Shown piece after piece: positions 1-64,000 of a stretch of 64,000 nt of DNA. The stretch's first letter is position 1; each line of letters begins with the position of its first letter. Position numbers and translations under genes: made by a program. The stretch is from Klebsiella aerogenes. Lineage in GTDB: Bacteria; Pseudomonadota; Gammaproteobacteria; Enterobacterales; Enterobacteriaceae. The notes beneath the pieces were generated by a model, which ran no database searches, was not told the origin of the DNA, and saw only the letters and a program-made list of their open reading frames with translations. The stretch covers positions 4,400,422-4,464,421 of the forward strand of contig CP119076.1 in assembly GCA_029027985.1 (NCBI GenBank), read 5' to 3'.

Positions 1-178
1 CGGCGACGTAACGACGCACCAGCAGCATGGCGTTCTGCGCCGCTTTCAGCTCGCATACCATGTGGTCGGTCAGCAACAGTGGCAGGTTTTGCGGTTTACG
101 GGCTTCGTCAATCCACGCCTGCGGCGTCCGGCAGTGGAGAAAATCTAAAATCGGGGAGAGTATTTGCGGGTAATCCAT
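1..178 (-). CDS. miaE: tRNA-(ms2io6A37) hydroxylase MiaE, N-terminal part (cut by window edge)
   Basis: Only the first 59 codons lie in the window, read leftwards from the ATG at 176-178. The protein begins MDYPQILSPILDFLHC and continues through TPQAWIDEARKPQNLPLLL, which I recognise as the start of Salmonella MiaE. MiaE is a diiron monooxygenase that hydroxylates the isopentenyl group of 2-methylthio-N6-isopentenyl-adenosine at tRNA position 37. The iron ligands lie outside the window. Its place beside rraB and argI matches Salmonella; E. coli K-12 lacks the gene, so this separates the source from E. coli. Confidence 0.85.
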   Translation of the reverse strand, partial: MDYPQILSPILDFLHCRTPQAWIDEARKPQNLPLLLTDHMVCELKAAQNAMLLVRRYVA

Positions 179-246
179 TGAAGCTCCAACGGGTATATAC
201 GGCGGCAGGCGCCGCCGTATCCGTATACGACTTATCCGTGCACGAC

Positions 247-672
247 TTAGTGGCGTACGCCGGTGTCGTCTTCGTCAATTAAATCTTCGTCATCTTCGCC
301 GTCATCGTCTTCGCCGTTCGGGTCTTCGTAGTAAGTGCCCCAACCGTCATACTCGACGTCGAATTTTTCCGCCAGGTTCATCAGCTGTTCAACCTGGGCG
401 TCGATAAGCTCAGCGTTCAGCGCGCTTTCGCTCAGGATATCGCAGCAAATCACCACCTCGCCTTCTTCTACTTCCAGCTCTTCCGGCTCAGTGACTTCAT
501 AACCCATCTTGAAGGCCTCTACCGCCATTTTTTCCAACGTCTCGAAATCGTCGGCAGAGAGATGATGCTCAATGGTATACAGCGCGTCCGGATCGCTGCC
601 GTCTTCGAGCAGCTCTTCGATAATCAGACGCGTTTCCTCACGCTGTTCTTCCAGTAGTTCCGGGTTTGCCAT
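247..672 (-). CDS. rraB: RNase E activity regulator RraB
   Basis: 141 codons beginning [15 protein letters not shown], very close to E. coli RraB (YjgD, 138 aa). RraB binds the C-terminal scaffold of RNase E and changes which transcripts are degraded. The protein is strongly acidic and ends in a run of Asp/Glu (roughly residues 115-140, [12 protein letters not shown] then DEDDTGVRH), which is typical. The open frame extends upstream to 783, but the family N-terminus fixes the ATG at 670-672. It diverges from argI, and the shared gap holds the ARG boxes. Confidence 0.93.
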
Positions 673-770
673 GGCTCGTTCCTCATAATGTGCGGCAGAT
701 ACTCCTATTGTCACATACCGCCGTGATTGCCTCCACCTTCTGTGTAAAAGATTTCTTACCCGGGGTTGCA

Positions 771-809
771 AATGAATATTCATACATATAAAGTGAATTT
801 TAATTCAAT
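771..809 (+). promoter_or_regulatory. Two tandem ARG boxes (ArgR operator) before argI
   Basis: The downstream 18-bp box at 792-809 has the perfect core TGAATTTTAATTCA (794-807). A second, weaker box at 771-788 has core TGAATATTCATACA. They are separated by 3 bp, the standard ArgR hexamer arrangement. A TTGCAA at 766-771 and TATAAA at 787-792 suggest the argI promoter overlaps the boxes, so arginine-bound ArgR would block RNA polymerase. Seen in the sequence; regulation inferred from E. coli argI. Confidence 0.85.
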
Positions 810-835
810 AGTGGCGTTAGCCAGGTGAGGGAATG

Positions 836-1843
836 ATGACCGCGTTATATCAGAAACATTTCTTGAGATTACTTGATTTTACTGCTGCAGAAATTACCGG
901 CCTGGTCGATCTGGCCGCTCAGTTGAAAGCCGATAAGAAAAACGGCATAGAAGCCCAGAAACTTACGGGCAAAAACATCGCGCTCATCTTCGAAAAAGAC
1001 TCCACTCGTACACGATGCTCTTTCGAAGTTGCCGCATATGACCAGGGCGCGCGCGTGACCTATCTCGGTTCCAGCGGCAGTCAAATCGGCCATAAAGAAT
1101 CGATGAAAGATACCGCCCGCGTGCTGGGCCGCATGTATGACGGTATTCAGTACCGCGGCTATGGCCAGGAGCTGGTGGAAACCCTGGCGGAATACGCTGG
1201 CGTGCCGGTATGGAACGGCCTGACCGATGAGTTTCACCCCACCCAGTTGCTGGCTGACCTGCTGACCATGAAAGAGCATCTGCCGGGCAAAGCGTTTAAT
1301 GAGATGACGCTGGTCTATGCTGGCGATGCGCGTAATAACATGGGCAATTCAATGCTGGAAGCCGCCGCGCTGACCGGGTTGGATCTGCGCCTTGTCGCGC
1401 CGAAAGCCTGCTGGCCGGAAGCCGGGTTAGTGGCTGAATGCAGCGCGCTCGCGAAGCAGCGCGGCGGAAATATTACCCTGACGGAAGATATCGCTGCCGG
1501 GGTGAACGGCGCCGATTTCATTTATACCGATGTGTGGGTGTCGATGGGCGAGCCGAAGGAAAAATGGGCAGAGCGTATCGCCCTGCTGCGCGGTTTCCAG
1601 GTGAACAAAGCGATGATGCAGTTGACCGGCAACCCGCAGGTAAAATTCCTCCATTGCCTGCCAGCGTTCCACGACGATCAAACCACCCTCGGCAAGCAGA
1701 TGGCGGCGGAATATGGGCTGCACGGCGGAATGGAAGTCACCGATGAAGTATTTGAATCGCCCGCAAGCATCGTGTTCGATCAGGCGGAAAACCGGATGCA
1801 CACCATCAAAGCGGTGATGGTGGCGACGCTCGGGAAACCGTGA
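836..1843 (+). CDS. argI: Ornithine carbamoyltransferase
   Basis: Cytosolic trimeric enzyme that makes citrulline from ornithine and carbamoyl phosphate, step six of arginine synthesis. The carbamoyl-phosphate motif STRTR lies near residue 55, the ornithine-side HCLPAF motif near residue 270, and FHPTQ near 132. The length of 335 aa matches E. coli ArgI (334). Two ATGs adjoin at 833 and 836. I prefer 836 because the GAGGG at 827-831 sits too close to 833. Expression should be repressed by arginine through the upstream ARG boxes. Confidence 0.95.
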
Positions 1844-1859
1844 TTGTCCTGCCGTCGAT

Positions 1860-1887
1860 TCCCGGATGGCGCGACGCCTATCCGGGA
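1860..1887. repeat. REP-like palindrome between argI and tabA
   Basis: TCCCGGAT ... ATCCGGGA can fold into a stem closed by an 8-bp inverted repeat, with the GC-rich asymmetric centre typical of REP elements. It sits between two convergent genes, where REPs are common and may protect mRNA 3' ends. Confidence 0.7.
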
Positions 1888-1899
1888 TAGCGGAACGTT

Positions 1900-2379
<480 letters not shown>

Positions 2380-2492
2380 TCATTTTTGTTTTTATACGCC
2401 GCTTAGCGCTGCCATACCATATTTTTATCACGGTTTTTTGCGCTGGCGCAGCCTCAGGAAAGCAAACGTTTTCCTGATTGTGGATTAATCGC

Positions 2493-2520
2493 TTGATTGC
2501 TCATCAAAGCTGCGTATAAT
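2493..2520 (+). promoter_or_regulatory. pyrL-pyrBI promoter
   Basis: A perfect -10 TATAAT at 2515-2520 has a TTGATT -35 at 2493-2498 with 16-bp spacing. Transcription would start about 2527, some 20 nt before pyrL. Confidence 0.75.
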
Positions 2521-2545
2521 GCCAGCCGTTTTGCCGGGAGGAAAT

Positions 2546-2653
2546 ATGGCCAATTGCGTACGACATTGCTGTGTCTTACCGCGTCTGAAAGCAGACGCTG
2601 GCCTGGCGTTTTTCTTTCCGTTGCTCAATGAATTCTCGAAGCCCCTTATTTAA
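2546..2653 (+). CDS. pyrL: pyrBI operon leader peptide
   Basis: 35-codon frame (MANCVRHCCVLPRLKADAGL, then AFFFPLLNEFSKPLI) after GGGAGG at 2535-2540. It resembles E. coli PyrL in its CVRH start, VLPRLK core and FFFP run. The peptide itself probably has no function; its translation couples to RNA polymerase pausing in the U-rich tract near 2607-2617. When UTP is scarce the ribosome closes on the paused polymerase and stops the attenuator at 2640-2667 from forming. The stop codon lies inside the terminator stem, as expected. Confidence 0.9.
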   Translation: MANCVRHCCVLPRLKADAGLAFFFPLLNEFSKPLI

Positions 2654-2667
2654 GGGGCTTTTTTTTT
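2640..2667 (+). terminator. pyrBI attenuator (intrinsic terminator)
   Basis: A stem made by AGCCCCTTA and TAAGGGGCT (2640-2659) with a 2-nt loop is followed by nine T residues (2659-2667). It lies between pyrL and pyrB and is the UTP-sensitive attenuator known from E. coli. Confidence 0.93.
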
Positions 2668-2689
2668 GCTCAGGCGTCAGGAGATAAGC

Positions 2690-3625
2690 ATGGCTAACCC
2701 GCTGTATCAAAAACATATCATTTCCATAAACGATCTCAGCCGCGAAGACCTCGAACTGGTGCTGGCGACGGCGGCAAAGCTGAAAGCCAACCCGCAACCC
2801 GAGCTACTGAAGCATAAGGTTATCGCCAGCTGTTTCTTTGAAGCCTCGACCCGTACCCGTCTCTCTTTTGAAACGGCGATGCACCGCCTGGGCGCCAGCG
2901 TCGTCGGCTTCTCCGACAGCAGCAACACGTCGCTGGGCAAGAAAGGCGAAACCCTGGCCGATACCATTTCGGTCATCAGCACCTACGTCGACGCCATCGT
3001 GATGCGCCACCCACAGGAAGGCGCCGCGCGCCTGGCGACCGAGTTCTCCGGCGGCATTCCGGTCCTCAACGCTGGCGACGGTGCCAACCAGCATCCGACG
3101 CAAACCCTGCTCGACCTGTTCACGATTCAGGAAACTCAGGGGCGCCTCGAGAATCTCAACGTGGCTATGGTCGGCGATCTGAAATATGGCCGTACCGTAC
3201 ACTCGTTGACCCAGGCGCTGGCGAAATTCAACGGCAACCGTTTCTACTTCATCGCCCCGGACGCGCTGGCGATGCCGCAGTACATTCTCGATATGCTGGA
3301 CGAAAAAGGCATCGCCTGGAGCCTGCATAGCGCCATCGACGAAGTGATGGAAGAGGTCGATATCCTGTACATGACACGCGTGCAGAAAGAGCGTCTGGAT
3401 CCATCGGAATACGCCAACGTGAAGGCGCAATTTATCCTGCGCGCCGCCGACCTCGAAGGCGCGCGCGCCAACATGAAGGTGCTACACCCGCTGCCGCGCA
3501 TTGATGAAATCACCACCGATGTCGATAAAACGCCGCACGCCTGGTACTTCCAGCAGGCCGGCAACGGCATCTTCGCCCGCCAGGCGTTACTGGCACTGGT
3601 ACTGAATAGCGAGCTGGCACTGTAA
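2690..3625 (+). CDS. pyrB: Aspartate carbamoyltransferase catalytic chain
   Basis: 311 aa, the E. coli length, starting [17 protein letters not shown]. It condenses aspartate with carbamoyl phosphate, the committed step of pyrimidine synthesis, in a holoenzyme of two catalytic trimers and three PyrI dimers. The carbamoyl-phosphate motif STRTRLSFE lies near residue 53, HPTQ near 135 and HPLPR near 265. An upstream in-frame ATG at 2666 falls inside the attenuator and is rejected; the SD AGGAG is at 2677-2681. Cotranscribed with pyrI 13 bp downstream. Confidence 0.97.
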
Positions 3626-3638
3626 GGGGGAATGAGAA

Positions 3639-4100
3639 ATGACACACGACAATAAACTGCAAGTAGAAGCCATTAAACGCGGCACCGTGATCGACCATAT
3701 CCCGGCACAGGTCGGCTTCAAGCTGTTAACCCTGTTCAAGCTCACCGAAACCGACCAGCGCATTACCATCGGCCTGAACCTGCCATCCGGCGAGATGGGG
3801 CGTAAGGACTTGATCAAGATTGAGAATACTTTCCTGACCGACGAGCAAGTCAATCAGCTGGCGCTGTATGCGCCGCAGGCGACGGTTAACCGCATCGACG
3901 ATTACGAAGTGGTGGGTAAATCCCGCCCGAATCTGCCGGAGCGCATTAACAGCGTGCTGGTCTGCCCGAACAGCAACTGTATCAGCCACGCTGAGCCAGT
4001 CTCCTCCAGTTTTGCAGTGAAAAAACGCGCCGATGACATTGCACTCAAATGCAAATACTGTGAAAAAGAGTTTTCCCATTATGTGGTGCTGGCCAATTAA
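3639..4100 (+). CDS. pyrI: Aspartate carbamoyltransferase regulatory chain
   Basis: 153 aa, identical in length to E. coli PyrI. The N-terminal domain binds the allosteric effectors CTP and ATP; the C-terminal zinc domain contacts PyrB. The four zinc cysteines are visible in CPNSNC (about residues 109-114) and CKYC (about 138-141). It follows pyrB with its own SD (AAGGGGG). The enzyme is therefore expected to show CTP feedback inhibition. Confidence 0.97.
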
Positions 4101-4106
4101 TTGCGG

Positions 4107-4135
4107 TTGGTATTAATAACACGCCTCCCTATAAT
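4107..4135 (+). promoter_or_regulatory. ridA promoter
   Basis: TTGGTA at 4107-4112 and a perfect TATAAT at 4130-4135, spaced 17 bp, lie in the 73-bp gap after pyrI. ridA can thus be transcribed independently of pyrBI. Confidence 0.7.
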
Positions 4136-4173
4136 GGCTACGACCTAATTACTGCAGTTCATCTGGAGATATT

Positions 4174-4560
4174 ATGAGCAAAACTATTGCGACGGAAAAT
4201 GCACCAGCAGCTATTGGCCCATACGTACAAGGTGTTGATCTGGGTAGCATGATCATCACTTCCGGCCAGATCCCAGTAGACCCAAAAACCGGCAGCGTGT
4301 CGGAAGATGTCGCCGCGCAGGCGCGTCAGTCTCTGGACAACGTGAAAGCTATCGTTGAAGCCGCTGGCCTGAAAGTGGGCGATATCGTGAAAACCACCGT
4401 TTTCGTGAAAGATCTGAACGATTTCGCCACCGTGAATGCCGCGTATGAAGCCTTCTTCACCGAGCATAACGCCACTTTCCCGGCGCGTTCCTGCGTGGAA
4501 GTCGCGCGTCTGCCGAAAGACGTGAAGATTGAGATTGAAGCTATCGCGATCCGTCGCTAA
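4174..4560 (+). CDS. ridA: 2-iminobutanoate/2-iminopropanoate deaminase RidA
   Basis: 128 aa of the YjgF/YER057c/UK114 family. RidA hydrolyses reactive enamine/imine intermediates released by PLP enzymes such as threonine dehydratase, so it protects branched-chain amino acid and other PLP pathways. Family features include IGPYVQG near residue 13, SGQIP near 30 and RSCVEVARLPKDVKIEIE near the C-terminus; the Arg in this last block contacts the imino acid carboxylate in known structures. Start ATG at 4174 after GGAG. It forms trimers in relatives. Confidence 0.95.
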   Translation: MSKTIATENAPAAIGPYVQGVDLGSMIITSGQIPVDPKTGSVSEDVAAQARQSLDNVKAIVEAAGLKVGDIVKTTVFVKDLNDFATVNAAYEAFFTEHNATFPARSCVEVARLPKDVKIEIEAIAIRR

Positions 4561-4571
4561 TCGCTTCTCTG

Positions 4572-4612
4572 CCCTCACCCCAGGCGCGCGAGCGGCCTTC
4601 TCGGGGTGAGGG
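4572..4612. terminator. Hairpin between convergent ridA and GH20 gene
   Basis: CCCTCACCCC (4572-4581) pairs perfectly with GGGGTGAGGG (4603-4612). There is no good T run on the plus side, while on the minus side the flank is GC-rich. It could act as a weak bidirectional terminator or mRNA end barrier. Confidence 0.5.
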
Positions 4613-4619
4613 AAATGCC

Positions 4620-7013
4620 CTATTTTATCTTCGTTGCCCGCAGCAATTTCTCCAGCGGATAGACCGCCGCAATCACCAATTCATCCTGCGTTTTCGCCGC
4701 CGTATCCAGTTGTGCCTGAATCGAGGCGTACTCTTTATCGTCCAGCGTCCCCTGTCGCGCTACCAGATCGGTCAAGCGCAGACCCAAACTCGCCAGCTTA
4801 TCGACCTGCTGCGCCACCGGTTTGATCGCCGCCAGCTGATAATTATTGTCGGTCAGCGCCAGCGCATCGCCGCCGTTGTTCTGCCAGCGGGTAAAGACGT
4901 GGCGCAGCGCATCGGCGCTCTCGCTATCTTCGGCGTCGCTGATGAGCCGCTCCGCCCAGCGATTCAGGCTGCGCACGGTGTCGCTTTCCGCCGGCAGCGC
5001 ATCGGCTAACCGGTTAAGCGGTTCAAACTGATGATAATGATCCGCCTGGAATTTCAGGTGCTGGCGGGTGTAGTAATGCGCCGGTTCCAGCGCCTCGGCA
5101 AGGATCTGCAGCGCCAGCGTATGGCTGCTGTTCGCCAGACGGGTGAACTGCTCCAGCTGTTGAGTATGCTGCTGCAGGCCGACGGAGACCGTTGACCAAC
5201 TGTCTATCGCCTGCAGGCGCTGGTACATATTGTCGCTATCTGTGACATCCTGCGCCGACCACAGCCGCTCCGCCACCGCGAAGGCCCGCGGCCACAGCTT
5301 GATGTCAATCACCGGCGCAGCGATATTTTCCGCCCACAGCGCCGCCTCGCCGCCGAGCAGATTCTTCTGCTGCTGCGCGTCGGGCACTGTCGGCTGGATG
5401 CCCTGTGGTACAGCATCCAGGCGCTTGCCGTCAATCGGATAGCGGGTGTTGCCAAGCAGGAAGTAACCGCCGAGCTTATCGGCGTTGATGGTCAGCACCG
5501 GGCGCGTTTCCCCCATCCAGGTATCGACGCTGAACGTCACCTGATCGTCGCTCAACCATTCGATATCCTGCACCGCACGGCGAGATTTACCTTTGAAATC
5601 AATAAAGCCTCGCCAACCGCTATCGCCCTTGACCAGCGTAAAGCTGCCCTCAACGGCGCTGCCCTTCAGGCGCGGCATCGAGAACTGCCAGCTCTGGGCG
5701 CTGTCGCTATCGGTAATCGTATCCACACCATTGAGCCCCTGCGGGATGACTTCATTGCGATAGTGGTAGGCGGTGTACTGCGGCTGGTCGAGGTAAAAAC
5801 CGGTGGAGAGAATGCCGCGATAGCCGTTTTTGGCGACCTCGCCTAACGCATCCTGCCCCTGCCAGGACTGAATCAGAATGCTTTTCGGTAAATCAGGGTG
5901 GTAGATTTCATCCCAGCCGACCATTTGCCGGTGGTGTTTTTCGAGGAGGGTCTCCAGCCGTCGGTTAAAGTACGCCTGCAGCGCGTGGCTATCCGCCAGT
6001 CCTTTCTCTTTGAGGAATTTTTGAATGGCCGGGTTGGCGCGCCATTGGCTGTCATCGACCTCATCGCCGCCGATATGCAGATACGGATCGGGGAAAATCG
6101 CCGCCAGTTCGCTGACCATGGCTTCCGCAAACGCGTAGGTCGCTTCCTTCGTCGGGTCGAGCACCGGCTTCAGTACGCCCCAATGGCGTTCCATCGAATA
6201 GGGCCCTGGCGCGCTCATGAGCTCCGGATAAGCCACGGCGATCGCCGAGGCGTGGCCCGGCATGTCAATTTCCGGCACCACGCGGATGCCGCGTTCGGCC
6301 GCATAGCGCACAATCTCTTTCATCTGCGCCTGGGTGTAAAACAGGCCGTCGCTGGCCTGTTGCTGCAGCTTCGGATAACGGCTGGACGCGAAGCGCCAGC
6401 CCTGATCGTCGGTCAAGTGCCAGTGCAGCACGTTCAGTTTCGCCGCCGCCATGCCGTCAATCTGCCGCTTAATAGCCGCCAGCGGCATAAAGTGGCGTGC
6501 GGAATCCAACAGCAATCCACGCCATGGGAAACGCGGCGCATCATCAATGGTGACATAAGGGATCGTCGTGCCGTCAGGGCCGTTTTGCACCAGTTGCAGC
6601 AGCGTTTCCATGCCGCGCAGCGCACCGAAGCGGGTATTGGCCTTCAGGATCGCGCCATTGGCGTTGACCGTGAGTTGATAACTTTCGTCGCTATCCGGCT
6701 GCGGCAGAAAAGGCACCTTTTTGCCGATCATCACGCTGATCGTCGGGTTTTTCGCCGGAGTGAGCTGCGGATGTAATATCCAACCGGTTTGCCGCGCGAG
6801 GCGTTCACGCCAGCGGCTAGCGGCATCACCCAGATCATCACCGCTGATATTGAGCGTCAGCTGATTATTCAACGCCAACGCCCCCTGCGCCTGTGGGCGT
6901 TCGACATGAGCGGGCCACGGCATCAACGGCAGTTCCCCTGCCGGGGCGGCAAGCGCCATACCGCTGAGTAATATTCCGCTGGTCAGCAGACTGTAACGCA
7001 CGGTGTTAAGCAT
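4620..7013 (-). CDS. Secreted beta-N-acetylhexosaminidase, GH20
   Basis: 797 aa. Residues 1-22 form a signal peptide (MLNTVRYSLL, hydrophobic core, ALA cleavage site). A GH20 N-terminal helper domain follows (about 25-150), then the TIM-barrel catalytic domain with WRGLLLDSARHF, LNVLHWHLTDDQGW and the catalytic Asp-Glu pair in HIGGDEVDD (about residue 317). The roughly 200 C-terminal residues are helical. It should remove terminal GlcNAc/GalNAc from chitobiose or glycan ends in the periplasm or outside. An upstream frame to 7082 is rejected because GGAAAA precedes the ATG at 7013. This gene replaces the bdcR/bdcA genes found beside ridA in E. coli. Which beta-hexosaminide is the natural substrate cannot be read from sequence. 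Confidence 0.88.
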   Translation of the reverse strand: MLNTVRYSLLTSGILLSGMALAAPAGELPLMPWPAHVERPQAQGALALNNQLTLNISGDDLGDAASRWRERLARQTGWILHPQLTPAKNPTISVMIGKKVPFLPQPDSDESYQLTVNANGAILKANTRFGALRGMETLLQLVQNGPDGTTIPYVTIDDAPRFPWRGLLLDSARHFMPLAAIKRQIDGMAAAKLNVLHWHLTDDQGWRFASSRYPKLQQQASDGLFYTQAQMKEIVRYAAERGIRVVPEIDMPGHASAIAVAYPELMSAPGPYSMERHWGVLKPVLDPTKEATYAFAEAMVSELAAIFPDPYLHIGGDEVDDSQWRANPAIQKFLKEKGLADSHALQAYFNRRLETLLEKHHRQMVGWDEIYHPDLPKSILIQSWQGQDALGEVAKNGYRGILSTGFYLDQPQYTAYHYRNEVIPQGLNGVDTITDSDSAQSWQFSMPRLKGSAVEGSFTLVKGDSGWRGFIDFKGKSRRAVQDIEWLSDDQVTFSVDTWMGETRPVLTINADKLGGYFLLGNTRYPIDGKRLDAVPQGIQPTVPDAQQQKNLLGGEAALWAENIAAPVIDIKLWPRAFAVAERLWSAQDVTDSDNMYQRLQAIDSWSTVSVGLQQHTQQLEQFTRLANSSHTLALQILAEALEPAHYYTRQHLKFQADHYHQFEPLNRLADALPAESDTVRSLNRWAERLISDAEDSESADALRHVFTRWQNNGGDALALTDNNYQLAAIKPVAQQVDKLASLGLRLTDLVARQGTLDDKEYASIQAQLDTAAKTQDELVIAAVYPLEKLLRATKIK

Positions 7014-7169
7014 CAGTTTTCCTTTTATGACGGGCCAAAAAAAGCAAAACATTTGGTTAACATGCAGGCAAAAGTGCGTCAATACATCGCGATGACGGGC
7101 TTCACAACTTGATGAGATTTAAGAGAAATACCAGTACGCCTCTCTCCCACCGGAAGAGAGGCGACATGA

Positions 7170-9878
7170 TTACTGCCAGCCGTAACGGCGGCTATAGAAA
7201 CCTTTCACGGTCTGGGTCAACACCATATAGCCTGCCAGGATCGCCACCAGCCATGGGAAATAATCCAACGGCAACGCCTGCAGCTGCAGGTAGCCCGCCA
7301 GCGGCGAGAACGGCAGCGCGATACCGACCGCCATCACCACCAGCGTCATCGCAAATAGCGGCCAGGCAGCGCGACTCTGCACGAACGGAATACGGCGGGT
7401 ACGGATCATATGCACAATCAACGTTTGCGACAGCAGTCCTTCAATAAACCAGCCGGACTGGAACAGGGTCTGCATCTCGACGCTGTTAGCGTGGAACACC
7501 CACCACATCAAGCCGAAGGTGAGGATATCGAAAATCGAACTGATCGGCCCAAAGAAGACCATAAAGCGCCCGAGATCGGTCGGGTTCCAGCGCTGCGGTT
7601 TACGGATCTGCTCATCATCGACGTTATCGAACGGGATCGCCACCTGAGAGACATCGTACAGCAGGTTCTGAATCAACAGATGCAACGGCAGCATCGGCAG
7701 GAACGGCAGGAAGGCGCTCGCCACCAGCACGCTGAAGACGTTGCCGAAGTTGGAGCTGGCGGTCATTTTGATGTACTTGAGCATGTTGGCGAAGGTGCGG
7801 CGGCCTTCGATAACCCCCTCTTCCAGCACCATCAGGCTCTTTTCCAGCAGGATAATATCCGCCGCCTCGCGGGCGATATCCACCGCGCCGTCAACAGAGA
7901 TGCCAATATCCGCCGCGCGCAGCGCCGGAGCGTCGTTGATACCGTCGCCCATAAAGCCGACCACGTGACCTTCGCGTTTCAGCAGCGTTACAATGCGCTC
8001 TTTATGCAGCGGCGCCAGGCGCGCAAACAGCGTGGTGCGTTTCGCCAGCGCCGCCAGTTCGTCGTCGCTCATGGCTTCAATCTGGCTGCCAATTACCACC
8101 TCACCCGCATCCAGCCCGACTTCATGGCACACTTTCGCCGCCACCAGTTCGCTGTCGCCAGTGAGGATTTTTACCGTGATACCGCTGGCCTTCAGCGCTT
8201 TCAGCGCCGGAGCCGTGGTCTCTTTCGGCGGATCGAGGAAGGCGATGTAGCCCTCAAGGATCAGGTCTGATTCATCCGCGCGCTGGTAGTCGCCTTCACG
8301 CGCTGGCAGGTATTTGGTCGCCACCGCCACCACCCGCAGCCCCTGGCGATTCAGGGTCTCGGTCACCCGGCGGATGCGGCGCAGCATGGTGTCGTCCATC
8401 GGCACAATATCGCCGTTGTAGCGCACCTGGGTCGAAACATTGAGGATCTCCTGTAACGCCCCTTTGCAGATCAGTTGATGCACTTCGCCATGCTCTTTCA
8501 CCACGACCGACATGCGGCGGCGTTCGAAATCGAACGGGATCTCATCCACTTTCTGCCAGCGCTCCGCCAGACCACGAGCGGCATCCAGCTCAACGCCTTC
8601 CAGCACCGCGGTGTCGAGCAGGTTTTTCAGCCCGGTTTGGTAGTGGCTGTTCAGCCAGGCGGTGTGCAGTACGCGCTCGCTGGATTTGCCGGAGACATCG
8701 GTATGGTTCTCCAGCACGATTTTATCCTGAGTCAGGGTGCCGGTTTTATCGGTGCAAAGGATATCCATTGCGCCAAAGTTCTGAATGGCGTCGAGGTGTT
8801 TGACGATAACTTTTTGTTTCGACAACTTCACCGCCCCGCGTGCCAGCGTCGAGGTGACAATCATCGGCAACATTTCCGGCGTCAGGCCGACCGCGACTGA
8901 CAGCGCGAACAGCGCCGCTTCCCACCAGTCGCCTTTGGTGTAGCCGTTAATTAACAGCACCACTGGCGCCATCACCAGCATAAAGCGGATCAACAGCATG
9001 CTGACCCGGCTGATGCCTTTCTGGAAGGCGTTCGGTTCACTTTCTTGTTCGCTAACACGACCAGCCAACTGACCAAACCAGGTGCTGCCGCCGGTGGCGT
9101 AGACAATAGCCTGCGCCGAGCCGCTGACCACGTTGGTCCCCATAAAGCACAGAGTGTCGCACTCCAGCGGATTGCTTTGCAGCGGGTCGCGGCTGCGCGC
9201 CACTTTCTCAACCGGCAGCGATTCGCCAGTCAGCGATGCCTGAGCGACGAACAGATCGCGCGCCTGGAGGATGCGCAGGTCCGCCGGGATCATATCCCCC
9301 GCTGACAACTTGATGATATCTCCCGGCACCAGCTGGTCGATGGGTAGTTCGTGCCAACGGCTTTCGCCCTGCTCGTTGATCACTCGCAGCACCGTCGCGG
9401 TATTACTGACCATCGCTTTCAGCGCATCCGCCGCTTTCGTCGAACGCGCTTCCTGGATGAAGTTAAGCAGCGTGGAGATACCGACCATCAGCGCGATGAC
9501 ACCTGCCGCGAACAGATCCTCGGTGGAATAGGAGACGATGCCGAGCACCGTCAGCAGTAGGTTAAACGGATTGCGGTAGCAGCTCCACAGATGCACCCAC
9601 CACGGCGATGGCTTCTGCGCCGGAATTTGGTTGTCGCCATGCTGGGCGATTTTCGCCGCGACTTCGGCCTCGTTTAGCCCTTCCGGATGGCTATCGAACG
9701 CACGCCAGATTTCCTGCTCATCCATCGCCGCAACGTCCAGACAGCGCTTGCCGAGCGAATCCGGGATCGGCGCGCTGGTCAGGTTACGAGCATCAGGCAG
9801 CGGATCGCGTTGGACTAAACGACGTGGCAGATGGCGGCTAAGCTGCGCGAACAACTGCCGGGTAAAATTTTTCAACAT
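7170..9878 (-). CDS. mgtA: Magnesium-transporting P-type ATPase
   Basis: 902 aa (E. coli MgtA 898). An inner-membrane P3B ATPase that imports Mg2+. In order: cytosolic N-terminus, TM1-2, actuator domain with the TGES loop (about residue 217), TM3-4, phosphorylation motif DKTGTLT, nucleotide domain, hinge GDGINDAP, then six C-terminal membrane segments. The ATG at 9878 (MLKNFTRQLF) is preferred to the upstream codon at 9929 because it follows GGGAC and fits the family. Expression is expected to be controlled by PhoPQ at initiation and by the leader RNA containing mgtL. Confidence 0.96.
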   Translation of the reverse strand: MLKNFTRQLFAQLSRHLPRRLVQRDPLPDARNLTSAPIPDSLGKRCLDVAAMDEQEIWRAFDSHPEGLNEAEVAAKIAQHGDNQIPAQKPSPWWVHLWSCYRNPFNLLLTVLGIVSYSTEDLFAAGVIALMVGISTLLNFIQEARSTKAADALKAMVSNTATVLRVINEQGESRWHELPIDQLVPGDIIKLSAGDMIPADLRILQARDLFVAQASLTGESLPVEKVARSRDPLQSNPLECDTLCFMGTNVVSGSAQAIVYATGGSTWFGQLAGRVSEQESEPNAFQKGISRVSMLLIRFMLVMAPVVLLINGYTKGDWWEAALFALSVAVGLTPEMLPMIVTSTLARGAVKLSKQKVIVKHLDAIQNFGAMDILCTDKTGTLTQDKIVLENHTDVSGKSSERVLHTAWLNSHYQTGLKNLLDTAVLEGVELDAARGLAERWQKVDEIPFDFERRRMSVVVKEHGEVHQLICKGALQEILNVSTQVRYNGDIVPMDDTMLRRIRRVTETLNRQGLRVVAVATKYLPAREGDYQRADESDLILEGYIAFLDPPKETTAPALKALKASGITVKILTGDSELVAAKVCHEVGLDAGEVVIGSQIEAMSDDELAALAKRTTLFARLAPLHKERIVTLLKREGHVVGFMGDGINDAPALRAADIGISVDGAVDIAREAADIILLEKSLMVLEEGVIEGRRTFANMLKYIKMTASSNFGNVFSVLVASAFLPFLPMLPLHLLIQNLLYDVSQVAIPFDNVDDEQIRKPQRWNPTDLGRFMVFFGPISSIFDILTFGLMWWVFHANSVEMQTLFQSGWFIEGLLSQTLIVHMIRTRRIPFVQSRAAWPLFAMTLVVMAVGIALPFSPLAGYLQLQALPLDYFPWLVAILAGYMVLTQTVKGFYSRRYGWQ

Positions 9879-9986
9879 AAACAGTCCCTCCGCGCTCGCG
9901 TGAGCGAACGCAGCGTTACCGACGGGCACGGCAAAACCTTACCTGTCAGGCATTATTTTTATATGGCAGGGACATCGTGGACGTCA

Positions 9987-10093
9987 CTGCTTTACGCTTT
10001 CCGGTAAAGCAGTGTTAAACAGGCTTACCGGAAAGAAAGGTTGCTCCATCGAGGATGAGGAGTGGGATCGGGGTCCATAAAATCTCCGGTAAG
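9987..10093 (-). promoter_or_regulatory. mgtA leader RNA with mutually exclusive stems (Mg2+ / mgtL control)
   Basis: Three related segments compete in the minus-strand RNA. The segment at 10086-10093, just before mgtL, is complementary over 8 nt to 10024-10031 at the mgtL stop codon. The same stop-codon segment (10025-10035) is complementary over 11 nt to 9997-10007. That third segment can also fold with its own flank, 9987-9995 against 10004-10012. Ribosome progress through mgtL would decide which stem forms, as in the Salmonella mgtA leader. Pairings are read from sequence; the mechanism is carried over from Salmonella. No folding energies were computed. Confidence 0.75.
10025..10078 (-). 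CDS. mgtL: mgtA leader peptide MgtL
   Basis: A 17-codon frame, MDPDPTPHPRWSNLSFR, begins at the ATG 10076-10078 after GGAG. It closely matches the proline-rich Salmonella MgtL ([17 protein letters not shown] as I recall it). Prolines at positions 3, 5, 7 and 9 would stall ribosomes when proline is low or when Mg2+ shortage weakens the ribosome, allowing transcription into mgtA. The stop codon lies within the switching stem. Confidence 0.85.
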   Translation of the reverse strand: MDPDPTPHPRWSNLSFR

Positions 10094-10111
10094 TGAGCCA
10101 AAACGGAGCGG

Positions 10112-10117
10112 AGTATA
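10112..10117 (-). promoter_or_regulatory. Putative mgtA -10 element
   Basis: TATACT on the minus strand, giving a leader of about 225 nt, similar to the long mgtA leader of Salmonella. Upstream, AATAG is repeated 10 bp apart near 10129-10144 but does not clearly match a PhoP box. The remaining gap to treR carries the treR promoter, which I cannot place. Confidence 0.45.
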
Positions 10118-10258
10118 CCGCTTCCGGGAACCTATTTGTGACTATTCTGGCTATCATACCGCCGCGCAACTAAACCAGACGTCAACCAGCCTTTGCTCAT
10201 TGAGGATTCGTTGAGTAGCATTAGGCTCACGACAATCGGATGACGGCGAGAACCTCGT

Positions 10259-11206
10259 ATGCAAAACCGACTTACTATCAAAGATATCGCACGCTTAAGC
10301 GGCGTCGGAAAATCGACGGTGTCGCGCGTACTGAATAATGAAAGCGGCGTCAGCGAGCGCACCCGCGAACGGGTGGAAGCAGTGATGCTGCAACACGGTT
10401 TCTCCCCTTCCCGCTCCGCCCGCGCGATGCGCGGCCAAAGCGATAAGGTGGTGGCGATCATCGTCACCCGTCTGGATTCGCTGTCGGAAAATTTAGCCGT
10501 GCAGACCATGCTGCCCGCGTTCTACCAGCAGGGCTACGACCCGATCATGATGGAGAGCCAGTTTTCTCCAGCGTTGGTCGAAGAGCATCTGGGGATACTC
10601 GCCCGGCGCAATATCGATGGCGTGGTGCTGTTCGGCTTTACCGGGATTAGTGAAGCGATGCTCGACCCCTGGCGCGACACGCTGGTGCTGCTGGCGCGCG
10701 ATGCTCCCGGTTTCGCTTCGGTTTGCTACGACGACGACGGAGCGATTAAACTGCTGATGCAGCGTCTTTACGATCGCGGGCATCGGCATATCAGCTTCCT
10801 CGGCGTGCCGCACAGCGACGTCACTACCGGCCAGCGCCGCCATCAAGCGTATCTCGATTTCTGCGCACAGAAGAAACTCACGCCGACCGCCGCTCTGCCG
10901 GGACTGGCGATGAAGCAGGGTTATGAAAGCGTCGCCAGCGTGCTCAACGCTGACACCCGCGCGCTGGTCTGCGCCACCGATACCCTTGCCCTCGGCGCCA
11001 GCAAATATCTGCAGGAACAGCGCATTGATGATCTACAGCTCGCCAGCGTCGGCAGCACGCCGCTGATGAAGTTTCTACATCCGGAAATCCTCACCGTCGA
11101 TCCCGGTTACGCCGAGGCCGGACGCCAGGCGGCGCAACAGCTGATCGAACAGATCGGCGGCCATGCCGACCTGCGGCAGATAGTGATCCCCGCCACCCTG
11201 AATTAA
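10259..11206 (+). CDS. treR: Trehalose operon repressor TreR
   Basis: 315 aa, same length as E. coli TreR and very similar throughout. The LacI-type helix-turn-helix is at residues 5-30 (LTIKDIARLSGVGKSTVSRV), the hinge around 45-60, and a periplasmic-binding-like effector domain to the end. TreR responds to trehalose-6-phosphate (inducer) and trehalose. It is separated from treB by 129 bp holding the operator, and diverges from mgtA. The ATG at 10259 follows GAGAACC. Confidence 0.95.
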   Translation: MQNRLTIKDIARLSGVGKSTVSRVLNNESGVSERTRERVEAVMLQHGFSPSRSARAMRGQSDKVVAIIVTRLDSLSENLAVQTMLPAFYQQGYDPIMMESQFSPALVEEHLGILARRNIDGVVLFGFTGISEAMLDPWRDTLVLLARDAPGFASVCYDDDGAIKLLMQRLYDRGHRHISFLGVPHSDVTTGQRRHQAYLDFCAQKKLTPTAALPGLAMKQGYESVASVLNADTRALVCATDTLALGASKYLQEQRIDDLQLASVGSTPLMKFLHPEILTVDPGYAEAGRQAAQQLIEQIGGHADLRQIVIPATLN

Positions 11207-11244
11207 CCTCCCCAGGGCGATTTATGTGATCTTCGCCGAGTTTC

Positions 11245-11256
11245 GGGAACGTTCCC
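11245..11256 (+). promoter_or_regulatory. TreR operator before treB
   Basis: GGGAACGTTCCC is a perfect 12-bp palindrome with the central CG pair typical of LacI-family operators. A possible CRP half-site TGTGA lies at 11225-11229 and a TACGTA -10 candidate at 11261-11266, so bound repressor would cover the core promoter. Confidence 0.75.
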
Positions 11257-11335
11257 ATTTTACGTAATCCACGGAACGGTTAGGATGCGCTCAAGGTTAA
11301 AACGGCATCTCTCTCCTCTGTTTTGAGGCTTCATC

Positions 11336-12754
11336 ATGAGCAAAGTAAATCAACAGGACATCGATAAATTGATCGCACTGGTCGGCGGTCTCGACAACAT
11401 CGCCACCGTCAGCCACTGTATTACCCGTTTGCGCTTTGTGCTGAACGACCCGGCCATCGCCAAACCGAAAGAAATCGAACAACTGCGCATGGTGAAGGGA
11501 TGCTTCACTAACGCCGGGCAATTCCAGGTAGTCATCGGCACCGAAGTCGGCGATTACTATAAAGCCCTGCTGGCGACCACTGGCCAGGCATCCGCCGACA
11601 AAGAACAGGCCAAACAGGCCGCACGGCAAAATATGAAGTGGCACGAGCGGCTGATCTCGCACTTTGCCGAGATCTTCTTTCCGCTGCTGCCGGCGCTGAT
11701 CAGCGGCGGCCTGATCCTCGGTTTTCGTAACGTCATCGGCGACCTGCCGATGAGCAACGGCCAGACACTGGCGCAGATGCACCCGTCGCTAAAAACCATT
11801 TACGACTTCCTGTGGCTGATCGGCGAAGCGATCTTCTTCTATCTGCCGGTCGGGATCTGTTGGTCGGCGGTGAAAAAAATGGGTGGCACGCCGATCCTTG
11901 GGATCGTACTGGGCGTCACGCTGGTTTCTCCGCAACTGATGAACGCCTATATGCTCGGCCAGCAGGTGCCGGAAGTATGGAACTTCGGCCTGTTTACCAT
12001 TGCGAAAGTCGGCTATCAGGCGCAGGTGATCCCGGCCTTGCTGGCAGGGCTGACGCTGGGCTTTATCGAAACGCACCTCAAGCGCATCGTGCCTGATTAT
12101 CTCTATCTGGTGGTAGTGCCGGTCTGCTCGCTGATTCTGGCGGTATTCCTCGCCCATGCCTTGATCGGCCCATTCGGCCGCATGATCGGCGACGGCGTGG
12201 CTTTTGCGGTTCGCCATCTACTGACCGGCAGTTTCGCGCCCATCGGCGCCGCCCTGTTCGGCTTCCTCTATGCGCCACTAGTAATCACCGGGGTGCATCA
12301 AACCACGCTCGCTATCGACATGCAGATGATTCAGAGCATGGGCGGTACGCCGGTGTGGCCGCTGATTGCACTCTCAAACATTGCCCAGGCGTCAGCGGTG
12401 GTCGGCATTATCATTGCCAGCCGCAAGCAGAACGAACGCGAAATCTCCGTGCCGGCGGCTATCTCCGCCTACCTCGGCGTCACCGAACCGGCAATGTACG
12501 GCATCAATTTGAAGTACCGCTTCCCGATGCTATGCGCGATGGTCGGTTCCGGCCTCGCTGGACTGCTGTGCGGTCTGAACGGCGTCCTGGCAAACGGGAT
12601 CGGCGTCGGCGGTCTGCCGGGCATCCTCTCCATTCAACCAAGCTACTGGCAGGTTTACGCCATGGCGATGGCCATCGCAGTCGTGGTGCCGATTGTCCTC
12701 ACCACCGTGGTTTATCAGCGCAAGTACCGTCAGGGCACCTTGCAGATTATCTAA
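11336..12754 (+). CDS. treB: Trehalose-specific PTS EIIBC
   Basis: 472 aa (E. coli TreB 473). The N-terminal EIIB domain (about 1-90) carries the phosphocysteine in SHCITRLRF (Cys about residue 27). The membrane EIIC domain fills about 110-465. It imports trehalose as trehalose-6-phosphate, taking phosphate from the glucose EIIA (Crr), since no EIIA is encoded here. It is cotranscribed with treC 52 bp downstream. Confidence 0.95.
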   Translation: MSKVNQQDIDKLIALVGGLDNIATVSHCITRLRFVLNDPAIAKPKEIEQLRMVKGCFTNAGQFQVVIGTEVGDYYKALLATTGQASADKEQAKQAARQNMKWHERLISHFAEIFFPLLPALISGGLILGFRNVIGDLPMSNGQTLAQMHPSLKTIYDFLWLIGEAIFFYLPVGICWSAVKKMGGTPILGIVLGVTLVSPQLMNAYMLGQQVPEVWNFGLFTIAKVGYQAQVIPALLAGLTLGFIETHLKRIVPDYLYLVVVPVCSLILAVFLAHALIGPFGRMIGDGVAFAVRHLLTGSFAPIGAALFGFLYAPLVITGVHQTTLAIDMQMIQSMGGTPVWPLIALSNIAQASAVVGIIIASRKQNEREISVPAAISAYLGVTEPAMYGINLKYRFPMLCAMVGSGLAGLLCGLNGVLANGIGVGGLPGILSIQPSYWQVYAMAMAIAVVVPIVLTTVVYQRKYRQGTLQII

Positions 12755-12764
12755 CTTCTTCTTT

Positions 12765-12785
12765 CGGGGCGCCGTTTGCGCCCCG
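12765..12785 (+). other. Intercistronic hairpin between treB and treC
   Basis: CGGGGCGC (12765-12772) pairs with GCGCCCCG (12778-12785) across a 5-nt loop. No T run follows, so it is more likely an RNA-processing or stability element than a terminator. Confidence 0.55.
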
Positions 12786-12806
12786 TGGCTCTTGCAGGAA
12801 CGCAAT

Positions 12807-14462
12807 ATGAATACCCTTCCCCACTGGTGGCAAAACGGCGTCATTTATCAAATTTATCCGAAGAGTTTTCAGGATACGACCGGTAGCGGTACTGGCGATT
12901 TGCGCGGCGTCACCACCCGTCTCGACTATTTACAAAAGCTCGGCATTGATGCCATCTGGCTGACGCCGTTCTACGTCTCGCCGCAAGTGGACAACGGCTA
13001 CGATGTGGCGAACTACACCGCCATCGATCCCTCGTACGGTACGCTGGAGGATTTCGACCAACTGGTCGCCGAGGCGAAAGCTCGCGGTATCCGCGTCGTA
13101 CTGGATATGGTGCTAAACCATACTTCAACCGAGCACGAATGGTTCCGCCAGTCATTGCAGAAAGAGAGCCCTTATCGCCAGTTCTATATCTGGCGCGACG
13201 GCGAACCGGGCACGCCGCCGAACAACTGGCGCTCAAAATTCGGCGGTAACGCCTGGCAGTGGCACGCGGAAAGCGAACAGTACTATCTGCATCTTTTCGC
13301 CACCGAACAGGCGGATCTCAACTGGGAAAACCCGGCGGTACGCACCGAGCTAAAAAAGGTCTGCGAATTCTGGGCCGACCGCGGCGTCGACGGCCTGCGC
13401 CTGGATGTCATCAACCTGATCTCTAAAGACCAGCGCTTCCCGTCGGATACCATTGGTGATGGACGCCGCTTCTACACCGATGGCCCACGGGCGCATGCGT
13501 TCCTGCAGGAGATGAACCGCGATGTCTTCACTCCGCGTAACCTGATGACCGTCGGCGAGATGTCTTCCACCTCGCTTGAACACTGCCAGCAGTACGCCTC
13601 GCTGGATAGCCGCGAGCTGTCGATGACCTTTAATTTCCATCATCTGAAGGTCGATTATCCCGGCGGTGAAAAGTGGACGCTGGCTCGCCCGGATTACGTG
13701 GCGCTGAAGGCGTTATTCCGTCACTGGCAACAGGGAATGCACAACCAGGCGTGGAACGCGCTGTTCTGGTGTAACCACGATCAGCCGCGCATTGTGTCGC
13801 GCTTCGGCGACGAGGGCGAGTACCGGGTACCGGCGGCGAAAATGCTGGCGATGGTGCTGCATGGCATGCAGGGAACGCCCTATATCTATCAGGGCGAAGA
13901 GATTGGCATGACCAATCCGCACTTCAGCAGCATCAGCGATTATCGCGATGTCGAGAGCCACAATATGTTTATCGAGCGCGCGGCGCAGGGGCAGAGCCCG
14001 GATGAACTGCTGGCGATTCTGGCCAGCAAGTCGCGCGACAATAGCCGTACGCCGATGCCGTGGCACGGCGGCGAGAACGGCGGCTTCAGCGCAGGCAAGC
14101 CGTGGATTAGCCCTGGCGATAACTACCGTGAGATTAACGTCGAGGCGGCGCTGGCAGACCCGGAATCCGTGTTTTATACCTATCAGCAACTGATTAGCCT
14201 GCGTAAGACCACCCCAGTGCTGACCTGGGGCGATTACCAGGATCTGCTGCCGGAACATCCGTCGCTCTGGTGCTATCGCCGTCAATGGCAAGGACAGACG
14301 CTGGTCGTCGCCGCCAACCTGAGCCGCGAATTCCAGCCGTGGCAGCCGCAGGCTATACCCGGCGACTGGCGAACGCTGATGGGCAACTATGCGGAAACGG
14401 CCAACCGACCCGCAGCGATGACGCTGCGACCGTTCGAAGCGGTGTGGTGGCTACAGGAGTAA
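12807..14462 (+). CDS. treC: Trehalose-6-phosphate hydrolase
   Basis: 551 aa, equal to E. coli TreC. A GH13 enzyme splitting trehalose-6-phosphate into glucose and glucose-6-phosphate in the cytosol. Visible GH13 regions: DMVLNHTS (about residue 100), GLRLDVINL with the nucleophile Asp (about 200), VGEMSS with the acid Glu (about 251) and WCNHDQPR (about 322). The frame is open upstream to 12693, inside treB, but AGGAA and the family N-terminus MNTLPHWW fix 12807. Confidence 0.95.
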   Translation: MNTLPHWWQNGVIYQIYPKSFQDTTGSGTGDLRGVTTRLDYLQKLGIDAIWLTPFYVSPQVDNGYDVANYTAIDPSYGTLEDFDQLVAEAKARGIRVVLDMVLNHTSTEHEWFRQSLQKESPYRQFYIWRDGEPGTPPNNWRSKFGGNAWQWHAESEQYYLHLFATEQADLNWENPAVRTELKKVCEFWADRGVDGLRLDVINLISKDQRFPSDTIGDGRRFYTDGPRAHAFLQEMNRDVFTPRNLMTVGEMSSTSLEHCQQYASLDSRELSMTFNFHHLKVDYPGGEKWTLARPDYVALKALFRHWQQGMHNQAWNALFWCNHDQPRIVSRFGDEGEYRVPAAKMLAMVLHGMQGTPYIYQGEEIGMTNPHFSSISDYRDVESHNMFIERAAQGQSPDELLAILASKSRDNSRTPMPWHGGENGGFSAGKPWISPGDNYREINVEAALADPESVFYTYQQLISLRKTTPVLTWGDYQDLLPEHPSLWCYRRQWQGQTLVVAANLSREFQPWQPQAIPGDWRTLMGNYAETANRPAAMTLRPFEAVWWLQE

Positions 14463-14474
14463 AGGTAACACCCC

Positions 14475-14502
14475 AGTAATGCGGCGAAAAGGTCGCATTA
14501 CT
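14475..14502 (+). terminator. Hairpin after treC
   Basis: AGTAATGCG (14475-14483) pairs exactly with CGCATTACT (14494-14502). The following TATTCATG is only weakly T-rich, so this is a likely but imperfect end of the tre operon. Confidence 0.55.
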
Positions 14503-14583
14503 TATTCATGTCATATTGAGTATTATGATACTGAAAATGTACGACAATAACTTTTACAGAATATAAGTATTCAAACAAAAATA

Positions 14584-14613
14584 GCCCTGCCAATTTAATT
14601 ACCTCAGCAGGGC
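14584..14613 (+). promoter_or_regulatory. Hairpin covering the ribosome-binding site of the KdgM-like porin
   Basis: GCCCTGC (14584-14590) pairs with GCAGGGC (14607-14613), and the ATG follows 3 nt later. The only plausible Shine-Dalgarno (AGGG) lies inside the right arm, so this stem would block translation unless opened. The AT-rich gap 14503-14583 probably holds the promoter; several TA-rich -10-like hexamers occur and none stands out. Confidence 0.55.
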
Positions 14614-14616
14614 ATT

Positions 14617-15363
14617 ATGAAAAAATCAATTATTAAAACCGGTTGTATTAGTATATTACTTATTAGCGCTCAAGGTTGGTGTGGCAACACCTCCGTCGAT
14701 CTACGATTTGGCCACAATACAACGTCAGATCTTAATGATTCAAGAATCAAGGTCATGCATCAAGCTGATAACGGATTTTATTTTTCTGTTGAAGCTGCAC
14801 AAAACCATAACGATACCTTCTTTGGCGATACCGATAGAAATAATCCGGATGATAAAGGTGTCACAGAGGCGGCCGAGGAGATAGAAACCCGTTGGCGCTT
14901 TGATCTCGGTGATGGCTATGCGGTAGCGCCAGGGCTGGTAACAGTATTTACGTCCAGCAATACCCATTATCGACCGTTTATCCAGGGCTGGAAGTCCTTT
15001 GATAACGGCTTAAATATCTCAGCGCGTTATCGTTATAATACCGTGAATGACTCCCACAGCGATAGAGAATTAGACGGTAGTGGTTATACGCGTCGTGAAT
15101 CCCATCAATTTGATTTATGGTTTGCCTATAACATCGGTAAGTTTGGGATGTCATATAATCCACGTTTCCGCTGGCAGGATGGTGTTGATCAAGGTACCGG
15201 TGATGATACCTACTGGGAACATACATTATCGTTTAACTATAAACTTGAGGATGGTTGGACACCTTACGTCGAACTCGTGTCCCTGGACAAAACATATATC
15301 AACGACGACGGCCATCATGAAAATGATTACGCGGTTCGTCTGGGTATTGTTAAGCAACTATAA
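14617..15363 (+). CDS. KdgM-family oligosaccharide porin
   Basis: 248 aa. Residues 1-22 are a signal peptide (MKKSIIKTGCISILL ... AQGWC). The mature part has alternating beta strands rich in aromatic and charged residues, for example SVDLRFGHNT at the start, FYFSVEAAQNH, and a strand-like C-terminus NDYAVRLGIVKQL. This is the pattern of KdgM/NanC 12-strand monomeric porins for acidic or neutral oligosaccharides. AT-richer than its neighbours. It precedes the PTS and glycosidase genes, which suggests it delivers their substrate across the outer membrane. Its end overlaps the convergent RpiR gene by 6 bp. Confidence 0.8.
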   Translation: MKKSIIKTGCISILLISAQGWCGNTSVDLRFGHNTTSDLNDSRIKVMHQADNGFYFSVEAAQNHNDTFFGDTDRNNPDDKGVTEAAEEIETRWRFDLGDGYAVAPGLVTVFTSSNTHYRPFIQGWKSFDNGLNISARYRYNTVNDSHSDRELDGSGYTRRESHQFDLWFAYNIGKFGMSYNPRFRWQDGVDQGTGDDTYWEHTLSFNYKLEDGWTPYVELVSLDKTYINDDGHHENDYAVRLGIVKQL

Positions 15364-16026
15364 CTCCCCGCGCTGCATCGGCTGCAATAAATAACAGCCG
15401 ATGCGGTCCACGATAGTCAACAGCTCCAGTTGTCCTTCCCGCTGATACAACGAAATAGCGTCAATTACGACATCCAGTGACCAGACTAACGTCGCCACCG
15501 AGGCCAACGTTGAATCACGGCGGGTAATGGCAATGACCTTCACTCCCTTACGGAGGGCATTCCTTGCCATATCGACCAGTGATGTCGTTTCTCCGGATTT
15601 GCTAATCAACACTAAAGTTCCCCGGGATACCCGAGTCAGTTGATGAACATCATTGAGGATTAAATGTGGCAAACTGGCCAGTGATAAAAAGCGCGATAGA
15701 TAATTCAGACTCGTTAATGATGCCCCACGCGCATATAGATAAATATGGCTGGAATCCATTAATAAGTTACACAAGCGTGTAATGACCCCCTCCTCTTCAT
15801 CACACATCATCGAACGTGGTGACTCCACAGACAATCTATCACGCGAGAAATTATAACGGAGCTCGGTATAGCTACGATATCCCATTTTTTTACATACCCG
15901 ATTTACCGATGTCGTTGTGGTAAAGGTATCCTGCGCGATAACTTTGGCTGATATATCAGAAATTTCATGTGCATGGCACTGAATATATTCAAATATTAGC
16001 CTTTCACTTCCCTGAAAAGAGTTCAT
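15358..16026 (-). CDS. RpiR/MurR-family transcriptional regulator (cluster 1)
   Basis: 222 aa. N-terminal RpiR helix-turn-helix (about 1-70; KVIAQDTFTTTTSVNRVCKKMGY), then a SIS sugar-phosphate-binding domain (about 85-220; LYARGASLTSL and LVLISKSGETTSLVDMA). SIS domains of this family sense phosphorylated sugars. It diverges from the EIIBC gene and is likely its local regulator. The ATG at 16024-16026 follows GGGTGG with good spacing; an upstream GTG at 16038 overlaps that site and is rejected. It is shorter than the usual ~280 aa. Confidence 0.82.
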   Translation of the reverse strand: MNSFQGSERLIFEYIQCHAHEISDISAKVIAQDTFTTTTSVNRVCKKMGYRSYTELRYNFSRDRLSVESPRSMMCDEEEGVITRLCNLLMDSSHIYLYARGASLTSLNYLSRFLSLASLPHLILNDVHQLTRVSRGTLVLISKSGETTSLVDMARNALRKGVKVIAITRRDSTLASVATLVWSLDVVIDAISLYQREGQLELLTIVDRIGCYLLQPMQRGEL

Positions 16027-16108
16027 AATGATTTCCACCCTATTTAAACATCGTTTTATTTTAGTGAATTAATTTGGTTTCCACTGGAATGAAAATCACA
16101 CTCCTTTC

Positions 16109-16132
16109 AATTACGTACCACGATACGTAATT
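16109..16132. promoter_or_regulatory. Inverted repeat, candidate operator of the cluster 1 RpiR regulator
   Basis: AATTACGTA (16109-16117), a 6-bp spacer and TACGTAATT (16124-16132) form a perfect dyad in the 181-bp gap between the divergent regulator and EIIBC genes. A TATAAT at 16172-16177 could be the EIIBC -10, placing the dyad around -60, a position suited to activation or to control of the regulator's own promoter. Confidence 0.6.
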
Positions 16133-16207
16133 AGTACGAACAAACAATTCATCGCCGCTTTTCTTTGTTTTTATAATTAATACACGTTCATTATCAGGAA
16201 TATTAAT

Positions 16208-17614
16208 ATGTCGAAACGAACTATCGTCGCGGTGACTGCATGCCCAACAGGCATTGCTCATACATTTATGGCCGCGAATAAAATCATCGCCTGGGCTACA
16301 GAAAACAACATCAATGTTAAAGTGGAAACTCAGGGAAGCGACGGCGTAAAAAATAAGCTTTCGCGACAGGATATTGCGGCTGCGGACGCGGTGATCCTTG
16401 CCACTGATGTCCCTCTCCAGGACGAAGATCGTTTTGATAGCGTCCCACATCTGAAAATCCGTACTCAGGAAGTCATCAAACATACCGACCGCTATCTACG
16501 TAAAGCGCTGGAGATGGGGAAAAGCAGCGAACAGGTCTTTCTGGATAACGAGGAAGAACGCTCTGCTTATCAAATATTCATAGGACACATCATGGCGGCA
16601 ATCAGCTATATGTTGCCTGTCGTCGTCCTTGGCGGTCTGTTGATGGCAGTGGCTAAAATTACCGGTCAGATAATCCCCATTGCGGGCACCCCTTTCGAGG
16701 TGCTGGATAAATTGGGGTTCATGGTCATCAAGTTTATGTATCCAGTATTCGCTATGTATCTCGCCTTCTCTATCGCCGGAAAGCCCGCCCTCATCCCTGG
16801 CCTGATTGGCGGTATCATGTGCGATGAGGTCTACAAACGTTTTTTCGCCATTGAAAGTTTTATGCCTTCCGGCTTTTTTGGTGCCATCGCTATCGGCTTT
16901 TTTGTCGGCTACCTTGTGCGGTGGCTTAACGACACCATCCACGTACGCACTCAGCTCACTACGATTAAAACCATGCTACTCGTTCCACTATGCACGGGCA
17001 TCACGCTGGTGATCGTAATGCAGTATTTGATAAATCCCTTTTTTGGCGCCATCAACCAAGCCATGGTGACCTTTTTTACATCGGCAGGCGACACCGGCCG
17101 CGGTTTCTATTCCATGATGATCGCCGCAGGCACCGCGTTCGATCTCGGCGGGCCTATCAATAAAGCGGCAGGATCCGTTGCGCTGGGGCTCAACGGCGTC
17201 AGCGAGACCTTCGATTTAACTGCCAGAGAGCTCGCGATTGTCATCCCCTCGATTGGCGTCGGTATCGCCGTGTTTCTCAACGGCCGTTTCGGGCTCCCTG
17301 TCGTTTTTAATACGGAGGAAAAAACGGTTGGCAGCACCTCTCTGTTACTCGGCCTGATCGGAATTTCAGAAGGCGCAATCCCTTTCATCCTGAAAAATCC
17401 GCGTCTGATACCGGTTTTCATGGTCGGAGCCATATCCGGGGCGCTTATTGCCATCGCGCTTGGCGTGAAACAGTCTTTGCCATTACCTGCAATATGGGGC
17501 TGGCCGCTTGCGACGAACGTCACAGGCTATCTCATCAGCGTCCTGGCGGGTTCCTTCATTTGCGCCTTAGGCGTGCTCTATGCCAGCCCCAGAATCACTC
17601 GGGAGCCTACGTAA
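16208..17614 (+). CDS. PTS fructose-type EIIBC component
   Basis: 468 aa. The EIIB domain (about 1-100) opens with VAVTACPTGIAHTFMAA, where Cys12 is the phosphorylated residue; the EIIC membrane domain spans about 125-460. It resembles MngA/FruA/FrwBC-type transporters but lacks a fused EIIA; an EIIA gene lies 4.3 kb downstream. The next gene, a GH38 mannosidase, starts one base after this stop codon, the same pairing as mngA-mngB of E. coli (mannosylglycerate uptake and cleavage). The substrate is thus probably an alpha-mannoside, imported as a 6-phosphate. Confidence 0.85.
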   Translation: MSKRTIVAVTACPTGIAHTFMAANKIIAWATENNINVKVETQGSDGVKNKLSRQDIAAADAVILATDVPLQDEDRFDSVPHLKIRTQEVIKHTDRYLRKALEMGKSSEQVFLDNEEERSAYQIFIGHIMAAISYMLPVVVLGGLLMAVAKITGQIIPIAGTPFEVLDKLGFMVIKFMYPVFAMYLAFSIAGKPALIPGLIGGIMCDEVYKRFFAIESFMPSGFFGAIAIGFFVGYLVRWLNDTIHVRTQLTTIKTMLLVPLCTGITLVIVMQYLINPFFGAINQAMVTFFTSAGDTGRGFYSMMIAAGTAFDLGGPINKAAGSVALGLNGVSETFDLTARELAIVIPSIGVGIAVFLNGRFGLPVVFNTEEKTVGSTSLLLGLIGISEGAIPFILKNPRLIPVFMVGAISGALIAIALGVKQSLPLPAIWGWPLATNVTGYLISVLAGSFICALGVLYASPRITREPT

Positions 17615-20245
17615 ATGAACAAGATCCATGTCATTGCCCACACGCATTGGGATCAGGAATGGTATTTCACACTCCAGGACAGCAACATTCTGGCAACCTG
17701 GAATTTTGCCGATGTGATAAAAACCCTGGAGGAAACTCCTGACTACACCTGCTATCACTTAGACGGGCAGACCGCCGTGGTTGAAGACTTCCTCGCGATC
17801 AATCCGGGATACCGCAAAAGATTAACCCGCCTGGTCACAGAGAAACGGCTATTCATCGGCCCGTGGTATACCCAGACGGATACCTTCAATGTTCACGGCG
17901 AATCCATCATCCGCAACCTGAAGTACGGTATGCTCTCCGCGCGTAGTCTGGGGCACGCGATGATGGTTGGTTATCTGCCGGATACCTTCGGCCATAACGC
18001 GCAAATGCCAACTCTGCTGCGCGGTTGCGGTATTGATAACCTCGTATTCTGGCGCGGCGTTAACGATGACTCTCACATCAATCAAAGCCAGTTTATATGG
18101 CAAGCGCCTTCCGGCGCGCGCATCATTGCTTGCGCCATGGCCTGCGGCTATGGCGCAGCAAAACACATCTGCCCCGATGCTGAACACCTGCAGGGCAAAA
18201 TATTTCCGATCGTGAATCACATTCGCCAACGATCCGGCCTGCAAGATTTGCTACTTCCCTGCGGAGGCGATCAGGTCAATATCGATCCGGATCTCCCCAA
18301 AATACTAAAAATTGCCAGTCAGCAATCCCCCAATGGCGATCGCTTTCAGATCAACTCTCTGGAGGCCTGGATAAACATTCTCCGTCAACAAAGCGATCGG
18401 TTCGCTCGCTGGGCGGGAGAACTAAAATCGCCGCGGCATACCCGAATCCATAAAACCATCGGTTCGGTTCGTTATGACATCAAAAAGAAAAACTACGACG
18501 TCGAGCAGTATCTCCTGGGAACACTTGAGCCCACTATCGCGTTGGCTCGCCAGCATGGCGTCTACGTCAATTTGCAATGGGTGGACACTATCTGGAAAAA
18601 GCTGCTGCGCAGCCATGCGCACGACTCCATTGGCGGCTGCAACAGTGACGCCACAAATCGCGATATTCTTCACCGCCTTGAACAAGCGGAACAGTTGAAC
18701 CATAGCCTGTGGAACCTGGTGATCAGGGAGATGGCGCTCTCTTGTTGCCAGGAAGGAGAGTTGTTTATCCTTAATCCGACAGCATCGCCCTATTCAGGAA
18801 CATTTAAAACAGTCCTCTATAGTCGCACCCCGAGCATCGCGCTTTATCACCACCAACAACCCTTGCCATTCAGTGTACTTGAGCGAACAGAAATCCCCGG
18901 TGGTCGTACTGTTCAACTGACAGTCGAAGGAGAGCAAGAAGCCGAACTCCCGGCTTACTATCGCTGGCAGATAGCGTTTAAGGCACCCGCTTTTCCCGCC
19001 CTGGGCCATACGAGTATTCAGGTATATGAAACGCCACAACAGCCCCTCTCTGTTATGCAGGTTTCGGCCGAACAGACCATCGATAATGAATATTACCGAT
19101 TAACGCTGGACTCTGGTTCGCTTTCTCTTCTGGAAAAACGCAGCGGGAGACTCCTTACAGGGCTTCTTGCATTTGAAGACTGCGCCGATGCGGGCGACAG
19201 CTATGACTTCTCTCCTCTTCCCGACAATAACCCGACACTGTTTCATGAGTTTTACCCAATCAACTGTGAGAAAAGCCCGCATATTGAACGCCTGAAGCTG
19301 GGGGCGACGCTGACTCTACCTACTGCGCTAAACCAGCCGGATAAGTGTGCCATCAACGTCCAAATCGTCTGTGAGTTACGCCAGGACGAACCAAACCTGT
19401 TCATTGACCTCGATCTGGACAATACGGCATGCGATCATCGCCTGCGGCTTCTCATCAACAGCGATATTCAGACCCACGAATCAATCGCCTCCCAACCTTT
19501 TGCGCTCATACGCCGCCCGATTGCCGATGCGCCGACAAACTGGCGCGATCGCTATCGTGAAAAGCCCGTTGATATAGAGACCAGCGACGGTATTATCGCC
19601 ATCGATGCCCCCGGAAAAGCCTTAGTCATTAACAGCCTGGGAATGAAAGAATTTCAGGTTTTACATAACACATCTGCTCAAATTGCCCTGACGCTTTTTA
19701 AATCCACCGGAGTATTAGGGCGAGATGATCTTGAATGGCGGCCGGGCCGGGCCTCCGGAATTAACAACACGGTTGTCCACACGCCGGATGCACAGTTACT
19801 AAAGCCCCTGCACTTTTCCCTGGCCTTAGCGCTGACGGAAAGAGCCGATCACCTAACCTTAAGGCTGCTGGAGCAAAGAGTGATACGCCAGCCTGTCGCC
19901 TGGCAGCACCAGACGCTGAACACCCTGGATCACCGGCTCGATCGTTTCACTCTGAATTTCGATTCCCATTCAATGCCAACAGACTTCAGCTTTCTGGCTT
20001 TGCCGGAGCCGCTCATCTTGTCAGCAATACCTCATGCACAGACAGTTGACGGTACGATCGTACGCATTTTCAACGCTGGCGCGACCCCGGTAGCCATTCC
20101 CCCATCACTCAAGGGTGTCCCACAGGTTAACTACCTGGAAGAATTTATCTCCCCCTGTGCGGCGATCATGCCCGCCAACACATGCGACTTTCTTTTCCGC
20201 CATCATGAGCATCAGGAGCACCATGAATCCATCCGCCCGCAATAA
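17615..20245 (+). CDS. GH38 alpha-mannosidase (MngB-like)
   Basis: 876 aa, as in E. coli MngB (877). It opens with HVIAHTHWDQEWYFT, whose His and Asp are zinc ligands in GH38; the predicted nucleophile is Asp123 in LPDTFGHNAQMP; HAHDSIGGCNSD near residue 335 supplies another zinc histidine. The N-terminal (beta/alpha)7 domain is followed by a helical middle and a large beta-sandwich C-terminal half. MngB cleaves 2-O-(6-phospho-mannosyl)-glycerate. The adjacent phosphorylase suggests that here the aglycone may be larger. The ATG directly abuts the EIIBC stop codon, and the last 23 bases overlap the next gene. Confidence 0.85.
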   Translation: MNKIHVIAHTHWDQEWYFTLQDSNILATWNFADVIKTLEETPDYTCYHLDGQTAVVEDFLAINPGYRKRLTRLVTEKRLFIGPWYTQTDTFNVHGESIIRNLKYGMLSARSLGHAMMVGYLPDTFGHNAQMPTLLRGCGIDNLVFWRGVNDDSHINQSQFIWQAPSGARIIACAMACGYGAAKHICPDAEHLQGKIFPIVNHIRQRSGLQDLLLPCGGDQVNIDPDLPKILKIASQQSPNGDRFQINSLEAWINILRQQSDRFARWAGELKSPRHTRIHKTIGSVRYDIKKKNYDVEQYLLGTLEPTIALARQHGVYVNLQWVDTIWKKLLRSHAHDSIGGCNSDATNRDILHRLEQAEQLNHSLWNLVIREMALSCCQEGELFILNPTASPYSGTFKTVLYSRTPSIALYHHQQPLPFSVLERTEIPGGRTVQLTVEGEQEAELPAYYRWQIAFKAPAFPALGHTSIQVYETPQQPLSVMQVSAEQTIDNEYYRLTLDSGSLSLLEKRSGRLLTGLLAFEDCADAGDSYDFSPLPDNNPTLFHEFYPINCEKSPHIERLKLGATLTLPTALNQPDKCAINVQIVCELRQDEPNLFIDLDLDNTACDHRLRLLINSDIQTHESIASQPFALIRRPIADAPTNWRDRYREKPVDIETSDGIIAIDAPGKALVINSLGMKEFQVLHNTSAQIALTLFKSTGVLGRDDLEWRPGRASGINNTVVHTPDAQLLKPLHFSLALALTERADHLTLRLLEQRVIRQPVAWQHQTLNTLDHRLDRFTLNFDSHSMPTDFSFLALPEPLILSAIPHAQTVDGTIVRIFNAGATPVAIPPSLKGVPQVNYLEEFISPCAAIMPANTCDFLFRHHEHQEHHESIRPQ

Positions 20246-21932
20246 CATCGTTGAGAAAACACTGGCGCAACTTTATCCTGCCGCACAGATCCCCGCGCTT
20301 ATCACGCGTATTCACCAACTGTGTCAGCACTGGAAAAAGAAGACGCGAGAGCCGGCGTTGCTCGATCAAACCCGCGTCTGGATGATCGCCTACGGCGACA
20401 GCATCACGGCACCGGATAAGCACGCGCTCGCGACGTTATGCCGGTTTTCACAGAACCGGCTCGAGAATGTGATAAGCGATATCCACCTGCTGCCGATGTA
20501 CCCCTGGACGTCTGATGATGGATTCAGCGTGACGGACTACCGGAAAATTGCCCCTGAACTGGGAACATGGGACGATATTGCCGATCTGGCATGCCATTTC
20601 AACCTTATGTTTGACTTTGTCATTAACCATGTCTCGCAACAAAGCCGCTGGTTTCAAGGATACTTGCAGGGTGACCCTCGTTACGAAAACTATGTTATCA
20701 GCGCCGACCCGGACGCCGATTACCACCGGGTGACTCGTCCGAGGACGCTGCCGTTGCTAACCCCCTTCACGCGGCAATCCGGAGAGAAGGTACACATCTG
20801 GACAACGTTCAGCGCCGACCAGATCGACCTTAACTTTCGGGAACCTGAAGTACTGCTGGAAAGCATTGATATCCTGCTTCAATACGCCGCTTGCGGCGCC
20901 CGCGCCATTCGCCTCGATGCCATTGGTTTTTTGTGGAAGGAGAAAAATAGTTGCTGTATCCACCTGGCGCAAACTCATCAGATTATTAAGCTCTGGCGCG
21001 TCATACTGGAAGAGACCTTCCCGGACTGCCTGTTAATAACCGAAACGAACGTTCCTCATCAGGAAAACATCCAATATTTTGGCAACGGTGACGAAGCCCA
21101 TATGGTATATCAGTTCCCACTGCCGCCGTTGACGCTACACGCATTCCTACGTGGCGATGCGCGCTGGCTACGCCAGTGGGCGCAGTCGCTTGACCAGGAA
21201 GTTCTCCCCGAAAACACCACATTCTTCAATTTTCTCGCCAGCCATGACGGTATTGGGCTGCGCCCTGTGGAACATCTATTGGATGGGGATGAAAAAGCAT
21301 TTCTTATCAATGAAGTGGAACGAAAGCATGGGCGAGTCTCATGGAAAACAAATCCCGATGGCAGCCAGTCGCCCTATGAACTCAATATTAACTACCTGAG
21401 TGCGCTAAGCGAGCCTGGAGAAAACATAGATGCGCAGGTAGACCGATTCGTCGCCTCACAGGCCATCCTGTTTATGTTGCGCGGCGTTCCGGCAATTTAC
21501 TACCACAGTCTGTTTGGCAGTGAAAATGATCAAGTTGGGTTGGCTGAAACAGGAGTAAACCGGCGAATTAATCGTCAAAAGCTGGATTTCGCCACGTTGA
21601 ATACTGAACTTCTTAACCCGAAAAGTCTGCGGGCGAGAATCTTTTCTCGCCTGGCGACGCTGTTAACGTTGCGCAGAAAATATGCCGCATTCTCACCTCA
21701 GGCGACTCAGCGGGTACTAGACCTTCCCGACACCTTTTTCGGTCTTGTGCGCCATCATCCACAAACCCACGAAACACTGTATTGCGTGGTCAATCTTACC
21801 GGTTTTTCACAACCGTTATCGCTGCCTGCAACCGGTCTCGACCTTCTGACGGGAGAATGCTTCTCCGGCACCGGCGAACTGAATGCCTGGCAAATTCTCT
21901 GGCTAAATACCGATACCCCTCAGGAGGCATAA
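20223..21932 (+). CDS. GH13_18 (sucrose phosphorylase-type) glycoside phosphorylase, YcjM-like
   Basis: 569 aa. Clearly related to E. coli YcjM (glucosylglycerate phosphorylase): HLLPMYPWTSDDGFSVTDY, FDFVINHVS, RAIRLDAIGFLWKE (nucleophile Asp), LITETNVPH (acid Glu) and NFLASHDGIGL. Enzymes of this subfamily release alpha-glucose-1-phosphate from sucrose, glucosylglycerate or sucrose-6-phosphate. The ATG at 20223 follows AGGAG and overlaps the mannosidase by 23 bp, so translation is probably coupled. The upstream frame to 20115 lies inside the mannosidase and is rejected. The exact acceptor (glycerate, glycerol, phosphorylated sugar) is not known. Confidence 0.82.
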   Translation: MNPSARNNIVEKTLAQLYPAAQIPALITRIHQLCQHWKKKTREPALLDQTRVWMIAYGDSITAPDKHALATLCRFSQNRLENVISDIHLLPMYPWTSDDGFSVTDYRKIAPELGTWDDIADLACHFNLMFDFVINHVSQQSRWFQGYLQGDPRYENYVISADPDADYHRVTRPRTLPLLTPFTRQSGEKVHIWTTFSADQIDLNFREPEVLLESIDILLQYAACGARAIRLDAIGFLWKEKNSCCIHLAQTHQIIKLWRVILEETFPDCLLITETNVPHQENIQYFGNGDEAHMVYQFPLPPLTLHAFLRGDARWLRQWAQSLDQEVLPENTTFFNFLASHDGIGLRPVEHLLDGDEKAFLINEVERKHGRVSWKTNPDGSQSPYELNINYLSALSEPGENIDAQVDRFVASQAILFMLRGVPAIYYHSLFGSENDQVGLAETGVNRRINRQKLDFATLNTELLNPKSLRARIFSRLATLLTLRRKYAAFSPQATQRVLDLPDTFFGLVRHHPQTHETLYCVVNLTGFSQPLSLPATGLDLLTGECFSGTGELNAWQILWLNTDTPQEA

Positions 21933-21933
21933 C

Positions 21934-22506
21934 ATGGATTTGTCTACACTGACACGCCCCGAACTGATCTTTATCAATCCAGTACAGCGATCGCCGAATG
22001 CATTGATTGAGCAAATGGCGCAATCTCTGGCGCAACAAGGGATTGTTCATCATGCCGATCATTTTATCGCCAGCGTGATGCGCCGGGAAAAAGAAGGCCC
22101 GACAGCGCTGGGGGAAACGCTGGCCGTTCCTCATGGAAAATGCGACAGCGTCGGCCAGGCGGCCTTTTGCATCGCGTTGTTTCAGGATCCGATTATGTGG
22201 CCCGGCCTGGAAGGAGATGAAGAGGTCAAACTGGTGTTTCTACTCGCTATCCCTCCCGCAGAAGCCGGGAGTACACATATGCAGCTATTAACACAACTCA
22301 CTTCAATGCTGGTCGACGATAGTCTGCGCCAACAGATACTTAACGCCACTTCAGCCGATACGCTAATGGCGCTACTGTCGCAGAAAATCATTCCCAACAC
22401 GCCTGAACCCGCTGCACGACCAAAAAGCAAACCTGCAATCCCCATTCTGTTAGGCCTCATTGCAGGAGCCGCGTTTATCAGTGCCGGGCTCCACTGGACG
22501 CCATAG
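21934..22506 (+). CDS. PTS fructose-type EIIA with C-terminal membrane tail
   Basis: 190 aa. Residues about 5-150 form a PTS_EIIA_2 (fructose/mannitol) domain with the phosphohistidine His67 in LAVPHGK. After a Pro-rich linker (TPEPAARPKSKP) comes a hydrophobic segment at about 168-187 (IPILLGLIAGAAFISAGLHW), an apparent membrane anchor, unusual for a EIIA, which is normally soluble. It begins one base after the phosphorylase stop codon and should pass phosphate to the EIIBC at 16208. Confidence 0.8.
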   Translation: MDLSTLTRPELIFINPVQRSPNALIEQMAQSLAQQGIVHHADHFIASVMRREKEGPTALGETLAVPHGKCDSVGQAAFCIALFQDPIMWPGLEGDEEVKLVFLLAIPPAEAGSTHMQLLTQLTSMLVDDSLRQQILNATSADTLMALLSQKIIPNTPEPAARPKSKPAIPILLGLIAGAAFISAGLHWTP

Positions 22507-22524
22507 TATTGTGTCTTTCATGCT

Positions 22525-22550
22525 CCCCGGTGGCGCTGCGCTTACCGGGG
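22525..22550. repeat. REP-like palindrome between clusters 1 and 2
   Basis: CCCCGG ... CCGGGG around a TGGCGCTGCGCTTA core lies between two convergent operons and probably serves as a shared transcript-end barrier. The same core is amplified in the array after cpdB. Confidence 0.65.
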
Positions 22551-22573
22551 CTACGGGTTCGTACGGTTGGGCC

Positions 22574-23926
22574 TTATGCGCGGTCGGCGTCAGGAATGGC
22601 AACGCTCGCTTCCGGCTGCGTCGAGGCATGCTCTTCTTTCGCCTTCAGGCGATCCCAGGCGCGGAAGAACGGATAATAAACCACCAGCGAAATGGTGAGA
22701 TTCACCACCTGCAGTACAGTGCCGGAAATATGCCCGCCGGTCGCCAGATAGCCGCTGATAAAAATCGGCGTGGTGAACGGCAATGCAATCCCCGCAGGCG
22801 GCGCCACCAGCCCGGTCGCCATCGCGGTATACGAAACAATCACCAGCAGTACCGGGGTCAAAATAAACGGCAGGAAGAAGTACGGGTTCATCACCAGCGG
22901 GATGCCAAATACCATGGGCTCACTGATGTTAAACAGCGCTCCCGGCGCGGCGATTTTGCCCAGTTGCTTCATCTGCTGGCTACGGCTGCGCAGTAACATA
23001 AAAATCACCAGCCCCAGCAACGCGCCGGTACCGCCGGGCGCGATCCACAGGTCGTAAAACTGTTGGGTAATAATGTGCGGGATCGGCTGGCCGTTCTGAA
23101 ACGCCGTCAGGTTCTCCGACATATTCGACAGCCACACCGGCTGGATAAACACCAGCACAATCGCATCGCCGTGCAGCCCCAGCGTCCACAGAATACCGAT
23201 CACAATGACTGAGATAATCATCCCCGGCAGCGTACCGCCGACGTGGTGCATCGGAATACCGATAAGCGTCGCAATCATGCTGTTAATGTCGCCGAACGGC
23301 GAGGCTTCTACCGCCAGACGCAGCGCCAGCACCACTGCCAGCACACAGAAGCCGGGAACCAGGGCCAGGAACGATTTCGCCACCGCTGGTGGTACGCCGT
23401 CCGGCATACGGATAACGAGGTTGCGGCTGGCGACGAAACGATAAATTTCCGTCGACAGCAGCGAAATGACGATGGCGACAAACAGCCCCTGGCTGCCGAC
23501 CATACTCACCGGGATCACCCCTTTAATGACCTCCGCCGCGCCGTGTACCGGGGTAAACAACGTGTTCTGCGGAATCGTCATCACGAAGGCCACCAGCGAC
23601 ATCGCCCCGGCGCTTAGCGGGTCGATGGTACGGTACTTCTCCGCCAATCGGTAGGCGATGCCGAAACTGGAAATCAGCGCCATGATGTCGTAGGTCGCTT
23701 TGACCGGATACAGCATTTTATCGCGCCAGACATCGCCAAACAGGCCGCTCATCATGTCGGCATAGCCGGGAATCGGCAGGTAGGCGAAAATCAGGAAAAA
23801 CGAGCCAATCAGCATAAACGGCATATTCAGAATGATGCCGTCGCGCACCGACAGGACGTGCTTTTGCCCGGCGATTTTCAGCGCCGCCGGCATGACGTAA
23901 CGTTCAATCCAGCTTGTATTCGACAT
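22574..23926 (-). CDS. PTS lactose/cellobiose-type EIIC permease
   Basis: 450 aa integral membrane protein of the CelB/ChbC family, with about ten hydrophobic segments. Family-typical stretches include RDGIILNMPFMLIGSFFLI near residue 27, a NISEPMVFGIPLVMNPYFF block near 335 and a C-terminal cytosolic tail. Last gene of a minus-strand operon with EIIB (25351) and a GH4 enzyme (23952). The expected substrate is an aryl- or oligo-beta-glucoside imported as 6-phosphate; the sugar cannot be fixed from sequence. Confidence 0.88.
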   Translation of the reverse strand: MSNTSWIERYVMPAALKIAGQKHVLSVRDGIILNMPFMLIGSFFLIFAYLPIPGYADMMSGLFGDVWRDKMLYPVKATYDIMALISSFGIAYRLAEKYRTIDPLSAGAMSLVAFVMTIPQNTLFTPVHGAAEVIKGVIPVSMVGSQGLFVAIVISLLSTEIYRFVASRNLVIRMPDGVPPAVAKSFLALVPGFCVLAVVLALRLAVEASPFGDINSMIATLIGIPMHHVGGTLPGMIISVIVIGILWTLGLHGDAIVLVFIQPVWLSNMSENLTAFQNGQPIPHIITQQFYDLWIAPGGTGALLGLVIFMLLRSRSQQMKQLGKIAAPGALFNISEPMVFGIPLVMNPYFFLPFILTPVLLVIVSYTAMATGLVAPPAGIALPFTTPIFISGYLATGGHISGTVLQVVNLTISLVVYYPFFRAWDRLKAKEEHASTQPEASVAIPDADRA

Positions 23927-23951
23927 GGTGTGCTCCCCGAGGGAAATGCGG

Positions 23952-25259
23952 TCAGTTAAATTGCGTCAGCCATTGACGGTTTATGGTTAATACTTCATCC
24001 AGCAGCGCCTGGGCATCGGTGACGTTACCGACCAGAGGATTGGTCACCAGCGCCAACAGCGCGCTATCGCGGCAGCCGTGTACTGCGGCTTCAATCGTCA
24101 GCCGCTCAAAGGCTTTCACCTGCTGGGTCAGGCCGTTCATCGCTGGCGGCAGCGCGCCGAACGCCAGCGGACGCGCGCCCTGCGCATCGATAATACTGTT
24201 GGTTTCGACGACCGCATCATCATCCAGCCCGTGGATCGCGCCGTTGTTGCGGGTATTCACCACCATCTCCGCGCCAAGATTGTTATGGATGGCGTTAATC
24301 AGCTCGACGGCCACTTCCGAGTAGTACGCGCCGCCGCGGAAGCTCAGCTGTTCTGGTTTTTCTGCCAGCTGTGGGTCGGCGTACAGCGCAAACAGTTCCT
24401 GCTCGACCTTCATCACCTGCTCGGCGCGGGTGCCTTTGCTTTTCGCCGCGGCGATCTCTTCCGCCAGCATCGCCGGCGTCAGCCAGAAATAGCGGTGATA
24501 GGGGCACGGAATCGCCTTCAGCGCACGCAAGAATTCCGCCGGCCACGGCAGCTCTTTGATGTTATTCATCGACAGCGCCTTACCGTCGCACAGCATCTCA
24601 ATCACCTTGCCGGTCACATCCTCGCGTCCCTGCATCACCTTGTGCACCCAGACCATATGGTTCAGCCCGGCAAAACGCAGTTTGACCTCAGACTCCCGCG
24701 CGCCCAGCATGCCAACGATCATATGCTGCATATTGATCGGCACGTTGCACAACCCGATGATCTTCGCCTTGCTGTAGCGGCTGACCGCTTCGGTGACGAT
24801 CCCTGCCGGGTTAGTGAAGTTGAGAATAAAAGCCTCCGGCGCCAGCTGTTCCACTTTGCGCGCCACTTCAAGGATCACCGGGATCGTGCGCAGCGCTTTA
24901 GCGAATCCGCCAACGCCGGTGGTCTCCTGGCCCAGCAGGTTGTATTTAAGCCCCAGTCGTTCGTCGGCGGCGCGCGCCGCCAGCTGTCCGACGCGCAACT
25001 GAGTCAGCACAAAGCGGGCACCGCGGATCGCCTCGTCGAGCGTAAAATGAACGCTAACCACCACCTGTTCCAGCCCTTTATGTTTCAGCATCCTCCGGGT
25101 CAGCGCGGCAATGATCTCGACCTTTTCCTTACCGGATTCCACATCCACCAGCGCCAGCTCCGTGACCGGAAGCTGTTCATAACGAACGATAATCCCTTCA
25201 ATAAGCTCCGGCGTGTAACTACTGCCGCCGCCGATAACGGCGATTTTCAGTGCTTGCAT
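23952..25259 (-). CDS. 6-phospho-beta-glucosidase, GH4 (CelF/ChbF-like)
   Basis: 435 aa. GH4 enzymes use NAD+ and a divalent metal. A Rossmann start ([19 protein letters not shown]), [13 protein letters not shown] near residue 150, the metal cysteine in [12 protein letters not shown] near 170 and a HNN motif near 290 are visible. It cleaves phosphorylated beta-glucosides in the cytosol after PTS import. The ATG at 25259 is preceded by AGAGGT; an upstream codon at 25304 is rejected. Middle gene of the operon. Confidence 0.88.
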
Positions 25260-25350
25260 AGTGACCTCTATTCGCATCTTTTCGGCATGCAGAGAACCGC
25301 GCACGATCGTCAGGACCGCGCGTGATGATGATAAAAATGGGATGAGAAAA

Positions 25351-25659
25351 TTAGTGTTCGAGCAGGGCCAGCGCTTTATCCAGCACCGCGGCGCCGCGCA
25401 TCATGCCGTAGTCGGCCATATCGATAACCGCGACCGCTTTACCCTGCGGCGCCGCCAGCGCGGTCAGGCGTCCGGCTTCGTATTTGACCTGCGGCCCCAG
25501 CAGAATCACGTCGGCGTTCGGTAGCTCGCGTTCAAATTCCGCCACTGCCACCGCATAGATCTCCAGCGACAGCGCGCGTTGCTGGGCTTCCGCTTTCATC
25601 TTATTCACCAGCATGCTGGTGGACATACCTGCGGCACAACAGAGTACGATTCGTGGCAT
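25351..25659 (-). CDS. PTS lactose/cellobiose-type EIIB
   Basis: 102 aa soluble phosphocarrier. The phosphocysteine lies in the P-loop-like start VLCCAAGMSTSMLV (second Cys, about residue 8); the remainder is the alternating alpha/beta fold of ChbB. First gene of the operon; no lactose-type EIIA gene is visible in the cluster. Confidence 0.9.
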   Translation of the reverse strand: MPRIVLCCAAGMSTSMLVNKMKAEAQQRALSLEIYAVAVAEFERELPNADVILLGPQVKYEAGRLTALAAPQGKAVAVIDMADYGMMRGAAVLDKALALLEH

Positions 25660-25745
25660 TACGCTTCCCCTTTGCTTGTTTATCGCTTCAGCCCTCAGGG
25701 CCTGTATGACTATATTGTTAATATTGTGTGATAGTGAAGGCTATA

Positions 25746-25760
25746 TGAAAATAATTTTCA
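25746..25760. promoter_or_regulatory. 15-bp palindrome, candidate RpiR operator (site 1)
   Basis: TGAAAATAATTTTCA is a perfect palindrome about a central A. It lies in the divergent gap (25660-25921) about 90 bp upstream of the EIIB start. A CRP-like half site TGTGAT is at 25765-25770. A closely related palindrome occurs at 25876-25890. Confidence 0.55.
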
Positions 25761-25875
25761 CCGATGTGATCAAGGCTCAATTTTTGCGCATTATTACACC
25801 ACGCGACTGTTGAATAGCAGCGGCAGCCATAGGAAATATCCAGCACTGGTGCTATAAAGAACGACATTCGATAAG

Positions 25876-25890
25876 TGAAAAATATTTTCA
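25876..25890. promoter_or_regulatory. 15-bp near-palindrome, candidate RpiR operator (site 2)
   Basis: TGAAAAATATTTTCA shares the TGAAAA/TTTTCA ends of site 1 and lies 32 bp before the RpiR start codon, suited to autoregulation. The two sites are 130 bp apart. Confidence 0.5.
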
Positions 25891-25921
25891 AAGCCGGGTT
25901 CTGCAGAAAGGGAACATCAGG

Positions 25922-26665
25922 ATGGATATCGTTGGTCAGTTACAGGAAGGATTAGTCCGCTTTAGCGCTCAGGAGTCGCGCGTCGCCGCCTTTATTCTGG
26001 AAAATCTTAGCTTTACCGCCAGCGCCTCCATTGATGAACTGGCCGCCAGCGCCGGGGTCAGCCCGGCCACCATCACCCGCTTCGCCCGCTCGGTGGGCTG
26101 TGATGATATTCGCGATTTACGTAAGCAGCTGGCGCAGGCCAGCGAACGGCGCGCCAGTTGGCTGACGCCGGATAGCGCCGCCCTGCCCGCCGCCTGGCGC
26201 GACAAGCTAAGCTATCTGGGCGATACGCTGACCCGCCAGCTCGGCCACACCGCGGAAGCAGCGGTAGAAAAGTGCAAGTCGTGCCTGCTGAGTGCCCGCG
26301 CGGTGCACTGCTTCGCCCTCGGCGCGCAGGACGGGGCGCTGGCGGCGCTGCTACAGCATCAGTTGCTGCCGTCCGGCATCGCCATCAATCTTTGCCAGGA
26401 TGCCGCGCTAATGCGGATGACCGCCTGCACCCTCAATGACGATCACCTCCTGCTGGTGCTGGCCACCGCCGAGGCCAACGCCGTATTGCAGAGCGCGACG
26501 CTGCAGGCGCGCACGCAGGGGGTGACCATTATCGCCCTGACGCCGGAACAGCACGCGCTTGCCAATATGGCCACCGCCATTCTTCCGCTTCCCGCCAATC
26601 CACAACAGGCCCGTTATGCACTGCTACTGCTGGTGGATCTGCTTAATGATACCTTGATTGCCTGA
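25922..26665 (+). CDS. RpiR-family transcriptional regulator (cluster 2)
   Basis: 247 aa. N-terminal RpiR helix-turn-helix (about 1-77; SIDELAASAGVSPATITRFARSVG) and a SIS-type domain (about 100-245). The SIS core is degenerate: the usual SxSG phosphate loop is replaced by VLATAEANAVLQSAT. Divergent from the beta-glucoside PTS operon, hence its probable regulator. It begins at ATG 25922 after AGG. Confidence 0.85.
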   Translation: MDIVGQLQEGLVRFSAQESRVAAFILENLSFTASASIDELAASAGVSPATITRFARSVGCDDIRDLRKQLAQASERRASWLTPDSAALPAAWRDKLSYLGDTLTRQLGHTAEAAVEKCKSCLLSARAVHCFALGAQDGALAALLQHQLLPSGIAINLCQDAALMRMTACTLNDDHLLLVLATAEANAVLQSATLQARTQGVTIIALTPEQHALANMATAILPLPANPQQARYALLLLVDLLNDTLIA

Positions 26666-26671
26666 CTTTTT

Positions 26672-26700
26672 GCCCGGCCAGCTATCGGCCGGGCCCGATT
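26672..26700 (+). terminator. Intrinsic terminator after the cluster 2 regulator
   Basis: GCCCGGCC (26672-26679) pairs with GGCCGGGC (26687-26694), followed by CCGATTTTTGC with five T residues. Good GC stem; T tract slightly displaced. Confidence 0.75.
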
Positions 26701-26773
26701 TTTGCTTATATTTTAAGCATCTAAATTTACATTTCACGCCAGTGCCCACCATCCGTACTCTCACCTTTTTACC

Positions 26774-26818
26774 TTGTTCTGGGTCAATAAAATCGCAAAC
26801 ATCTTTGATGCAAATCAC
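26774..26818 (+). promoter_or_regulatory. Two FNR sites upstream of nrdDG
   Basis: TTGATGCAAATCAC at 26805-26818 is one mismatch from the FNR consensus; TTGTTCTGGGTCAA at 26774-26787 is a weaker copy. Their starts are 31 bp apart, the same spacing as the two E. coli nrdDG FNR sites (about -33.5 and -64.5). A TAAAAT -10 at 26832-26837 fits that geometry, giving a start near 26845 and a leader of about 175 nt. Confidence 0.75.
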
Positions 26819-26860
26819 TACATATAGAACTTAAAATGCGTCCCGGCCCTACATATTGTA
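26816..26860 (+). promoter_or_regulatory. Two NrdR boxes at the nrdDG promoter
   Basis: CTACATATAG at 26818-26827 and CTACATATTG at 26849-26858 match the central part of the NrdR box and are exactly 31 bp apart (three helical turns). They flank the -10. NrdR with dATP/ATP represses ribonucleotide reductase genes. The first box overlaps the downstream FNR site. Confidence 0.7.
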
Positions 26861-27020
26861 TTAATCGTCTATTATGTCACCATATCTTGTCGTTGTTGGC
26901 GGTGATGAGATGTGGATAAAAAGGGCCGGATTCGAAGGCAAACGCTGCCAGTCGTAGCGCGCCGCGCTTTCGGGAAACCTTCCGCCTCTGTGGATAACCT
27001 GTTCTATATATGGAGTGATC

Positions 27021-29159
27021 ATGACACCGCATGTGATGAAACGTGATGGCTGTAAAGTGCCGTTCAAGTCAGAGCGCATTAAAGAAGCAATTCTGCGTGC
27101 AGCTAAAGCAGCGGGAGTCGATGACGCAGACTATTGCGCCACCGTCGCAGAAGTCGTTAGCCAGCAAATGCAGGACCGCGCTCAGGTCGATATCAACGAT
27201 ATCCAAACCGCCGTTGAAAACCAGCTGATGTCCGGCCCGTGGAAACAATTGGCCCGCGCCTATATCGAATATCGCCATGACCGCGATATCGAGCGTGAAA
27301 AGCGCGGCCGCCTCAACCAGGAAATTCGCGGTCTGGTCGAGCAAACCAACTCGTCGCTGCTTAACGAAAACGCCAACAAAGACAGTAAAGTGATCCCGAC
27401 TCAGCGCGATCTGCTGGCCGGTATCGTGGCGAAACACTATGCTCGCCAGCACCTGCTGCCGCGCGACGTGGTGCAGGCCCACGAACGCGGCGAGATCCAC
27501 TATCACGATCTCGACTACTCGCCGTTCTTCCCGATGTTCAACTGCATGTTGATCGATCTGAAAGGCATGCTGACCCACGGCTTTAAAATGGGTAACGCCG
27601 AAATTGAGCCGCCGAAATCTATCTCTACCGCCACTGCGGTGACGGCGCAGATCATCGCCCAGGTCGCCAGCCATATTTACGGCGGCACCACCATTAACCG
27701 TATCGATGAAGTGCTGGCGCCGTTCGTCGCTGAAAGCTTCAAAAAGCATCGTAAAATTGCCGAAGAGTGGCAGATCCCGGATGCCAAAGGCTACGCGCAC
27801 GCACGTACCGAAAAAGAGTGCTACGACGCTTTCCAGTCGCTGGAATATGAAGTGAATACGCTGCATACCGCCAACGGCCAGACGCCGTTCGTCACTTTTG
27901 GTTTCGGCCTTGGCACCAGTTGGGAATCGCGCCTGATCCAGCAGTCGATTCTGCGCAACCGCATTGCCGGTCTCGGTAAAAACCGTAAAACCGCGGTGTT
28001 CCCGAAACTGGTATTCGCCATTCGCGACGGTCTGAACCACAAGTTTGGCGATGCGAACTACGACATCAAACAACTGGCATTAGAGTGCGCCAGCAAGCGC
28101 ATGTATCCGGATATCCTCAACTACGATCAGGTGGTGAAAGTCACCGGTTCGTTCAAAACGCCGATGGGCTGCCGCAGCTTCCTCGGGGTGTGGGAAAACG
28201 AGAACGGCGAGCAGGTCCACGATGGGCGTAACAACCTTGGAGTCATCAGCCTCAACCTACCGCGCATCGCGCTGGAAGCGAAAGGTGACGAAGCCGCCTT
28301 CTGGCAACGCCTGGACGAGCGCCTGCAGTTGGCGCGTAAAGCGCTGATGACCCGTATCGCCCGTCTGGAAGGGGTGAAAGCCCGCGTAGCGCCGATTCTG
28401 TACATGGAAGGCGCCTGTGGCGTGCGTCTGAAAGCCGACGATGATGTCGCGGAGATCTTCAAGAACGGCCGCGCGTCGATTTCCCTGGGCTACATCGGTA
28501 TTCACGAGACCATCAACGCGCTGTACCGCAATCAGCATATGTACGACAGCGAAGCGCTGCGTGAAAAAGGCATCGCTATCGTTCAGCGTCTGCGCGACGC
28601 CGTTGAGCAGTGGAAGGAAGAGACCGGCTACGGCTTCAGCCTTTACAGTACGCCGAGCGAGAACCTGTGCGATCGCTTCTGCCGACTCGACACCGCCGAA
28701 TTCGGCGTGGTGCCAGGCGTGACCGAGAAAGGCTACTACACCAACAGCTTCCACCTCGACGTCGAGAAGAAGGTGAACCCGTACGATAAAATCGATTTCG
28801 AAGCGCCGTATCCGCCGCTGGCGAACGGTGGTTTCATTTGCTACGGCGAGTACCCGAATATCCAGCACAACCTGAAGGCGCTGGAGGACGTGTGGGATTA
28901 CAGCTATCAGCATGTGCCGTATTACGGGACCAATACGCCAATCGATGAATGCTACGAGTGCGGTTATACCGGCGAGTTCGAGTGCACCAGTAAAGGCTTT
29001 ACCTGCCCGAAATGCGGCAACCATGACGCCTCCCGCGTGTCGGTGACCCGCCGGGTATGTGGTTATCTCGGCAGCCCGGACGCGCGTCCGTTCAACGCCG
29101 GCAAGCAGGAAGAAGTGAAGCGCCGCGTTAAGCATCTGGGGAATGGGCAGATCGGTTAA
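27021..29159 (+). CDS. nrdD: Anaerobic ribonucleoside-triphosphate reductase
   Basis: 712 aa, equal to E. coli NrdD. It makes dNTPs without oxygen using a glycyl radical. An ATP-cone allosteric domain fills about 3-93; catalytic cysteines lie in the 10-stranded barrel; a zinc site CYEC/CPKC is near residues 644-665; the radical Gly lies in RVCGYLGSP near 681. Start at 27021 (MTPHVMKRDG) after GGAG, not the earlier ATG at 27015. Its leader carries FNR and NrdR sites, consistent with anaerobic induction. Confidence 0.97.
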   Translation: MTPHVMKRDGCKVPFKSERIKEAILRAAKAAGVDDADYCATVAEVVSQQMQDRAQVDINDIQTAVENQLMSGPWKQLARAYIEYRHDRDIEREKRGRLNQEIRGLVEQTNSSLLNENANKDSKVIPTQRDLLAGIVAKHYARQHLLPRDVVQAHERGEIHYHDLDYSPFFPMFNCMLIDLKGMLTHGFKMGNAEIEPPKSISTATAVTAQIIAQVASHIYGGTTINRIDEVLAPFVAESFKKHRKIAEEWQIPDAKGYAHARTEKECYDAFQSLEYEVNTLHTANGQTPFVTFGFGLGTSWESRLIQQSILRNRIAGLGKNRKTAVFPKLVFAIRDGLNHKFGDANYDIKQLALECASKRMYPDILNYDQVVKVTGSFKTPMGCRSFLGVWENENGEQVHDGRNNLGVISLNLPRIALEAKGDEAAFWQRLDERLQLARKALMTRIARLEGVKARVAPILYMEGACGVRLKADDDVAEIFKNGRASISLGYIGIHETINALYRNQHMYDSEALREKGIAIVQRLRDAVEQWKEETGYGFSLYSTPSENLCDRFCRLDTAEFGVVPGVTEKGYYTNSFHLDVEKKVNPYDKIDFEAPYPPLANGGFICYGEYPNIQHNLKALEDVWDYSYQHVPYYGTNTPIDECYECGYTGEFECTSKGFTCPKCGNHDASRVSVTRRVCGYLGSPDARPFNAGKQEEVKRRVKHLGNGQIG

Positions 29160-29180
29160 AGCCCTCACTCTATTGCCGCT

Positions 29181-29212
29181 CCCGGATAGCGGCGCACAGC
29201 GCCTTATCCGGG
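29181..29212. repeat. REP element between nrdD and nrdG
   Basis: CCCGGATA ... TATCCGGG closes a REP-like stem; a second GC-rich half (GTAGCCCGGGCGAGCGAGCG) follows at 29238-29257, making a BIME-like pair that may lower nrdG expression relative to nrdD. Confidence 0.7.
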
Positions 29213-29296
29213 CTACAACGACCGTAGCCGCCCTTCGTAGCCCGGGCGAGCGAGCGCAGCCAACGCCGCTACAGCGTCAAATGAGAAGAGGAAACA

Positions 29297-29761
29297 ATGA
29301 ATTATCACCAGTACTATCCCGTTGACATCGTCAACGGCCCCGGCACTCGCTGCACTTTGTTTGTTTCCGGCTGCGTCCACGAATGCCCCGGGTGCTACAA
29401 CAAAAGCACCTGGCGGGTTAATTCCGGCATGCCGTTCACCACAGAGGTGACCGACCGTATCATCGCCGACCTCAACGATACGCGCATCAAGCGCCAGGGT
29501 ATTTCCCTCTCCGGCGGCGATCCGCTGCATCCGCAGAACGTGGCGGAGATCCTCAAGCTGGTACAGCGCGTGCGCGCCGAATGCCCAGGTAAAGATATCT
29601 GGGTCTGGACTGGCTATAAGCTTGATGAGCTGAACGACGCGCAGATGCAGGTAGTTAACCTGATCAACGTGCTGGTCGATGGTAAGTTCGTACAGGATTT
29701 AAAAGACCCGGCGCTTATCTGGCGCGGCAGCAGCAACCAGGTCGTGCATCATTTGCGATAG
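29297..29761 (+). CDS. nrdG: Anaerobic ribonucleotide reductase-activating protein
   Basis: 154 aa, equal to E. coli NrdG. A radical-SAM activase that puts the glycyl radical on NrdD. The iron-sulfur cysteines are in CVHECPGC (CxxxCxxC, about residues 26-33); the SAM-binding GGDP lies near residue 75. Start at ATG 29297 after GAGGAAA. It is convergent with the BglG-type regulator 11 bp downstream. Confidence 0.97.
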   Translation: MNYHQYYPVDIVNGPGTRCTLFVSGCVHECPGCYNKSTWRVNSGMPFTTEVTDRIIADLNDTRIKRQGISLSGGDPLHPQNVAEILKLVQRVRAECPGKDIWVWTGYKLDELNDAQMQVVNLINVLVDGKFVQDLKDPALIWRGSSNQVVHHLR

Positions 29762-29772
29762 TGGCTTTCACT

Positions 29773-31683
29773 TCAAAACCGGCTGACGCACTCCATCGCC
29801 ACCGTTTTAAACTCATCGAAGCTGCGGGTCGCGGCGAGGCGGCTCATGGCGCGCTCACGCAGGAACGTGACGAAAATATCGTAGATGGCCATCGCCTCTT
29901 CGTACTCGCTCTTGCTGATGGCCAGCAAGAAGATGATATGCGCGGTTTCATCGCCCCAGGCGATACCCTGCGGGGCGATAACGGTATAGACCACTGTTTT
30001 TTTCGCCAGCAGGCCAAGGGCGTGCGGCAACGCAATGCCATCGCCCAGCATAGTGCTGACAATCGCTTCACGCTCGACCACCGAATCATGAAATTCTGCA
30101 TCGACAAAACCTTCTTGCTCCAGTTGCCGGCACAACTCGGCAAACAGCGTTTGCTGATCCAGCGGTGTATCGATCACCTGGAAATGAGCGGCATCGAAGT
30201 ATTTGTTCAACATCCACGGGCGGGTACGATCCACCAGCACCAGCTTGCCGATCTGATCCAGCTGATAGTCGGTCGGGAACGGCGCGATGGTCACCACCGG
30301 TTTGTCTTTTTCGCTGATGCGCACGGTCGAGATGACAAAATCCTCATCGATCGCTTCCCGTTGTTCATACTCGCGCTGTGAAAGGGTGGCGGCGATCTCC
30401 AGCTGCGGATATTTGCGTTGCAGGATCGCTTCGATCATCCGCACCATCGCATTGCTGGTGTCACATACCAGCAGCACATGCGGTTGGCGCTGATAGCCGA
30501 TGTTGTAGTGACGTTCCAGCCCAACGCCGATATGCAGCACCAGGAAGCCGATTTCGTTTTCACTGATGGTATAAGGCGTGTATTTCCCCCAACTGGAGAT
30601 CGCGGCAAGGGTCATATCCCAGGCCATCGGGTAGTGCTGCTTGATGTTATCGAGCAGCGGGTTGGGGATCATTATCTGATAGCGCACGCGGGTGATCATG
30701 GTCTTAATGTGGGTCAGCAGATCGGCGTGCAGTTGGGCGTCATCCAACAGGTTGTAGTTATACTGGCTGTTGATGTAGCGCAGGATGTAATTCACCAGCG
30801 CCTCGTCATCGTCGGCGCTGATAGTTTCCGGATCAACATCCTGCACCTGGCGAGCGGCGATATGCACGCACAGCCACTCTTCTTCGGCGGGCGATAAGGG
30901 TTTACCGGCCAGCCGCTGTAGTTCGTTTGCCAGATCGCGCGCGGCATCGCGGACGTTTTGCGCGACGTCTTCGGCGCTAAAATCCGCCAGCGGGTAGCCT
31001 TCGCTGACGCGGCGCACGACCACCGCGCCGTACAAGCAGATAAAACGCTCGCCAACGTCAGTGAGGCGAATATGGTGACGAGTGAGCGTCTCTTGCAACA
31101 CCGGCGCCAGTTGCTCAGGCACATCGGCTTCCAGCGCCTCGGCGCTGATCAGCGGATTAATTCCGCCCTGCTGGGTCAGATCCCACAGCAGATCGGTCAG
31201 GCAAGCGCGAATCGATATCTCACTGCCAAACAGCTTCATGCCGTGACGCGGGCGCGTTTCAAGGGTCAGCTGATAGCGCTGGAAACGCTCGCGCACCTCA
31301 ACCATATCGTTCTGCAATGTGGCGCGGCTGACGAACCACTCATCCGCCAGATCTTCCAGCTTGATGGAAAACGGCGAAGTCAAAAAACGCACCAGTAAAA
31401 AGTTGATACGGTCCTGGGCAGTACGCGGGACGTGCTGCGCCTTTGGCGCCGTCTCTTCCAGCGCCTGGAAGCTCGATGGGTCATCAATCTTTAGCTGATA
31501 ACCACTGCCGCGGTTGAGAATAAACTGCGCGCCATATTGCGCCAGTAGCGCATTCAGCGCGGTAATATCGGCGCGCACGGTACGGGTAGAAACCGACAGG
31601 CGTTGCGCCAGCTCATCCTGCGGCAGCGTTTCATTTCGCAGCAGAGTGAATAATTGCGCTAAGCGTTGGTTGGGAAATCGCAT
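29773..31683 (-). CDS. BglG/MtlR-type transcriptional activator with PRD, EIIB-like and EIIA domains
   Basis: 636 aa. In order: HTH (about 1-65, ELAQRLSVSTRTVRADI), a second winged helix (about 85-165), two PRD domains (about 180-390, with LCVHIAARQ and LVLHIGVGLER), an EIIB-like domain (about 403-490, VCDTSNAM with Cys) and a C-terminal EIIA-like domain (about 500-634, phospho-His in IALPHALG). This is the layout of DNA-binding activators such as MtlR and LicR, controlled by PTS phosphorylation. As last gene next to the cluster 3 operon it is the likely activator acting at the palindrome 38557-38576. A separate promoter cannot be excluded. Confidence 0.88.
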   Translation of the reverse strand: MRFPNQRLAQLFTLLRNETLPQDELAQRLSVSTRTVRADITALNALLAQYGAQFILNRGSGYQLKIDDPSSFQALEETAPKAQHVPRTAQDRINFLLVRFLTSPFSIKLEDLADEWFVSRATLQNDMVEVRERFQRYQLTLETRPRHGMKLFGSEISIRACLTDLLWDLTQQGGINPLISAEALEADVPEQLAPVLQETLTRHHIRLTDVGERFICLYGAVVVRRVSEGYPLADFSAEDVAQNVRDAARDLANELQRLAGKPLSPAEEEWLCVHIAARQVQDVDPETISADDDEALVNYILRYINSQYNYNLLDDAQLHADLLTHIKTMITRVRYQIMIPNPLLDNIKQHYPMAWDMTLAAISSWGKYTPYTISENEIGFLVLHIGVGLERHYNIGYQRQPHVLLVCDTSNAMVRMIEAILQRKYPQLEIAATLSQREYEQREAIDEDFVISTVRISEKDKPVVTIAPFPTDYQLDQIGKLVLVDRTRPWMLNKYFDAAHFQVIDTPLDQQTLFAELCRQLEQEGFVDAEFHDSVVEREAIVSTMLGDGIALPHALGLLAKKTVVYTVIAPQGIAWGDETAHIIFLLAISKSEYEEAMAIYDIFVTFLRERAMSRLAATRSFDEFKTVAMECVSRF

Positions 31684-31705
31684 GTCAGTTCCTTGTTCTT
31701 ACGGC

Positions 31706-32860
31706 TCAGGGTTGAGCGGATATCACCATCTGCGACGGGCTGCCGACCGGCGTATAGTCAGAGGCAAAGGTCAATTTGCCATCCTTCGGCGCCACGCTGA
31801 AGCGGGTAATATTATCGCTACGCTGGTTCATGACGTACAGCCACTGCCCCTGATTATCCAGCGTCAGCGTGCGGGGGTAATCCCCACGCGTCCAGATATC
31901 TTCCTGGTGGCTCAGGCTGCCGTCGGCCAGCACGGTAAAGTGAGCGATGCTGTTATGCAGGCGGTTGGCGACGTACAGCTGCTTACCGTCGTTGCTCAGG
32001 ACCAGACCAGCGGCAAAGCTGGTGCCTTTATACTCTTTCGGCAGCGCGGAGACGGTTTTGCCTTCGCGCAGCAGACCGCTTTGCTTATCAAGATGATAGA
32101 AGGTCAGCGTCGATGCTTCTTCGTTAATCAGCCACATGCCGTCGCCCTTCGGCGTAAAGACGAAGTGACGCGGGCCGGCTCCCGGCGAAGAGGCGGCGAT
32201 AAACGGCGGATCGTTCGGCGTCAGCTTGCCGCTGGCGCTATCCAGCCGGTACTGATAGATCCGATCCAATCCCAGATCGGTGGAATAAACATATTTCCCG
32301 CTGGGATCGGTGGCGATCATATGCGCATGCGGGCCATTGTGATCGCTAACCGCAAAGCTGCCCTCGACGGCCGCCGCCGGGCGTTCCGCCCCTGCCGGAC
32401 CTTCATCCTGATGCACATCGGCTGCCTCTCCCAGGCTACCATCTTCTTTCACCGGTAGCACGGCGGTACTGCCGCTAACATAGTTGGCCACCAGCAGATA
32501 TTTGCCATCCGGAGTCAGGGAGAGATAAACCGGCCCGGCGCCGCCTGAGGCGACCTGGTTGAGATCGGTCAGTTCGCCGTTCTTCTCAATGCGCCACGCC
32601 TGCACCACGCCTTTCTCGACTTCACTGGCGGCATACAGCGTTTTGCCATCGCGCGATATGGTCAGCTGCGCGACGTTCGGCAACGAACTCACCAGCGATT
32701 TATCGTGCAGGGCGCCGGTTTTGGCATCGACGGTAAAACGGTACAGACCTTCGCCATTGGGATTATAGGTGCCAATCCAGGCGTAGTGGGTTTGCGCGGC
32801 AGAGGCGCCGACGGCAAGCAGGGACAGTGAAGCGACAAGCAGGTGACGAGCGACAGGCAT
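31706..32860 (-). CDS. Secreted lactonase-family seven-bladed propeller protein
   Basis: 384 aa. Signal peptide at 1-21 (MPVARHLLVASLSLLAVGASA). The rest is a 6-phosphogluconolactonase/muconate-cycloisomerase-type (Lactonase PF10282) propeller with repeated blades such as SRDGKTLYAASE, TPDGKYLLVANYVSGS, DPSGKYVYSTDLGLDRI and SNDGKQLYVANR. E. coli Pgl is cytosolic and lacks a signal; this one should act in the periplasm. SD AAGGAG before ATG 32860. It follows the aldolase by 70 bp, so it may supply the operon with an opened aldonic acid from a sugar lactone (inference). Confidence 0.82.
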   Translation of the reverse strand: MPVARHLLVASLSLLAVGASAAQTHYAWIGTYNPNGEGLYRFTVDAKTGALHDKSLVSSLPNVAQLTISRDGKTLYAASEVEKGVVQAWRIEKNGELTDLNQVASGGAGPVYLSLTPDGKYLLVANYVSGSTAVLPVKEDGSLGEAADVHQDEGPAGAERPAAAVEGSFAVSDHNGPHAHMIATDPSGKYVYSTDLGLDRIYQYRLDSASGKLTPNDPPFIAASSPGAGPRHFVFTPKGDGMWLINEEASTLTFYHLDKQSGLLREGKTVSALPKEYKGTSFAAGLVLSNDGKQLYVANRLHNSIAHFTVLADGSLSHQEDIWTRGDYPRTLTLDNQGQWLYVMNQRSDNITRFSVAPKDGKLTFASDYTPVGSPSQMVISAQP

Positions 32861-32893
32861 AGCAACTCCTTGATGATTCAGTAGGGGGATAAT

Positions 32894-32925
32894 TCCCCTC
32901 CCCCGTTCGAGGGAGGGAGAGGGGG
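32894..32925. other. GC-rich hairpin between aldolase and lactonase genes
   Basis: CCCCTCCC and GGGAGGG/GAGGGG tracts can pair in the 70-bp gap. No T run, so probably an internal mRNA stability or partial termination element. Confidence 0.45.
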
Positions 32926-32930
32926 TAACG

Positions 32931-33671
32931 CTACTTCACTAACTGTTTGGTCATCTCCAGCAGTTGGCGAACATCAGCCGGACGGGTGTTACCGCTGGCT
33001 TTATCAATAATCGAGCTGTAAATGTGCGGGATGATTTTACTCACGCCAGCGTCCAGCGCGATTTTCAGGATCTCGCTGTAGTTTTCCAGATCGATACCGC
33101 CGGTCGGCTCCAGCCAGAAATCATGCGCGGCGCAGGCTTTGGCGACGGCTTCGAACTCAGCGCGATGCTTCAGGCCGCCCATCGGGAAGTATTTGATTGA
33201 GCTGCCGCCCATATCTTTCAACAGCGCAATGGCGGTTTCCAGCGGAACAATCCCATCCGCCGCGCCGCTGCTCAGTGGACCGGTAGAAATCTTCACCATG
33301 CCCGGCGTGCCGGTCGGTGAAACCAGCCCATTAACCACGGTTTCGTTCTGCCCCAGCAGCGCGCGGCTGGTCGCCACGCCGGTGAATACCTGGTTGACGT
33401 GCTGCGGCTGCACCTGGCGAGAAATTTCGCTCACCATTGCCGACTGATTCGGGTCGCCCGCGCCCAGCCCTACGGAGAGCGCGTTATCAATCAGCTTCGC
33501 GTATTCACGCATATCGGCCACCGCGCTGGCGACATCCGGATAGTTTTTGGAGAGCACGCCGACCAGTACGTGACCTTCCGCCGCGTCGTAGATTTCGCGG
33601 GCGTTGTCTTTGCTGCCTGCCAGTACGTTCAGGCACACGCGGTCACGGTAAAAATTAGGGGTCAGTTTCAT
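32931..33671 (-). CDS. KDGP aldolase-family protein (DgaF-like)
   Basis: 246 aa, of the family containing Salmonella DgaF (2-keto-3-deoxygluconate-6-phosphate aldolase) and the EF_0839 type. Visible blocks: YRDRVCLNVLAGSKDNA at the N-terminus, SPTGTPGMVKISTGPLSS near 120, and the glycine-rich phosphate-site region GGSSIKYFPMGGLKH near 155, whose Lys is a Schiff-base candidate. It should split a 2-keto-3-deoxy acid (phosphate) into pyruvate and a triose (phosphate). Overlaps the preceding PLP gene by ATGA (33668-33671), so translation is coupled. Confidence 0.85.
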   Translation of the reverse strand: MKLTPNFYRDRVCLNVLAGSKDNAREIYDAAEGHVLVGVLSKNYPDVASAVADMREYAKLIDNALSVGLGAGDPNQSAMVSEISRQVQPQHVNQVFTGVATSRALLGQNETVVNGLVSPTGTPGMVKISTGPLSSGAADGIVPLETAIALLKDMGGSSIKYFPMGGLKHRAEFEAVAKACAAHDFWLEPTGGIDLENYSEILKIALDAGVSKIIPHIYSSIIDKASGNTRPADVRQLLEMTKQLVK

Positions 33672-34786
33672 GCTTTTTTCTCCTTGTTCAGAACTTCAGC
33701 GATGCGGCGGGAAACCACCTCCAGCTGCTGCGCGTTCACGCTGCGGACATCGGCTTCGATAATGCCTTCATTGGCTTTATAGCCACGGAAGTAAATGGCG
33801 TATTCGCCCTGTTTCAACGCGTTGACCAGATCGCCGGTATTGACGCCGGTCACCGCCTCATCAAATTTAATTTCGGCACGAGCGATATCGCGGCCCGCGC
33901 TATCCCACACCACCCGCGCGCTCACGCCGTTGAGGGTGTTGAGCTGCTCGATAAACGGCGTCATTTTCGCCACCATCTCCTGGCCGCTCTCTTTGGTCGC
34001 CGTCAGATAATGCTCAATCGCGCAGGTCAGGCCGAGAATCCCCTCTTTACCCACTTTCATCGCGCGGCCAATACCCATCGACTGGCGTTTCACCCATTCA
34101 ACATACTGGGTTTTCCCGACAACCAGCCCACTGGTCGGCCCTTCAATCGCTTTCGCGCCGCTGTAGATCACCAGGTCGGCGCCCATACGGTAGTAGCAGT
34201 GCAGATCTTCTTCCGCCGCCGCATCGACGATCAGCGGTAAGTGATGCTGACGCGCCACTTCCGCAGCCTGCGCCACGTTGAGCATGCTTTTCTGCACGCA
34301 ATGGTGAGATTTGATATACAAAATCGCCGCAGTACGCGGGGTAATCGCCGCCGCCAGTTGATCGGCGGAGCATTCGTTGGCATAACCCGCTTCCACCAGC
34401 TTACCGCCGCCCAGCGCCACCATGGTGCCGACCGGCGCGCCGAAGTTCACGTTGTGGCCCTTCGGCAGAACAATTTCGTTGTTCTCAACCGGCGTGACGT
34501 GCAGGTTTTCCAGCAGCCAGTCGCTGTCTTTCACCAGCACCGCCGCCACTGATTGGGCAATGCCCGCCGAAGCGCAAGAGACGACGGTCGCCCCTTCTAC
34601 ATCCAGCAGTTTGGCAATGTACTCGCCGGTTTTATTCACCAGGTCTTTCATTTCAAAGTACTGGTTCATGCCCGCCATCGCGGCTTCGACCACTTCCGGA
34701 CGCGGCGTGGAAACGCCCAGCGCCGTCATACGGCCCGAAGTATTAATAACTTGTTTTAAATGATATTTTTCAAAAATTGAAGGCAT
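33668..34786 (-). CDS. PLP-dependent ammonia lyase, DgaE/SelA-like
   Basis: 372 aa fold-type I PLP enzyme. The Schiff-base lysine is predicted in VIYSGAKAIEGPTSG (about residue 213) and the PLP aspartate in PLIVDAAAEED (about 190). Its best known relative is Salmonella DgaE, D-glucosaminate-6-phosphate ammonia lyase, giving 2-keto-3-deoxygluconate-6-phosphate and ammonia. Selenocysteine synthase is related, but gene context argues for DgaE. The start overlaps the amidohydrolase gene by 17 bp. Confidence 0.87.
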   Translation of the reverse strand: MPSIFEKYHLKQVINTSGRMTALGVSTPRPEVVEAAMAGMNQYFEMKDLVNKTGEYIAKLLDVEGATVVSCASAGIAQSVAAVLVKDSDWLLENLHVTPVENNEIVLPKGHNVNFGAPVGTMVALGGGKLVEAGYANECSADQLAAAITPRTAAILYIKSHHCVQKSMLNVAQAAEVARQHHLPLIVDAAAEEDLHCYYRMGADLVIYSGAKAIEGPTSGLVVGKTQYVEWVKRQSMGIGRAMKVGKEGILGLTCAIEHYLTATKESGQEMVAKMTPFIEQLNTLNGVSARVVWDSAGRDIARAEIKFDEAVTGVNTGDLVNALKQGEYAIYFRGYKANEGIIEADVRSVNAQQLEVVSRRIAEVLNKEKKA

Positions 34787-35903
34787 TTTCCGCGCTCCCT
34801 TGTTCGGTCAGATAGCCCTTGCCCGCGCGAATCGCGGCCAACGGCACCAGAATGTTGTCAGCCTGCAGGCTCTCTTTTTCCGCATCCACCAGCAGCGTTG
34901 GCGCATGTTCGAGGCTAAATAGCGTTAAATCCGCGTCGTAGCCGACATCCAGCCGCCCTTTACGCGGCAGACGCAGCCCTTCGGCGGCGCTGACGGTCAC
35001 ACAATCAATGACCTGCGGCAGCGTCATGCCGATAGCGAGGAATTTCGACATCACCAGCGCCAGCGAGCGCACCGGGCCGTCGATACGGTTACGGCAGTAA
35101 ATATCGGAGCTGATGGTGTGCGGCAGAATGCCCATCGCAATCGCCCGGCGCGCCACCTCAAAGCTGAAGCTGGCGGTGCCGTGACCCACGTCGAGGCGCA
35201 CGCCGCGCTGCAGGGCGCGGGTGATCGAACTGCGCAGTTCGCCAGCAGGGTTGAGAATACGGTTCGGCTTGCCGTTATAGCAGTGGGTGATGATGTCGCC
35301 GCTGCTCAGTAGATCGGCGATTTCATCGAGGTTCGGCGGGTTATTGCCGATGTGTACCATCAGCGGCAGATCGCCGTTTTCCTGCTGAATCTCCTTGGCG
35401 CGTTCCAGCGGCGTAATGCCGTTTTCGCCGACCACGCTGCTGCTCATCCGCGCTTTCAGGCCGACGATAAAATCAGGATAACGTTGTACCGCCTGCTTCA
35501 CCGCATCGGCATCAATATTGGCCATATTGGCCAGCTCGTTCTGCGCAATCAGCCCGACGCGGGAGATATTAAGCAGCGCATAAACCTCCGTCGCCGCTGT
35601 GCGGGTTAGCTGATAGAAATCATCAACGTCGTCCGCGCCGGTGCTGCCGGCATCAATCACGGTAGTGACGCCGGTGGCGATGCCCACGCTATCCGGCTCA
35701 TCGTGATAAATCGGCGAATTCGGGTAGCAGTGAACGTGGGAGTCAATCCAGCCAGCGCTGACATAGTAGTTGCCGTTCAGGTCAACGGTTTTGCGGGAGG
35801 GCGCGCTAATCTCGCCCAGCGCCGCGATTTTCCCGTCCTGGATGGCGATATCAGTCAGGGTATCGTCGACGAGGCGCGCACGGCGCAGGAGTAAATCAAA
35901 CAT
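34770..35903 (-). CDS. Amidohydrolase/deacetylase-family metallohydrolase (EF_0837 type)
   Basis: 377 aa TIM-barrel amidohydrolase. Metal ligands: DSHVH near residue 56, a barrel Lys in GLKARMSSS (about 151), His residues in MVHIGNNPP (about 187) and THCYNG (about 209), and the terminal Asp near 265-275 (HTISSDIYC). Relatives in this subgroup deacetylate small N- or O-acyl acids in vitro. In this operon it would remove an acyl group before the ammonia lyase acts (inference). A 114-bp BIME-containing gap separates it from the DUF4310 gene. Confidence 0.85.
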   Translation of the reverse strand: MFDLLLRRARLVDDTLTDIAIQDGKIAALGEISAPSRKTVDLNGNYYVSAGWIDSHVHCYPNSPIYHDEPDSVGIATGVTTVIDAGSTGADDVDDFYQLTRTAATEVYALLNISRVGLIAQNELANMANIDADAVKQAVQRYPDFIVGLKARMSSSVVGENGITPLERAKEIQQENGDLPLMVHIGNNPPNLDEIADLLSSGDIITHCYNGKPNRILNPAGELRSSITRALQRGVRLDVGHGTASFSFEVARRAIAMGILPHTISSDIYCRNRIDGPVRSLALVMSKFLAIGMTLPQVIDCVTVSAAEGLRLPRKGRLDVGYDADLTLFSLEHAPTLLVDAEKESLQADNILVPLAAIRAGKGYLTEQGSAENAFNF

Positions 35904-35935
35904 AGCTATCTCCTGGTGAAAAGGGGGTCTCTGTT

Positions 35936-36015
35936 GCCGGATGGCGGCGTAAGCCCCTTATCCGGCCGACATGTCGTGCTGACCCGTCGGCCGGATAAGC
36001 GCAGCGCCATCAGGC
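35936..36015. repeat. BIME (two REP elements) inside the cluster 3 operon
   Basis: A REP at 35936-35966 (GCCGGATGGCGGCGTAAGCC then CCTTATCCGGC) and an inverted REP at 35989-36015 (GGCCGGATAAGCGCAGCGCC then ATCAGGC) form a typical pair. They split transporter-like genes from enzyme genes and could set different mRNA stabilities. Confidence 0.85.
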
Positions 36016-36017
36016 GA

Positions 36018-36662
36018 TTAGCTAATCGCAATCGGGAAGATGGAACCGAGGATCATCGCGCCGAGGATGGCGCCGCCGGTGATCGGTTTCTGCCAGATGT
36101 AGAACAGCAGCGCGCCGACCAGAGAACCAATCCCGATTGGAATCGAGGCCGTCATCGCGCTGAGGATGATCAACGGACCCAGGAAGCGGCCGGAGGCGTT
36201 ACCGGCCCCCATCATCACGTCGGCACCGTAGGTGGAATCGCTCTGGTTGATGGTGAACTTACGCGCCAGAATGATGATGTAACCGACTGCCAGCCCCAGG
36301 ATCAGGCCCGTTGCCAGCGAAGCGGCGAAGTTAGCCACCGGGAAGACAAAGCCTGCGCCGAGCAGCAGCGCCGGAACACCGAGGCCGATACCGGTCTGAA
36401 TTGCGCCGCCGATATCCAGGATCCCTACCAGCGACCCTTCAATGATACGGGCGAACAGGAAGCTCGCGCCGAATGCCGCTACCGCGCCGTAAGAACCCGT
36501 ATCAATCCCCGAACGCAGCATCGACACGAAGGCCACTTCGTTAAAGGCGCCGATACCGTACAGGTAGTACATGTGCGTCCCGGCGAAAACACCGGCGGAG
36601 AGCAGGCCAACAAAGATCGGGAACGACCAGTCGGCATACCAAAAACCTTTATTCTGTTCCAT
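36018..36662 (-). CDS. DUF4310-family membrane protein
   Basis: 214 aa, very hydrophobic, about six membrane segments, beginning MEQNKGFWYADWSFPIFVGLL. Many Gly and Ala (GVPALLLGAGFVFPVANFAAS). I recognise it as a member of the conserved EF_0829-EF_0839-type operon, with no assigned biochemical role. With the DUF4311 protein it probably forms the membrane part of a transporter; it does not resemble any PTS EIIC family I know. Confidence 0.8.
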   Translation of the reverse strand: MEQNKGFWYADWSFPIFVGLLSAGVFAGTHMYYLYGIGAFNEVAFVSMLRSGIDTGSYGAVAAFGASFLFARIIEGSLVGILDIGGAIQTGIGLGVPALLLGAGFVFPVANFAASLATGLILGLAVGYIIILARKFTINQSDSTYGADVMMGAGNASGRFLGPLIILSAMTASIPIGIGSLVGALLFYIWQKPITGGAILGAMILGSIFPIAIS

Positions 36663-36675
36663 TATCAGGCTCCCG

Positions 36676-37452
36676 TTATTTGCCGCTGAGTGAGTTGTGG
36701 ATCATGTCCAGCCAGTTCGGCACGGTCATATGGAAGGATTCAATCATCTTCATGTCGAAGCCGCGGAAGAAGCCGCTGAGGACGAACAGCGCGACGATGG
36801 CGATCATCATCACTTTGGTCACCCGGTTCCAGCCGCTCTCTTCAACGCCTTTACCAATCAGGATACCCAGTACCAGACCCGGTACGGCGTTCCCCATAAT
36901 CAGCTGTGCCGCGCCGCCGAAAATGGTCGCCCAGAAGCCTGATTTTTTACCGGCATCGATAGCCGCCAGCCAGAAGATAACCGGCATCACGGTGTTCACC
37001 AGCAGGTTTGCCGCCGGAACCAGCACTTTAACCGCGGTGACCTGCAGCGCTTCCGGAACGGAAGAGGCGGTCAGGTTAAGGAAGGCGACGACGATCATGC
37101 CGATGATGCCGCAGGCAATTGCCATTTTTCTCGGATCATGCAGCGTTTCGCCGACGTTACGATTTTTCAGCATCAACGCCGCCGCGCCCCAGTTTGGGAT
37201 AATGCGGTGGTCAACGTCCTGCGTGAAGGAACCTGCTGCAACGGAAGAAGCCCAGGCGTTAAAGAAGAAGCCAAGGCCAAAGGAGAAGTGGGAAGCCGGA
37301 TCGCCTTCACAGGAATTCAGCTCGCCCAACGTACGAAACGCCCCCATCCCCTGTGTGGTGGGTGCGTGAAACATGCGTGCCGCTCCGGCGCCCACGCCGA
37401 CGCCGACCAGGCCGCCGATGATGAGCGATTTTATTAAAATTATCAGGAACAT
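36676..37452 (-). CDS. DUF4311-family membrane protein
   Basis: 258 aa, six to eight membrane segments. It begins MFLIILIKSLIIGGLVGVGV and has conserved-looking polar loops GELNSCEGDPASHFSFGLGF and SFTQDVDHRIIPNWG (about residues 45-100) that may bind substrate. The start at 37452 is chosen over 37473, whose first codons overlap the SD. Second membrane subunit of the cluster 3 system; 13 bp upstream of DUF4310. Function unknown. Confidence 0.8.
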   Translation of the reverse strand: MFLIILIKSLIIGGLVGVGVGAGAARMFHAPTTQGMGAFRTLGELNSCEGDPASHFSFGLGFFFNAWASSVAAGSFTQDVDHRIIPNWGAAALMLKNRNVGETLHDPRKMAIACGIIGMIVVAFLNLTASSVPEALQVTAVKVLVPAANLLVNTVMPVIFWLAAIDAGKKSGFWATIFGGAAQLIMGNAVPGLVLGILIGKGVEESGWNRVTKVMMIAIVALFVLSGFFRGFDMKMIESFHMTVPNWLDMIHNSLSGK

Positions 37453-37473
37453 AATCTGACCCTTTGGTAACAA

Positions 37474-37773
37474 TCAGGTTTGCGTGACGAAATCCACTTT
37501 ATCGAGATCGATGGCGGTCACGTTGACGGTGACATCCAGCTCCACGCTGTAGGTCCGTCGTTCACGGCGTAAAAAGATGAACAGAAAAGCCTCTTTTCGT
37601 ACCGCTTCGCGCGCATGAACAACCGTCACGTCCTGTGGCTCAATACGCAGTAGGATGTGCGATGACGATTTCATCACCGCTGCTTGCACATGGTTAAGGG
37701 CATCGGCGAAGGCCCGTGATTTGCTTTCGCCTTTGCCTGCAACCCTCACCGTGGTGGTGAATTGCTCTTTCAT
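37474..37773 (-). CDS. DUF4312-family small protein
   Basis: 99 aa, soluble, beginning MKEQFTTTVRVAGKGESKSR. Predicted alternating strands with one helix (KSRAFADALNHVQAAVM) and a basic patch FLRRERRTY near residue 70. It is the EF_0831-type member of this operon. Lying between SFCGS and DUF4311 genes with only 2 and 21 bp gaps, it is probably a cytosolic partner of the membrane pair. No function known. Confidence 0.78.
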   Translation of the reverse strand: MKEQFTTTVRVAGKGESKSRAFADALNHVQAAVMKSSSHILLRIEPQDVTVVHAREAVRKEAFLFIFLRRERRTYSVELDVTVNVTAIDLDKVDFVTQT

Positions 37774-37775
37774 AC

Positions 37776-38138
37776 TTATGCGCCGTATTTCTTTTTCCAG
37801 GCTTCTACCAGGCGCTCGCCCAGCTCTTCTTTATCCATGAAGCCGAAGCCCAGCACATTGCAACCTTCGTTGATGGCGGTCACGCCCTCTTCAACAGAAC
37901 GCATGCCGTATTTTGCTTTGTAGCCGTACTTGGTCTGCGCGGTGATCGCGCCTGCGCCGCCGCTGCCGCAGAAGGAGATGCCGAAAGTGGCGTTTTCCGC
38001 TTTCATCATGTCGCCAAGTTTCATATCTGCCGCAACGCCAGGGACGACCACTGCGCGCGCGCCGGCTTTTTCTGCACCTGCCGCGACTTTTTGGCCTTTA
38101 CCCAGACGGTCGCCAATAACTACGGTGATTTGTTCCAT
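37776..38138 (-). CDS. SFCGS-family glycine-rich protein (EF_0830 type)
   Basis: 120 aa, soluble alpha/beta. The name motif ISFCGSGGAGAIT lies near residues 56-68, followed by KYGMRSVEEGVTAINEGCNV and a helical C-terminus. The middle and end look like a shortened RpiB/LacA/LacB sugar-phosphate isomerase (CGTGVGISIAAN ... NVLAFG), whose cysteine is the catalytic base; here it would be Cys59. That likeness is my reading, not an established assignment. An EIIB-like phosphocarrier role is an alternative. The start at 38138 has SD AAGGAG; the longer frame to 38204 is rejected. Confidence 0.8.
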   Translation of the reverse strand: MEQITVVIGDRLGKGQKVAAGAEKAGARAVVVPGVAADMKLGDMMKAENATFGISFCGSGGAGAITAQTKYGYKAKYGMRSVEEGVTAINEGCNVLGFGFMDKEELGERLVEAWKKKYGA

Positions 38139-38148
38139 GTTTTGCTCC

Positions 38149-38487
38149 TTACAGGTTATCTTTTGCGACTTCGAAGTGAACGGACAGCAACCAGGCCTCT
38201 TCATCGGGCAGGTTGCCGAACTGCGCGACCACTTCGCGGGCCAGCATCATTGAATCTTCTGAAATCTCTTCGAACAGGCTAGCATCCACTTCCGGTAGCG
38301 GTTCGCCGCTGATTGACCGGTGGGCCATGGCCCGCACGTGGGAAGTCAGCATTTGCTCCTGAACGTCGTTAGGGACGATGTCATGACGGCTTAGCAAGGC
38401 GAACACCTGCTGCAGCATCTTGTCAGCCAGGCGTTCGGTCTGCGCTGCCTGATCCCCTACGTCGTTTATTACCGCTCCGTTATTCAC
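38149..38487 (-). CDS. Stand-alone PRD-domain protein (EF_0829/AHA_3910 type)
   Basis: 112 aa from a GTG at 38485-38487 preceded by GGGG. It consists of a single PTS regulation domain: RLADKMLQQVFALL at the start, SHVRAMAHRS (the conserved His region, about residues 52-60) and WLLSVHFEVAKDN at the end. There is no DNA- or RNA-binding domain, so it may act as a phosphorylation sensor or an adaptor for the BglG-type regulator. First gene of the cluster 3 operon. An upstream ATG frame to 38655 runs through the candidate operator and is rejected; the start is the least certain in this operon. Confidence 0.75.
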   Translation of the reverse strand: MNNGAVINDVGDQAAQTERLADKMLQQVFALLSRHDIVPNDVQEQMLTSHVRAMAHRSISGEPLPEVDASLFEEISEDSMMLAREVVAQFGNLPDEEAWLLSVHFEVAKDNL

Positions 38488-38556
38488 TTGTGTTACCCCG
38501 CTGATGTCTCTGGCATTAAAAGTAGCGCCAGGGGTCAGGAGTTTGTAGCGAGTGCT

Positions 38557-38576
38557 TTTCCACTTCGAAGTGGAAA
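38557..38576. promoter_or_regulatory. 20-bp perfect palindrome, candidate activator site of cluster 3
   Basis: TTTCCACTTCGAAGTGGAAA is a perfect dyad centred 80 bp upstream of the first operon gene (GTG 38487). No convincing -35 lies downstream, as expected for an activated promoter; TACTTTTAAT near 38515-38525 on the minus strand could hold the -10. Rest of the gap to cybC (38577-38741) shows no other clear signal. Confidence 0.65.
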
Positions 38577-38741
38577 GAGAAACGTCCTGCGTGATCGACT
38601 CCACACATTCACCGGAAAAATGAATAAATGGACGAATTGACGTGATGAATATCACAACAATGGCAACGCATTAGCGGAAAAAGGCAGCGGAAAGACCGGA
38701 ACAAAAAAAGGGAAAATTGTGATGTGGATAGGGTTTTAGGC

Positions 38742-38765
38742 AGGAGGCGTCGGCTGACGCCTCCT
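38742..38765 (-). terminator. Hairpin after cybC
   Basis: AGGAGGCGTC and GACGCCTCCT form a perfect 10-bp stem with a 4-nt loop (GGCT on the plus strand) just past the cybC stop. The T tract on the minus side is poor, so termination strength is uncertain. Confidence 0.6.
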
Positions 38766-38776
38766 GAAAAAGGCAA

Positions 38777-39163
38777 TTAACGGTATTTCTTATGGTAGGT
38801 ATTACGGGTGAGTTTAAACTCGTCCGCGGCGGCTTGCGCCCCTTTAAGGTTACCGGCATCAGCCAGCTTCAGCGCGCCGTCGATCTGCCCAACCAGCGTT
38901 TCCAGACCGTGGCGGTAATCTTTCATTTCCGCACTGTCGGCCGCTTTGCCTTCCAGCTTCGGCGGCGTTTCTTTCTGCGCGTCGACCGCGGCGGTACGCA
39001 TCTTAGTCAGCGCCGCTTTCAGCTCGCCGGCGTCTGAGGTTTTTTGTACCACCTGCAGATTTTCCGCCAGGGTGTCCATGTCTTCGCCAAGATCGGCGAA
39101 CGCGGATGCAGAACCGAGTGCAAAAGCAGAGACGGCCAGCATCGCTAACAGTTTTTTACGCAT
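38777..39163 (-). CDS. cybC: Soluble cytochrome b562
   Basis: 128 aa, with a signal peptide at 1-22/23 (cleavage after SAFA). The mature protein is a four-helix bundle holding one non-covalent heme, with ligands Met near mature residue 7 (GEDMDTL) and His near the end (RNTYHKKYR). It is close to E. coli CybC and complete, unlike some E. coli strains where the signal region is altered. A periplasmic electron carrier whose partners are not well defined. Confidence 0.92.
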
Positions 39164-39227
39164 TGCTCACTTCCTTTTTATTATGAAGATATCAAGCAGG
39201 CGCGGCAGGACGCGCCCGGCACACAGG

Positions 39228-40580
39228 TTATTGACCAGCGATTTTCATCTCCGGCAGCAGCACGGAACCACACTGAATATTGCTGCGCGTTTCGATATCG
39301 TCGCCGACGGTGACAATATTACGCCACATATCTTTCAGATTTCCGGCGATGGTGATTTCACTTACCGGATACTGAATTTCGCCGTTTTCTACCCAGAAAC
39401 CGGATGCGCCGCGTGAATAATCGCCGGTCACGCCACTCACACCCTGCCCCATCAATTCGGTGACCACAAGCCCGGTACCCATCTCTTTAAGCATCTTTTC
39501 AAAACTCAGGCCGCGGCCATTGATGCGCCAGTTATGGATGCCGCCCGCATGGCCGGTGCTTTTCATCCCCAGCTTGCGCGCGGAGTAGTTGGTCAACAGC
39601 CACTGGGTCAACACGCCGTCTTTGATGATGTCACGACGCTCGGTGCGCACGCCTTCGCTGTCGAACGGCGTGGACGCCAGGCCTTTCAGCAAATGCGGGT
39701 GCTCTTCGATGGTCAGCCACTCCGGCAGGATTTGTTTGCCGAGGGAGTCGAGCAGGAAGGTGGATTTGCGGTATACCGCGCCGCCGGCGATCGCGCCGAC
39801 CAGGTGGCCAAACAGCCCGGTCGCCACTTCGTTGGCGAAGATAACCGGCGCTTTCATCGTCGACAGTTTACGCGGCGCCAGGCGCGACAGCGTGCGGCGG
39901 GCGCACTCGTTGCCGACCCATTCCGGGGATTGCAGGTCGCCCATCGCGCGGCCAATGGTATAAGCGTAATCACGCTCCATATCGCCATTCTCTTCGGCGA
40001 TCACGCAGCTGGAGAGCGAATGGCGGGTCGAGCAGTAGCTTTGCAGCATGCCGTGGCTGTTGCCGAAGACTTTAATACCGTAGTGGCTATTGAAGCTGCC
40101 GCCTTCGGTGTTGGTAATACGCTTATCGGCCTGCAGCGCGATTTGCTCGGCGCGGGCGGCCAGTTCAATGGCTTCGTCCGGGGAAACTTCCGCCGGATGG
40201 AACAAGTCCAGATCCGGGGCGTCGAAGGCCAACAATTCTTTATCCGCCACGCCGGCAAACGGATCCGGCGACGTGTAGCGTGCGATATCCAGCGCCGCCT
40301 GCACCGTGCGGGCGATGGCGTCCGCGCTCAGGTCGGTTGAGGAGGCGCTGCCTTTGCGATTCTGGTGGTAGACGGTGATGCCGAGCGCGCCGTCGCTATT
40401 GAATTCTACGTTCTCCACCTCACCGTAGCGGGTGCTGACACTGATGCCGGTGGTTTTGCTCACGGAGACTTCCGCACCGTCGGATTTGCCTGCCGCCAGT
40501 TCCAACGCCGTGGTAACGGCTTCTTCCAGCGTCTTACGCTGCTGTGCAACTTGAGAGATGACTTTCATTGCTAATGCCAT
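39228..40580 (-). CDS. pmbA: Metalloprotease PmbA/TldE
   Basis: 450 aa, identical in length and very close to E. coli PmbA (TldE). With TldD it forms a heterodimeric protease that trims the leader of microcin B17 and degrades unfolded peptides, including the CcdA antitoxin. The subunit contributes to the substrate chamber; the zinc HExxxH motif is in TldD, not here. Start [11 protein letters not shown] at 40580. A frame open to 40895 lies antisense to yjgA and is rejected. Divergent from yjgA. Confidence 0.96.
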
Positions 40581-40674
40581 AATGTAAGAAGGAGTTAACT
40601 GAAGTCTAACAGAGAACCGTTTTTCAGTGCGCGCCTTAACTGGTAACATTAGCCTCTTTTTTAAGGAGCCTGAG

Positions 40675-41226
40675 ATGACAAAGCAGCCCGAAGACTGGCT
40701 CGACGACGTGCCCGGTGATGACGTTGAAGATGAAGACGATGAAATTATCTGGGTCAGTAAGAGTGAAATTAAGCGCGACGCGGAAGAACTGAAGCGTCTT
40801 GGCGCAGAGATGGTAGACCTGGGTAAGAACGCGCTGGATAAGCTCCCGCTCGATGTCGACCTGCGTGACGCCATTGAACTCGCCCAGCGTATCAAGAAGG
40901 AAGGCCGCCGCCGCCAGATGCAGCTGATTGGTAAAATGCTGCGTAACCGCGACGTTGACCCGATTCGCCAGGCGCTGGATAAACTGAAGAACCGTCACAA
41001 CCAGCAGGTTGCGTTGTTCCATAAGCTGGAACAGATCCGCGATCGTCTGATTGATAACGGCGATGACGCGGTCGCGGAAGTTCTGAACCTGTGGCCTGAC
41101 GCCGACCGTCAGCAGTTGCGTTCGCTGATCCGTAATGCGAAGAAAGAGAAAGAAGGCAACAAGCCGCCGAAATCCGCGCGCCTGATCTTCCAGTATCTGC
41201 GCGAACTGGCCGAGAACGAAGGCTGA
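40675..41226 (+). CDS. darP: Ribosome-associated protein DarP (YjgA)
   Basis: 183 aa, same length as E. coli YjgA/DarP, a factor associated with late 50S ribosomal subunit assembly. Acidic N-terminus ([14 protein letters not shown], about 10-22), then basic helices that bind rRNA. It begins [11 protein letters not shown] at 40675 after AAGGAG; an in-frame upstream ATG at 40627 is rejected. The stop is followed 35 bp later by the 124-bp tandem array. Confidence 0.94.
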
Positions 41227-41261
41227 TTCCCGACGCTCACCGCCATCTCCCGGATGGCGGC

Positions 41262-41881
41262 GAAGTTCGAGTACAGTGCCGTAGCCCTGCTAAGCGCAGC
41301 GCAAGCAGGGAAATTCCTGGTTGTACCGCGATTTTGTCAGATGGCGCTACGCTTATCTGACCTACAGTCCGTGCGGCTGCGAGGTGAAGTTCGGGTACGG
41401 TGCCGTAGCCCTGCTAAGCGCAGCGCAAGCAGGGAAAATCCTGGTTGTACCGCGATATTGTCAGATGGCGCTACGCTTATCTGACCTATAGTCCGTGCGG
41501 TTGCGAGCTGAAGTTCGAGTGCGGTGCCGTAGCCCTGCTAAGCGCAGCGCAAGCAGGGAAATTCCTGGTTGTACCGCTATTTTGTCAGATGGCGCTACGC
41601 TTATCTGACCTACAGTCCGTGCGACTACGAGGTGAAGTTCGGGTACGGTGCCGTAGCCCTGCTAAGCGCAGCGCAAGCAGGGAAATTCCTGGTTGTACCG
41701 CGATTTTGTCAGATGGCGCTACGCTTATCTGACCTACAGTCCGTGCGGTTGCGAGGCGAAGTTCAAGTACGGCGCCGTAGCCCTGCTAAGCGCAGCGCAA
41801 GCAGGGAAAATCCTGGTTGTGCCGCTATTTTGTCAGATGGCGCTACGCTTATCTGACCTACAGTCCGTGCGGTTGCGAGGT
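41262..41881 (+). repeat. Tandem array, five units of exactly 124 bp, REP-like
   Basis: Units begin at 41262, 41386, 41510, 41634 and 41758 with GAAGTTCGRGTRCGGTGCCG-like starts. Each contains two palindromes: CCCTGCT ... AGCAGGG and GTCAGAT ... ATCTGAC, the latter a REP variant in which CCGGAT is changed to CAGAT. Units differ only by scattered substitutions, with no indels. The open frames crossing the array are products of the repeat, not genes. Confidence 0.92.
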
Positions 41882-41905
41882 GCAGATCTCCCGGGCTCGC
41901 AAACC

Positions 41906-42427
41906 TTACCCCATCACCTCACGCCCTAAATCCTCGGCAAACCGCTGGTACGGCGCCTCATCAATCGGCTGAGGATAACTCAATACCACCAACTCATGAT
42001 CGTCGATCCCTTGATGATAGGTCGGGTGGCGATGCGCCCACGCATTGGCGTGGAACCCCATCGACTGATAAAAGCGCAGCCGCTTATGAGCGATCTCGGT
42101 GGTGAGCGGATCGATTTCCAGAATGGTCAGCGGCGCGCGCGTCAGGATCTGCGCCAGCAGCTGTTTACCGTAGCCGCGCGAACGCAGCGTATCGTCAATC
42201 GCCAGATGTTCAATATAGCTATAGCCGGCAAACTGCCAGCAGCCGCTCAAGCCGATAAATACCCCGTCATCGAACCACGCTTCCAGCGCATAGTGCGGGT
42301 TGCCCAACGCCTGAAGTTTGGCCCCGGGCTCGCGCTGCTCATGCCACGGAAAGGCGCGGGCGTAGAGCGCGTCCAGCGTGGAGAAATGGGGGGAATCGGT
42401 AGAAAACAGTCTTTCACAGAAAAGCAT
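41906..42427 (-). CDS. GNAT-family N-acetyltransferase, uncharacterised
   Basis: 173 aa with one acetyltransferase domain. The acetyl-CoA loop is DDTLRSRGYGKQLL (about residues 79-92, the R/Q-x-x-G-x-G/A type motif) preceded by YIEHLAID; LRFYQSMGFH near 115-125 is motif B. Substrate unknown; no E. coli counterpart recalled at this site. It sits between the tandem array and mpl and reads away from mpl in the same direction, but the mpl terminator separates them. Start at 42427 after AGGGA. Confidence 0.78.
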   Translation of the reverse strand: MLFCERLFSTDSPHFSTLDALYARAFPWHEQREPGAKLQALGNPHYALEAWFDDGVFIGLSGCWQFAGYSYIEHLAIDDTLRSRGYGKQLLAQILTRAPLTILEIDPLTTEIAHKRLRFYQSMGFHANAWAHRHPTYHQGIDDHELVVLSYPQPIDEAPYQRFAEDLGREVMG

Positions 42428-42447
42428 CGCACAATCCCTGGTAGCTA

Positions 42448-42477
42448 AAACAAAACTGCCCTCACAAGGAGGGCAGA
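42448..42477 (-). terminator. Intrinsic terminator of mpl
   Basis: CTGCCCTC/GAGGGCAG stem (42457-42477) followed on the minus strand by TTTTGTTTT. Strong stem and T tract just past the mpl stop. The GNAT start codon at 42427 lies 30 bp further on. Confidence 0.88.
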
Positions 42478-42495
42478 TACAGGACGCCTTCGCGC

Positions 42496-43869
42496 TTATT
42501 CTGCCGCGGTCGCTTTTTGCGCCAGTTTATCCAACAGCTTCTGATGAATGCCGCCGAAGCCGCCGTTGCTCATCACCAGAATATGGTCGCCCGGATGCGC
42601 TGTTTTGACAATCATGTCCGCCAGCGTATCGACATCGGCGCTCCAGTGCGCAGGCTGAACGCAGGCCTCCGCCACTTCCGCAACCTGCCATGGAATATGC
42701 TGCGGTTGCAGCAGGAAGACTTCATCGGCGCGACCGAGCGATGGCGCCAAATCGTCTTTGCAGATGCCCATTTTCATAGTGTTGGAGCGCGGTTCCAGCA
42801 CGGCGAGAATACGCGCAGTGCCGCCAACTTTACCACGCAGCGCCTGCAGCGTGGCGAGGATCGCGGTCGGATGGTGGGCGAAATCGTCATAGACGGTGAC
42901 GCCGTTGGCTTCGCCGCGCAGTTCGAGGCGGCGACGGGCGTTGATAAAACTACCCAGCGCGTGGGCGGCATCCGCCGGTAGCACGCCGACGTGACGCGCC
43001 GCAGCGATCGCCATCAGGCCGTTGTTCATGTTGTGCTCGCCAACCAACGCCCAGCTTACTTCGCCGACTTTCTCGCCATCCAGCCACACTTCCCATTGCG
43101 ACGCATCGGCGTTGAGTTTCTTCGCCTGCCAGTGGACCTGCTCGCCGACCAGCTCTTGCTCGCTCCAGCAGCCCATCGTCATCACCTGTTTCAGGTTGAT
43201 GTCACTTTCCGGGAGAATAATTTTGCCTTTGCCCGGCACGATGCGCACCAGGTGATGGAACTGTTTCTGAATCGCTTTCAGGTCGTCAAAGATGTCCGCG
43301 TGATCAAACTCAAGGTTGTTGAGGATCAGCGTGCGCGGGCAGTAGTGAACGAACTTGGAACGTTTGTCGAAGAAGGCGCAGTCATATTCGTCCGCTTCAA
43401 TCACGAAGAACGGGCTATCACCCAGACGCGCGGAAACATCGAAATTACCCGGTACGCCGCCGATAACAAAGCCCGGCTTGTAACCACAGGCTTCGAGGAT
43501 CCACGTCGCCATACCCGCGGTGGTGGTTTTGCCGTGGGTACCGGCGACAGCCAGCACCCAGCGATCACGCAGCACGAAATCATGCAGCCACTGCGGGCCG
43601 GACATGTACGGAATGTTGTTTTCCAGCACCGCTTCAACACACGGATTACCGCGAGTCATGGCATTGCCGATAATCACCAGGTCCGGCTGCGGATCCAGTT
43701 GGCTGGCGTCGTAGCCCTGAATCAGGTCAATGCCCTGGTTTTCCAGCAGGGTGCTCATCGGCGGATAAACGTTAGCATCCGAGCCGGTTACTTGATGACC
43801 GAGGGAACGTGCCAGCATTGCCAGCCCCCCCATAAACGTGCCACAAATTCCTAAAATATGAATGCGCAT
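42496..43869 (-). CDS. mpl: UDP-MurNAc:L-alanyl-gamma-D-glutamyl-meso-diaminopimelate ligase
   Basis: 457 aa, equal to E. coli Mpl. It reattaches recycled murein tripeptide to UDP-MurNAc in the cytosol. Mur-ligase layout: N-terminal UDP-binding domain (HILGICGTFMGGLAMLA), ATP loop GTHGKTTTAGM (about residues 109-119), and C-terminal domain with DDFAHHPTAI (about 330). Divergent from fbp across 174 bp that should hold both promoters. Confidence 0.96.
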   Translation of the reverse strand: MRIHILGICGTFMGGLAMLARSLGHQVTGSDANVYPPMSTLLENQGIDLIQGYDASQLDPQPDLVIIGNAMTRGNPCVEAVLENNIPYMSGPQWLHDFVLRDRWVLAVAGTHGKTTTAGMATWILEACGYKPGFVIGGVPGNFDVSARLGDSPFFVIEADEYDCAFFDKRSKFVHYCPRTLILNNLEFDHADIFDDLKAIQKQFHHLVRIVPGKGKIILPESDINLKQVMTMGCWSEQELVGEQVHWQAKKLNADASQWEVWLDGEKVGEVSWALVGEHNMNNGLMAIAAARHVGVLPADAAHALGSFINARRRLELRGEANGVTVYDDFAHHPTAILATLQALRGKVGGTARILAVLEPRSNTMKMGICKDDLAPSLGRADEVFLLQPQHIPWQVAEVAEACVQPAHWSADVDTLADMIVKTAHPGDHILVMSNGGFGGIHQKLLDKLAQKATAAE

Positions 43870-44043
43870 TCGTTGCTTCCCTCATTAATCTGACACGCAT
43901 TTTACCCATATGTACGCCCCCTGAGAAACGCATTTCAGGCAAATCTGTATTTGCTGGCGCGATTCACCTGTGCGCAGTTTTTTTATTATTTGTTAAGATT
44001 GTTGCGTTCGTTTTACTCAACATAAAAATGCAGGGAACGAGTT

Positions 44044-45042
44044 ATGAAAACGTTAGGTGAATTTATTGTCGAAAAGCAGCACGAGTTCTCCCACGCTACC
44101 GGTGAGCTGACTGCTTTGTTGTCGGCAATAAAATTGGGCGCCAAGATCATCCACCGCGATATCAATAAGGCCGGTCTGGTCGATATCCTGGGTGCCAGCG
44201 GTGCGGAAAACGTTCAGGGAGAAGTTCAGCAGAAGCTGGACCTGTTCGCGAATGAAAAATTAAAAGCTGCACTGCGCGCACGTGATATCGTCGCCGGGAT
44301 CGCCTCTGAAGAAGAAGATGAAATCGTGGTCTTCGAAGGATGCGAACACGCCAAATACGTTGTGCTGATGGATCCGCTGGATGGTTCCTCCAACATTGAC
44401 GTCAACGTCTCCGTGGGGACTATCTTCTCTATTTACCGCCGCGTGACGCCGGTGGGTACGCCAGTCACCGAAGAAGATTTCCTGCAGCCGGGCAACAAAC
44501 AGGTTGCTGCGGGCTACGTGGTTTACGGCTCGTCGACCATGCTGGTCTACACCACCGGCTGCGGCGTTCACGCCTTCACCTATGACCCTTCGCTCGGCGT
44601 GTTCTGCCTGAGCCAGGAGCGTATGCGCTTCCCGACGAAAGGCCAGACCTACTCCATCAACGAAGGCAACTACATCAAGTTCCCGATGGGCGTGAAGAAG
44701 TACATCAAGTACTGCCAGGAAGAAGACAAAGAGACCCAACGCCCGTACACCTCACGCTATATCGGATCTCTGGTGGCCGACTTCCACCGCAACCTGCTGA
44801 AAGGCGGTATCTATCTGTATCCAAGCACCGCCAGCCACCCGCAAGGGAAACTGCGCCTGCTGTACGAATGCAACCCGATGGCGATGCTGGCGGAGCAAGC
44901 GGGCGGCAAGGCCAGCGATGGTAAAGAGCGGATCCTCGATATCATCCCGGAAAGCCTGCACCAGCGTCGTTCGTTCTTCGTCGGCAACGACCACATGGTA
45001 GAAGACGTCGAGAACTTCATTAAAGAGTTCCCGGACGCTTAA
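44044..45042 (+). CDS. fbp: Fructose-1,6-bisphosphatase, class 1
   Basis: 332 aa, equal to E. coli Fbp. Gluconeogenic enzyme hydrolysing fructose-1,6-bisphosphate, inhibited by AMP and activated by PEP or citrate in E. coli. The metal-binding motif [10 protein letters not shown] lies near residue 110, an acidic EEEDE stretch near 80-84, and the sugar-phosphate site around [19 protein letters not shown] at 43994-43999 is a possible -10. Start after GGGAACGAGTT. Confidence 0.96.
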
Positions 45043-45086
45043 TCCCTACCTTCCCTTCCCGCCTCGCGGGGAGGGAGCGCCTCCCG

Positions 45087-46085
45087 CTAGCGATTCACCG
45101 CCCCGCCCACGCGAGTCACCGTCGCATTTTGTCGATTCTCCCACAGCACCGTCAGCCCGCGCTGCAACGCAATAAAGATAAACAGCAGGATGCCGATGGC
45201 GATTTTCGTCCACCAGGAACTGAGCGTACCGTCGAAGTTAATGTAGGTCTGAATCAGCCCCTGAATCGCTACGCCGAAGAGCGTCCCCAGCACTGTCCCA
45301 ACGCCGCCGCTGAGCAGCGTGCCGCCAATCACCACCGAGGCGATAGCATCCAACTCCACGCCGACGCCCGCTAGCGCGTAACCGGCCTGGGTATAGATGG
45401 AAAAGACGATCCCGGCGAGCGTCGCCAAACCGGTCGACAGCATATAGATACGGATAGTCGTGCTGCGGGTTGAAATGCCCATCAGGTTCGCCGAGGCCGC
45501 GCTGCCGCCAATGGCGTAGACCTGGTTACCAAAGCGGGTGCGGTGGGCAAGGAACATCCCCAGCACGACCACCAGCAGCATGAGTAGCCCCATCGCGCTC
45601 AGACGACCGCCGCCGGGAATAGTCCACGCCAGCCCCGACAGATTGTCATATAGCGGATGGTCAATCGGAATCGACTCTTCCGAGACCAGATAGCTGACGC
45701 CACGCAGGAAAAACATCCCGGCGAGGGTGATGATAAACGCCGGAATTTTCAGCGCGTCGATCAGCAGCCCCATGAACGCACCGAAGGCACAGCCCATCGC
45801 CAGCACCAGCGGAAACGCCAGCAGCGGCGAAATCCCCCAAAAGCCGATCGCTTTGGCAAGGAACACCCCGGTGAAGGCAATCACCGACCCCACCGACAGG
45901 TCGATGCCGCCGCTGAGGATCACAAAGGTCATGCCGACAGCGATGATCCCCAGGAAGGCGTTATCGGTCAGAATATTGCAAATCACTCGCGTCGAAGCAA
46001 AGCCAGGAAACTGAGTCAGGCAGTAGAGATAGCCCAACACGAACACCGCCAGGGTGATCATTAAAGGCAAATTACGTTTTATCAC
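45087..46085 (-). CDS. yjfF: Galactofuranose ABC transporter permease YjfF
   Basis: 332 aa permease with about ten membrane segments and the family signature GGIDLSVGSVIAFTG (about 59-73). With YtfT it forms the channel of the YtfQRT-YjfF importer, which in E. coli carries galactofuranose. Its start overlaps the ytfT end by 14 bp. Last gene of the operon; a GC-rich inverted repeat near 45050-45077 separates it from convergent fbp. Confidence 0.93.
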   Translation of the reverse strand: MIKRNLPLMITLAVFVLGYLYCLTQFPGFASTRVICNILTDNAFLGIIAVGMTFVILSGGIDLSVGSVIAFTGVFLAKAIGFWGISPLLAFPLVLAMGCAFGAFMGLLIDALKIPAFIITLAGMFFLRGVSYLVSEESIPIDHPLYDNLSGLAWTIPGGGRLSAMGLLMLLVVVLGMFLAHRTRFGNQVYAIGGSAASANLMGISTRSTTIRIYMLSTGLATLAGIVFSIYTQAGYALAGVGVELDAIASVVIGGTLLSGGVGTVLGTLFGVAIQGLIQTYINFDGTLSSWWTKIAIGILLFIFIALQRGLTVLWENRQNATVTRVGGAVNR

Positions 46086-47097
46086 GGCCGCGTACCCCTT
46101 TCAGTAGACTGATAAAGCGCGGCGACTGAACAATCAGCACGCACAGCACCACCACCGCTTTCACCACCTGATTCAATTCCGGCTGGAAACCGGACAACAA
46201 AATCCCGGTGTTCATGCCCTGAATAATCAGCGCCCCGACCACCGACAGCAGCAGATTGAAGCGTCCGCCCATCAGCGACCCGCCGCCGATCACCACCGCC
46301 AGAATGGCGTCCAGCTCCAGCCACAGCCCGGCATTGTTGGCATCGGCGCCGCGAATATCCGCCGCCACGATAATACCGGCAATCGCCGCGCAGATGCCGC
46401 TTAGCACATAGGCCAGCATCACCACGATGCGGGTGTTCACCCCAGCGTTTTTCGCCGCGCGGATGTTAATCCCCACCGCTTCGATAAACATGCCGAGCGC
46501 CGTTTTACGGGTAAACAGCCAGAACAACAGTAGCGTAAGTACGGCGATGATGACCGGCGTCGGCAACAGCATCAGCGATCCGCTGCCGAGCCACGCCAGC
46601 GACGGCGAATCAAAGGTGACGATCTGTCCGGCAGTAATCAGCTGCGCGACGCCGCGCCCGGCGACCATCAGGATCAGGGTGGCGACAAACGGCTGGATCT
46701 TCAGCACCGCCACCAGAATACCGTTCCACAGGCCAGCCAGCGCCCCCGCCCCCAGCGAGGCAAGCAACACCACCGGCAGGCTGTGGCCAGCGACGGTCAT
46801 CGAAGCCGCGGTCGCCCCGGCGATGGCCATCACCGCGCCGACCGACAGGTCGATACCGCCGGTGGCGATTACCAGCGTCATCCCGATCGCCAACAGCGCC
46901 ACCGGCGCCGCGCGATTAAGAATATCGATCGGGCTACCAAACAGCCGTCCTTCCTGCAGCACCACCTGGAAGAAATGCGGCGCGACCAGGCTATCTACCG
47001 CCAGCACCAGCAGCAGAGCGATAATTTGCGGCATGCCTTTTGGCCAGTTAAAGCGCCGTTTCGGCTGTCCGCTTTGCGGTACGGTTCTGGGCATCAT
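46072..47097 (-). CDS. ytfT: Galactofuranose ABC transporter permease YtfT
   Basis: 341 aa, matching E. coli YtfT in length and sequence. It carries the BPD_transp_2 signature GGIDLSVGAVMAIAG and about ten membrane segments. The start at 47097 (MMPRT) follows AAGGAG; the frame open to 47118 runs into ytfR. Eleven bp separate it from the ytfR stop. Confidence 0.94.
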   Translation of the reverse strand: MMPRTVPQSGQPKRRFNWPKGMPQIIALLLVLAVDSLVAPHFFQVVLQEGRLFGSPIDILNRAAPVALLAIGMTLVIATGGIDLSVGAVMAIAGATAASMTVAGHSLPVVLLASLGAGALAGLWNGILVAVLKIQPFVATLILMVAGRGVAQLITAGQIVTFDSPSLAWLGSGSLMLLPTPVIIAVLTLLLFWLFTRKTALGMFIEAVGINIRAAKNAGVNTRIVVMLAYVLSGICAAIAGIIVAADIRGADANNAGLWLELDAILAVVIGGGSLMGGRFNLLLSVVGALIIQGMNTGILLSGFQPELNQVVKAVVVLCVLIVQSPRFISLLKGVRGRDKT

Positions 47098-47107
47098 GCA
47101 GGGCTCC

Positions 47108-48610
47108 TTATGCCGCAATCGCGTTCATGATTGCCGGGACCGATAGCTCGGCAAGCGGAATTTCCGCTACCTGCCGGCGATCGCGCATGATAATCACCCG
47201 GTCGGCGTAGCCCACCAGTTCCTCCAGTTCGGAGGAGATAACCAGCAGCGCCAGGCCATCGGCGCAGAGGGTTTCAATCAGGCGGATAATCTCGGCGTGA
47301 GCGCCGACGTCGATACCGCGCGTCGGCTCATCGAGGATCAAGAACTGCGGTTTAGTCAGCAGCCAGCGCGATAGCAGCACCTTCTGCTGGTTGCCGCCGG
47401 AGAGAAATTCAACGGGCTGCTCGGCGCTGGGAGTACGAATACCCAGTTGGCGAATAAAACGTTCGGCGATCTCGTGTTGTTCACGACGCGAGATCGGCCG
47501 CAACCAACCGCGCTGCGCCTGCAGCGCCAGTACGATATTTTCACGCACCGACGCTGCGGCGATAATGCCGTCGGTTTTCCGGTCTTCCGGGCAAAAGCCG
47601 ATACCGAGACAGGAGGCCTGGTGCGGTGAACGCAGCGTTTGCGGCTTGCCTTTGATCCACGCTTTACCGCTGTCAGCGGGCTTGATGCCGAAGATCACCT
47701 CCGCCGTTTCGGTACGCCCGGATCCCAGCAGCCCGGCCAAACCGACGATTTCCCCTGGCCGTACCTGCAGATCGAACGGCGCGATCGTCCCCTTCTTGCC
47801 AAAATCTTCAAACGCCGCTACCGGTTTATCGCTCAGCAGCGTGCGTCCGGCGCGCTGCAGGGCCTGGTGATCCAGTTCACGGCCCAGCATCATTTTTACC
47901 AGCTCAATCTGCGGCAGCTCGCGGGTTTCCCGACAGCCGACGAAACCGCCGTTACGCAGCACGGTAATGCGGTCGCTCACGGCGTAGACCTGGTCGAGAA
48001 AGTGGGTGACGAAAATCAGGCTGACGCCGCTATCGCGCAACTGGCGCATGAGAGTAAACAGCATCTCCACCTCCTGGGTATCCAGGCTGGCGGTGGGTTC
48101 ATCGAGGATCAGCACCTTTGCCGACAGATCGATAGCCCGGCAGATCGCGACAATTTGCTGCATCGCCACCGAAAAGCGGTTCAGCGGCTCGCGCACATCG
48201 AGGGAGAATCCGTAGGAGGCCATCAGCGCGGCGGCGCGCTTTTCCATCTCTTTGCGCCGTAGCAGGCCAAAACGCTTCGGCTCGCGGCCAATAAACAGAT
48301 TATCCGCCACCGACATATTCGGCAGCAGATTGACCTCCTGGTAGACCGTGCCGATGCCCAACTGCTGAGCGTGGGCGGTGTTTTTCGGCGAAATTTGCTG
48401 CCCTTCCAGCCAGATCGCTCCGCGTTCGGCGTGGTAAACGCCGGTGAGCGCCTTAATCAGCGTCGATTTTCCCGCGCCGTTTTCGCCCAACAGAGCCATG
48501 ATTTCGCCGCGCCGCAGGCTGAAGTTGACGTTATCCAGCGCTTTGACGCCGGGAAAGAATTTGCTTAATCCTTCGGTGCGGAGGATTTCCTGATGTTGGT
48601 CGGTGGTCAT
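47108..48610 (-). CDS. ytfR: Galactofuranose ABC transporter ATP-binding protein YtfR
   Basis: 500 aa with two fused ABC domains as in RbsA/MglA. The first has Walker A LGENGAGKST (about residue 40) and Walker B LILDEPTAS; the second has a degenerate Walker A LLGSGRTETA and intact signature LSGGNQQK with LILDEPTRGID. Such asymmetry is normal for sugar importers. Translation start at 48610. Confidence 0.95.
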   Translation of the reverse strand: MTTDQHQEILRTEGLSKFFPGVKALDNVNFSLRRGEIMALLGENGAGKSTLIKALTGVYHAERGAIWLEGQQISPKNTAHAQQLGIGTVYQEVNLLPNMSVADNLFIGREPKRFGLLRRKEMEKRAAALMASYGFSLDVREPLNRFSVAMQQIVAICRAIDLSAKVLILDEPTASLDTQEVEMLFTLMRQLRDSGVSLIFVTHFLDQVYAVSDRITVLRNGGFVGCRETRELPQIELVKMMLGRELDHQALQRAGRTLLSDKPVAAFEDFGKKGTIAPFDLQVRPGEIVGLAGLLGSGRTETAEVIFGIKPADSGKAWIKGKPQTLRSPHQASCLGIGFCPEDRKTDGIIAAASVRENIVLALQAQRGWLRPISRREQHEIAERFIRQLGIRTPSAEQPVEFLSGGNQQKVLLSRWLLTKPQFLILDEPTRGIDVGAHAEIIRLIETLCADGLALLVISSELEELVGYADRVIIMRDRRQVAEIPLAELSVPAIMNAIAA

Positions 48611-48627
48611 GGTTCCCCCTGCATCAC

Positions 48628-48699
48628 GCCGGATGGCGCTACGCTTATCCGGCCTACAAAAGAGCGTAATGTAGGCCGGGCAAGCGCAGCGCCCCCGGC
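48628..48699. repeat. BIME between ytfQ and ytfR
   Basis: A REP at 48628-48653 (GCCGGATGGCGCTACGCTTA then TCCGGC) and an inverted partner at 48675-48699 (GCCGGGCAAGCGCAGCGCCC then CCGGC) lie between the binding protein and ATPase genes. This is the usual place for a REP that lets the binding protein be made in excess. Confidence 0.88.
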
Positions 48700-48713
48700 A
48701 TTTTCATGAAGGC

Positions 48714-49670
48714 TTAGTAGCCCATATTTTTCTTCTTCTCTAACTCCTCTTTCGCCGTATCCGGCAGGTAGAGAGTCGATTTGGTGATGGTCAGCTTCTC
48801 AGGCAGCGTGCCGTCTTTTTTGTATTTCTCCAGCGCATCGAACGCCGGGCCGGCCATGTTCGGCGTCAGCTCGACGCTGGCGTTAGCTTCACCGGCCATC
48901 ATCGCTTTATAGATATCCGGCACACCGTCGATAGAACCGGTGAGAATATCTTTGCCCGGCTTCAACCCGGCCTCTTTGATGGCCTGAATCGCGCCAATCA
49001 CCATGTCATCGTTATGGGAGAAGACCATGCAGATGTTCTTGCCGTTGTTTTCCGCTTTGATAAAGCTCTCCATCACTTCTTTGCCCTTACTGCGGGTGAA
49101 GTCGCCGGACTGCGAGCGGATAATCTTAATGTTTGGCGCTTTGGCTATCGCGTCGGCAAACCCTTTTTTGCGGTCGATGGCGACGCTGGCACCGACGGTG
49201 CCCTGTAGTTCAACGACGTTGCAAGGCTTGCCATCGACGGTTTTCACCAGCCAGTCGCCAATCAGTTGGCCTTCGAGCACATTGTTGGCGGTGACGGTCG
49301 TCATATACAGCGACTTATCTTTGACGTCGATGGAGCGGTCAAGAAGGAAGACCGGGATGTTGGCCTCTTTCGCTTCTTTCAGCACCGGCTCCCAACCGGT
49401 GGCCACCACCGGCGCGATAAAAATAGCGTCCACACCCTGAGCGATGAACGAGCGTACGGCTTTAATCTGGTTTTCCTGTTTTTGCTGGCCATCGGCGATC
49501 TTCAGGGTGATGCCGCGCTTCGTCGCTTCTTCCTTGGCAACGTTGGTTTCGGCCGCTCGCCAGCCGGATTCAGAGCCGACCTGGGAAAATCCTACGGTTA
49601 GAGGGGCAGCCATGACCATAGATGACATAGCTGCGGAAACAGCGGTAACAAGAAGTAAGCGCTTCCACAT
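48714..49670 (-). CDS. ytfQ: Galactofuranose-binding periplasmic protein YtfQ
   Basis: 318 aa with signal peptide 1-21 (MWKRLLLVTAVSAAM, cleavage after VMA). Type I periplasmic-binding fold with TVGFSQVGSESGWR at the mature start. It captures galactofuranose (and galactopyranose more weakly) in E. coli and passes it to YtfT/YjfF. First gene of the operon, preceded by a 403-bp regulatory gap shared with ppa. Confidence 0.95.
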   Translation of the reverse strand: MWKRLLLVTAVSAAMSSMVMAAPLTVGFSQVGSESGWRAAETNVAKEEATKRGITLKIADGQQKQENQIKAVRSFIAQGVDAIFIAPVVATGWEPVLKEAKEANIPVFLLDRSIDVKDKSLYMTTVTANNVLEGQLIGDWLVKTVDGKPCNVVELQGTVGASVAIDRKKGFADAIAKAPNIKIIRSQSGDFTRSKGKEVMESFIKAENNGKNICMVFSHNDDMVIGAIQAIKEAGLKPGKDILTGSIDGVPDIYKAMMAGEANASVELTPNMAGPAFDALEKYKKDGTLPEKLTITKSTLYLPDTAKEELEKKKNMGY

Positions 49671-49738
49671 AAGGTTATCCTCGTAGGGTTATTGTTGGTT
49701 AAAGCCTCACCTGCGGACAAACTATAGACAATTCGTCG

Positions 49739-49757
49739 TGTAACTGGATGCGTTACA
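49739..49757. promoter_or_regulatory. Inverted repeat in the ytfQ upstream region
   Basis: TGTAAC, 7 bp, GTTACA form a dyad 69 bp upstream of ytfQ. A TGTGA half-site on the minus strand overlaps its end (ATCACA on plus). It could be a sugar repressor or CRP-related site; the protein is not identified. Confidence 0.4.
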
Positions 49758-49893
49758 TCACACTTCGAAAAAGTGAATGGAATGTTAATTCCCCTGATGT
49801 ATCTGAGCTGAGCGTTAGTAAGGCTTCACGCCCGGCGCATTGGCCTGATAGCACGGCGAAATTTTGCGCAGAATGTGAACACAAATCCCGCCA

Positions 49894-49909
49894 ATGAAAA
49901 CGCTTACAT
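49894..49909. promoter_or_regulatory. GalR/GalS-like operator between ytfQ and ppa
   Basis: ATGAAAACGCTTACAT resembles the 16-bp GalR/GalS operator (GTGNAANCGNTTNCAC), with the central CG and A/T-rich flanks. GalR and GalS control ytfQ in E. coli. It is 224 bp from ytfQ, which is somewhat far. Confidence 0.45.
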
Positions 49910-50027
49910 TATTTTATTCAGAAAGTAGCTATGTTTATGGATTTTAAGGGTGTCTGACGACGAGGAATTCAGACATCTCCGCCCACATCAGGGGAAAAAG
50001 AAGCGAAGACATTCGATGTGAGTTGGC

Positions 50028-50033
50028 TATAAT
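50028..50033 (+). promoter_or_regulatory. ppa -10 element
   Basis: TATAAT, 40 bp before the ppa start codon. The -35 is poor. Transcription would begin about 50040. Confidence 0.6.
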
Positions 50034-50073
50034 ACCGGGCACTTGTTTGCCAAACATTTTAAAGGAAACAGAC

Positions 50074-50604
50074 ATGAGCTTACTCAACGTACCTGCGGGC
50101 AAAGAACTGCCGGAAGACATCTACGTCGTTATCGAAATCCCAGCTAACGCAGACCCAATCAAATACGAAGTCGACAAAGAGAGCGGTGCACTGTTCGTTG
50201 ACCGTTTCATGTCCACTGCGATGTTCTATCCGTGCAACTACGGCTACATCAACCACACCCTGTCCCTGGACGGCGACCCGGTTGACGTACTGGTCCCGAC
50301 TCCGTACCCGCTGGAACCTGGTTCAGTGATCCGCTGCCGTCCGGTTGGCGTCCTGAAAATGACCGACGAATCCGGTGAAGACGCCAAACTGGTTGCGGTA
50401 CCGCACACCAAGCTGAGCAAAGAATACGATCACATCAAAGATGTGAACGACCTGCCGGAACTGCTGAAAGCACAGATCACCCACTTCTTCGAGCACTACA
50501 AAGATCTGGAAAAAGGCAAGTGGGTTAAAGTCGACGGTTGGGACAATGCTGAAGCCGCTAAAGCTGAAATCATTGCTTCCTTCGAGCGCGCTAAACAGAA
50601 GTAA
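50074..50604 (+). CDS. ppa: Inorganic pyrophosphatase
   Basis: 176 aa, the length of E. coli Ppa. An essential cytosolic hexamer hydrolysing pyrophosphate to phosphate. The family signature DGDPVDVLV (metal-binding aspartates) is near residues 66-74; further acidic ligands follow at [10 protein letters not shown] (about 97-106). The upstream in-frame ATG at 50023 is rejected: AAAGGAAA precedes 50074 and the family begins [10 protein letters not shown]. Confidence 0.97.
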
Positions 50605-50622
50605 TTCTGTTTCTCCGCGAAT

Positions 50623-50650
50623 AAAAACACCGCCGAAGGCGGTGTTTTTA
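50623..50650 (+). terminator. ppa intrinsic terminator
   Basis: AAAAACACCGCC / GGCGGTGTTTTTA around a GAA loop, with T5 at the end. Confidence 0.92.
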
Positions 50651-50664
50651 TTTGTGCCGGTCGG

Positions 50665-50695
50665 TAAAAAACAACGCCACCCGAAGGTGGCGTTG
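50665..50695 (-). terminator. Terminator of the tamA-tamB-ytfP operon
   Basis: CAACGCCACC (50672-50681) and GGTGGCGTTG (50686-50695) form a perfect 10-bp stem, followed on the minus strand by TTTTTT. It stands back to back with the ppa terminator. Confidence 0.9.
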
Positions 50696-50705
50696 CCGTT
50701 TTCAA

Positions 50706-51047
50706 TTACTGGTCTCTGTCCAACCAGTTTCCGCTCTCAATCTGCGCAAACCCCTCGACGGAGCGCTGATAGACATACATCCATGCGCTGCCGTAAGGCG
50801 TTTGGATCAGATGACGTGCGTATTCACCGCCCTTGGAACGCAGCGCATCCAGTTCGGCCAGCGTCGATGCGTCGATGCGATACACTTCACCATGTACTGT
50901 GCCCTTTCCCGGCACCGCGCCTGGATAGTGGCCCAGGCTGTACAGCTGATAATCATCGACACTATGAGCGCCCAGCAACTGGGCGTTGGTCATCCAGTGG
51001 CTGTTGCCTTGTTTGCGTCGTAAACTGCCGTAAACAAATATTCGCAT
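50706..51047 (-). CDS. ytfP: Gamma-glutamylcyclotransferase-fold protein YtfP
   Basis: 113 aa, as E. coli YtfP. GGCT/AIG2 fold: the start MRIFVYGSLRRKQGN includes the conserved YGSL that binds the gamma-glutamyl group in relatives, and Glu in KGGEYARHL (near residue 75) matches the catalytic acid position. The true substrate is not established. It follows tamB by 2 bp and is likely cotranscribed with tamAB. Confidence 0.92.
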   Translation of the reverse strand: MRIFVYGSLRRKQGNSHWMTNAQLLGAHSVDDYQLYSLGHYPGAVPGKGTVHGEVYRIDASTLAELDALRSKGGEYARHLIQTPYGSAWMYVYQRSVEGFAQIESGNWLDRDQ

Positions 51048-51049
51048 TG

Positions 51050-54000
51050 CTAAAACTCAAACTGATAGAGCAAATCGAGAGCCTGGTCTACGCCAGACAC
51101 CGCTTCCATATATAGCTTAGGCATCAGGCGATAACGCAGGGTGAGCGTCGCCAGGGAGTCGAAGATGCCGACGCCGTATTTTACCTGAAGACCTGGCAGC
51201 ACATAGCCGCTGACCACCACCTGGGAGGAGTCGCCTACCCCCTGGGTATCCAGCGCCAAATTGCTTACGCCAAACGTCTCGCCGATTTTACCCACAACCT
51301 GACCACTTTGTGCAACCCCCATTCCAATAAGCATTGAGGTCATTGCCGCACTATCGCTCTGTCCACTGCTCAAACCCTGGCCGCGCAGCAGATAAGAAAG
51401 CGCTTCCTGCTGAGACATAACCGGGTCGGAGAAGATCTCCGCTTTAGGCTGATCGGCAGATCCTGTGACGCGAACGCCAGCAATCACGTCGTCTTCGGTG
51501 GCATCCGGGTTACGAATGGCTTCGATGTTGAGCAACGGCTGATCCGGCGGGCCGGAGAACAGCAGCTCGCCTTTCCGGACGATCAGATCCTGACCATAGG
51601 CGTGGAAGCGACCGTCCGGAATATTGATCTGTCCGTTCAGCCCCAGGCCTTGTTTATCCTGCGCCACTTTCAGATCGCCGGTCAGACGCGCTTTCAGGCC
51701 AAACGCCTCCAGACGCACGTTGTTGCCGACGTGAATCGTCAGGTTACTGTTGATTGGGATCCCAGCGCTCTGTTTCTGAATCGGCTGCAGGTTTTTATCC
51801 AGCATCACTTCATCAGACGACACGCCAACGGCGCTCTCTGGTACCTCATTCACGACGATACGCGCCCAGGGAATGTCAACGTTGCCATCAAGGTTAAACG
51901 CGCTTGGCGTGGCGGTAAAGACCACGTCCGGAGAAACATCCAGCCGTACCATCGGCGGTACGGTGATGCGCACCCGACTGCCCTTCGCCGCAATCTGCGC
52001 TCGCCAGTTGTCGATTTGCGTCCAATCGGCGTTGCCGCTCAGCGCAATGTGCCCTTGTTTGGTATTCACTGTCCCTTGCAGGGTGGAGCGAGTACCGTCG
52101 AAGTTCATCGACAGTTGGCTCGGCTGCATATCAAACGGCATAAAGTTGCCGTCGATATCGATGCCGTTCAGCTGCATCTGGCCAAACAGCTGCGGGTTCT
52201 GTACATCGCCGCCGAGGCGCAGGCGCGCATTGAGCTTGCCTTCAGCTTTTTCGCCGCGCTCGAAGATCGGGTTAATCATCGCCAGCGAGAAATTGCTGAT
52301 GTTGACATTGCCGCCGAGATTACGTCGCCCCTGCGGATCGGTCACTTCCACCTGACCATCGAACTGACCGTTGTTGGTCAGGCGAATCAACCAGCCCAAC
52401 TGCGCGCGATTATTATGCAGATCGGCGCTGAGGTTCAGGGTATCAAAGGCTACCGGCAGCGGCGCGTCGTTGACCGCCTGGGTAACTTTGACGTTGCGAC
52501 CACTGAGGGTCACCTTGCCCTGCGGCAGCCCCTCTTTGGTAGTGTCCCAACTGACGTCGGCGTTGCCGCTAAATACGCCGCTGGCCTGAGTCGCTTCCGG
52601 CATAAACGGTTTCAGCATCGCCAGATCGAAACGGTTGAGGTTGACGACCGCGTGCCCGCTGGCGCCAGCATCGATAGTCTGCGGCACACACAGCTCAGCG
52701 TTCGGGTTGCTCCAGCAGTGCGGCCCGATGCTGATTTTTTGTTCCAGGTTACGGTAATCCAACGCCATGTTACGCGTCAGCGCCACCGGACCGACCGGCG
52801 TCTGGAAGCGGGTATTGCTCAGCGTGCCTTTCCAGCGTTCCTCTTTACGATCGAAGCTGCCCGCCAGCGTTAGCTGGCCGGAAACCGGTTCGCCCTGCAC
52901 GCGCAGCTGCAAATCGTGCTGCTTTTCGGTACCTTTGGCGTTCAGCTGCACCAGGCTGATGTTCACCCCCGGCTGGCTGATGCGATCGACGCGGACATCG
53001 AGATTGCCGCCAATCTGATCGCTGGATTTGACGTCGCCTTTGACATTGACTTGCGCGACCGTCAGCTCCTGCCAGCGCAGCGCGCGGGCGGTGATATCCG
53101 CCAGCAGCTGCGGCGCGTCGATAGTGCCGCGCACTTTCAGCAGCCCTTTCGCCGTACCGCCAAGCCCTGGTAGGGCGTTATCGAGGTGCGGGGCGTCGAT
53201 GGTAGCGTCAAGGTTGAGATCTTTCACCCCCAGCTCGCCTTTCACGTCGGCGCTGTTCGGGCCCAGCGCCAGATGCAGACCCGGCACTTTCCACTGCATA
53301 TAGCTGTTGCCCTGCAGCGAACCGTGGACATCCACTTTGTTTTGTTTCACGTTGCCGGTGATCTTCAGCTCAGGAACCGCCATCTGCCAGCTGCTGCCGT
53401 ACAGGCTGCCCTGGGTTTTGATAATCCCGTTCAGCTTCGAGGGCCAATCCGGCACCTCTTTAGCGGTGTTAATGCCGTCGAGAGTCAACTCGCCGCGCCA
53501 GCTGATCGCCTGCTGCCAGTCGAGCAGCGCTTTCAGTTCGGTTTTCCCCTCCAGCGCCGCCACGGTCAGCTTATCAAGATTGACCTGCTGCTCGTTGCCT
53601 TTGGCGTTAAGAGTAATTTTGGCTGGCGGCAGCGATTGGCCTTTCACCGCGGTGCTCAGCGCCATGGTGTAGTCGGTCATCTTACCGCTGAATTTCAACA
53701 ATAAATCATCTGCCTGGAACTGTTTTTCGCCGGTAAATGGCCAGTACAGCTGCTTACTCTTCACTTCCATATTCAGCGGCAGCCCGGCTTCCGCCAGTTG
53801 CGCTTCGGCGCGCAGCGTCATCGCCACCGAGCCTGCCAGATCCACGCCGACCTGCAGCGTCTTGCGCAGCTCGCCGCCCACTTTCAGCTTCACCTTCTCG
53901 CCTTTCAGCGGGTCAATGTTCAGCGTACTGTCGAGCGTAATATCGACCGGCCAGTTATCCTGCAGCTGCGCGGTCCCGGAGGCCTTGACTTTGCCCTGGT

Positions 54001-54826
54001 CGGAATCAACATCCAGCGCGTCGAGTTTCATCTGTCCGTCGATGCTGCTGACCTTCAGCAGCAGGTTGTAGACGGTCATATCGGTGTCGCCGGTCAGGCG
54101 CAGCTGTTCGCCGCGGAACTCCTGAATATTGAGGTTCAGCGGCAGATGCACGTCGACCATCTCCGGCAGCACCGGTTTCGAGAACAGATCTTTCATCGTC
54201 TCGCCGAGCGGTTTTTCTTCCGGTTTCGGATGGTCAATCTTCGGTTCCACCACTTGCTCCTGCGCCACTTTCGCCACCTTCGGCAGCGCGATAAGCAGCC
54301 CCTGCAGCGAGGTCGGCGTCAGAGTCAGGTTCTTTTCCTGCCAGTGCAAACCGGTGGAGAAATCACGCAGCGAAACGGCAGTGTTGTCGATTTTGACGTT
54401 GACGTTATGCAGCGCCACGCGGCTGAGGGTGATCGGATATGGCGTCGACAGGTTCAGCGGCCCGGTATTTTCTTCCGCGACCGGCGCCGACGGCGGCATT
54501 TTTTTGGTATCGATAGCGACGTAGATATCGCGCAGCGAGATGTCGTTGACGCACAGGCTGCTGTCCCACAGGCAGCGCAGCTTGACGCCGAGATGGAACT
54601 GCCCGGCGGTGACCGCCACGCCCGGCTGTTCGAAGCGCACATTCTGTAAGGTCAGATCACGCCAGCCGCCGGTAACCTTGCCGATCTCCAGCCCCGGCAC
54701 CCAACGGTCCGCCGCTTTCAACACCAGATGCAGGCCGGTAGTCGTGCCGACTAAAAAGCCAACCGCGCCGATCAGCAGCACGAAAAAGAGTAATACGCCG
54801 AGGCTTATTTTCTTCCATAAACTCAT
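51050..54826 (-). CDS. tamB: Translocation and assembly module inner-membrane subunit TamB
   Basis: 1258 aa (E. coli 1259). One N-terminal membrane anchor (about residues 7-28, [19 protein letters not shown]) and a very long periplasmic beta-taco repeat region ending in the DUF490 domain (about the last 340 residues, to DLLYQFEF). TamB spans the periplasm, meets TamA, and is implicated in phospholipid transport to the outer membrane and autotransporter assembly. Its start overlaps tamA by 4 bp (ATGA). Confidence 0.96.
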
Positions 54827-56556
54827 AATTCAGGCCCCAGACCGATATAAAACTGTAAACCGTGTTCATCTTTGTCGCCGATAGGCCTGGCGATATCCAG
54901 CTTGACCGGCCCTACTGGCGATTGCCAGCGCACGCCGAAGCCCGCGCCGGTTTTGAAATCACTGTTGCGAATGTCGCTAACCGCTTCGCCGCCATCGACA
55001 AACACGGCGCCCCACCATTTACCGGTGACGTTATATTGGTACTCCAGCGAACCGGTTGCCAGCTTTGAGGCACCAATCAACTTACCATCGTCATCCTTCG
55101 GCGAGATTGATTTGTATTTATAACCGCGAATACTGCGGTCGCCACCGGCGAAGAATCGCAGATCCGGCGGTACCTTGTTAAAGTCATCGGCCTCAATCCA
55201 GCCGAGGTTGCCGCGCACCACAAAGCGGTGACGGTCGTAGAGGGTACGGATCCACACGTCCTGCGCCTGTACAACGACAAAGTTAATGTCCGAACCCCAC
55301 ATGGTGTTGGAGTAGTCCACCGAGTAACGCTGGGAATCGCCCCAGGTCGGCATCAGGCCGCCGCGAGAACGGGTACGGTTCACCGAGACGCCAGGATAGA
55401 GCAACATGGTGGTATTGGTGACGTTGGCCTGGGTAAAGTGGTCGAGACTCCAGCGCAGGTTGATGGCGCGCTGCCAGCCGCTCGACATCTCCCAGTATCG
55501 CGATACGGCAAGCGTAGTGGAGTCGGCTTTGGTATCGTTGAGATCGGTGCGTTTAAAGCCGCCCTGCATCAGGTAATACTGTTCAAGCGGGCTTTTTAAC
55601 AACGGTACTTTATAGCTGAAATCGAGCTGCTGCTCCGGCGCGGAAAGGCTGATACTGGAGGTCAGGCTGTGGCCATAAGAGTTCATCCACGGCTTTTTCC
55701 ACGTCGCTTTCACGCGCGGCCCGACGTCGGTGGAATAACCGACCCCAGTTTCCACGGTGTTCTCTTTGCGCGGCGAAACGACGCCCTGCAGAGGCAGCAC
55801 CTTGGTTTTGCGCGATTTATCAAACTGCGGCGCGACAACCACCGAACTAAACCAGCCGGTCGCGGCCAGGCGGCGGTTCAACTCCGCCAGATCCTGCGAG
55901 GTGTAGTAATCCCCCTGCTTAAACGGCACCAGGTTTTGTAGATACTCTTCACGGATTTGCGAACCGGTAAAGCTCACCGGGCCGAAGCGGTAGCGTTCGC
56001 CGCTGTTGTAATCAATGTCCCAGAAGGCCTGGTGACGGTCGAGCGACACGCCAAGCTGGCTTTTATTGAATTCGCTATCGAAATAGCCTTTGCGCAGCGC
56101 CACCTTGGTGAGCGAGCTTTTGAAATTGTCATAATCCCCGTGATTGAGCACGGTGCCGATCGCCGGACGCGTTTTCAGCAGATCCAGGTAGTCACGGTCG
56201 GTGCGCGCGCCGCCGCGCAGAATCACCTCGGTGCCGCCGATACGCACCGGCTCGCCGGGCGTTACTTTGGCAATTAATACCTGACGCCCCTTCTTTGGCG
56301 GCGGACGCAGATCAAAATCGATGGTCGGTTGGTAGTAACCCAGCGCTTTCAGACCCACGCGGATGGCATCATCGACGCGCGCGCGAAAGCGACGGTCCGG
56401 CGTGACTTCATCACTCTGGATCGTGGATAATTGGGCGCGGACGTTTTTTTCCAGTTCCCCGGATAACCCCTCAACCTGCAAACGCACATTCGCTGCGCTG
56501 GCGACCCCGCTGACCAGTAAAAGGCTGGTAACGCATAACTGGCGGATTTGTTGCAC
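54823..56556 (-). CDS. tamA: Outer-membrane translocation and assembly module protein TamA
   Basis: 577 aa, as E. coli TamA. Signal peptide 1-21 (cleavage after ASA), three POTRA domains (about 22-265), then a 16-stranded Omp85 barrel ending in [10 protein letters not shown]. The lid-lock motif [10 protein letters not shown] near residue 475 has the conserved RGF/Y of Omp85 proteins. Divergent from msrA across 210 bp. Confidence 0.96.
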
Positions 56557-56766
56557 GTGTTCTCCTGAATATCCTTGTTTCCCCCCGAAGGAAACGCAAG
56601 TGCCGCTCCACGGCTTAACAAAACCCTAACAACTAAGGGTTGAAAAAGTGACGGTAACCCAAATAATTCTTATGTTTAAATCTAGACGTATTGAGCGTGT
56701 TTATTGTCTAAAAAGACACGCTTCGTTACAACCTTAACCACAAATTGAGTAATTGAGAGGCCAACC

Positions 56767-57405
56767 GTGAGTCTATTTGATAAAACGCATCTTGTCGCCC
56801 AGGGGGATGCGCTGCCGGGGCGTAACACGCCGATGCCGGTGGCCACGCTCCACGCTGTTAACGATCATTCGATGACTAACGTCCCTGAGGGGATGGAAGT
56901 GGCGCTGTTCGCGATGGGCTGCTTCTGGGGCGTCGAGCGCCTGTTCTGGCAGCTTCCAGGAGTCTACAGCACCGCAGCGGGCTATACCGGCGGCTATACG
57001 CCAAACCCCACCTATCGCGAAGTGTGCAGCGGTGAAACCGGGCACGCGGAAGCGGTGCGCGTGGTCTTCGACCCGCAGGTCATCAGCTATGAGCAACTGC
57101 TGCAGGTCTTCTGGGAAAACCACGATCCGGCTCAGGGGATGCAGCAAGGCAACGATCACGGCACCCAGTACCGCTCGGCGATCTACCCGCTGACGCCGGA
57201 GCAGCTTGAGGCGGCAAAAGCCAGCCTGGCGCGCTTCCAGGCAGCGATGCGCGACGCTAACGATACGCGCGGCATCACCACCGAAATCGTCGCGGCGAAG
57301 CCGTTCTACTATGCCGAAGACGACCACCAGCAGTATCTGCACAAAAACCCGTACGGTTACTGCGGTATCGGCGGGATTGGCGTTTGCCTCCCGCCGCAGG
57401 CGTAA
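56767..57405 (+). CDS. msrA: Peptide methionine-S-sulfoxide reductase MsrA
   Basis: 212 aa, as E. coli MsrA. It reduces the S-epimer of methionine sulfoxide. The catalytic cysteine is Cys52 in [12 protein letters not shown]; the recycling cysteines lie near the C-terminus, in [14 protein letters not shown]. Start at ATG 56767; GTG codons upstream are unlikely. GAGAGGCCAACC provides the SD. Confidence 0.96.
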
Positions 57406-57469
57406 TCCCTTCGTCTGAAGCCGCCTGGGCGAATAATTATCGCTCTGGTGGCCTTACAGAGATTTACGC

Positions 57470-57518
57470 TATACTACGCTGTGTCATAGCCGGTCCAGCG
57501 CCTTCGGACCGGTTTTTT
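57470..57518 (+). promoter_or_regulatory. Promoter-proximal intrinsic terminator in the ytfL leader
   Basis: TATACT at 57470-57475 is a -10 candidate. Only about 10 nt after its expected start, CCGGTCC (57490-57496) pairs with GGACCGG (57506-57512), followed by T6 (57513-57518). ytfL begins 69 nt later. It could simply end msrA transcripts, or form an attenuator or very short RNA for ytfL. Confidence 0.6.
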
Positions 57519-57586
57519 ATGTATTCCACATTAAAAAAGTTATCAACTTCCCTTCCGAGGATCTGATCTCAACGATCAGAAAAGAT

Positions 57587-58939
57587 ATGTTAAACAGTAT
57601 TTTAGTAATACTTTTCCTTATTGCCGTCAGTGCATTTTTTTCGATCTCTGAAATTTCGCTGGCCGCATCGCGCAAAATCAAACTCAAATTGCTGGCTGAT
57701 GAAGGCAATGTGAACGCGCAGCGCGTGCTCAAAATGCAGGAAAACCCCGGTACCTTCTTCACCGTCGTGCAGATTGGCCTCAACGCCGTGGCCATCCTGG
57801 GGGGTATCGTTGGCGATGCCGCATTTTCGCCCGCTTTCCATAGCGTGCTGAGCCGCTATATGTCTGCTGAGCTTTCCGAGCAGCTGAGCTTTATTTTCTC
57901 TTTTACCCTGGTCACCAGCTTGTTCATCCTGTTTGCTGACCTGACTCCGAAACGCATCGGTATGATTGCGCCAGAAGCCGTGGCTTTGCGTATCATCAAC
58001 CCGATGCGCTTCTGTTTACTGGTTTTCCGCCCGCTGGTATGGCTGTTCAACGGCATGGCGAACAACATCTTCCGCCTGTTTAAAATTCCGATGGTGCGTA
58101 AAGATGACATCACCTCCGATGATATCTACGCGGTGGTGGAAGCCGGTGCGCTGGCTGGAGTGCTGCGTAAACAGGAACATGAATTAATTGAAAACGTCTT
58201 TGAACTGGAATCGCGTACTGTCCCCTCTTCCATGACGCCGCGTGAAAACGTGATTTGGTTCGATCTGCATGAAGACGAGCAGAGCCTGAAGAACAAAGTG
58301 GCCGAACATCCGCACTCCAAGTTCCTGGTGTGTAATGAGGATATCGATCACATTATCGGCTACGTCGATTCAAAAGATCTGCTGAACCGCGTCCTGGCGA
58401 ACCAAAGCCTGGTATTAACCGGCGGCGTACAGATCCGCAATACGCTGATCGTGCCGGATACCCTGACGCTGTCTGAAGCGCTGGAAAGCTTCAAAACAGC
58501 CGGTGAAGACTTCGCGGTTATCATGAACGAATACGCGCTGGTCGTCGGGATTATCACCCTCAACGACGTGATGACCACCCTGATGGGCGACCTGGTCGGT
58601 CAGGGGCTGGAAGAGCAGATCGTCGCGCGCGATGAGAACTCCTGGCTGATTGACGGCGGTACGCCGATTGACGACGTAATGCGCGTGCTGGATATCGATG
58701 AGTTTCCGCAGTCCGATAATTACGAGACCATCGGCGGCTTTATGATGTTCATGCTGCGTAAGATCCCGAAACGCACCGATGCGGTGAAATTCTCAGGCTA
58801 CAAGTTTGAGGTGGTGGATATCGATAACTACCGTATCGACCAGCTGCTGGTTACCCGCATCGACAATAAACCGACGGTGCTGGTGCCAAAACTGCCGGAT
58901 ATCGAAGGCGCGGCTAAAGAAGAGAAAGGCGTCGCGTAA
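57587..58939 (+). CDS. paeA: Polyamine exporter of the CNNM/CBS family (YtfL, PaeA)
   Basis: 450 aa (E. coli YtfL 447). An N-terminal DUF21 membrane domain (about 1-190, four segments), two CBS domains (about 205-335) and a C-terminal CorC_HlyC domain (about 350-435). In Salmonella and E. coli, YtfL has been renamed PaeA for export of cadaverine and putrescine in stationary phase. The N-terminal and CBS parts match E. coli closely; divergence is concentrated in the last ten residues. Confidence 0.92.
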   Translation: MLNSILVILFLIAVSAFFSISEISLAASRKIKLKLLADEGNVNAQRVLKMQENPGTFFTVVQIGLNAVAILGGIVGDAAFSPAFHSVLSRYMSAELSEQLSFIFSFTLVTSLFILFADLTPKRIGMIAPEAVALRIINPMRFCLLVFRPLVWLFNGMANNIFRLFKIPMVRKDDITSDDIYAVVEAGALAGVLRKQEHELIENVFELESRTVPSSMTPRENVIWFDLHEDEQSLKNKVAEHPHSKFLVCNEDIDHIIGYVDSKDLLNRVLANQSLVLTGGVQIRNTLIVPDTLTLSEALESFKTAGEDFAVIMNEYALVVGIITLNDVMTTLMGDLVGQGLEEQIVARDENSWLIDGGTPIDDVMRVLDIDEFPQSDNYETIGGFMMFMLRKIPKRTDAVKFSGYKFEVVDIDNYRIDQLLVTRIDNKPTVLVPKLPDIEGAAKEEKGVA

Positions 58940-58957
58940 GCGGCCCTGAAAACATCA

Positions 58958-58986
58958 ACGGCTCCCATCAGGAGCCGTTTTTTTTT
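58958..58986 (+). terminator. ytfL terminator
   Basis: ACGGCTCC / GGAGCCGT stem with a CATCA loop, followed by T8-9. It lies between convergent ytfL and ytfK. Confidence 0.92.
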
Positions 58987-59002
58987 GCTTCGTCATACCC
59001 CG

Positions 59003-59209
59003 TTATGCCATCTCCGTTTGCAGACGCATAACCTGACGATTGACTTCGGACATCACTGATAAGTGCAGCTTGTCCTTAACCTTCGGGATAAGGATTTTGC
59101 CCTTATCAAATTCAAAAGCGCCAACGTCCTTGATATACAACCGTCCACGAAACAGGATCTTCACGTACTTCGCCACTTGCAGCGGATTGTAGCGTTGGAA
59201 AATTTTCAT
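59003..59209 (-). CDS. ytfK: DUF1107 protein YtfK, SpoT-linked stringent response modulator
   Basis: 68 aa. As far as I remember the E. coli sequence, this protein is identical to E. coli YtfK over its whole length, beginning [20 protein letters not shown]. YtfK has been reported to bind SpoT and shift it towards (p)ppGpp synthesis under phosphate or fatty-acid starvation. Small, basic and without membrane segments. The ATG at 59209 follows AGGAG. The 319-bp gap to ytfJ holds both promoters; no clear operator seen in it. Confidence 0.93.
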
Positions 59210-59528
59210 TGTTGTCTCCTGCCAGGGTTACGCTCCTGCGGCGCCACAGTTAGCCCGCGTAATGGGAGCGCAAATTTTAATGCCCTAAAACTATAGTCCA
59301 GATTATTGAAGACACCCAGTCTGTATAAGTTTTTTTACCCTTTGATGACAATAATTCAGAATTTTCATTTCAGGCATACGCAATTGTTAGTATAAGTTTC
59401 CGTTTTTCTTCGAATGTGTGCGTTAGCACGCAAACTGGCATCACGATTGCGGGTAATGGCGACAAATCGCACTTATCATTAAATCAGACCAAGTGGTCGG
59501 ATCACCTGCACATAAAAAAGGAAATCTT

Positions 59529-60086
59529 ATGACCCTACGTAAGTTGCTGGCGGTTTCCGCCCTCCTGTTGCCGTTAATGGCTTCGGCGCATAATTTTGTC
59601 GACGGTCAGCGCGTCGCGTCGGTAGGCATCGCCGACCGCGGAGAACTGGTGTTGAATAACGATAAGTTTAGCTACAAAAACTGGAATAGCGCGCAACTGG
59701 CAGGAAAAGTGCGCGTCATCCAGCATATTGCCGGACGCACCTCGGCAAAAGAGAAAAACGCTAATCTGATTGAGGCCATTAAGGCTGCCGGCTTGCCGCA
59801 CGATCGCTATCAGACCACCACTATCGTCAATACCGACGACGCTATCCCTGGATCCGGAATGTTCGTGCGCAGCAGCATCGAAAGCAATAAGCAGCTGTAC
59901 CCGTGGTCGCAGTTTATCGTCGATAGCAACGGCCTCGCCCGCAAAGCCTGGCAGCTTGATGAAGGCAGTTCGGCGATCGTCGTCTTAGATAAAGAGGGCC
60001 GCGTCCAGTGGGCGAAAGACGGCGCGCTGACCCAACAAGAGGTGCAGCAGGTCGTCGGCCTGCTGCATAAGCTGCTTAGTAAATAG
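59529..60086 (+). CDS. ytfJ: Periplasmic thioredoxin-like protein YtfJ
   Basis: 185 aa (E. coli 184) with signal peptide 1-20 (cleavage after ASA). A thioredoxin-like fold without the CxxC motif; no cysteine is seen in the mature part, so redox activity is unlikely. Conserved block [20 protein letters not shown]. Role unknown. The start at 59529 follows AAAGGAAA; the frame open to 59493 is rejected. The last 11 bp overlap convergent cysQ. Confidence 0.92.
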
Positions 60087-60819
60087 AGACCCGGAAGCCG
60101 GGGTTAAGGAAGGATTCACGCGGCGTGTAGTCGAGGGTTTTGCCCTGCCAGTCGTGAACGTGCGCCCCGGCGGCAACCGCTACCGCATGGCCGGCGGCGG
60201 TGTCCCAGGTGCTGGTTGGCCCAAAGCGCGGATACAGCTGGGCATGGCCTTCCGCCACCAGGCAGAACTTCAGCGATGAACCGATAGAAGTCGTCTGGTG
60301 CTCGCCGAGCTGCTCAAGGTACTCCTGCAGCTCCGGATCGTTGCCGTGAGAACGGCTGATCACCACCAGCGGCGGGCGAGCATCGCGTACCTGAATCTGC
60401 TTGCGCACGCCGCATTCTTCTTTCCATGCCTTGCCATGTTCCGCGCTGTACATCACTTTCATCACTGGCGCGTAGACCACGCCAAGCGTCGGCTTGCCGT
60501 GTTCAATCAGCGCGATATTCACGGTGAATTCGCCGTTGCGCTTGATAAATTCTTTGGTGCCGTCCAGCGGGTCGACCAGCCAGTAACGCTGCCAGTGCTG
60601 GCGGACTTCCCACGCTGGCGGGTCTTCTTCCGACAAGATCGGGATCGTCGGATCCAGTGCCTGCAGGCCGCTGACAATGACGTTATGCGCAGCGATATCC
60701 GCCGCGGTAACCGGAGAATCATCCTTTTTGCTGCTCACATCCATCGGCTGGTTCCCATCGTAGACTTCCATGATGGCATCGCCCGCAATCCGTGCAAGCT
60801 GACATACTTGTTCTAACAT
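60076..60819 (-). CDS. cysQ: 3'(2'),5'-bisphosphate nucleotidase CysQ
   Basis: 247 aa (E. coli 246). A Mg2+-dependent, Li+-sensitive phosphatase that hydrolyses 3'-phosphoadenosine 5'-phosphate from sulfate assimilation. Metal-binding motifs: SEEDPP (about 63-68), DPLDGTKEF (about 83-91) and WDTAAGHAV (about 205-213). Divergent from cpdB; the 191-bp gap should contain both promoters. Confidence 0.96.
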
Positions 60820-61010
60820 TCTCCACCTCTTCTGGTTACAGTGGCGTTAACTCGTTGTTTTATTTATATCGCATCATCACCAGTTCCGCTATCTGTGATA
60901 ACACAAGCGGTTTCCATTCACGCTTTTCTGGCAGAATTCACAATTCTGTAAGCAACAGAATGTAAATACATTTTCTTTTGTGCCATAGCTCATAAAAAAG
61001 GACGCCTCTG

Positions 61011-62954
61011 ATGATTAAGTTTAGTGCAACGCTGCTGGCCACGCTGGTGGCGGCCAGCGTCAACGCGGCGACGGTCGACCTGCGGATCATGGAAACCACC
61101 GATCTGCACAGCAATATGATGGATTTCGATTACTACAAAGATGCCGCCACGGAAAAATTCGGCCTGGTGCGCACCGCCAGCCTGATTGAAAAGGCCCGTG
61201 CGGAAGCGAAAAACAGCGTGCTGGTGGATAACGGTGATGTTATTCAGGGTAGTCCACTGGGCGACTATATGGCGGCAAAAGGGCTCAAAGAAGGCGATGT
61301 GCATCCGGTCTATAAAGCGATGAACACGCTCAACTACGCCGTCGGCAACCTCGGCAACCATGAATTCAACTATGGTCTCGAGTTCCTGCATAAGGCACTG
61401 GCGGGAGCGAAATTCCCCTACGTGAACGCCAACATTATCGATGCCAAAACCGGCAAACCGATGTTTACGCCGTATCTGATTCAGGATACCCAGGTGCAGG
61501 ACAGCGACGGGCAATCCCACACCCTGCGCATCGGTTATATCGGCTTTGTACCGCCGCAGATCATGACCTGGGATAAAGCGAATTTGAGCGGCAAAGTGAC
61601 GGTCAACGACATTACTGAAACCGCGCGTAAATATATCCCGGAGATGCGCGCGAAAGGTGCGGACGTGGTGGTGGTGGTCGCACATTCCGGTCTCTCCGCC
61701 GACCCGTATCAGGCGATGGCGGAAAACTCGGTCTACTACTTAAGCCAGGTACCCGGTGTTGACGCCATCATGTTCGGCCACGCCCATGCGGTGTTCCCGG
61801 GCAAAGACTTCGCCGCCATCAAAGGCGCGGATATCGCCAAAGGCACGCTGAACGGTATTCCGGCAGTAATGCCGGGAATGTGGGGCGATCATCTCGGCGT
61901 AGTCGATCTGGTGCTGAATAACGACAGCGGTAAATGGCAGGTGACGCAGTCCAAAGCCGAAGCGCGGCCTATCTATGACGCGGTAGCGAAAAAATCGCTG
62001 GCGGCGGAAGACAGCCAGATGGTGTCCGTACTGAAAGCCGATCACGACGCCACCCGCGAATTCGTCAGCAAGCCTATCGGCAAGTCCGCCGACAACATGT
62101 ACAGCTACCTGGCGTTGGTGCAGGATGACCCGACAGTACAGGTCGTCAACATGGCGCAGAAAGCCTACGTCGAACACTACATTCAGGGCGATCCGGATCT
62201 GGCGAAATTGCCGGTGCTTTCCGCCGCCGCGCCGTTTAAAGTCGGCGGGCGTAAAAACGATCCGGCAAGCTTCGTGGAAGTGGAAAAAGGCCAACTCACC
62301 TTCCGCAACGCTGCCGATCTCTATCTCTACCCGAACACCCTGGTGGTAATGAAGGTCAGCGGTAAAGAGGTCAAGGAGTGGCTGGAGTGCTCCGCCGGGC
62401 AGTTTAACCAAATTGATCCCGCCAGCAGCAAACCGCAATCACTGATTAACTGGGACGGCTTTCGTACCTATAACTTCGACGTGATTGACGGCGTGAACTA
62501 CCAGATCGACGTTAGCCAGCCGGCCCGCTACGACGGCGAATGCCAGATGATTCACCCGCAGTCAGAACGCATTAAGGACCTGACCTTTAACGGTAAGCCT
62601 ATCGATCCACAAGCCACCTTCCTGGTTGCCACCAATAACTATCGCGCCTACGGCGGTAAATTCGCCGGTACCGGCGACAGCCATATCGCCTTCGCTTCGC
62701 CGGATGAAAACCGCTCGGTGCTGGCGGCGTGGATTGGCGCGCAATCGAAGAAGGATGGCGCAATCCATCCGGCAGCGGATAACAACTGGCGTCTGGCGCC
62801 GATCCACAGCAAAACAGCGCTGGATATTCGCTTTGAGACCTCGCCGGGCGACAAAGCGGCGGCGTTTATCAAAGAGAAAGCGCAGTATCCGATGCGTCAG
62901 GTCGCCACCGACGATATCGGCTTTGCGATTTATCAGTTGGATTTGAGTAAGTAA
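61011..62954 (+). CDS. cpdB: Periplasmic 2',3'-cyclic-nucleotide 2'-phosphodiesterase/3'-nucleotidase
   Basis: 647 aa, equal to E. coli CpdB. Signal peptide 1-19 (cleavage after VNA). N-terminal metallophosphoesterase domain with [33 protein letters not shown] and GHAHAVFPG metal motifs; C-terminal 5'-nucleotidase domain (about 370-560). It lets the cell use extracellular cyclic and 3'-nucleotides. A REP array of nearly 1 kb follows 8 bp after the stop codon. Confidence 0.97.
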
Positions 62955-62962
62955 TGCCTGTT

Positions 62963-63936
62963 CCCCGGTTACGCTGCGCTTACCGGGGCTACAAATCGGG
63001 GCAGACTGGTAGCCCGGATAAGGCGCATCGCGCCGCTGTCCGGGAACATCTCCCCGGTTGCCCTACGCTTACCGGGGCTACAAATCGGGGCAGACTGGTA
63101 GCCCGGATAAGGCGCATCGCGCCGCTGTCCGGGAACATCTCCCCGGTTGCCCTACGCTTACCGGGGCTACAAATCGGGGCAGACTGGTAGCCCGGATAAG
63201 GCGCATCGCGCCGCTGTCCGGGAACATCTCCCCGGTTGCCCTACGCTTACCGGGGCTACAAATCGGGGCAGACCGGTAGCCCGGATAAGGCGCATCGCGC
63301 CGCTGTCCGGGAACATCTCCCCGGTTGCGCTGCGCTTACCGGGGCTACAAACCGGGGCAGACCGGTAGCCCGGATAAGGCGCATCGCGCCGCTGTCCGGG
63401 AACATCTCCCCGGTTACGCTGCGCTTACCGGGGCTACAAGTCGGGGCAGGCTGGTAGCCCGGAGAAGGCGCATCGCGCCGCTGCCCGGGAACATCTCCCC
63501 GGTTACGCTGCGCTTACCGGGGCTACAAATCGGGGCAGACTGGTAGTCCGGAGAAGGCGCGTCACGCCGCTGTCCGGGAACATCTCCCCGGTTGCGCTAC
63601 GCTTACCGGGGCTACAAACCGGGGCAGACTGGTAGTCCGGAGAAGGTGCATCGCGCCGCTGTCCGGGAACATCTCCCCGGTTGTGCTGCGCTTACCGGGG
63701 CTACAAGTCGGGGTTGACTGGTAGCCCGGATAAGGCGCATCGCGCCGCTGTCCGGGAACATCTCCCCGGTTGCGCTACGCTTACCGGGGCTACAAGCCGG
63801 GGTAGACCGGTAGCCCGGATAAGGCGCGTCGTGCCGCTGGCCGGGAACATCTCCCCGGTTGCGCTGCGCTTACCGGGGCTACAAATCGGGGCAGACTGGT
63901 AGCCCGGATAAGGCGCATCGCGCCGCTGTCCGGGGC
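62963..63936 (+). repeat. Tandem REP/BIME array, eleven units of exactly 89 bp
   Basis: Units begin at 62963 and then every 89 bp to 63853. Each has two palindromes: CCCCGGTTGCGCTACGCTTA then CCGGGG, and CCCGGATAAGGCGCATCGCG then CCGCTGTCCGGG. Units 2 and 3 are identical and unit 4 differs by one base, while later units carry more changes, so the 5' end looks most recently amplified. The last unit ends at the second palindrome. Open frames across it are repeat artefacts. Confidence 0.93.
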
Positions 63937-63955
63937 GACAGGGAGTGATACATTT

Positions 63956-64000
63956 TCACTCCCCGTGGTTGGCCAGCACCGCGGGGAGATTCAGCTCGAT
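63956..64000 (-). CDS. ytfH: HxlR-family regulator YtfH, C-terminal end (cut by window edge)
   Basis: The last 14 codons before a TGA (minus strand, 63956-63958) read IELNLPAVLANHGE. E. coli YtfH ends with WIELNLPEVLA followed by a short tail, and is likewise convergent with cpdB. Only this tail is visible, so the call rests on the short match and on synteny. Confidence 0.7.
   Translation of the reverse strand: MELNLPAVLANHGE

Follow-up and report, generated by a model that had tools for sequence, protein, structure and literature searches.

The window analysed here, a 64,000-nucleotide stretch of Klebsiella aerogenes DNA, contains a ten-gene operon that lies entirely on the minus strand between positions 29773 and 38487, its genes and their order being identified by Pfam and NCBIfam. 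From the upstream side, its features are as follows.

38641..38656, minus strand: candidate CRP-like site, TGTGATATTCATCACG, matching the consensus at 8 or more of 10 positions, by match count alone
38557..38576, no strand: perfect 20-bp palindrome, TTTCCACTTCGAAGTGGAAA, with the motif TTTCC-N10-GGAAA, probable operator of the activator
38149..38487, minus strand: lone PRD protein of the EF_0829/AHA_3910 family, 112 aa from GTG (TIGR03582)
37776..38138, minus strand: SFCGS glycine-rich protein with a conserved Cys and a weak RpiB/LacAB match (Pfam, TIGR03577)
37474..37773, minus strand: DUF4312, small, without hydrophobic segments (Pfam, TIGR03578)
36676..37452, minus strand: DUF4311 membrane protein; simple hydropathy indicates five hydrophobic segments (Pfam, TIGR03580)
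36018..36662, minus strand: DUF4310 membrane protein, likewise with five segments that simple hydropathy marks as hydrophobic (Pfam, TIGR03579)
35904..36017, minus strand: 114-bp gap at the boundary of membrane and enzyme genes, read directly, with an inverted repeat that we take to be REP-like
34770..35903, minus strand: COG3964-type amidohydrolase, predicted N-deacylase (TIGR03583)
33668..34786, minus strand: DgaE-like PLP ammonia lyase (TIGR01437); its phosphate-site arginines are R303, R334 and R348
32931..33671, minus strand: DgaF-like KDPG aldolase (TIGR03581 and NF047796)
31706..32860, minus strand: lactonase of the seven-bladed propeller family, N-terminus signal-peptide-like by eye (PF10282)
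29773..31683, minus strand: activator in which Pfam matches HTH, Mga, PRD and EIIA domains, with an EIIB-like domain judged by eye
29809..30165, minus strand: PTS EIIA domain (fructose/mannitol type) of the activator, residues 507-625, active-site His554 (Pfam)

A sequence-only reading of this DNA had named the same genes in the same order, which the family matches bear out, as they do its overlaps of 4 and 17 bp: from the PRD gene to the activator the intergenic gaps are 10, 2, 21, 13, 114, -17, -4, 70 and 22 bp. Its extension of the PRD gene to 38576 did not hold, as that position is the outer edge of the palindrome; the gene most likely starts at the GTG at 38487, as in the annotation of the Klebsiella orthologue. 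It had also proposed a new uptake system. The gene set itself is already catalogued: all seven models from TIGR03577 to TIGR03583, and TIGR01437 for the lyase, score above cut-off within the locus, which is the same as the conserved cluster EF_0829-0839/AHA_3910-3917 of NCBIfam, with no essential difference. The models record no function, and we found no published functional characterisation of the cluster in the literature searched.

The complete order from PRD gene to activator is kept in 91 of 95 long loci (tblastn; short loci were set aside), indicating that the arrangement is not due to chance. The four exceptions are Enterococcus, in which the activator comes first, one locus with a deletion and two that run into a contig end. 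The scan of genome contigs took the best 80 of at least 499 relatives; by title these are nearly all enterobacteria, with Bacillota represented by a single record, and counts over loci therefore lean on one family. DUF4310, DUF4311, DUF4312 and SFCGS share 48-78% identity among the window, Bartonella and Enterococcus. Distant blastn found no E. coli record matching the region from the PRD gene to DUF4310, and neither of two scans of viral contigs, one for DUF4310 and one for DUF4311, yielded a confirmed relative. Matches of DUF4311 in E. coli, and weak second matches in other enterics, were rejected as an artefact: in three of five such loci, for which open reading frames were listed, the matching frame encodes a J-domain protein, presumably DjlA-like, whose N-terminal segment is rich in glycine.

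The enzyme half of the operon supports, at the level of family assignment, the proposed sequence of lactone opening, deacylation, deamination and aldol cleavage in a DgaE/DgaF-type amino-sugar-acid operon. The lyase passes the wider family TIGR01437 (610 bits) and falls below the DgaE equivalog NF047797 (376 bits against a cut-off of 600), whereas a true dga operon elsewhere in the same genome, with mannose-type EII genes, encodes a DgaE that scores 711 against that cut-off. The cassette aldolase passes the DgaF equivalog NF047796 (393.7 bits, cut-off 300) and matches PDB 3m0z; it and the dga aldolase each pass both TIGR03581 and NF047796, and thus the aldolase evidence is not specific for dga. 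Compared with the true dga copies, the cassette lyase shows 41% and the cassette aldolase 49% identity, and the active-site and phosphate-site residues are shared. In contrast to the dga operon, the cassette has DUF4310-4312/SFCGS in place of mannose-type EII genes, none of which is detected within it by Pfam or NCBIfam, and adds the amidohydrolase, the lactonase and PRD control. The presence of a true dga operon in the same genome suggests that the substrate of the cassette is probably not D-glucosaminate; a likely candidate is an N-acyl amino-sugar acid. The amidohydrolase matches PDB 8wzy over its full length and is a relative of PDB 2ics; COG3964 enzymes are reportedly acetyl-mandelate esterases, which counts against the preferred reading given below. 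The lactonase, found in about half of the cassettes, is probably periplasmic given its signal-peptide-like N-terminus.

The membrane set is unlike the transporters to which we compared it. We found no transporter family matching DUF4310 or DUF4311: Pfam gave no SSS match for the cassette membrane proteins and no PTS family match for either of the two at E up to 1, and hhalign comparison of shallow profiles with three EII membrane families (EII-Sor, EIID-AGA and EII-GUT) gave no likeness (best P 0.031). Such profiles also detected no relation of DUF4311 and DUF4310 to each other or to YhfT of E. coli, and profile searches of the PDB with both proteins returned matches at chance level only. The top PDB rows for DUF4312 were multi-copy RecA constructs in which no stretch was significant alone. 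Assignment of SFCGS to PTS_IIB, the EIIB family compared, was unsupported (hhalign P = 0.096). Since SFCGS is unlike the tested EIIB family and DUF4310 and DUF4311 lack a transporter match, membership of the set among PTS permeases is unsupported. The four small genes may nevertheless encode the transporter of the acid.

PTS-linked control is supported. The activator is a candidate for the MtlR/LicR type, with HTH, Mga, PRD and EIIA matched by Pfam, and an EIIB-like stretch, judged by eye and without a Pfam match, whose Cys is present in 86 of 92 aligned activators. The statement that no EII component is encoded is wrong at the domain level, as a PTS EIIA domain makes up the C-terminal part of the activator (residues 507-625, PTS_EIIA_2, E = 6.7e-20) whose active His is kept in 91 of the 92; the EIIA expected of a PTS permease is therefore present as an activator domain, and it is absent in the Enterococcus activator. 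In the lone PRD protein, His50 and His104 are conserved in all 94 matches (95 loci examined, one truncated at a contig end). Upstream of the cassette, the motif TTTCC-N10-GGAAA occurs in 119 of 123 loci, or 109 of 113 once identical upstream sequences are counted once, with six sites elsewhere in 1.8 Mb of the same loci; it is a probable operator of the activator. On two Bartonella plasmids the cassette has an HPr-Enzyme I gene of its own, and the plasmid that was examined over its full length showed no other PTS parts. These PTS parts (the EIIA domain, the PRDs and the Bartonella HPr-EI) may be purely regulatory, with a general kinase or another EII phosphorylating the substrate. The EIIA and EIIB-like domains of MtlR/LicR-type activators are normally regulatory, and SFCGS and DUF4310/4311 do not resemble the EII families compared, although a whole HPr-EI gene on a plasmid would seem costly for the control of a single operon. 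We regard this explanation as rather unlikely, if a serious one.

The phosphate question turns on the lyase. For the Salmonella D-glucosaminate-6-phosphate lyase, Arg301, Arg332 and Arg346 have been proposed, from a manually docked model, to hold the substrate phosphate (PMC9529869), and these align with R303, R334 and R348 of the cassette lyase. All 94 cassette lyases keep the three without exception, although only five of 14 arginines are invariant, and the phosphate is therefore probably present on the substrate before deamination. A point against this is that PDB 8t7j, an unassigned relative, also has Arg at the three places (by eye). As the earlier reading noted, no kinase is encoded in the window's cassette. 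A free-acid route would have a simple carrier, deacylation and deamination of the unphosphorylated acid, and phosphorylation of KDG by a kinase encoded elsewhere before aldol cleavage. The ong pathway of a marine bacterium is a demonstrated precedent (PMC9537276): there, too, an acyl amino-sugar acid (N-acetylglucosaminate) is deacylated, deaminated and enters as KDPG, but in free-acid order and, compared by description, with its own SSS symporter, D-aminoacylase-type deacetylase, D-amino-acid-deaminase-type lyase and kinase. KdgK scored above cut-off in 14 of the 16 cassette-bearing genomes tested, although the other two, both rated 100% complete, hold only weaker PfkB relatives. In Enterococcus a kinase related to KDG kinases follows the aldolase, and this sole cassette with a kinase gene also has the sole activator lacking EIIA, which points to the free-acid route there; relatives of that kinase are absent from the other 94 long loci. 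With the phosphate-site arginines against it as well, we consider the free-acid route unlikely.

SFCGS weakly resembles the RpiB/LacAB sugar-phosphate isomerases: it matches Pfam LacAB_rpiB (PF02502) at E = 0.0074 (16.7 bits, gathering score 24.7), TIGR02133 at E = 0.0022 and NF004051 at E = 0.0051, and hhalign aligns 76 columns including the Cys loop (P = 2.4e-4). That SFCGS is an isomerase or epimerase of the sugar acid, leaving DUF4310-4312 alone to import the substrate, is improbable given that every match falls below its curated cut-off and that the gene, with membrane proteins as partners, lies between the PRD and membrane genes rather than among the enzymes in 91 full-order loci.

Our preferred reading, to which we assign a probability of about 0.58, is an inducible operon by which an N-acyl 2-amino-2-deoxy-aldonic acid is imported, 6-phosphorylated no later than the lyase step, and degraded to pyruvate and glyceraldehyde-3-phosphate. 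N-acetylglucosaminate or a stereoisomer is a first guess for the substrate. The lactonase would open the lactone in the periplasm, and DUF4311 and DUF4310 would form the membrane part of the importer, with which the soluble SFCGS and DUF4312 would associate. The acid would be 6-phosphorylated at or before the lyase step, as the conserved phosphate site suggests, with the phosphate probably supplied through the PEP-HPr phosphorelay. The amidohydrolase would remove the acyl group, the lyase release ammonia to give 2-keto-3-deoxy-6-phosphogluconate, and the aldolase cleave this to the two products. The activator and the lone PRD protein may sense the phosphorelay, the former acting through TTTCC-N10-GGAAA. 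Counting against this model, both Bartonella lyases have Ala in place of the first residue of the His pair. We speculate, as a doubtful extension, that DUF4311/DUF4310, SFCGS, DUF4312 and the lone PRD constitute a group-translocating, phosphorelay-driven permease class unrelated to known EII families, with a PRD His or the SFCGS Cys as phosphate carrier replacing EIIB and the activator EIIA as donor. The E. coli yhf operon (yhfY, yhfU, yhfT, php, yhfS) would be a second branch, with YhfU and YhfT as counterparts: it likewise combines a lone PRD protein and a polytopic membrane protein with PLP-type enzymes and a predicted hydrolase, and its small protein bears a weak likeness to SFCGS (hhalign P = 0.0033, with the Cys aligned), but YhfT has no detectable relation to DUF4311/4310 and the enzymes differ.

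A compact gene set, well conserved across distant bacteria, thus probably imports and degrades an acylated amino-sugar acid, using a membrane system that resembles no known transporter. Four protein families without function would be given a role and a few candidate substrates, and dga-bearing bacteria would be seen to be capable of holding a second amino-sugar-acid pathway, possibly for oxidised chitin or N-acetylglucosamine. The Bartonella plasmid offers a small natural set in which all the required parts may be present, and if uptake is driven by the phosphorelay, the system would represent a PTS permease of a new type.

The ten-gene operon that the sequence-only reading had described is present on the minus strand from 29773 to about 38490, as judged from open reading frames and Pfam and NCBIfam matches, with intergenic gaps of 10, 2, 21, 13, 114, -17, -4, 70 and 22 bp. 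NCBIfam lists the cassette as the EF_0829-EF_0839/AHA_3910-3917 cluster and gives no function. Two details of that reading had to be corrected. Position 38576, taken as the start of the PRD gene, instead marks where a perfect 20-bp palindrome has its outer edge; the likeliest start of this lone PRD gene is the GTG at 38487, as used for the Klebsiella orthologue. The statement that no EII component is encoded fails at the domain level, as residues 507-625 of the activator form a PTS EIIA domain (Pfam, E = 6.7e-20).

The palindrome, TTTCCACTTCGAAGTGGAAA, a probable operator, is the sole TTTCC-N10-GGAAA match in the window (0.05 expected), and a single site in the genome has its close form. Among the 123 loci with enough upstream sequence, out of 146 having DUF4312, 119 carry the motif 775-1013 bp ahead of DUF4312; when each distinct upstream sequence is counted once, 109 of 113 have it. 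These sites comprise 22 different 20-mers and, with changed inner bases, extend to Bartonella, Aeromonas caviae and families f271 and f273. Two of the four remaining loci have one-base variants at the same place; Enterococcus faecalis and locus L117 have none. Elsewhere in the loci the motif occurs six times in 1.8 Mb. The window has a candidate CRP-like site ~80 bp upstream of the palindrome, and a sigma-70 scan upstream of the operon returned no promoter-like site.

DUF4311 was counted in 96 of 198 genomes of the window's own taxonomic family and looks whole in 94, the two dropped being G476, an artefact from a DjlA-like protein, and G396, whose match is in pieces with stops. A class-wide sample of 369 genomes had DUF4311 in the window's own genome alone; DUF4310 was found in 20 of 197 genomes of the order, one a short fragment, and in 12 of 398 at phylum level. 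Weak DUF4311 matches in enterics were rejected as true relatives, the match in three of five fetched loci falling in a protein that we take to be DjlA-like. Plasmid-collection records, some of them chromosome-sized, added Bartonella, E. faecalis and A. caviae to Klebsiella. By tblastn, the order PRD-SFCGS-DUF4312-DUF4311-DUF4310-amidohydrolase-lyase-aldolase-activator is kept in 91 of 95 long loci (the window, L032-L034, L040-L119 and L152-L162), most of them from the best 80 of at least 499 relatives, nearly all enterobacterial; 51 of the 95 have the lactonase. The four off-order loci are two contig ends, A. caviae, in which a deletion fused the DUF4310 start to the aldolase end and removed the amidohydrolase and lyase (L161:10663-11274), and E. 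faecalis.

The lyase bears on whether the substrate is phosphorylated. PMC9529869 places the substrate phosphate of the Salmonella D-glucosaminate-6-phosphate (dga) lyase near Arg301, Arg332 and Arg346 in a manually docked model; counted along the alignment, they correspond to R303, R334 and R348 in the window lyase. The chain numbers of the three arginines and of His162, His163 and Arg226 agree with the paper, but the PLP lysine is 213 against the paper's 217. All 94 extracted cassette lyases, a redundant set of 32 groups at 93% identity, have the three arginines, Lys212 and His162; His161 is found in 92 and replaced by Ala in both Bartonella copies. R303, R334 and R348 are three of only five invariant arginines out of 14, in a domain with only 40-42% identity between the window and Bartonella or Enterococcus. 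At the place of Arg226, close to the carboxylate, the window lyase has Lys225 (K in 84 and R in 10 of the 94), and the dga lyase of this genome likewise has Lys. Because the docked-site arginines are invariant, the cassette lyase most likely, but not certainly, acts on a 6-phosphate. A PDB relative with no assigned function, 8t7j, has the same three arginines in an alignment read by eye, so dga-type enzymes are not alone in having them. The cassette aldolase scores above the DgaF model cut-off, and the dga aldolase of this genome is above cut-off for both aldolase models too, so the aldolase match says little about the substrate.

Since a true dga operon exists elsewhere in the genome (lyase score 711 against a DgaE equivalog cut-off of 600, with mannose-family EIIB-, EIIC- and EIID-like genes 5′ of it), the cassette probably serves a different acid. 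An N-acyl substrate is suggested by the amidohydrolase, and a lactone arising outside the cytoplasm by the lactonase with its signal-peptide-like N-terminus. The ong route for N-acetylglucosaminate, as excerpted from PMC9537276, follows a free-acid order, and the protein families named there differ from those of the cassette. For two Aeromonas strains, a section of PMC11653859 describes OngB/OngC relatives as distant or absent and leaves other deacetylases or deaminases possible; the cassette is a candidate to fill a gap of this kind. In E. faecalis the activator comes first, a kinase gene lies 3′ of the aldolase, and genes for a lactose-family EIIC, a 99-residue protein without family match and a MupG-like hydrolase are inserted (L032:11548-14283); the presence of these three within the cassette hints at a muramic-acid-related substrate in that species.

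For the Enterococcus kinase no relative turned up in the other 94 long loci. Of about a hundred cassette-bearing genomes found, 16 were tested for the KDG kinase KdgK, and 14 have it above the cut-off; the two others, both of family f271 and rated 100% complete, have weaker PfkB relatives. Two Bartonella sp. plasmids encode, after the cassette, an HPr-Enzyme I fusion of 671 residues, whose copies are 99.7% identical and therefore count as one case. The histidine motifs that we take to be those of HPr and EI look intact in it. The full-length gene table of one plasmid, a kind of table that can be incomplete, contains no further PTS component, and tblastn confined to that plasmid, using 24 PTS queries (E ≤ 0.01) found only the activator EIIA domain and the HPr-EI gene. 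Both PRD histidines of the lone PRD protein are kept in 94 of 94 matches among the 95 loci, the activator EIIA histidine in 91 of 92, and the Cys of the activator's EIIB-like stretch, assigned by eye, in 86 of 92; six f273 loci have Ser instead. The exception for the histidine is Enterococcus; that the sole activator without an EIIA domain belongs to the sole cassette with a kinase is suggestive, albeit in one case only.

SFCGS consistently, if weakly, matches RpiB/LacAB isomerases; no match reaches its curated cut-off, and those to PDB sequences have E of 0.4 or worse. One Cys falls on their catalytic Cys loop and is present in 13 of 13 aligned sequences (111 extracted). The best of 34 profile comparisons was SFCGS-RpiB (P = 2.4e-4, with an RpiB profile of three sequences only); the second, SFCGS-YhfU (P = 0.0033), is no better than the RpiB-PTS_IIB yardstick (P = 0.0024), and SFCGS against PTS_IIB gave P = 0.096. 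DUF4311 and DUF4310 each have five hydrophobic segments by simple hydropathy and are 67-75% identical among the window, Enterococcus and Bartonella. They showed no likeness to EII-Sor, EIID-AGA, EII-GUT or YhfT profiles; because these profiles are shallow, the two may still be distantly related to the EIIC fold. The E. coli yhf operon (L031:4936-11423) encodes a lone PRD, a small Cys protein, a membrane protein, a predicted hydrolase and PLP-type enzymes, a plan common to the cassette, with YhfU weakly like SFCGS. The listing from a literature search on the yhf genes showed nothing on their function.

Other features of the window are as follows.
9978-10093, minus strand: magnesium riboswitch (Rfam RF01056) upstream of a 919-codon ORF.
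16208-22506: in a row, genes for a PTS EIIB-containing protein, a GH38 mannosidase-like protein, a GH13 protein and a stand-alone EIIA, presumably resembling a mannosylglycerate PTS locus plus a GH13 enzyme.
22574-25659, minus strand: lactose/cellobiose-type EIIC, GH4 glycosidase and EIIB genes.
41259-41888: tandem array of four overlapping register copies at 124-bp spacing, 93-95% identical, just past a gene that we take to be yjgA-like.

Full-text searches by family names, presumed Salmonella locus tags, COG/PDB/EF tags and enzyme names listed no paper on the function of the cluster. The Salmonella tag STM4446 stands among regulated genes in a table excerpted from PMC11000858. In E. faecalis, EF0839 appears in a passage of PMC2912369 as one of two identical candidates for a urine-induced promoter and in one of PMC7701990 as an eda-like enzyme, perhaps amino-sugar-linked, that may aid fitness in nutrient medium; a part of PMC7396535 describes the dgaEF genes as duplicated. 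The operon is thus real, conserved and uncharacterised. Its transport role, phosphate donor and substrate are what we infer, and the new evidence brought by this analysis is the phosphate site in the lyase, the HPr-EI gene in Bartonella and the probable operator.
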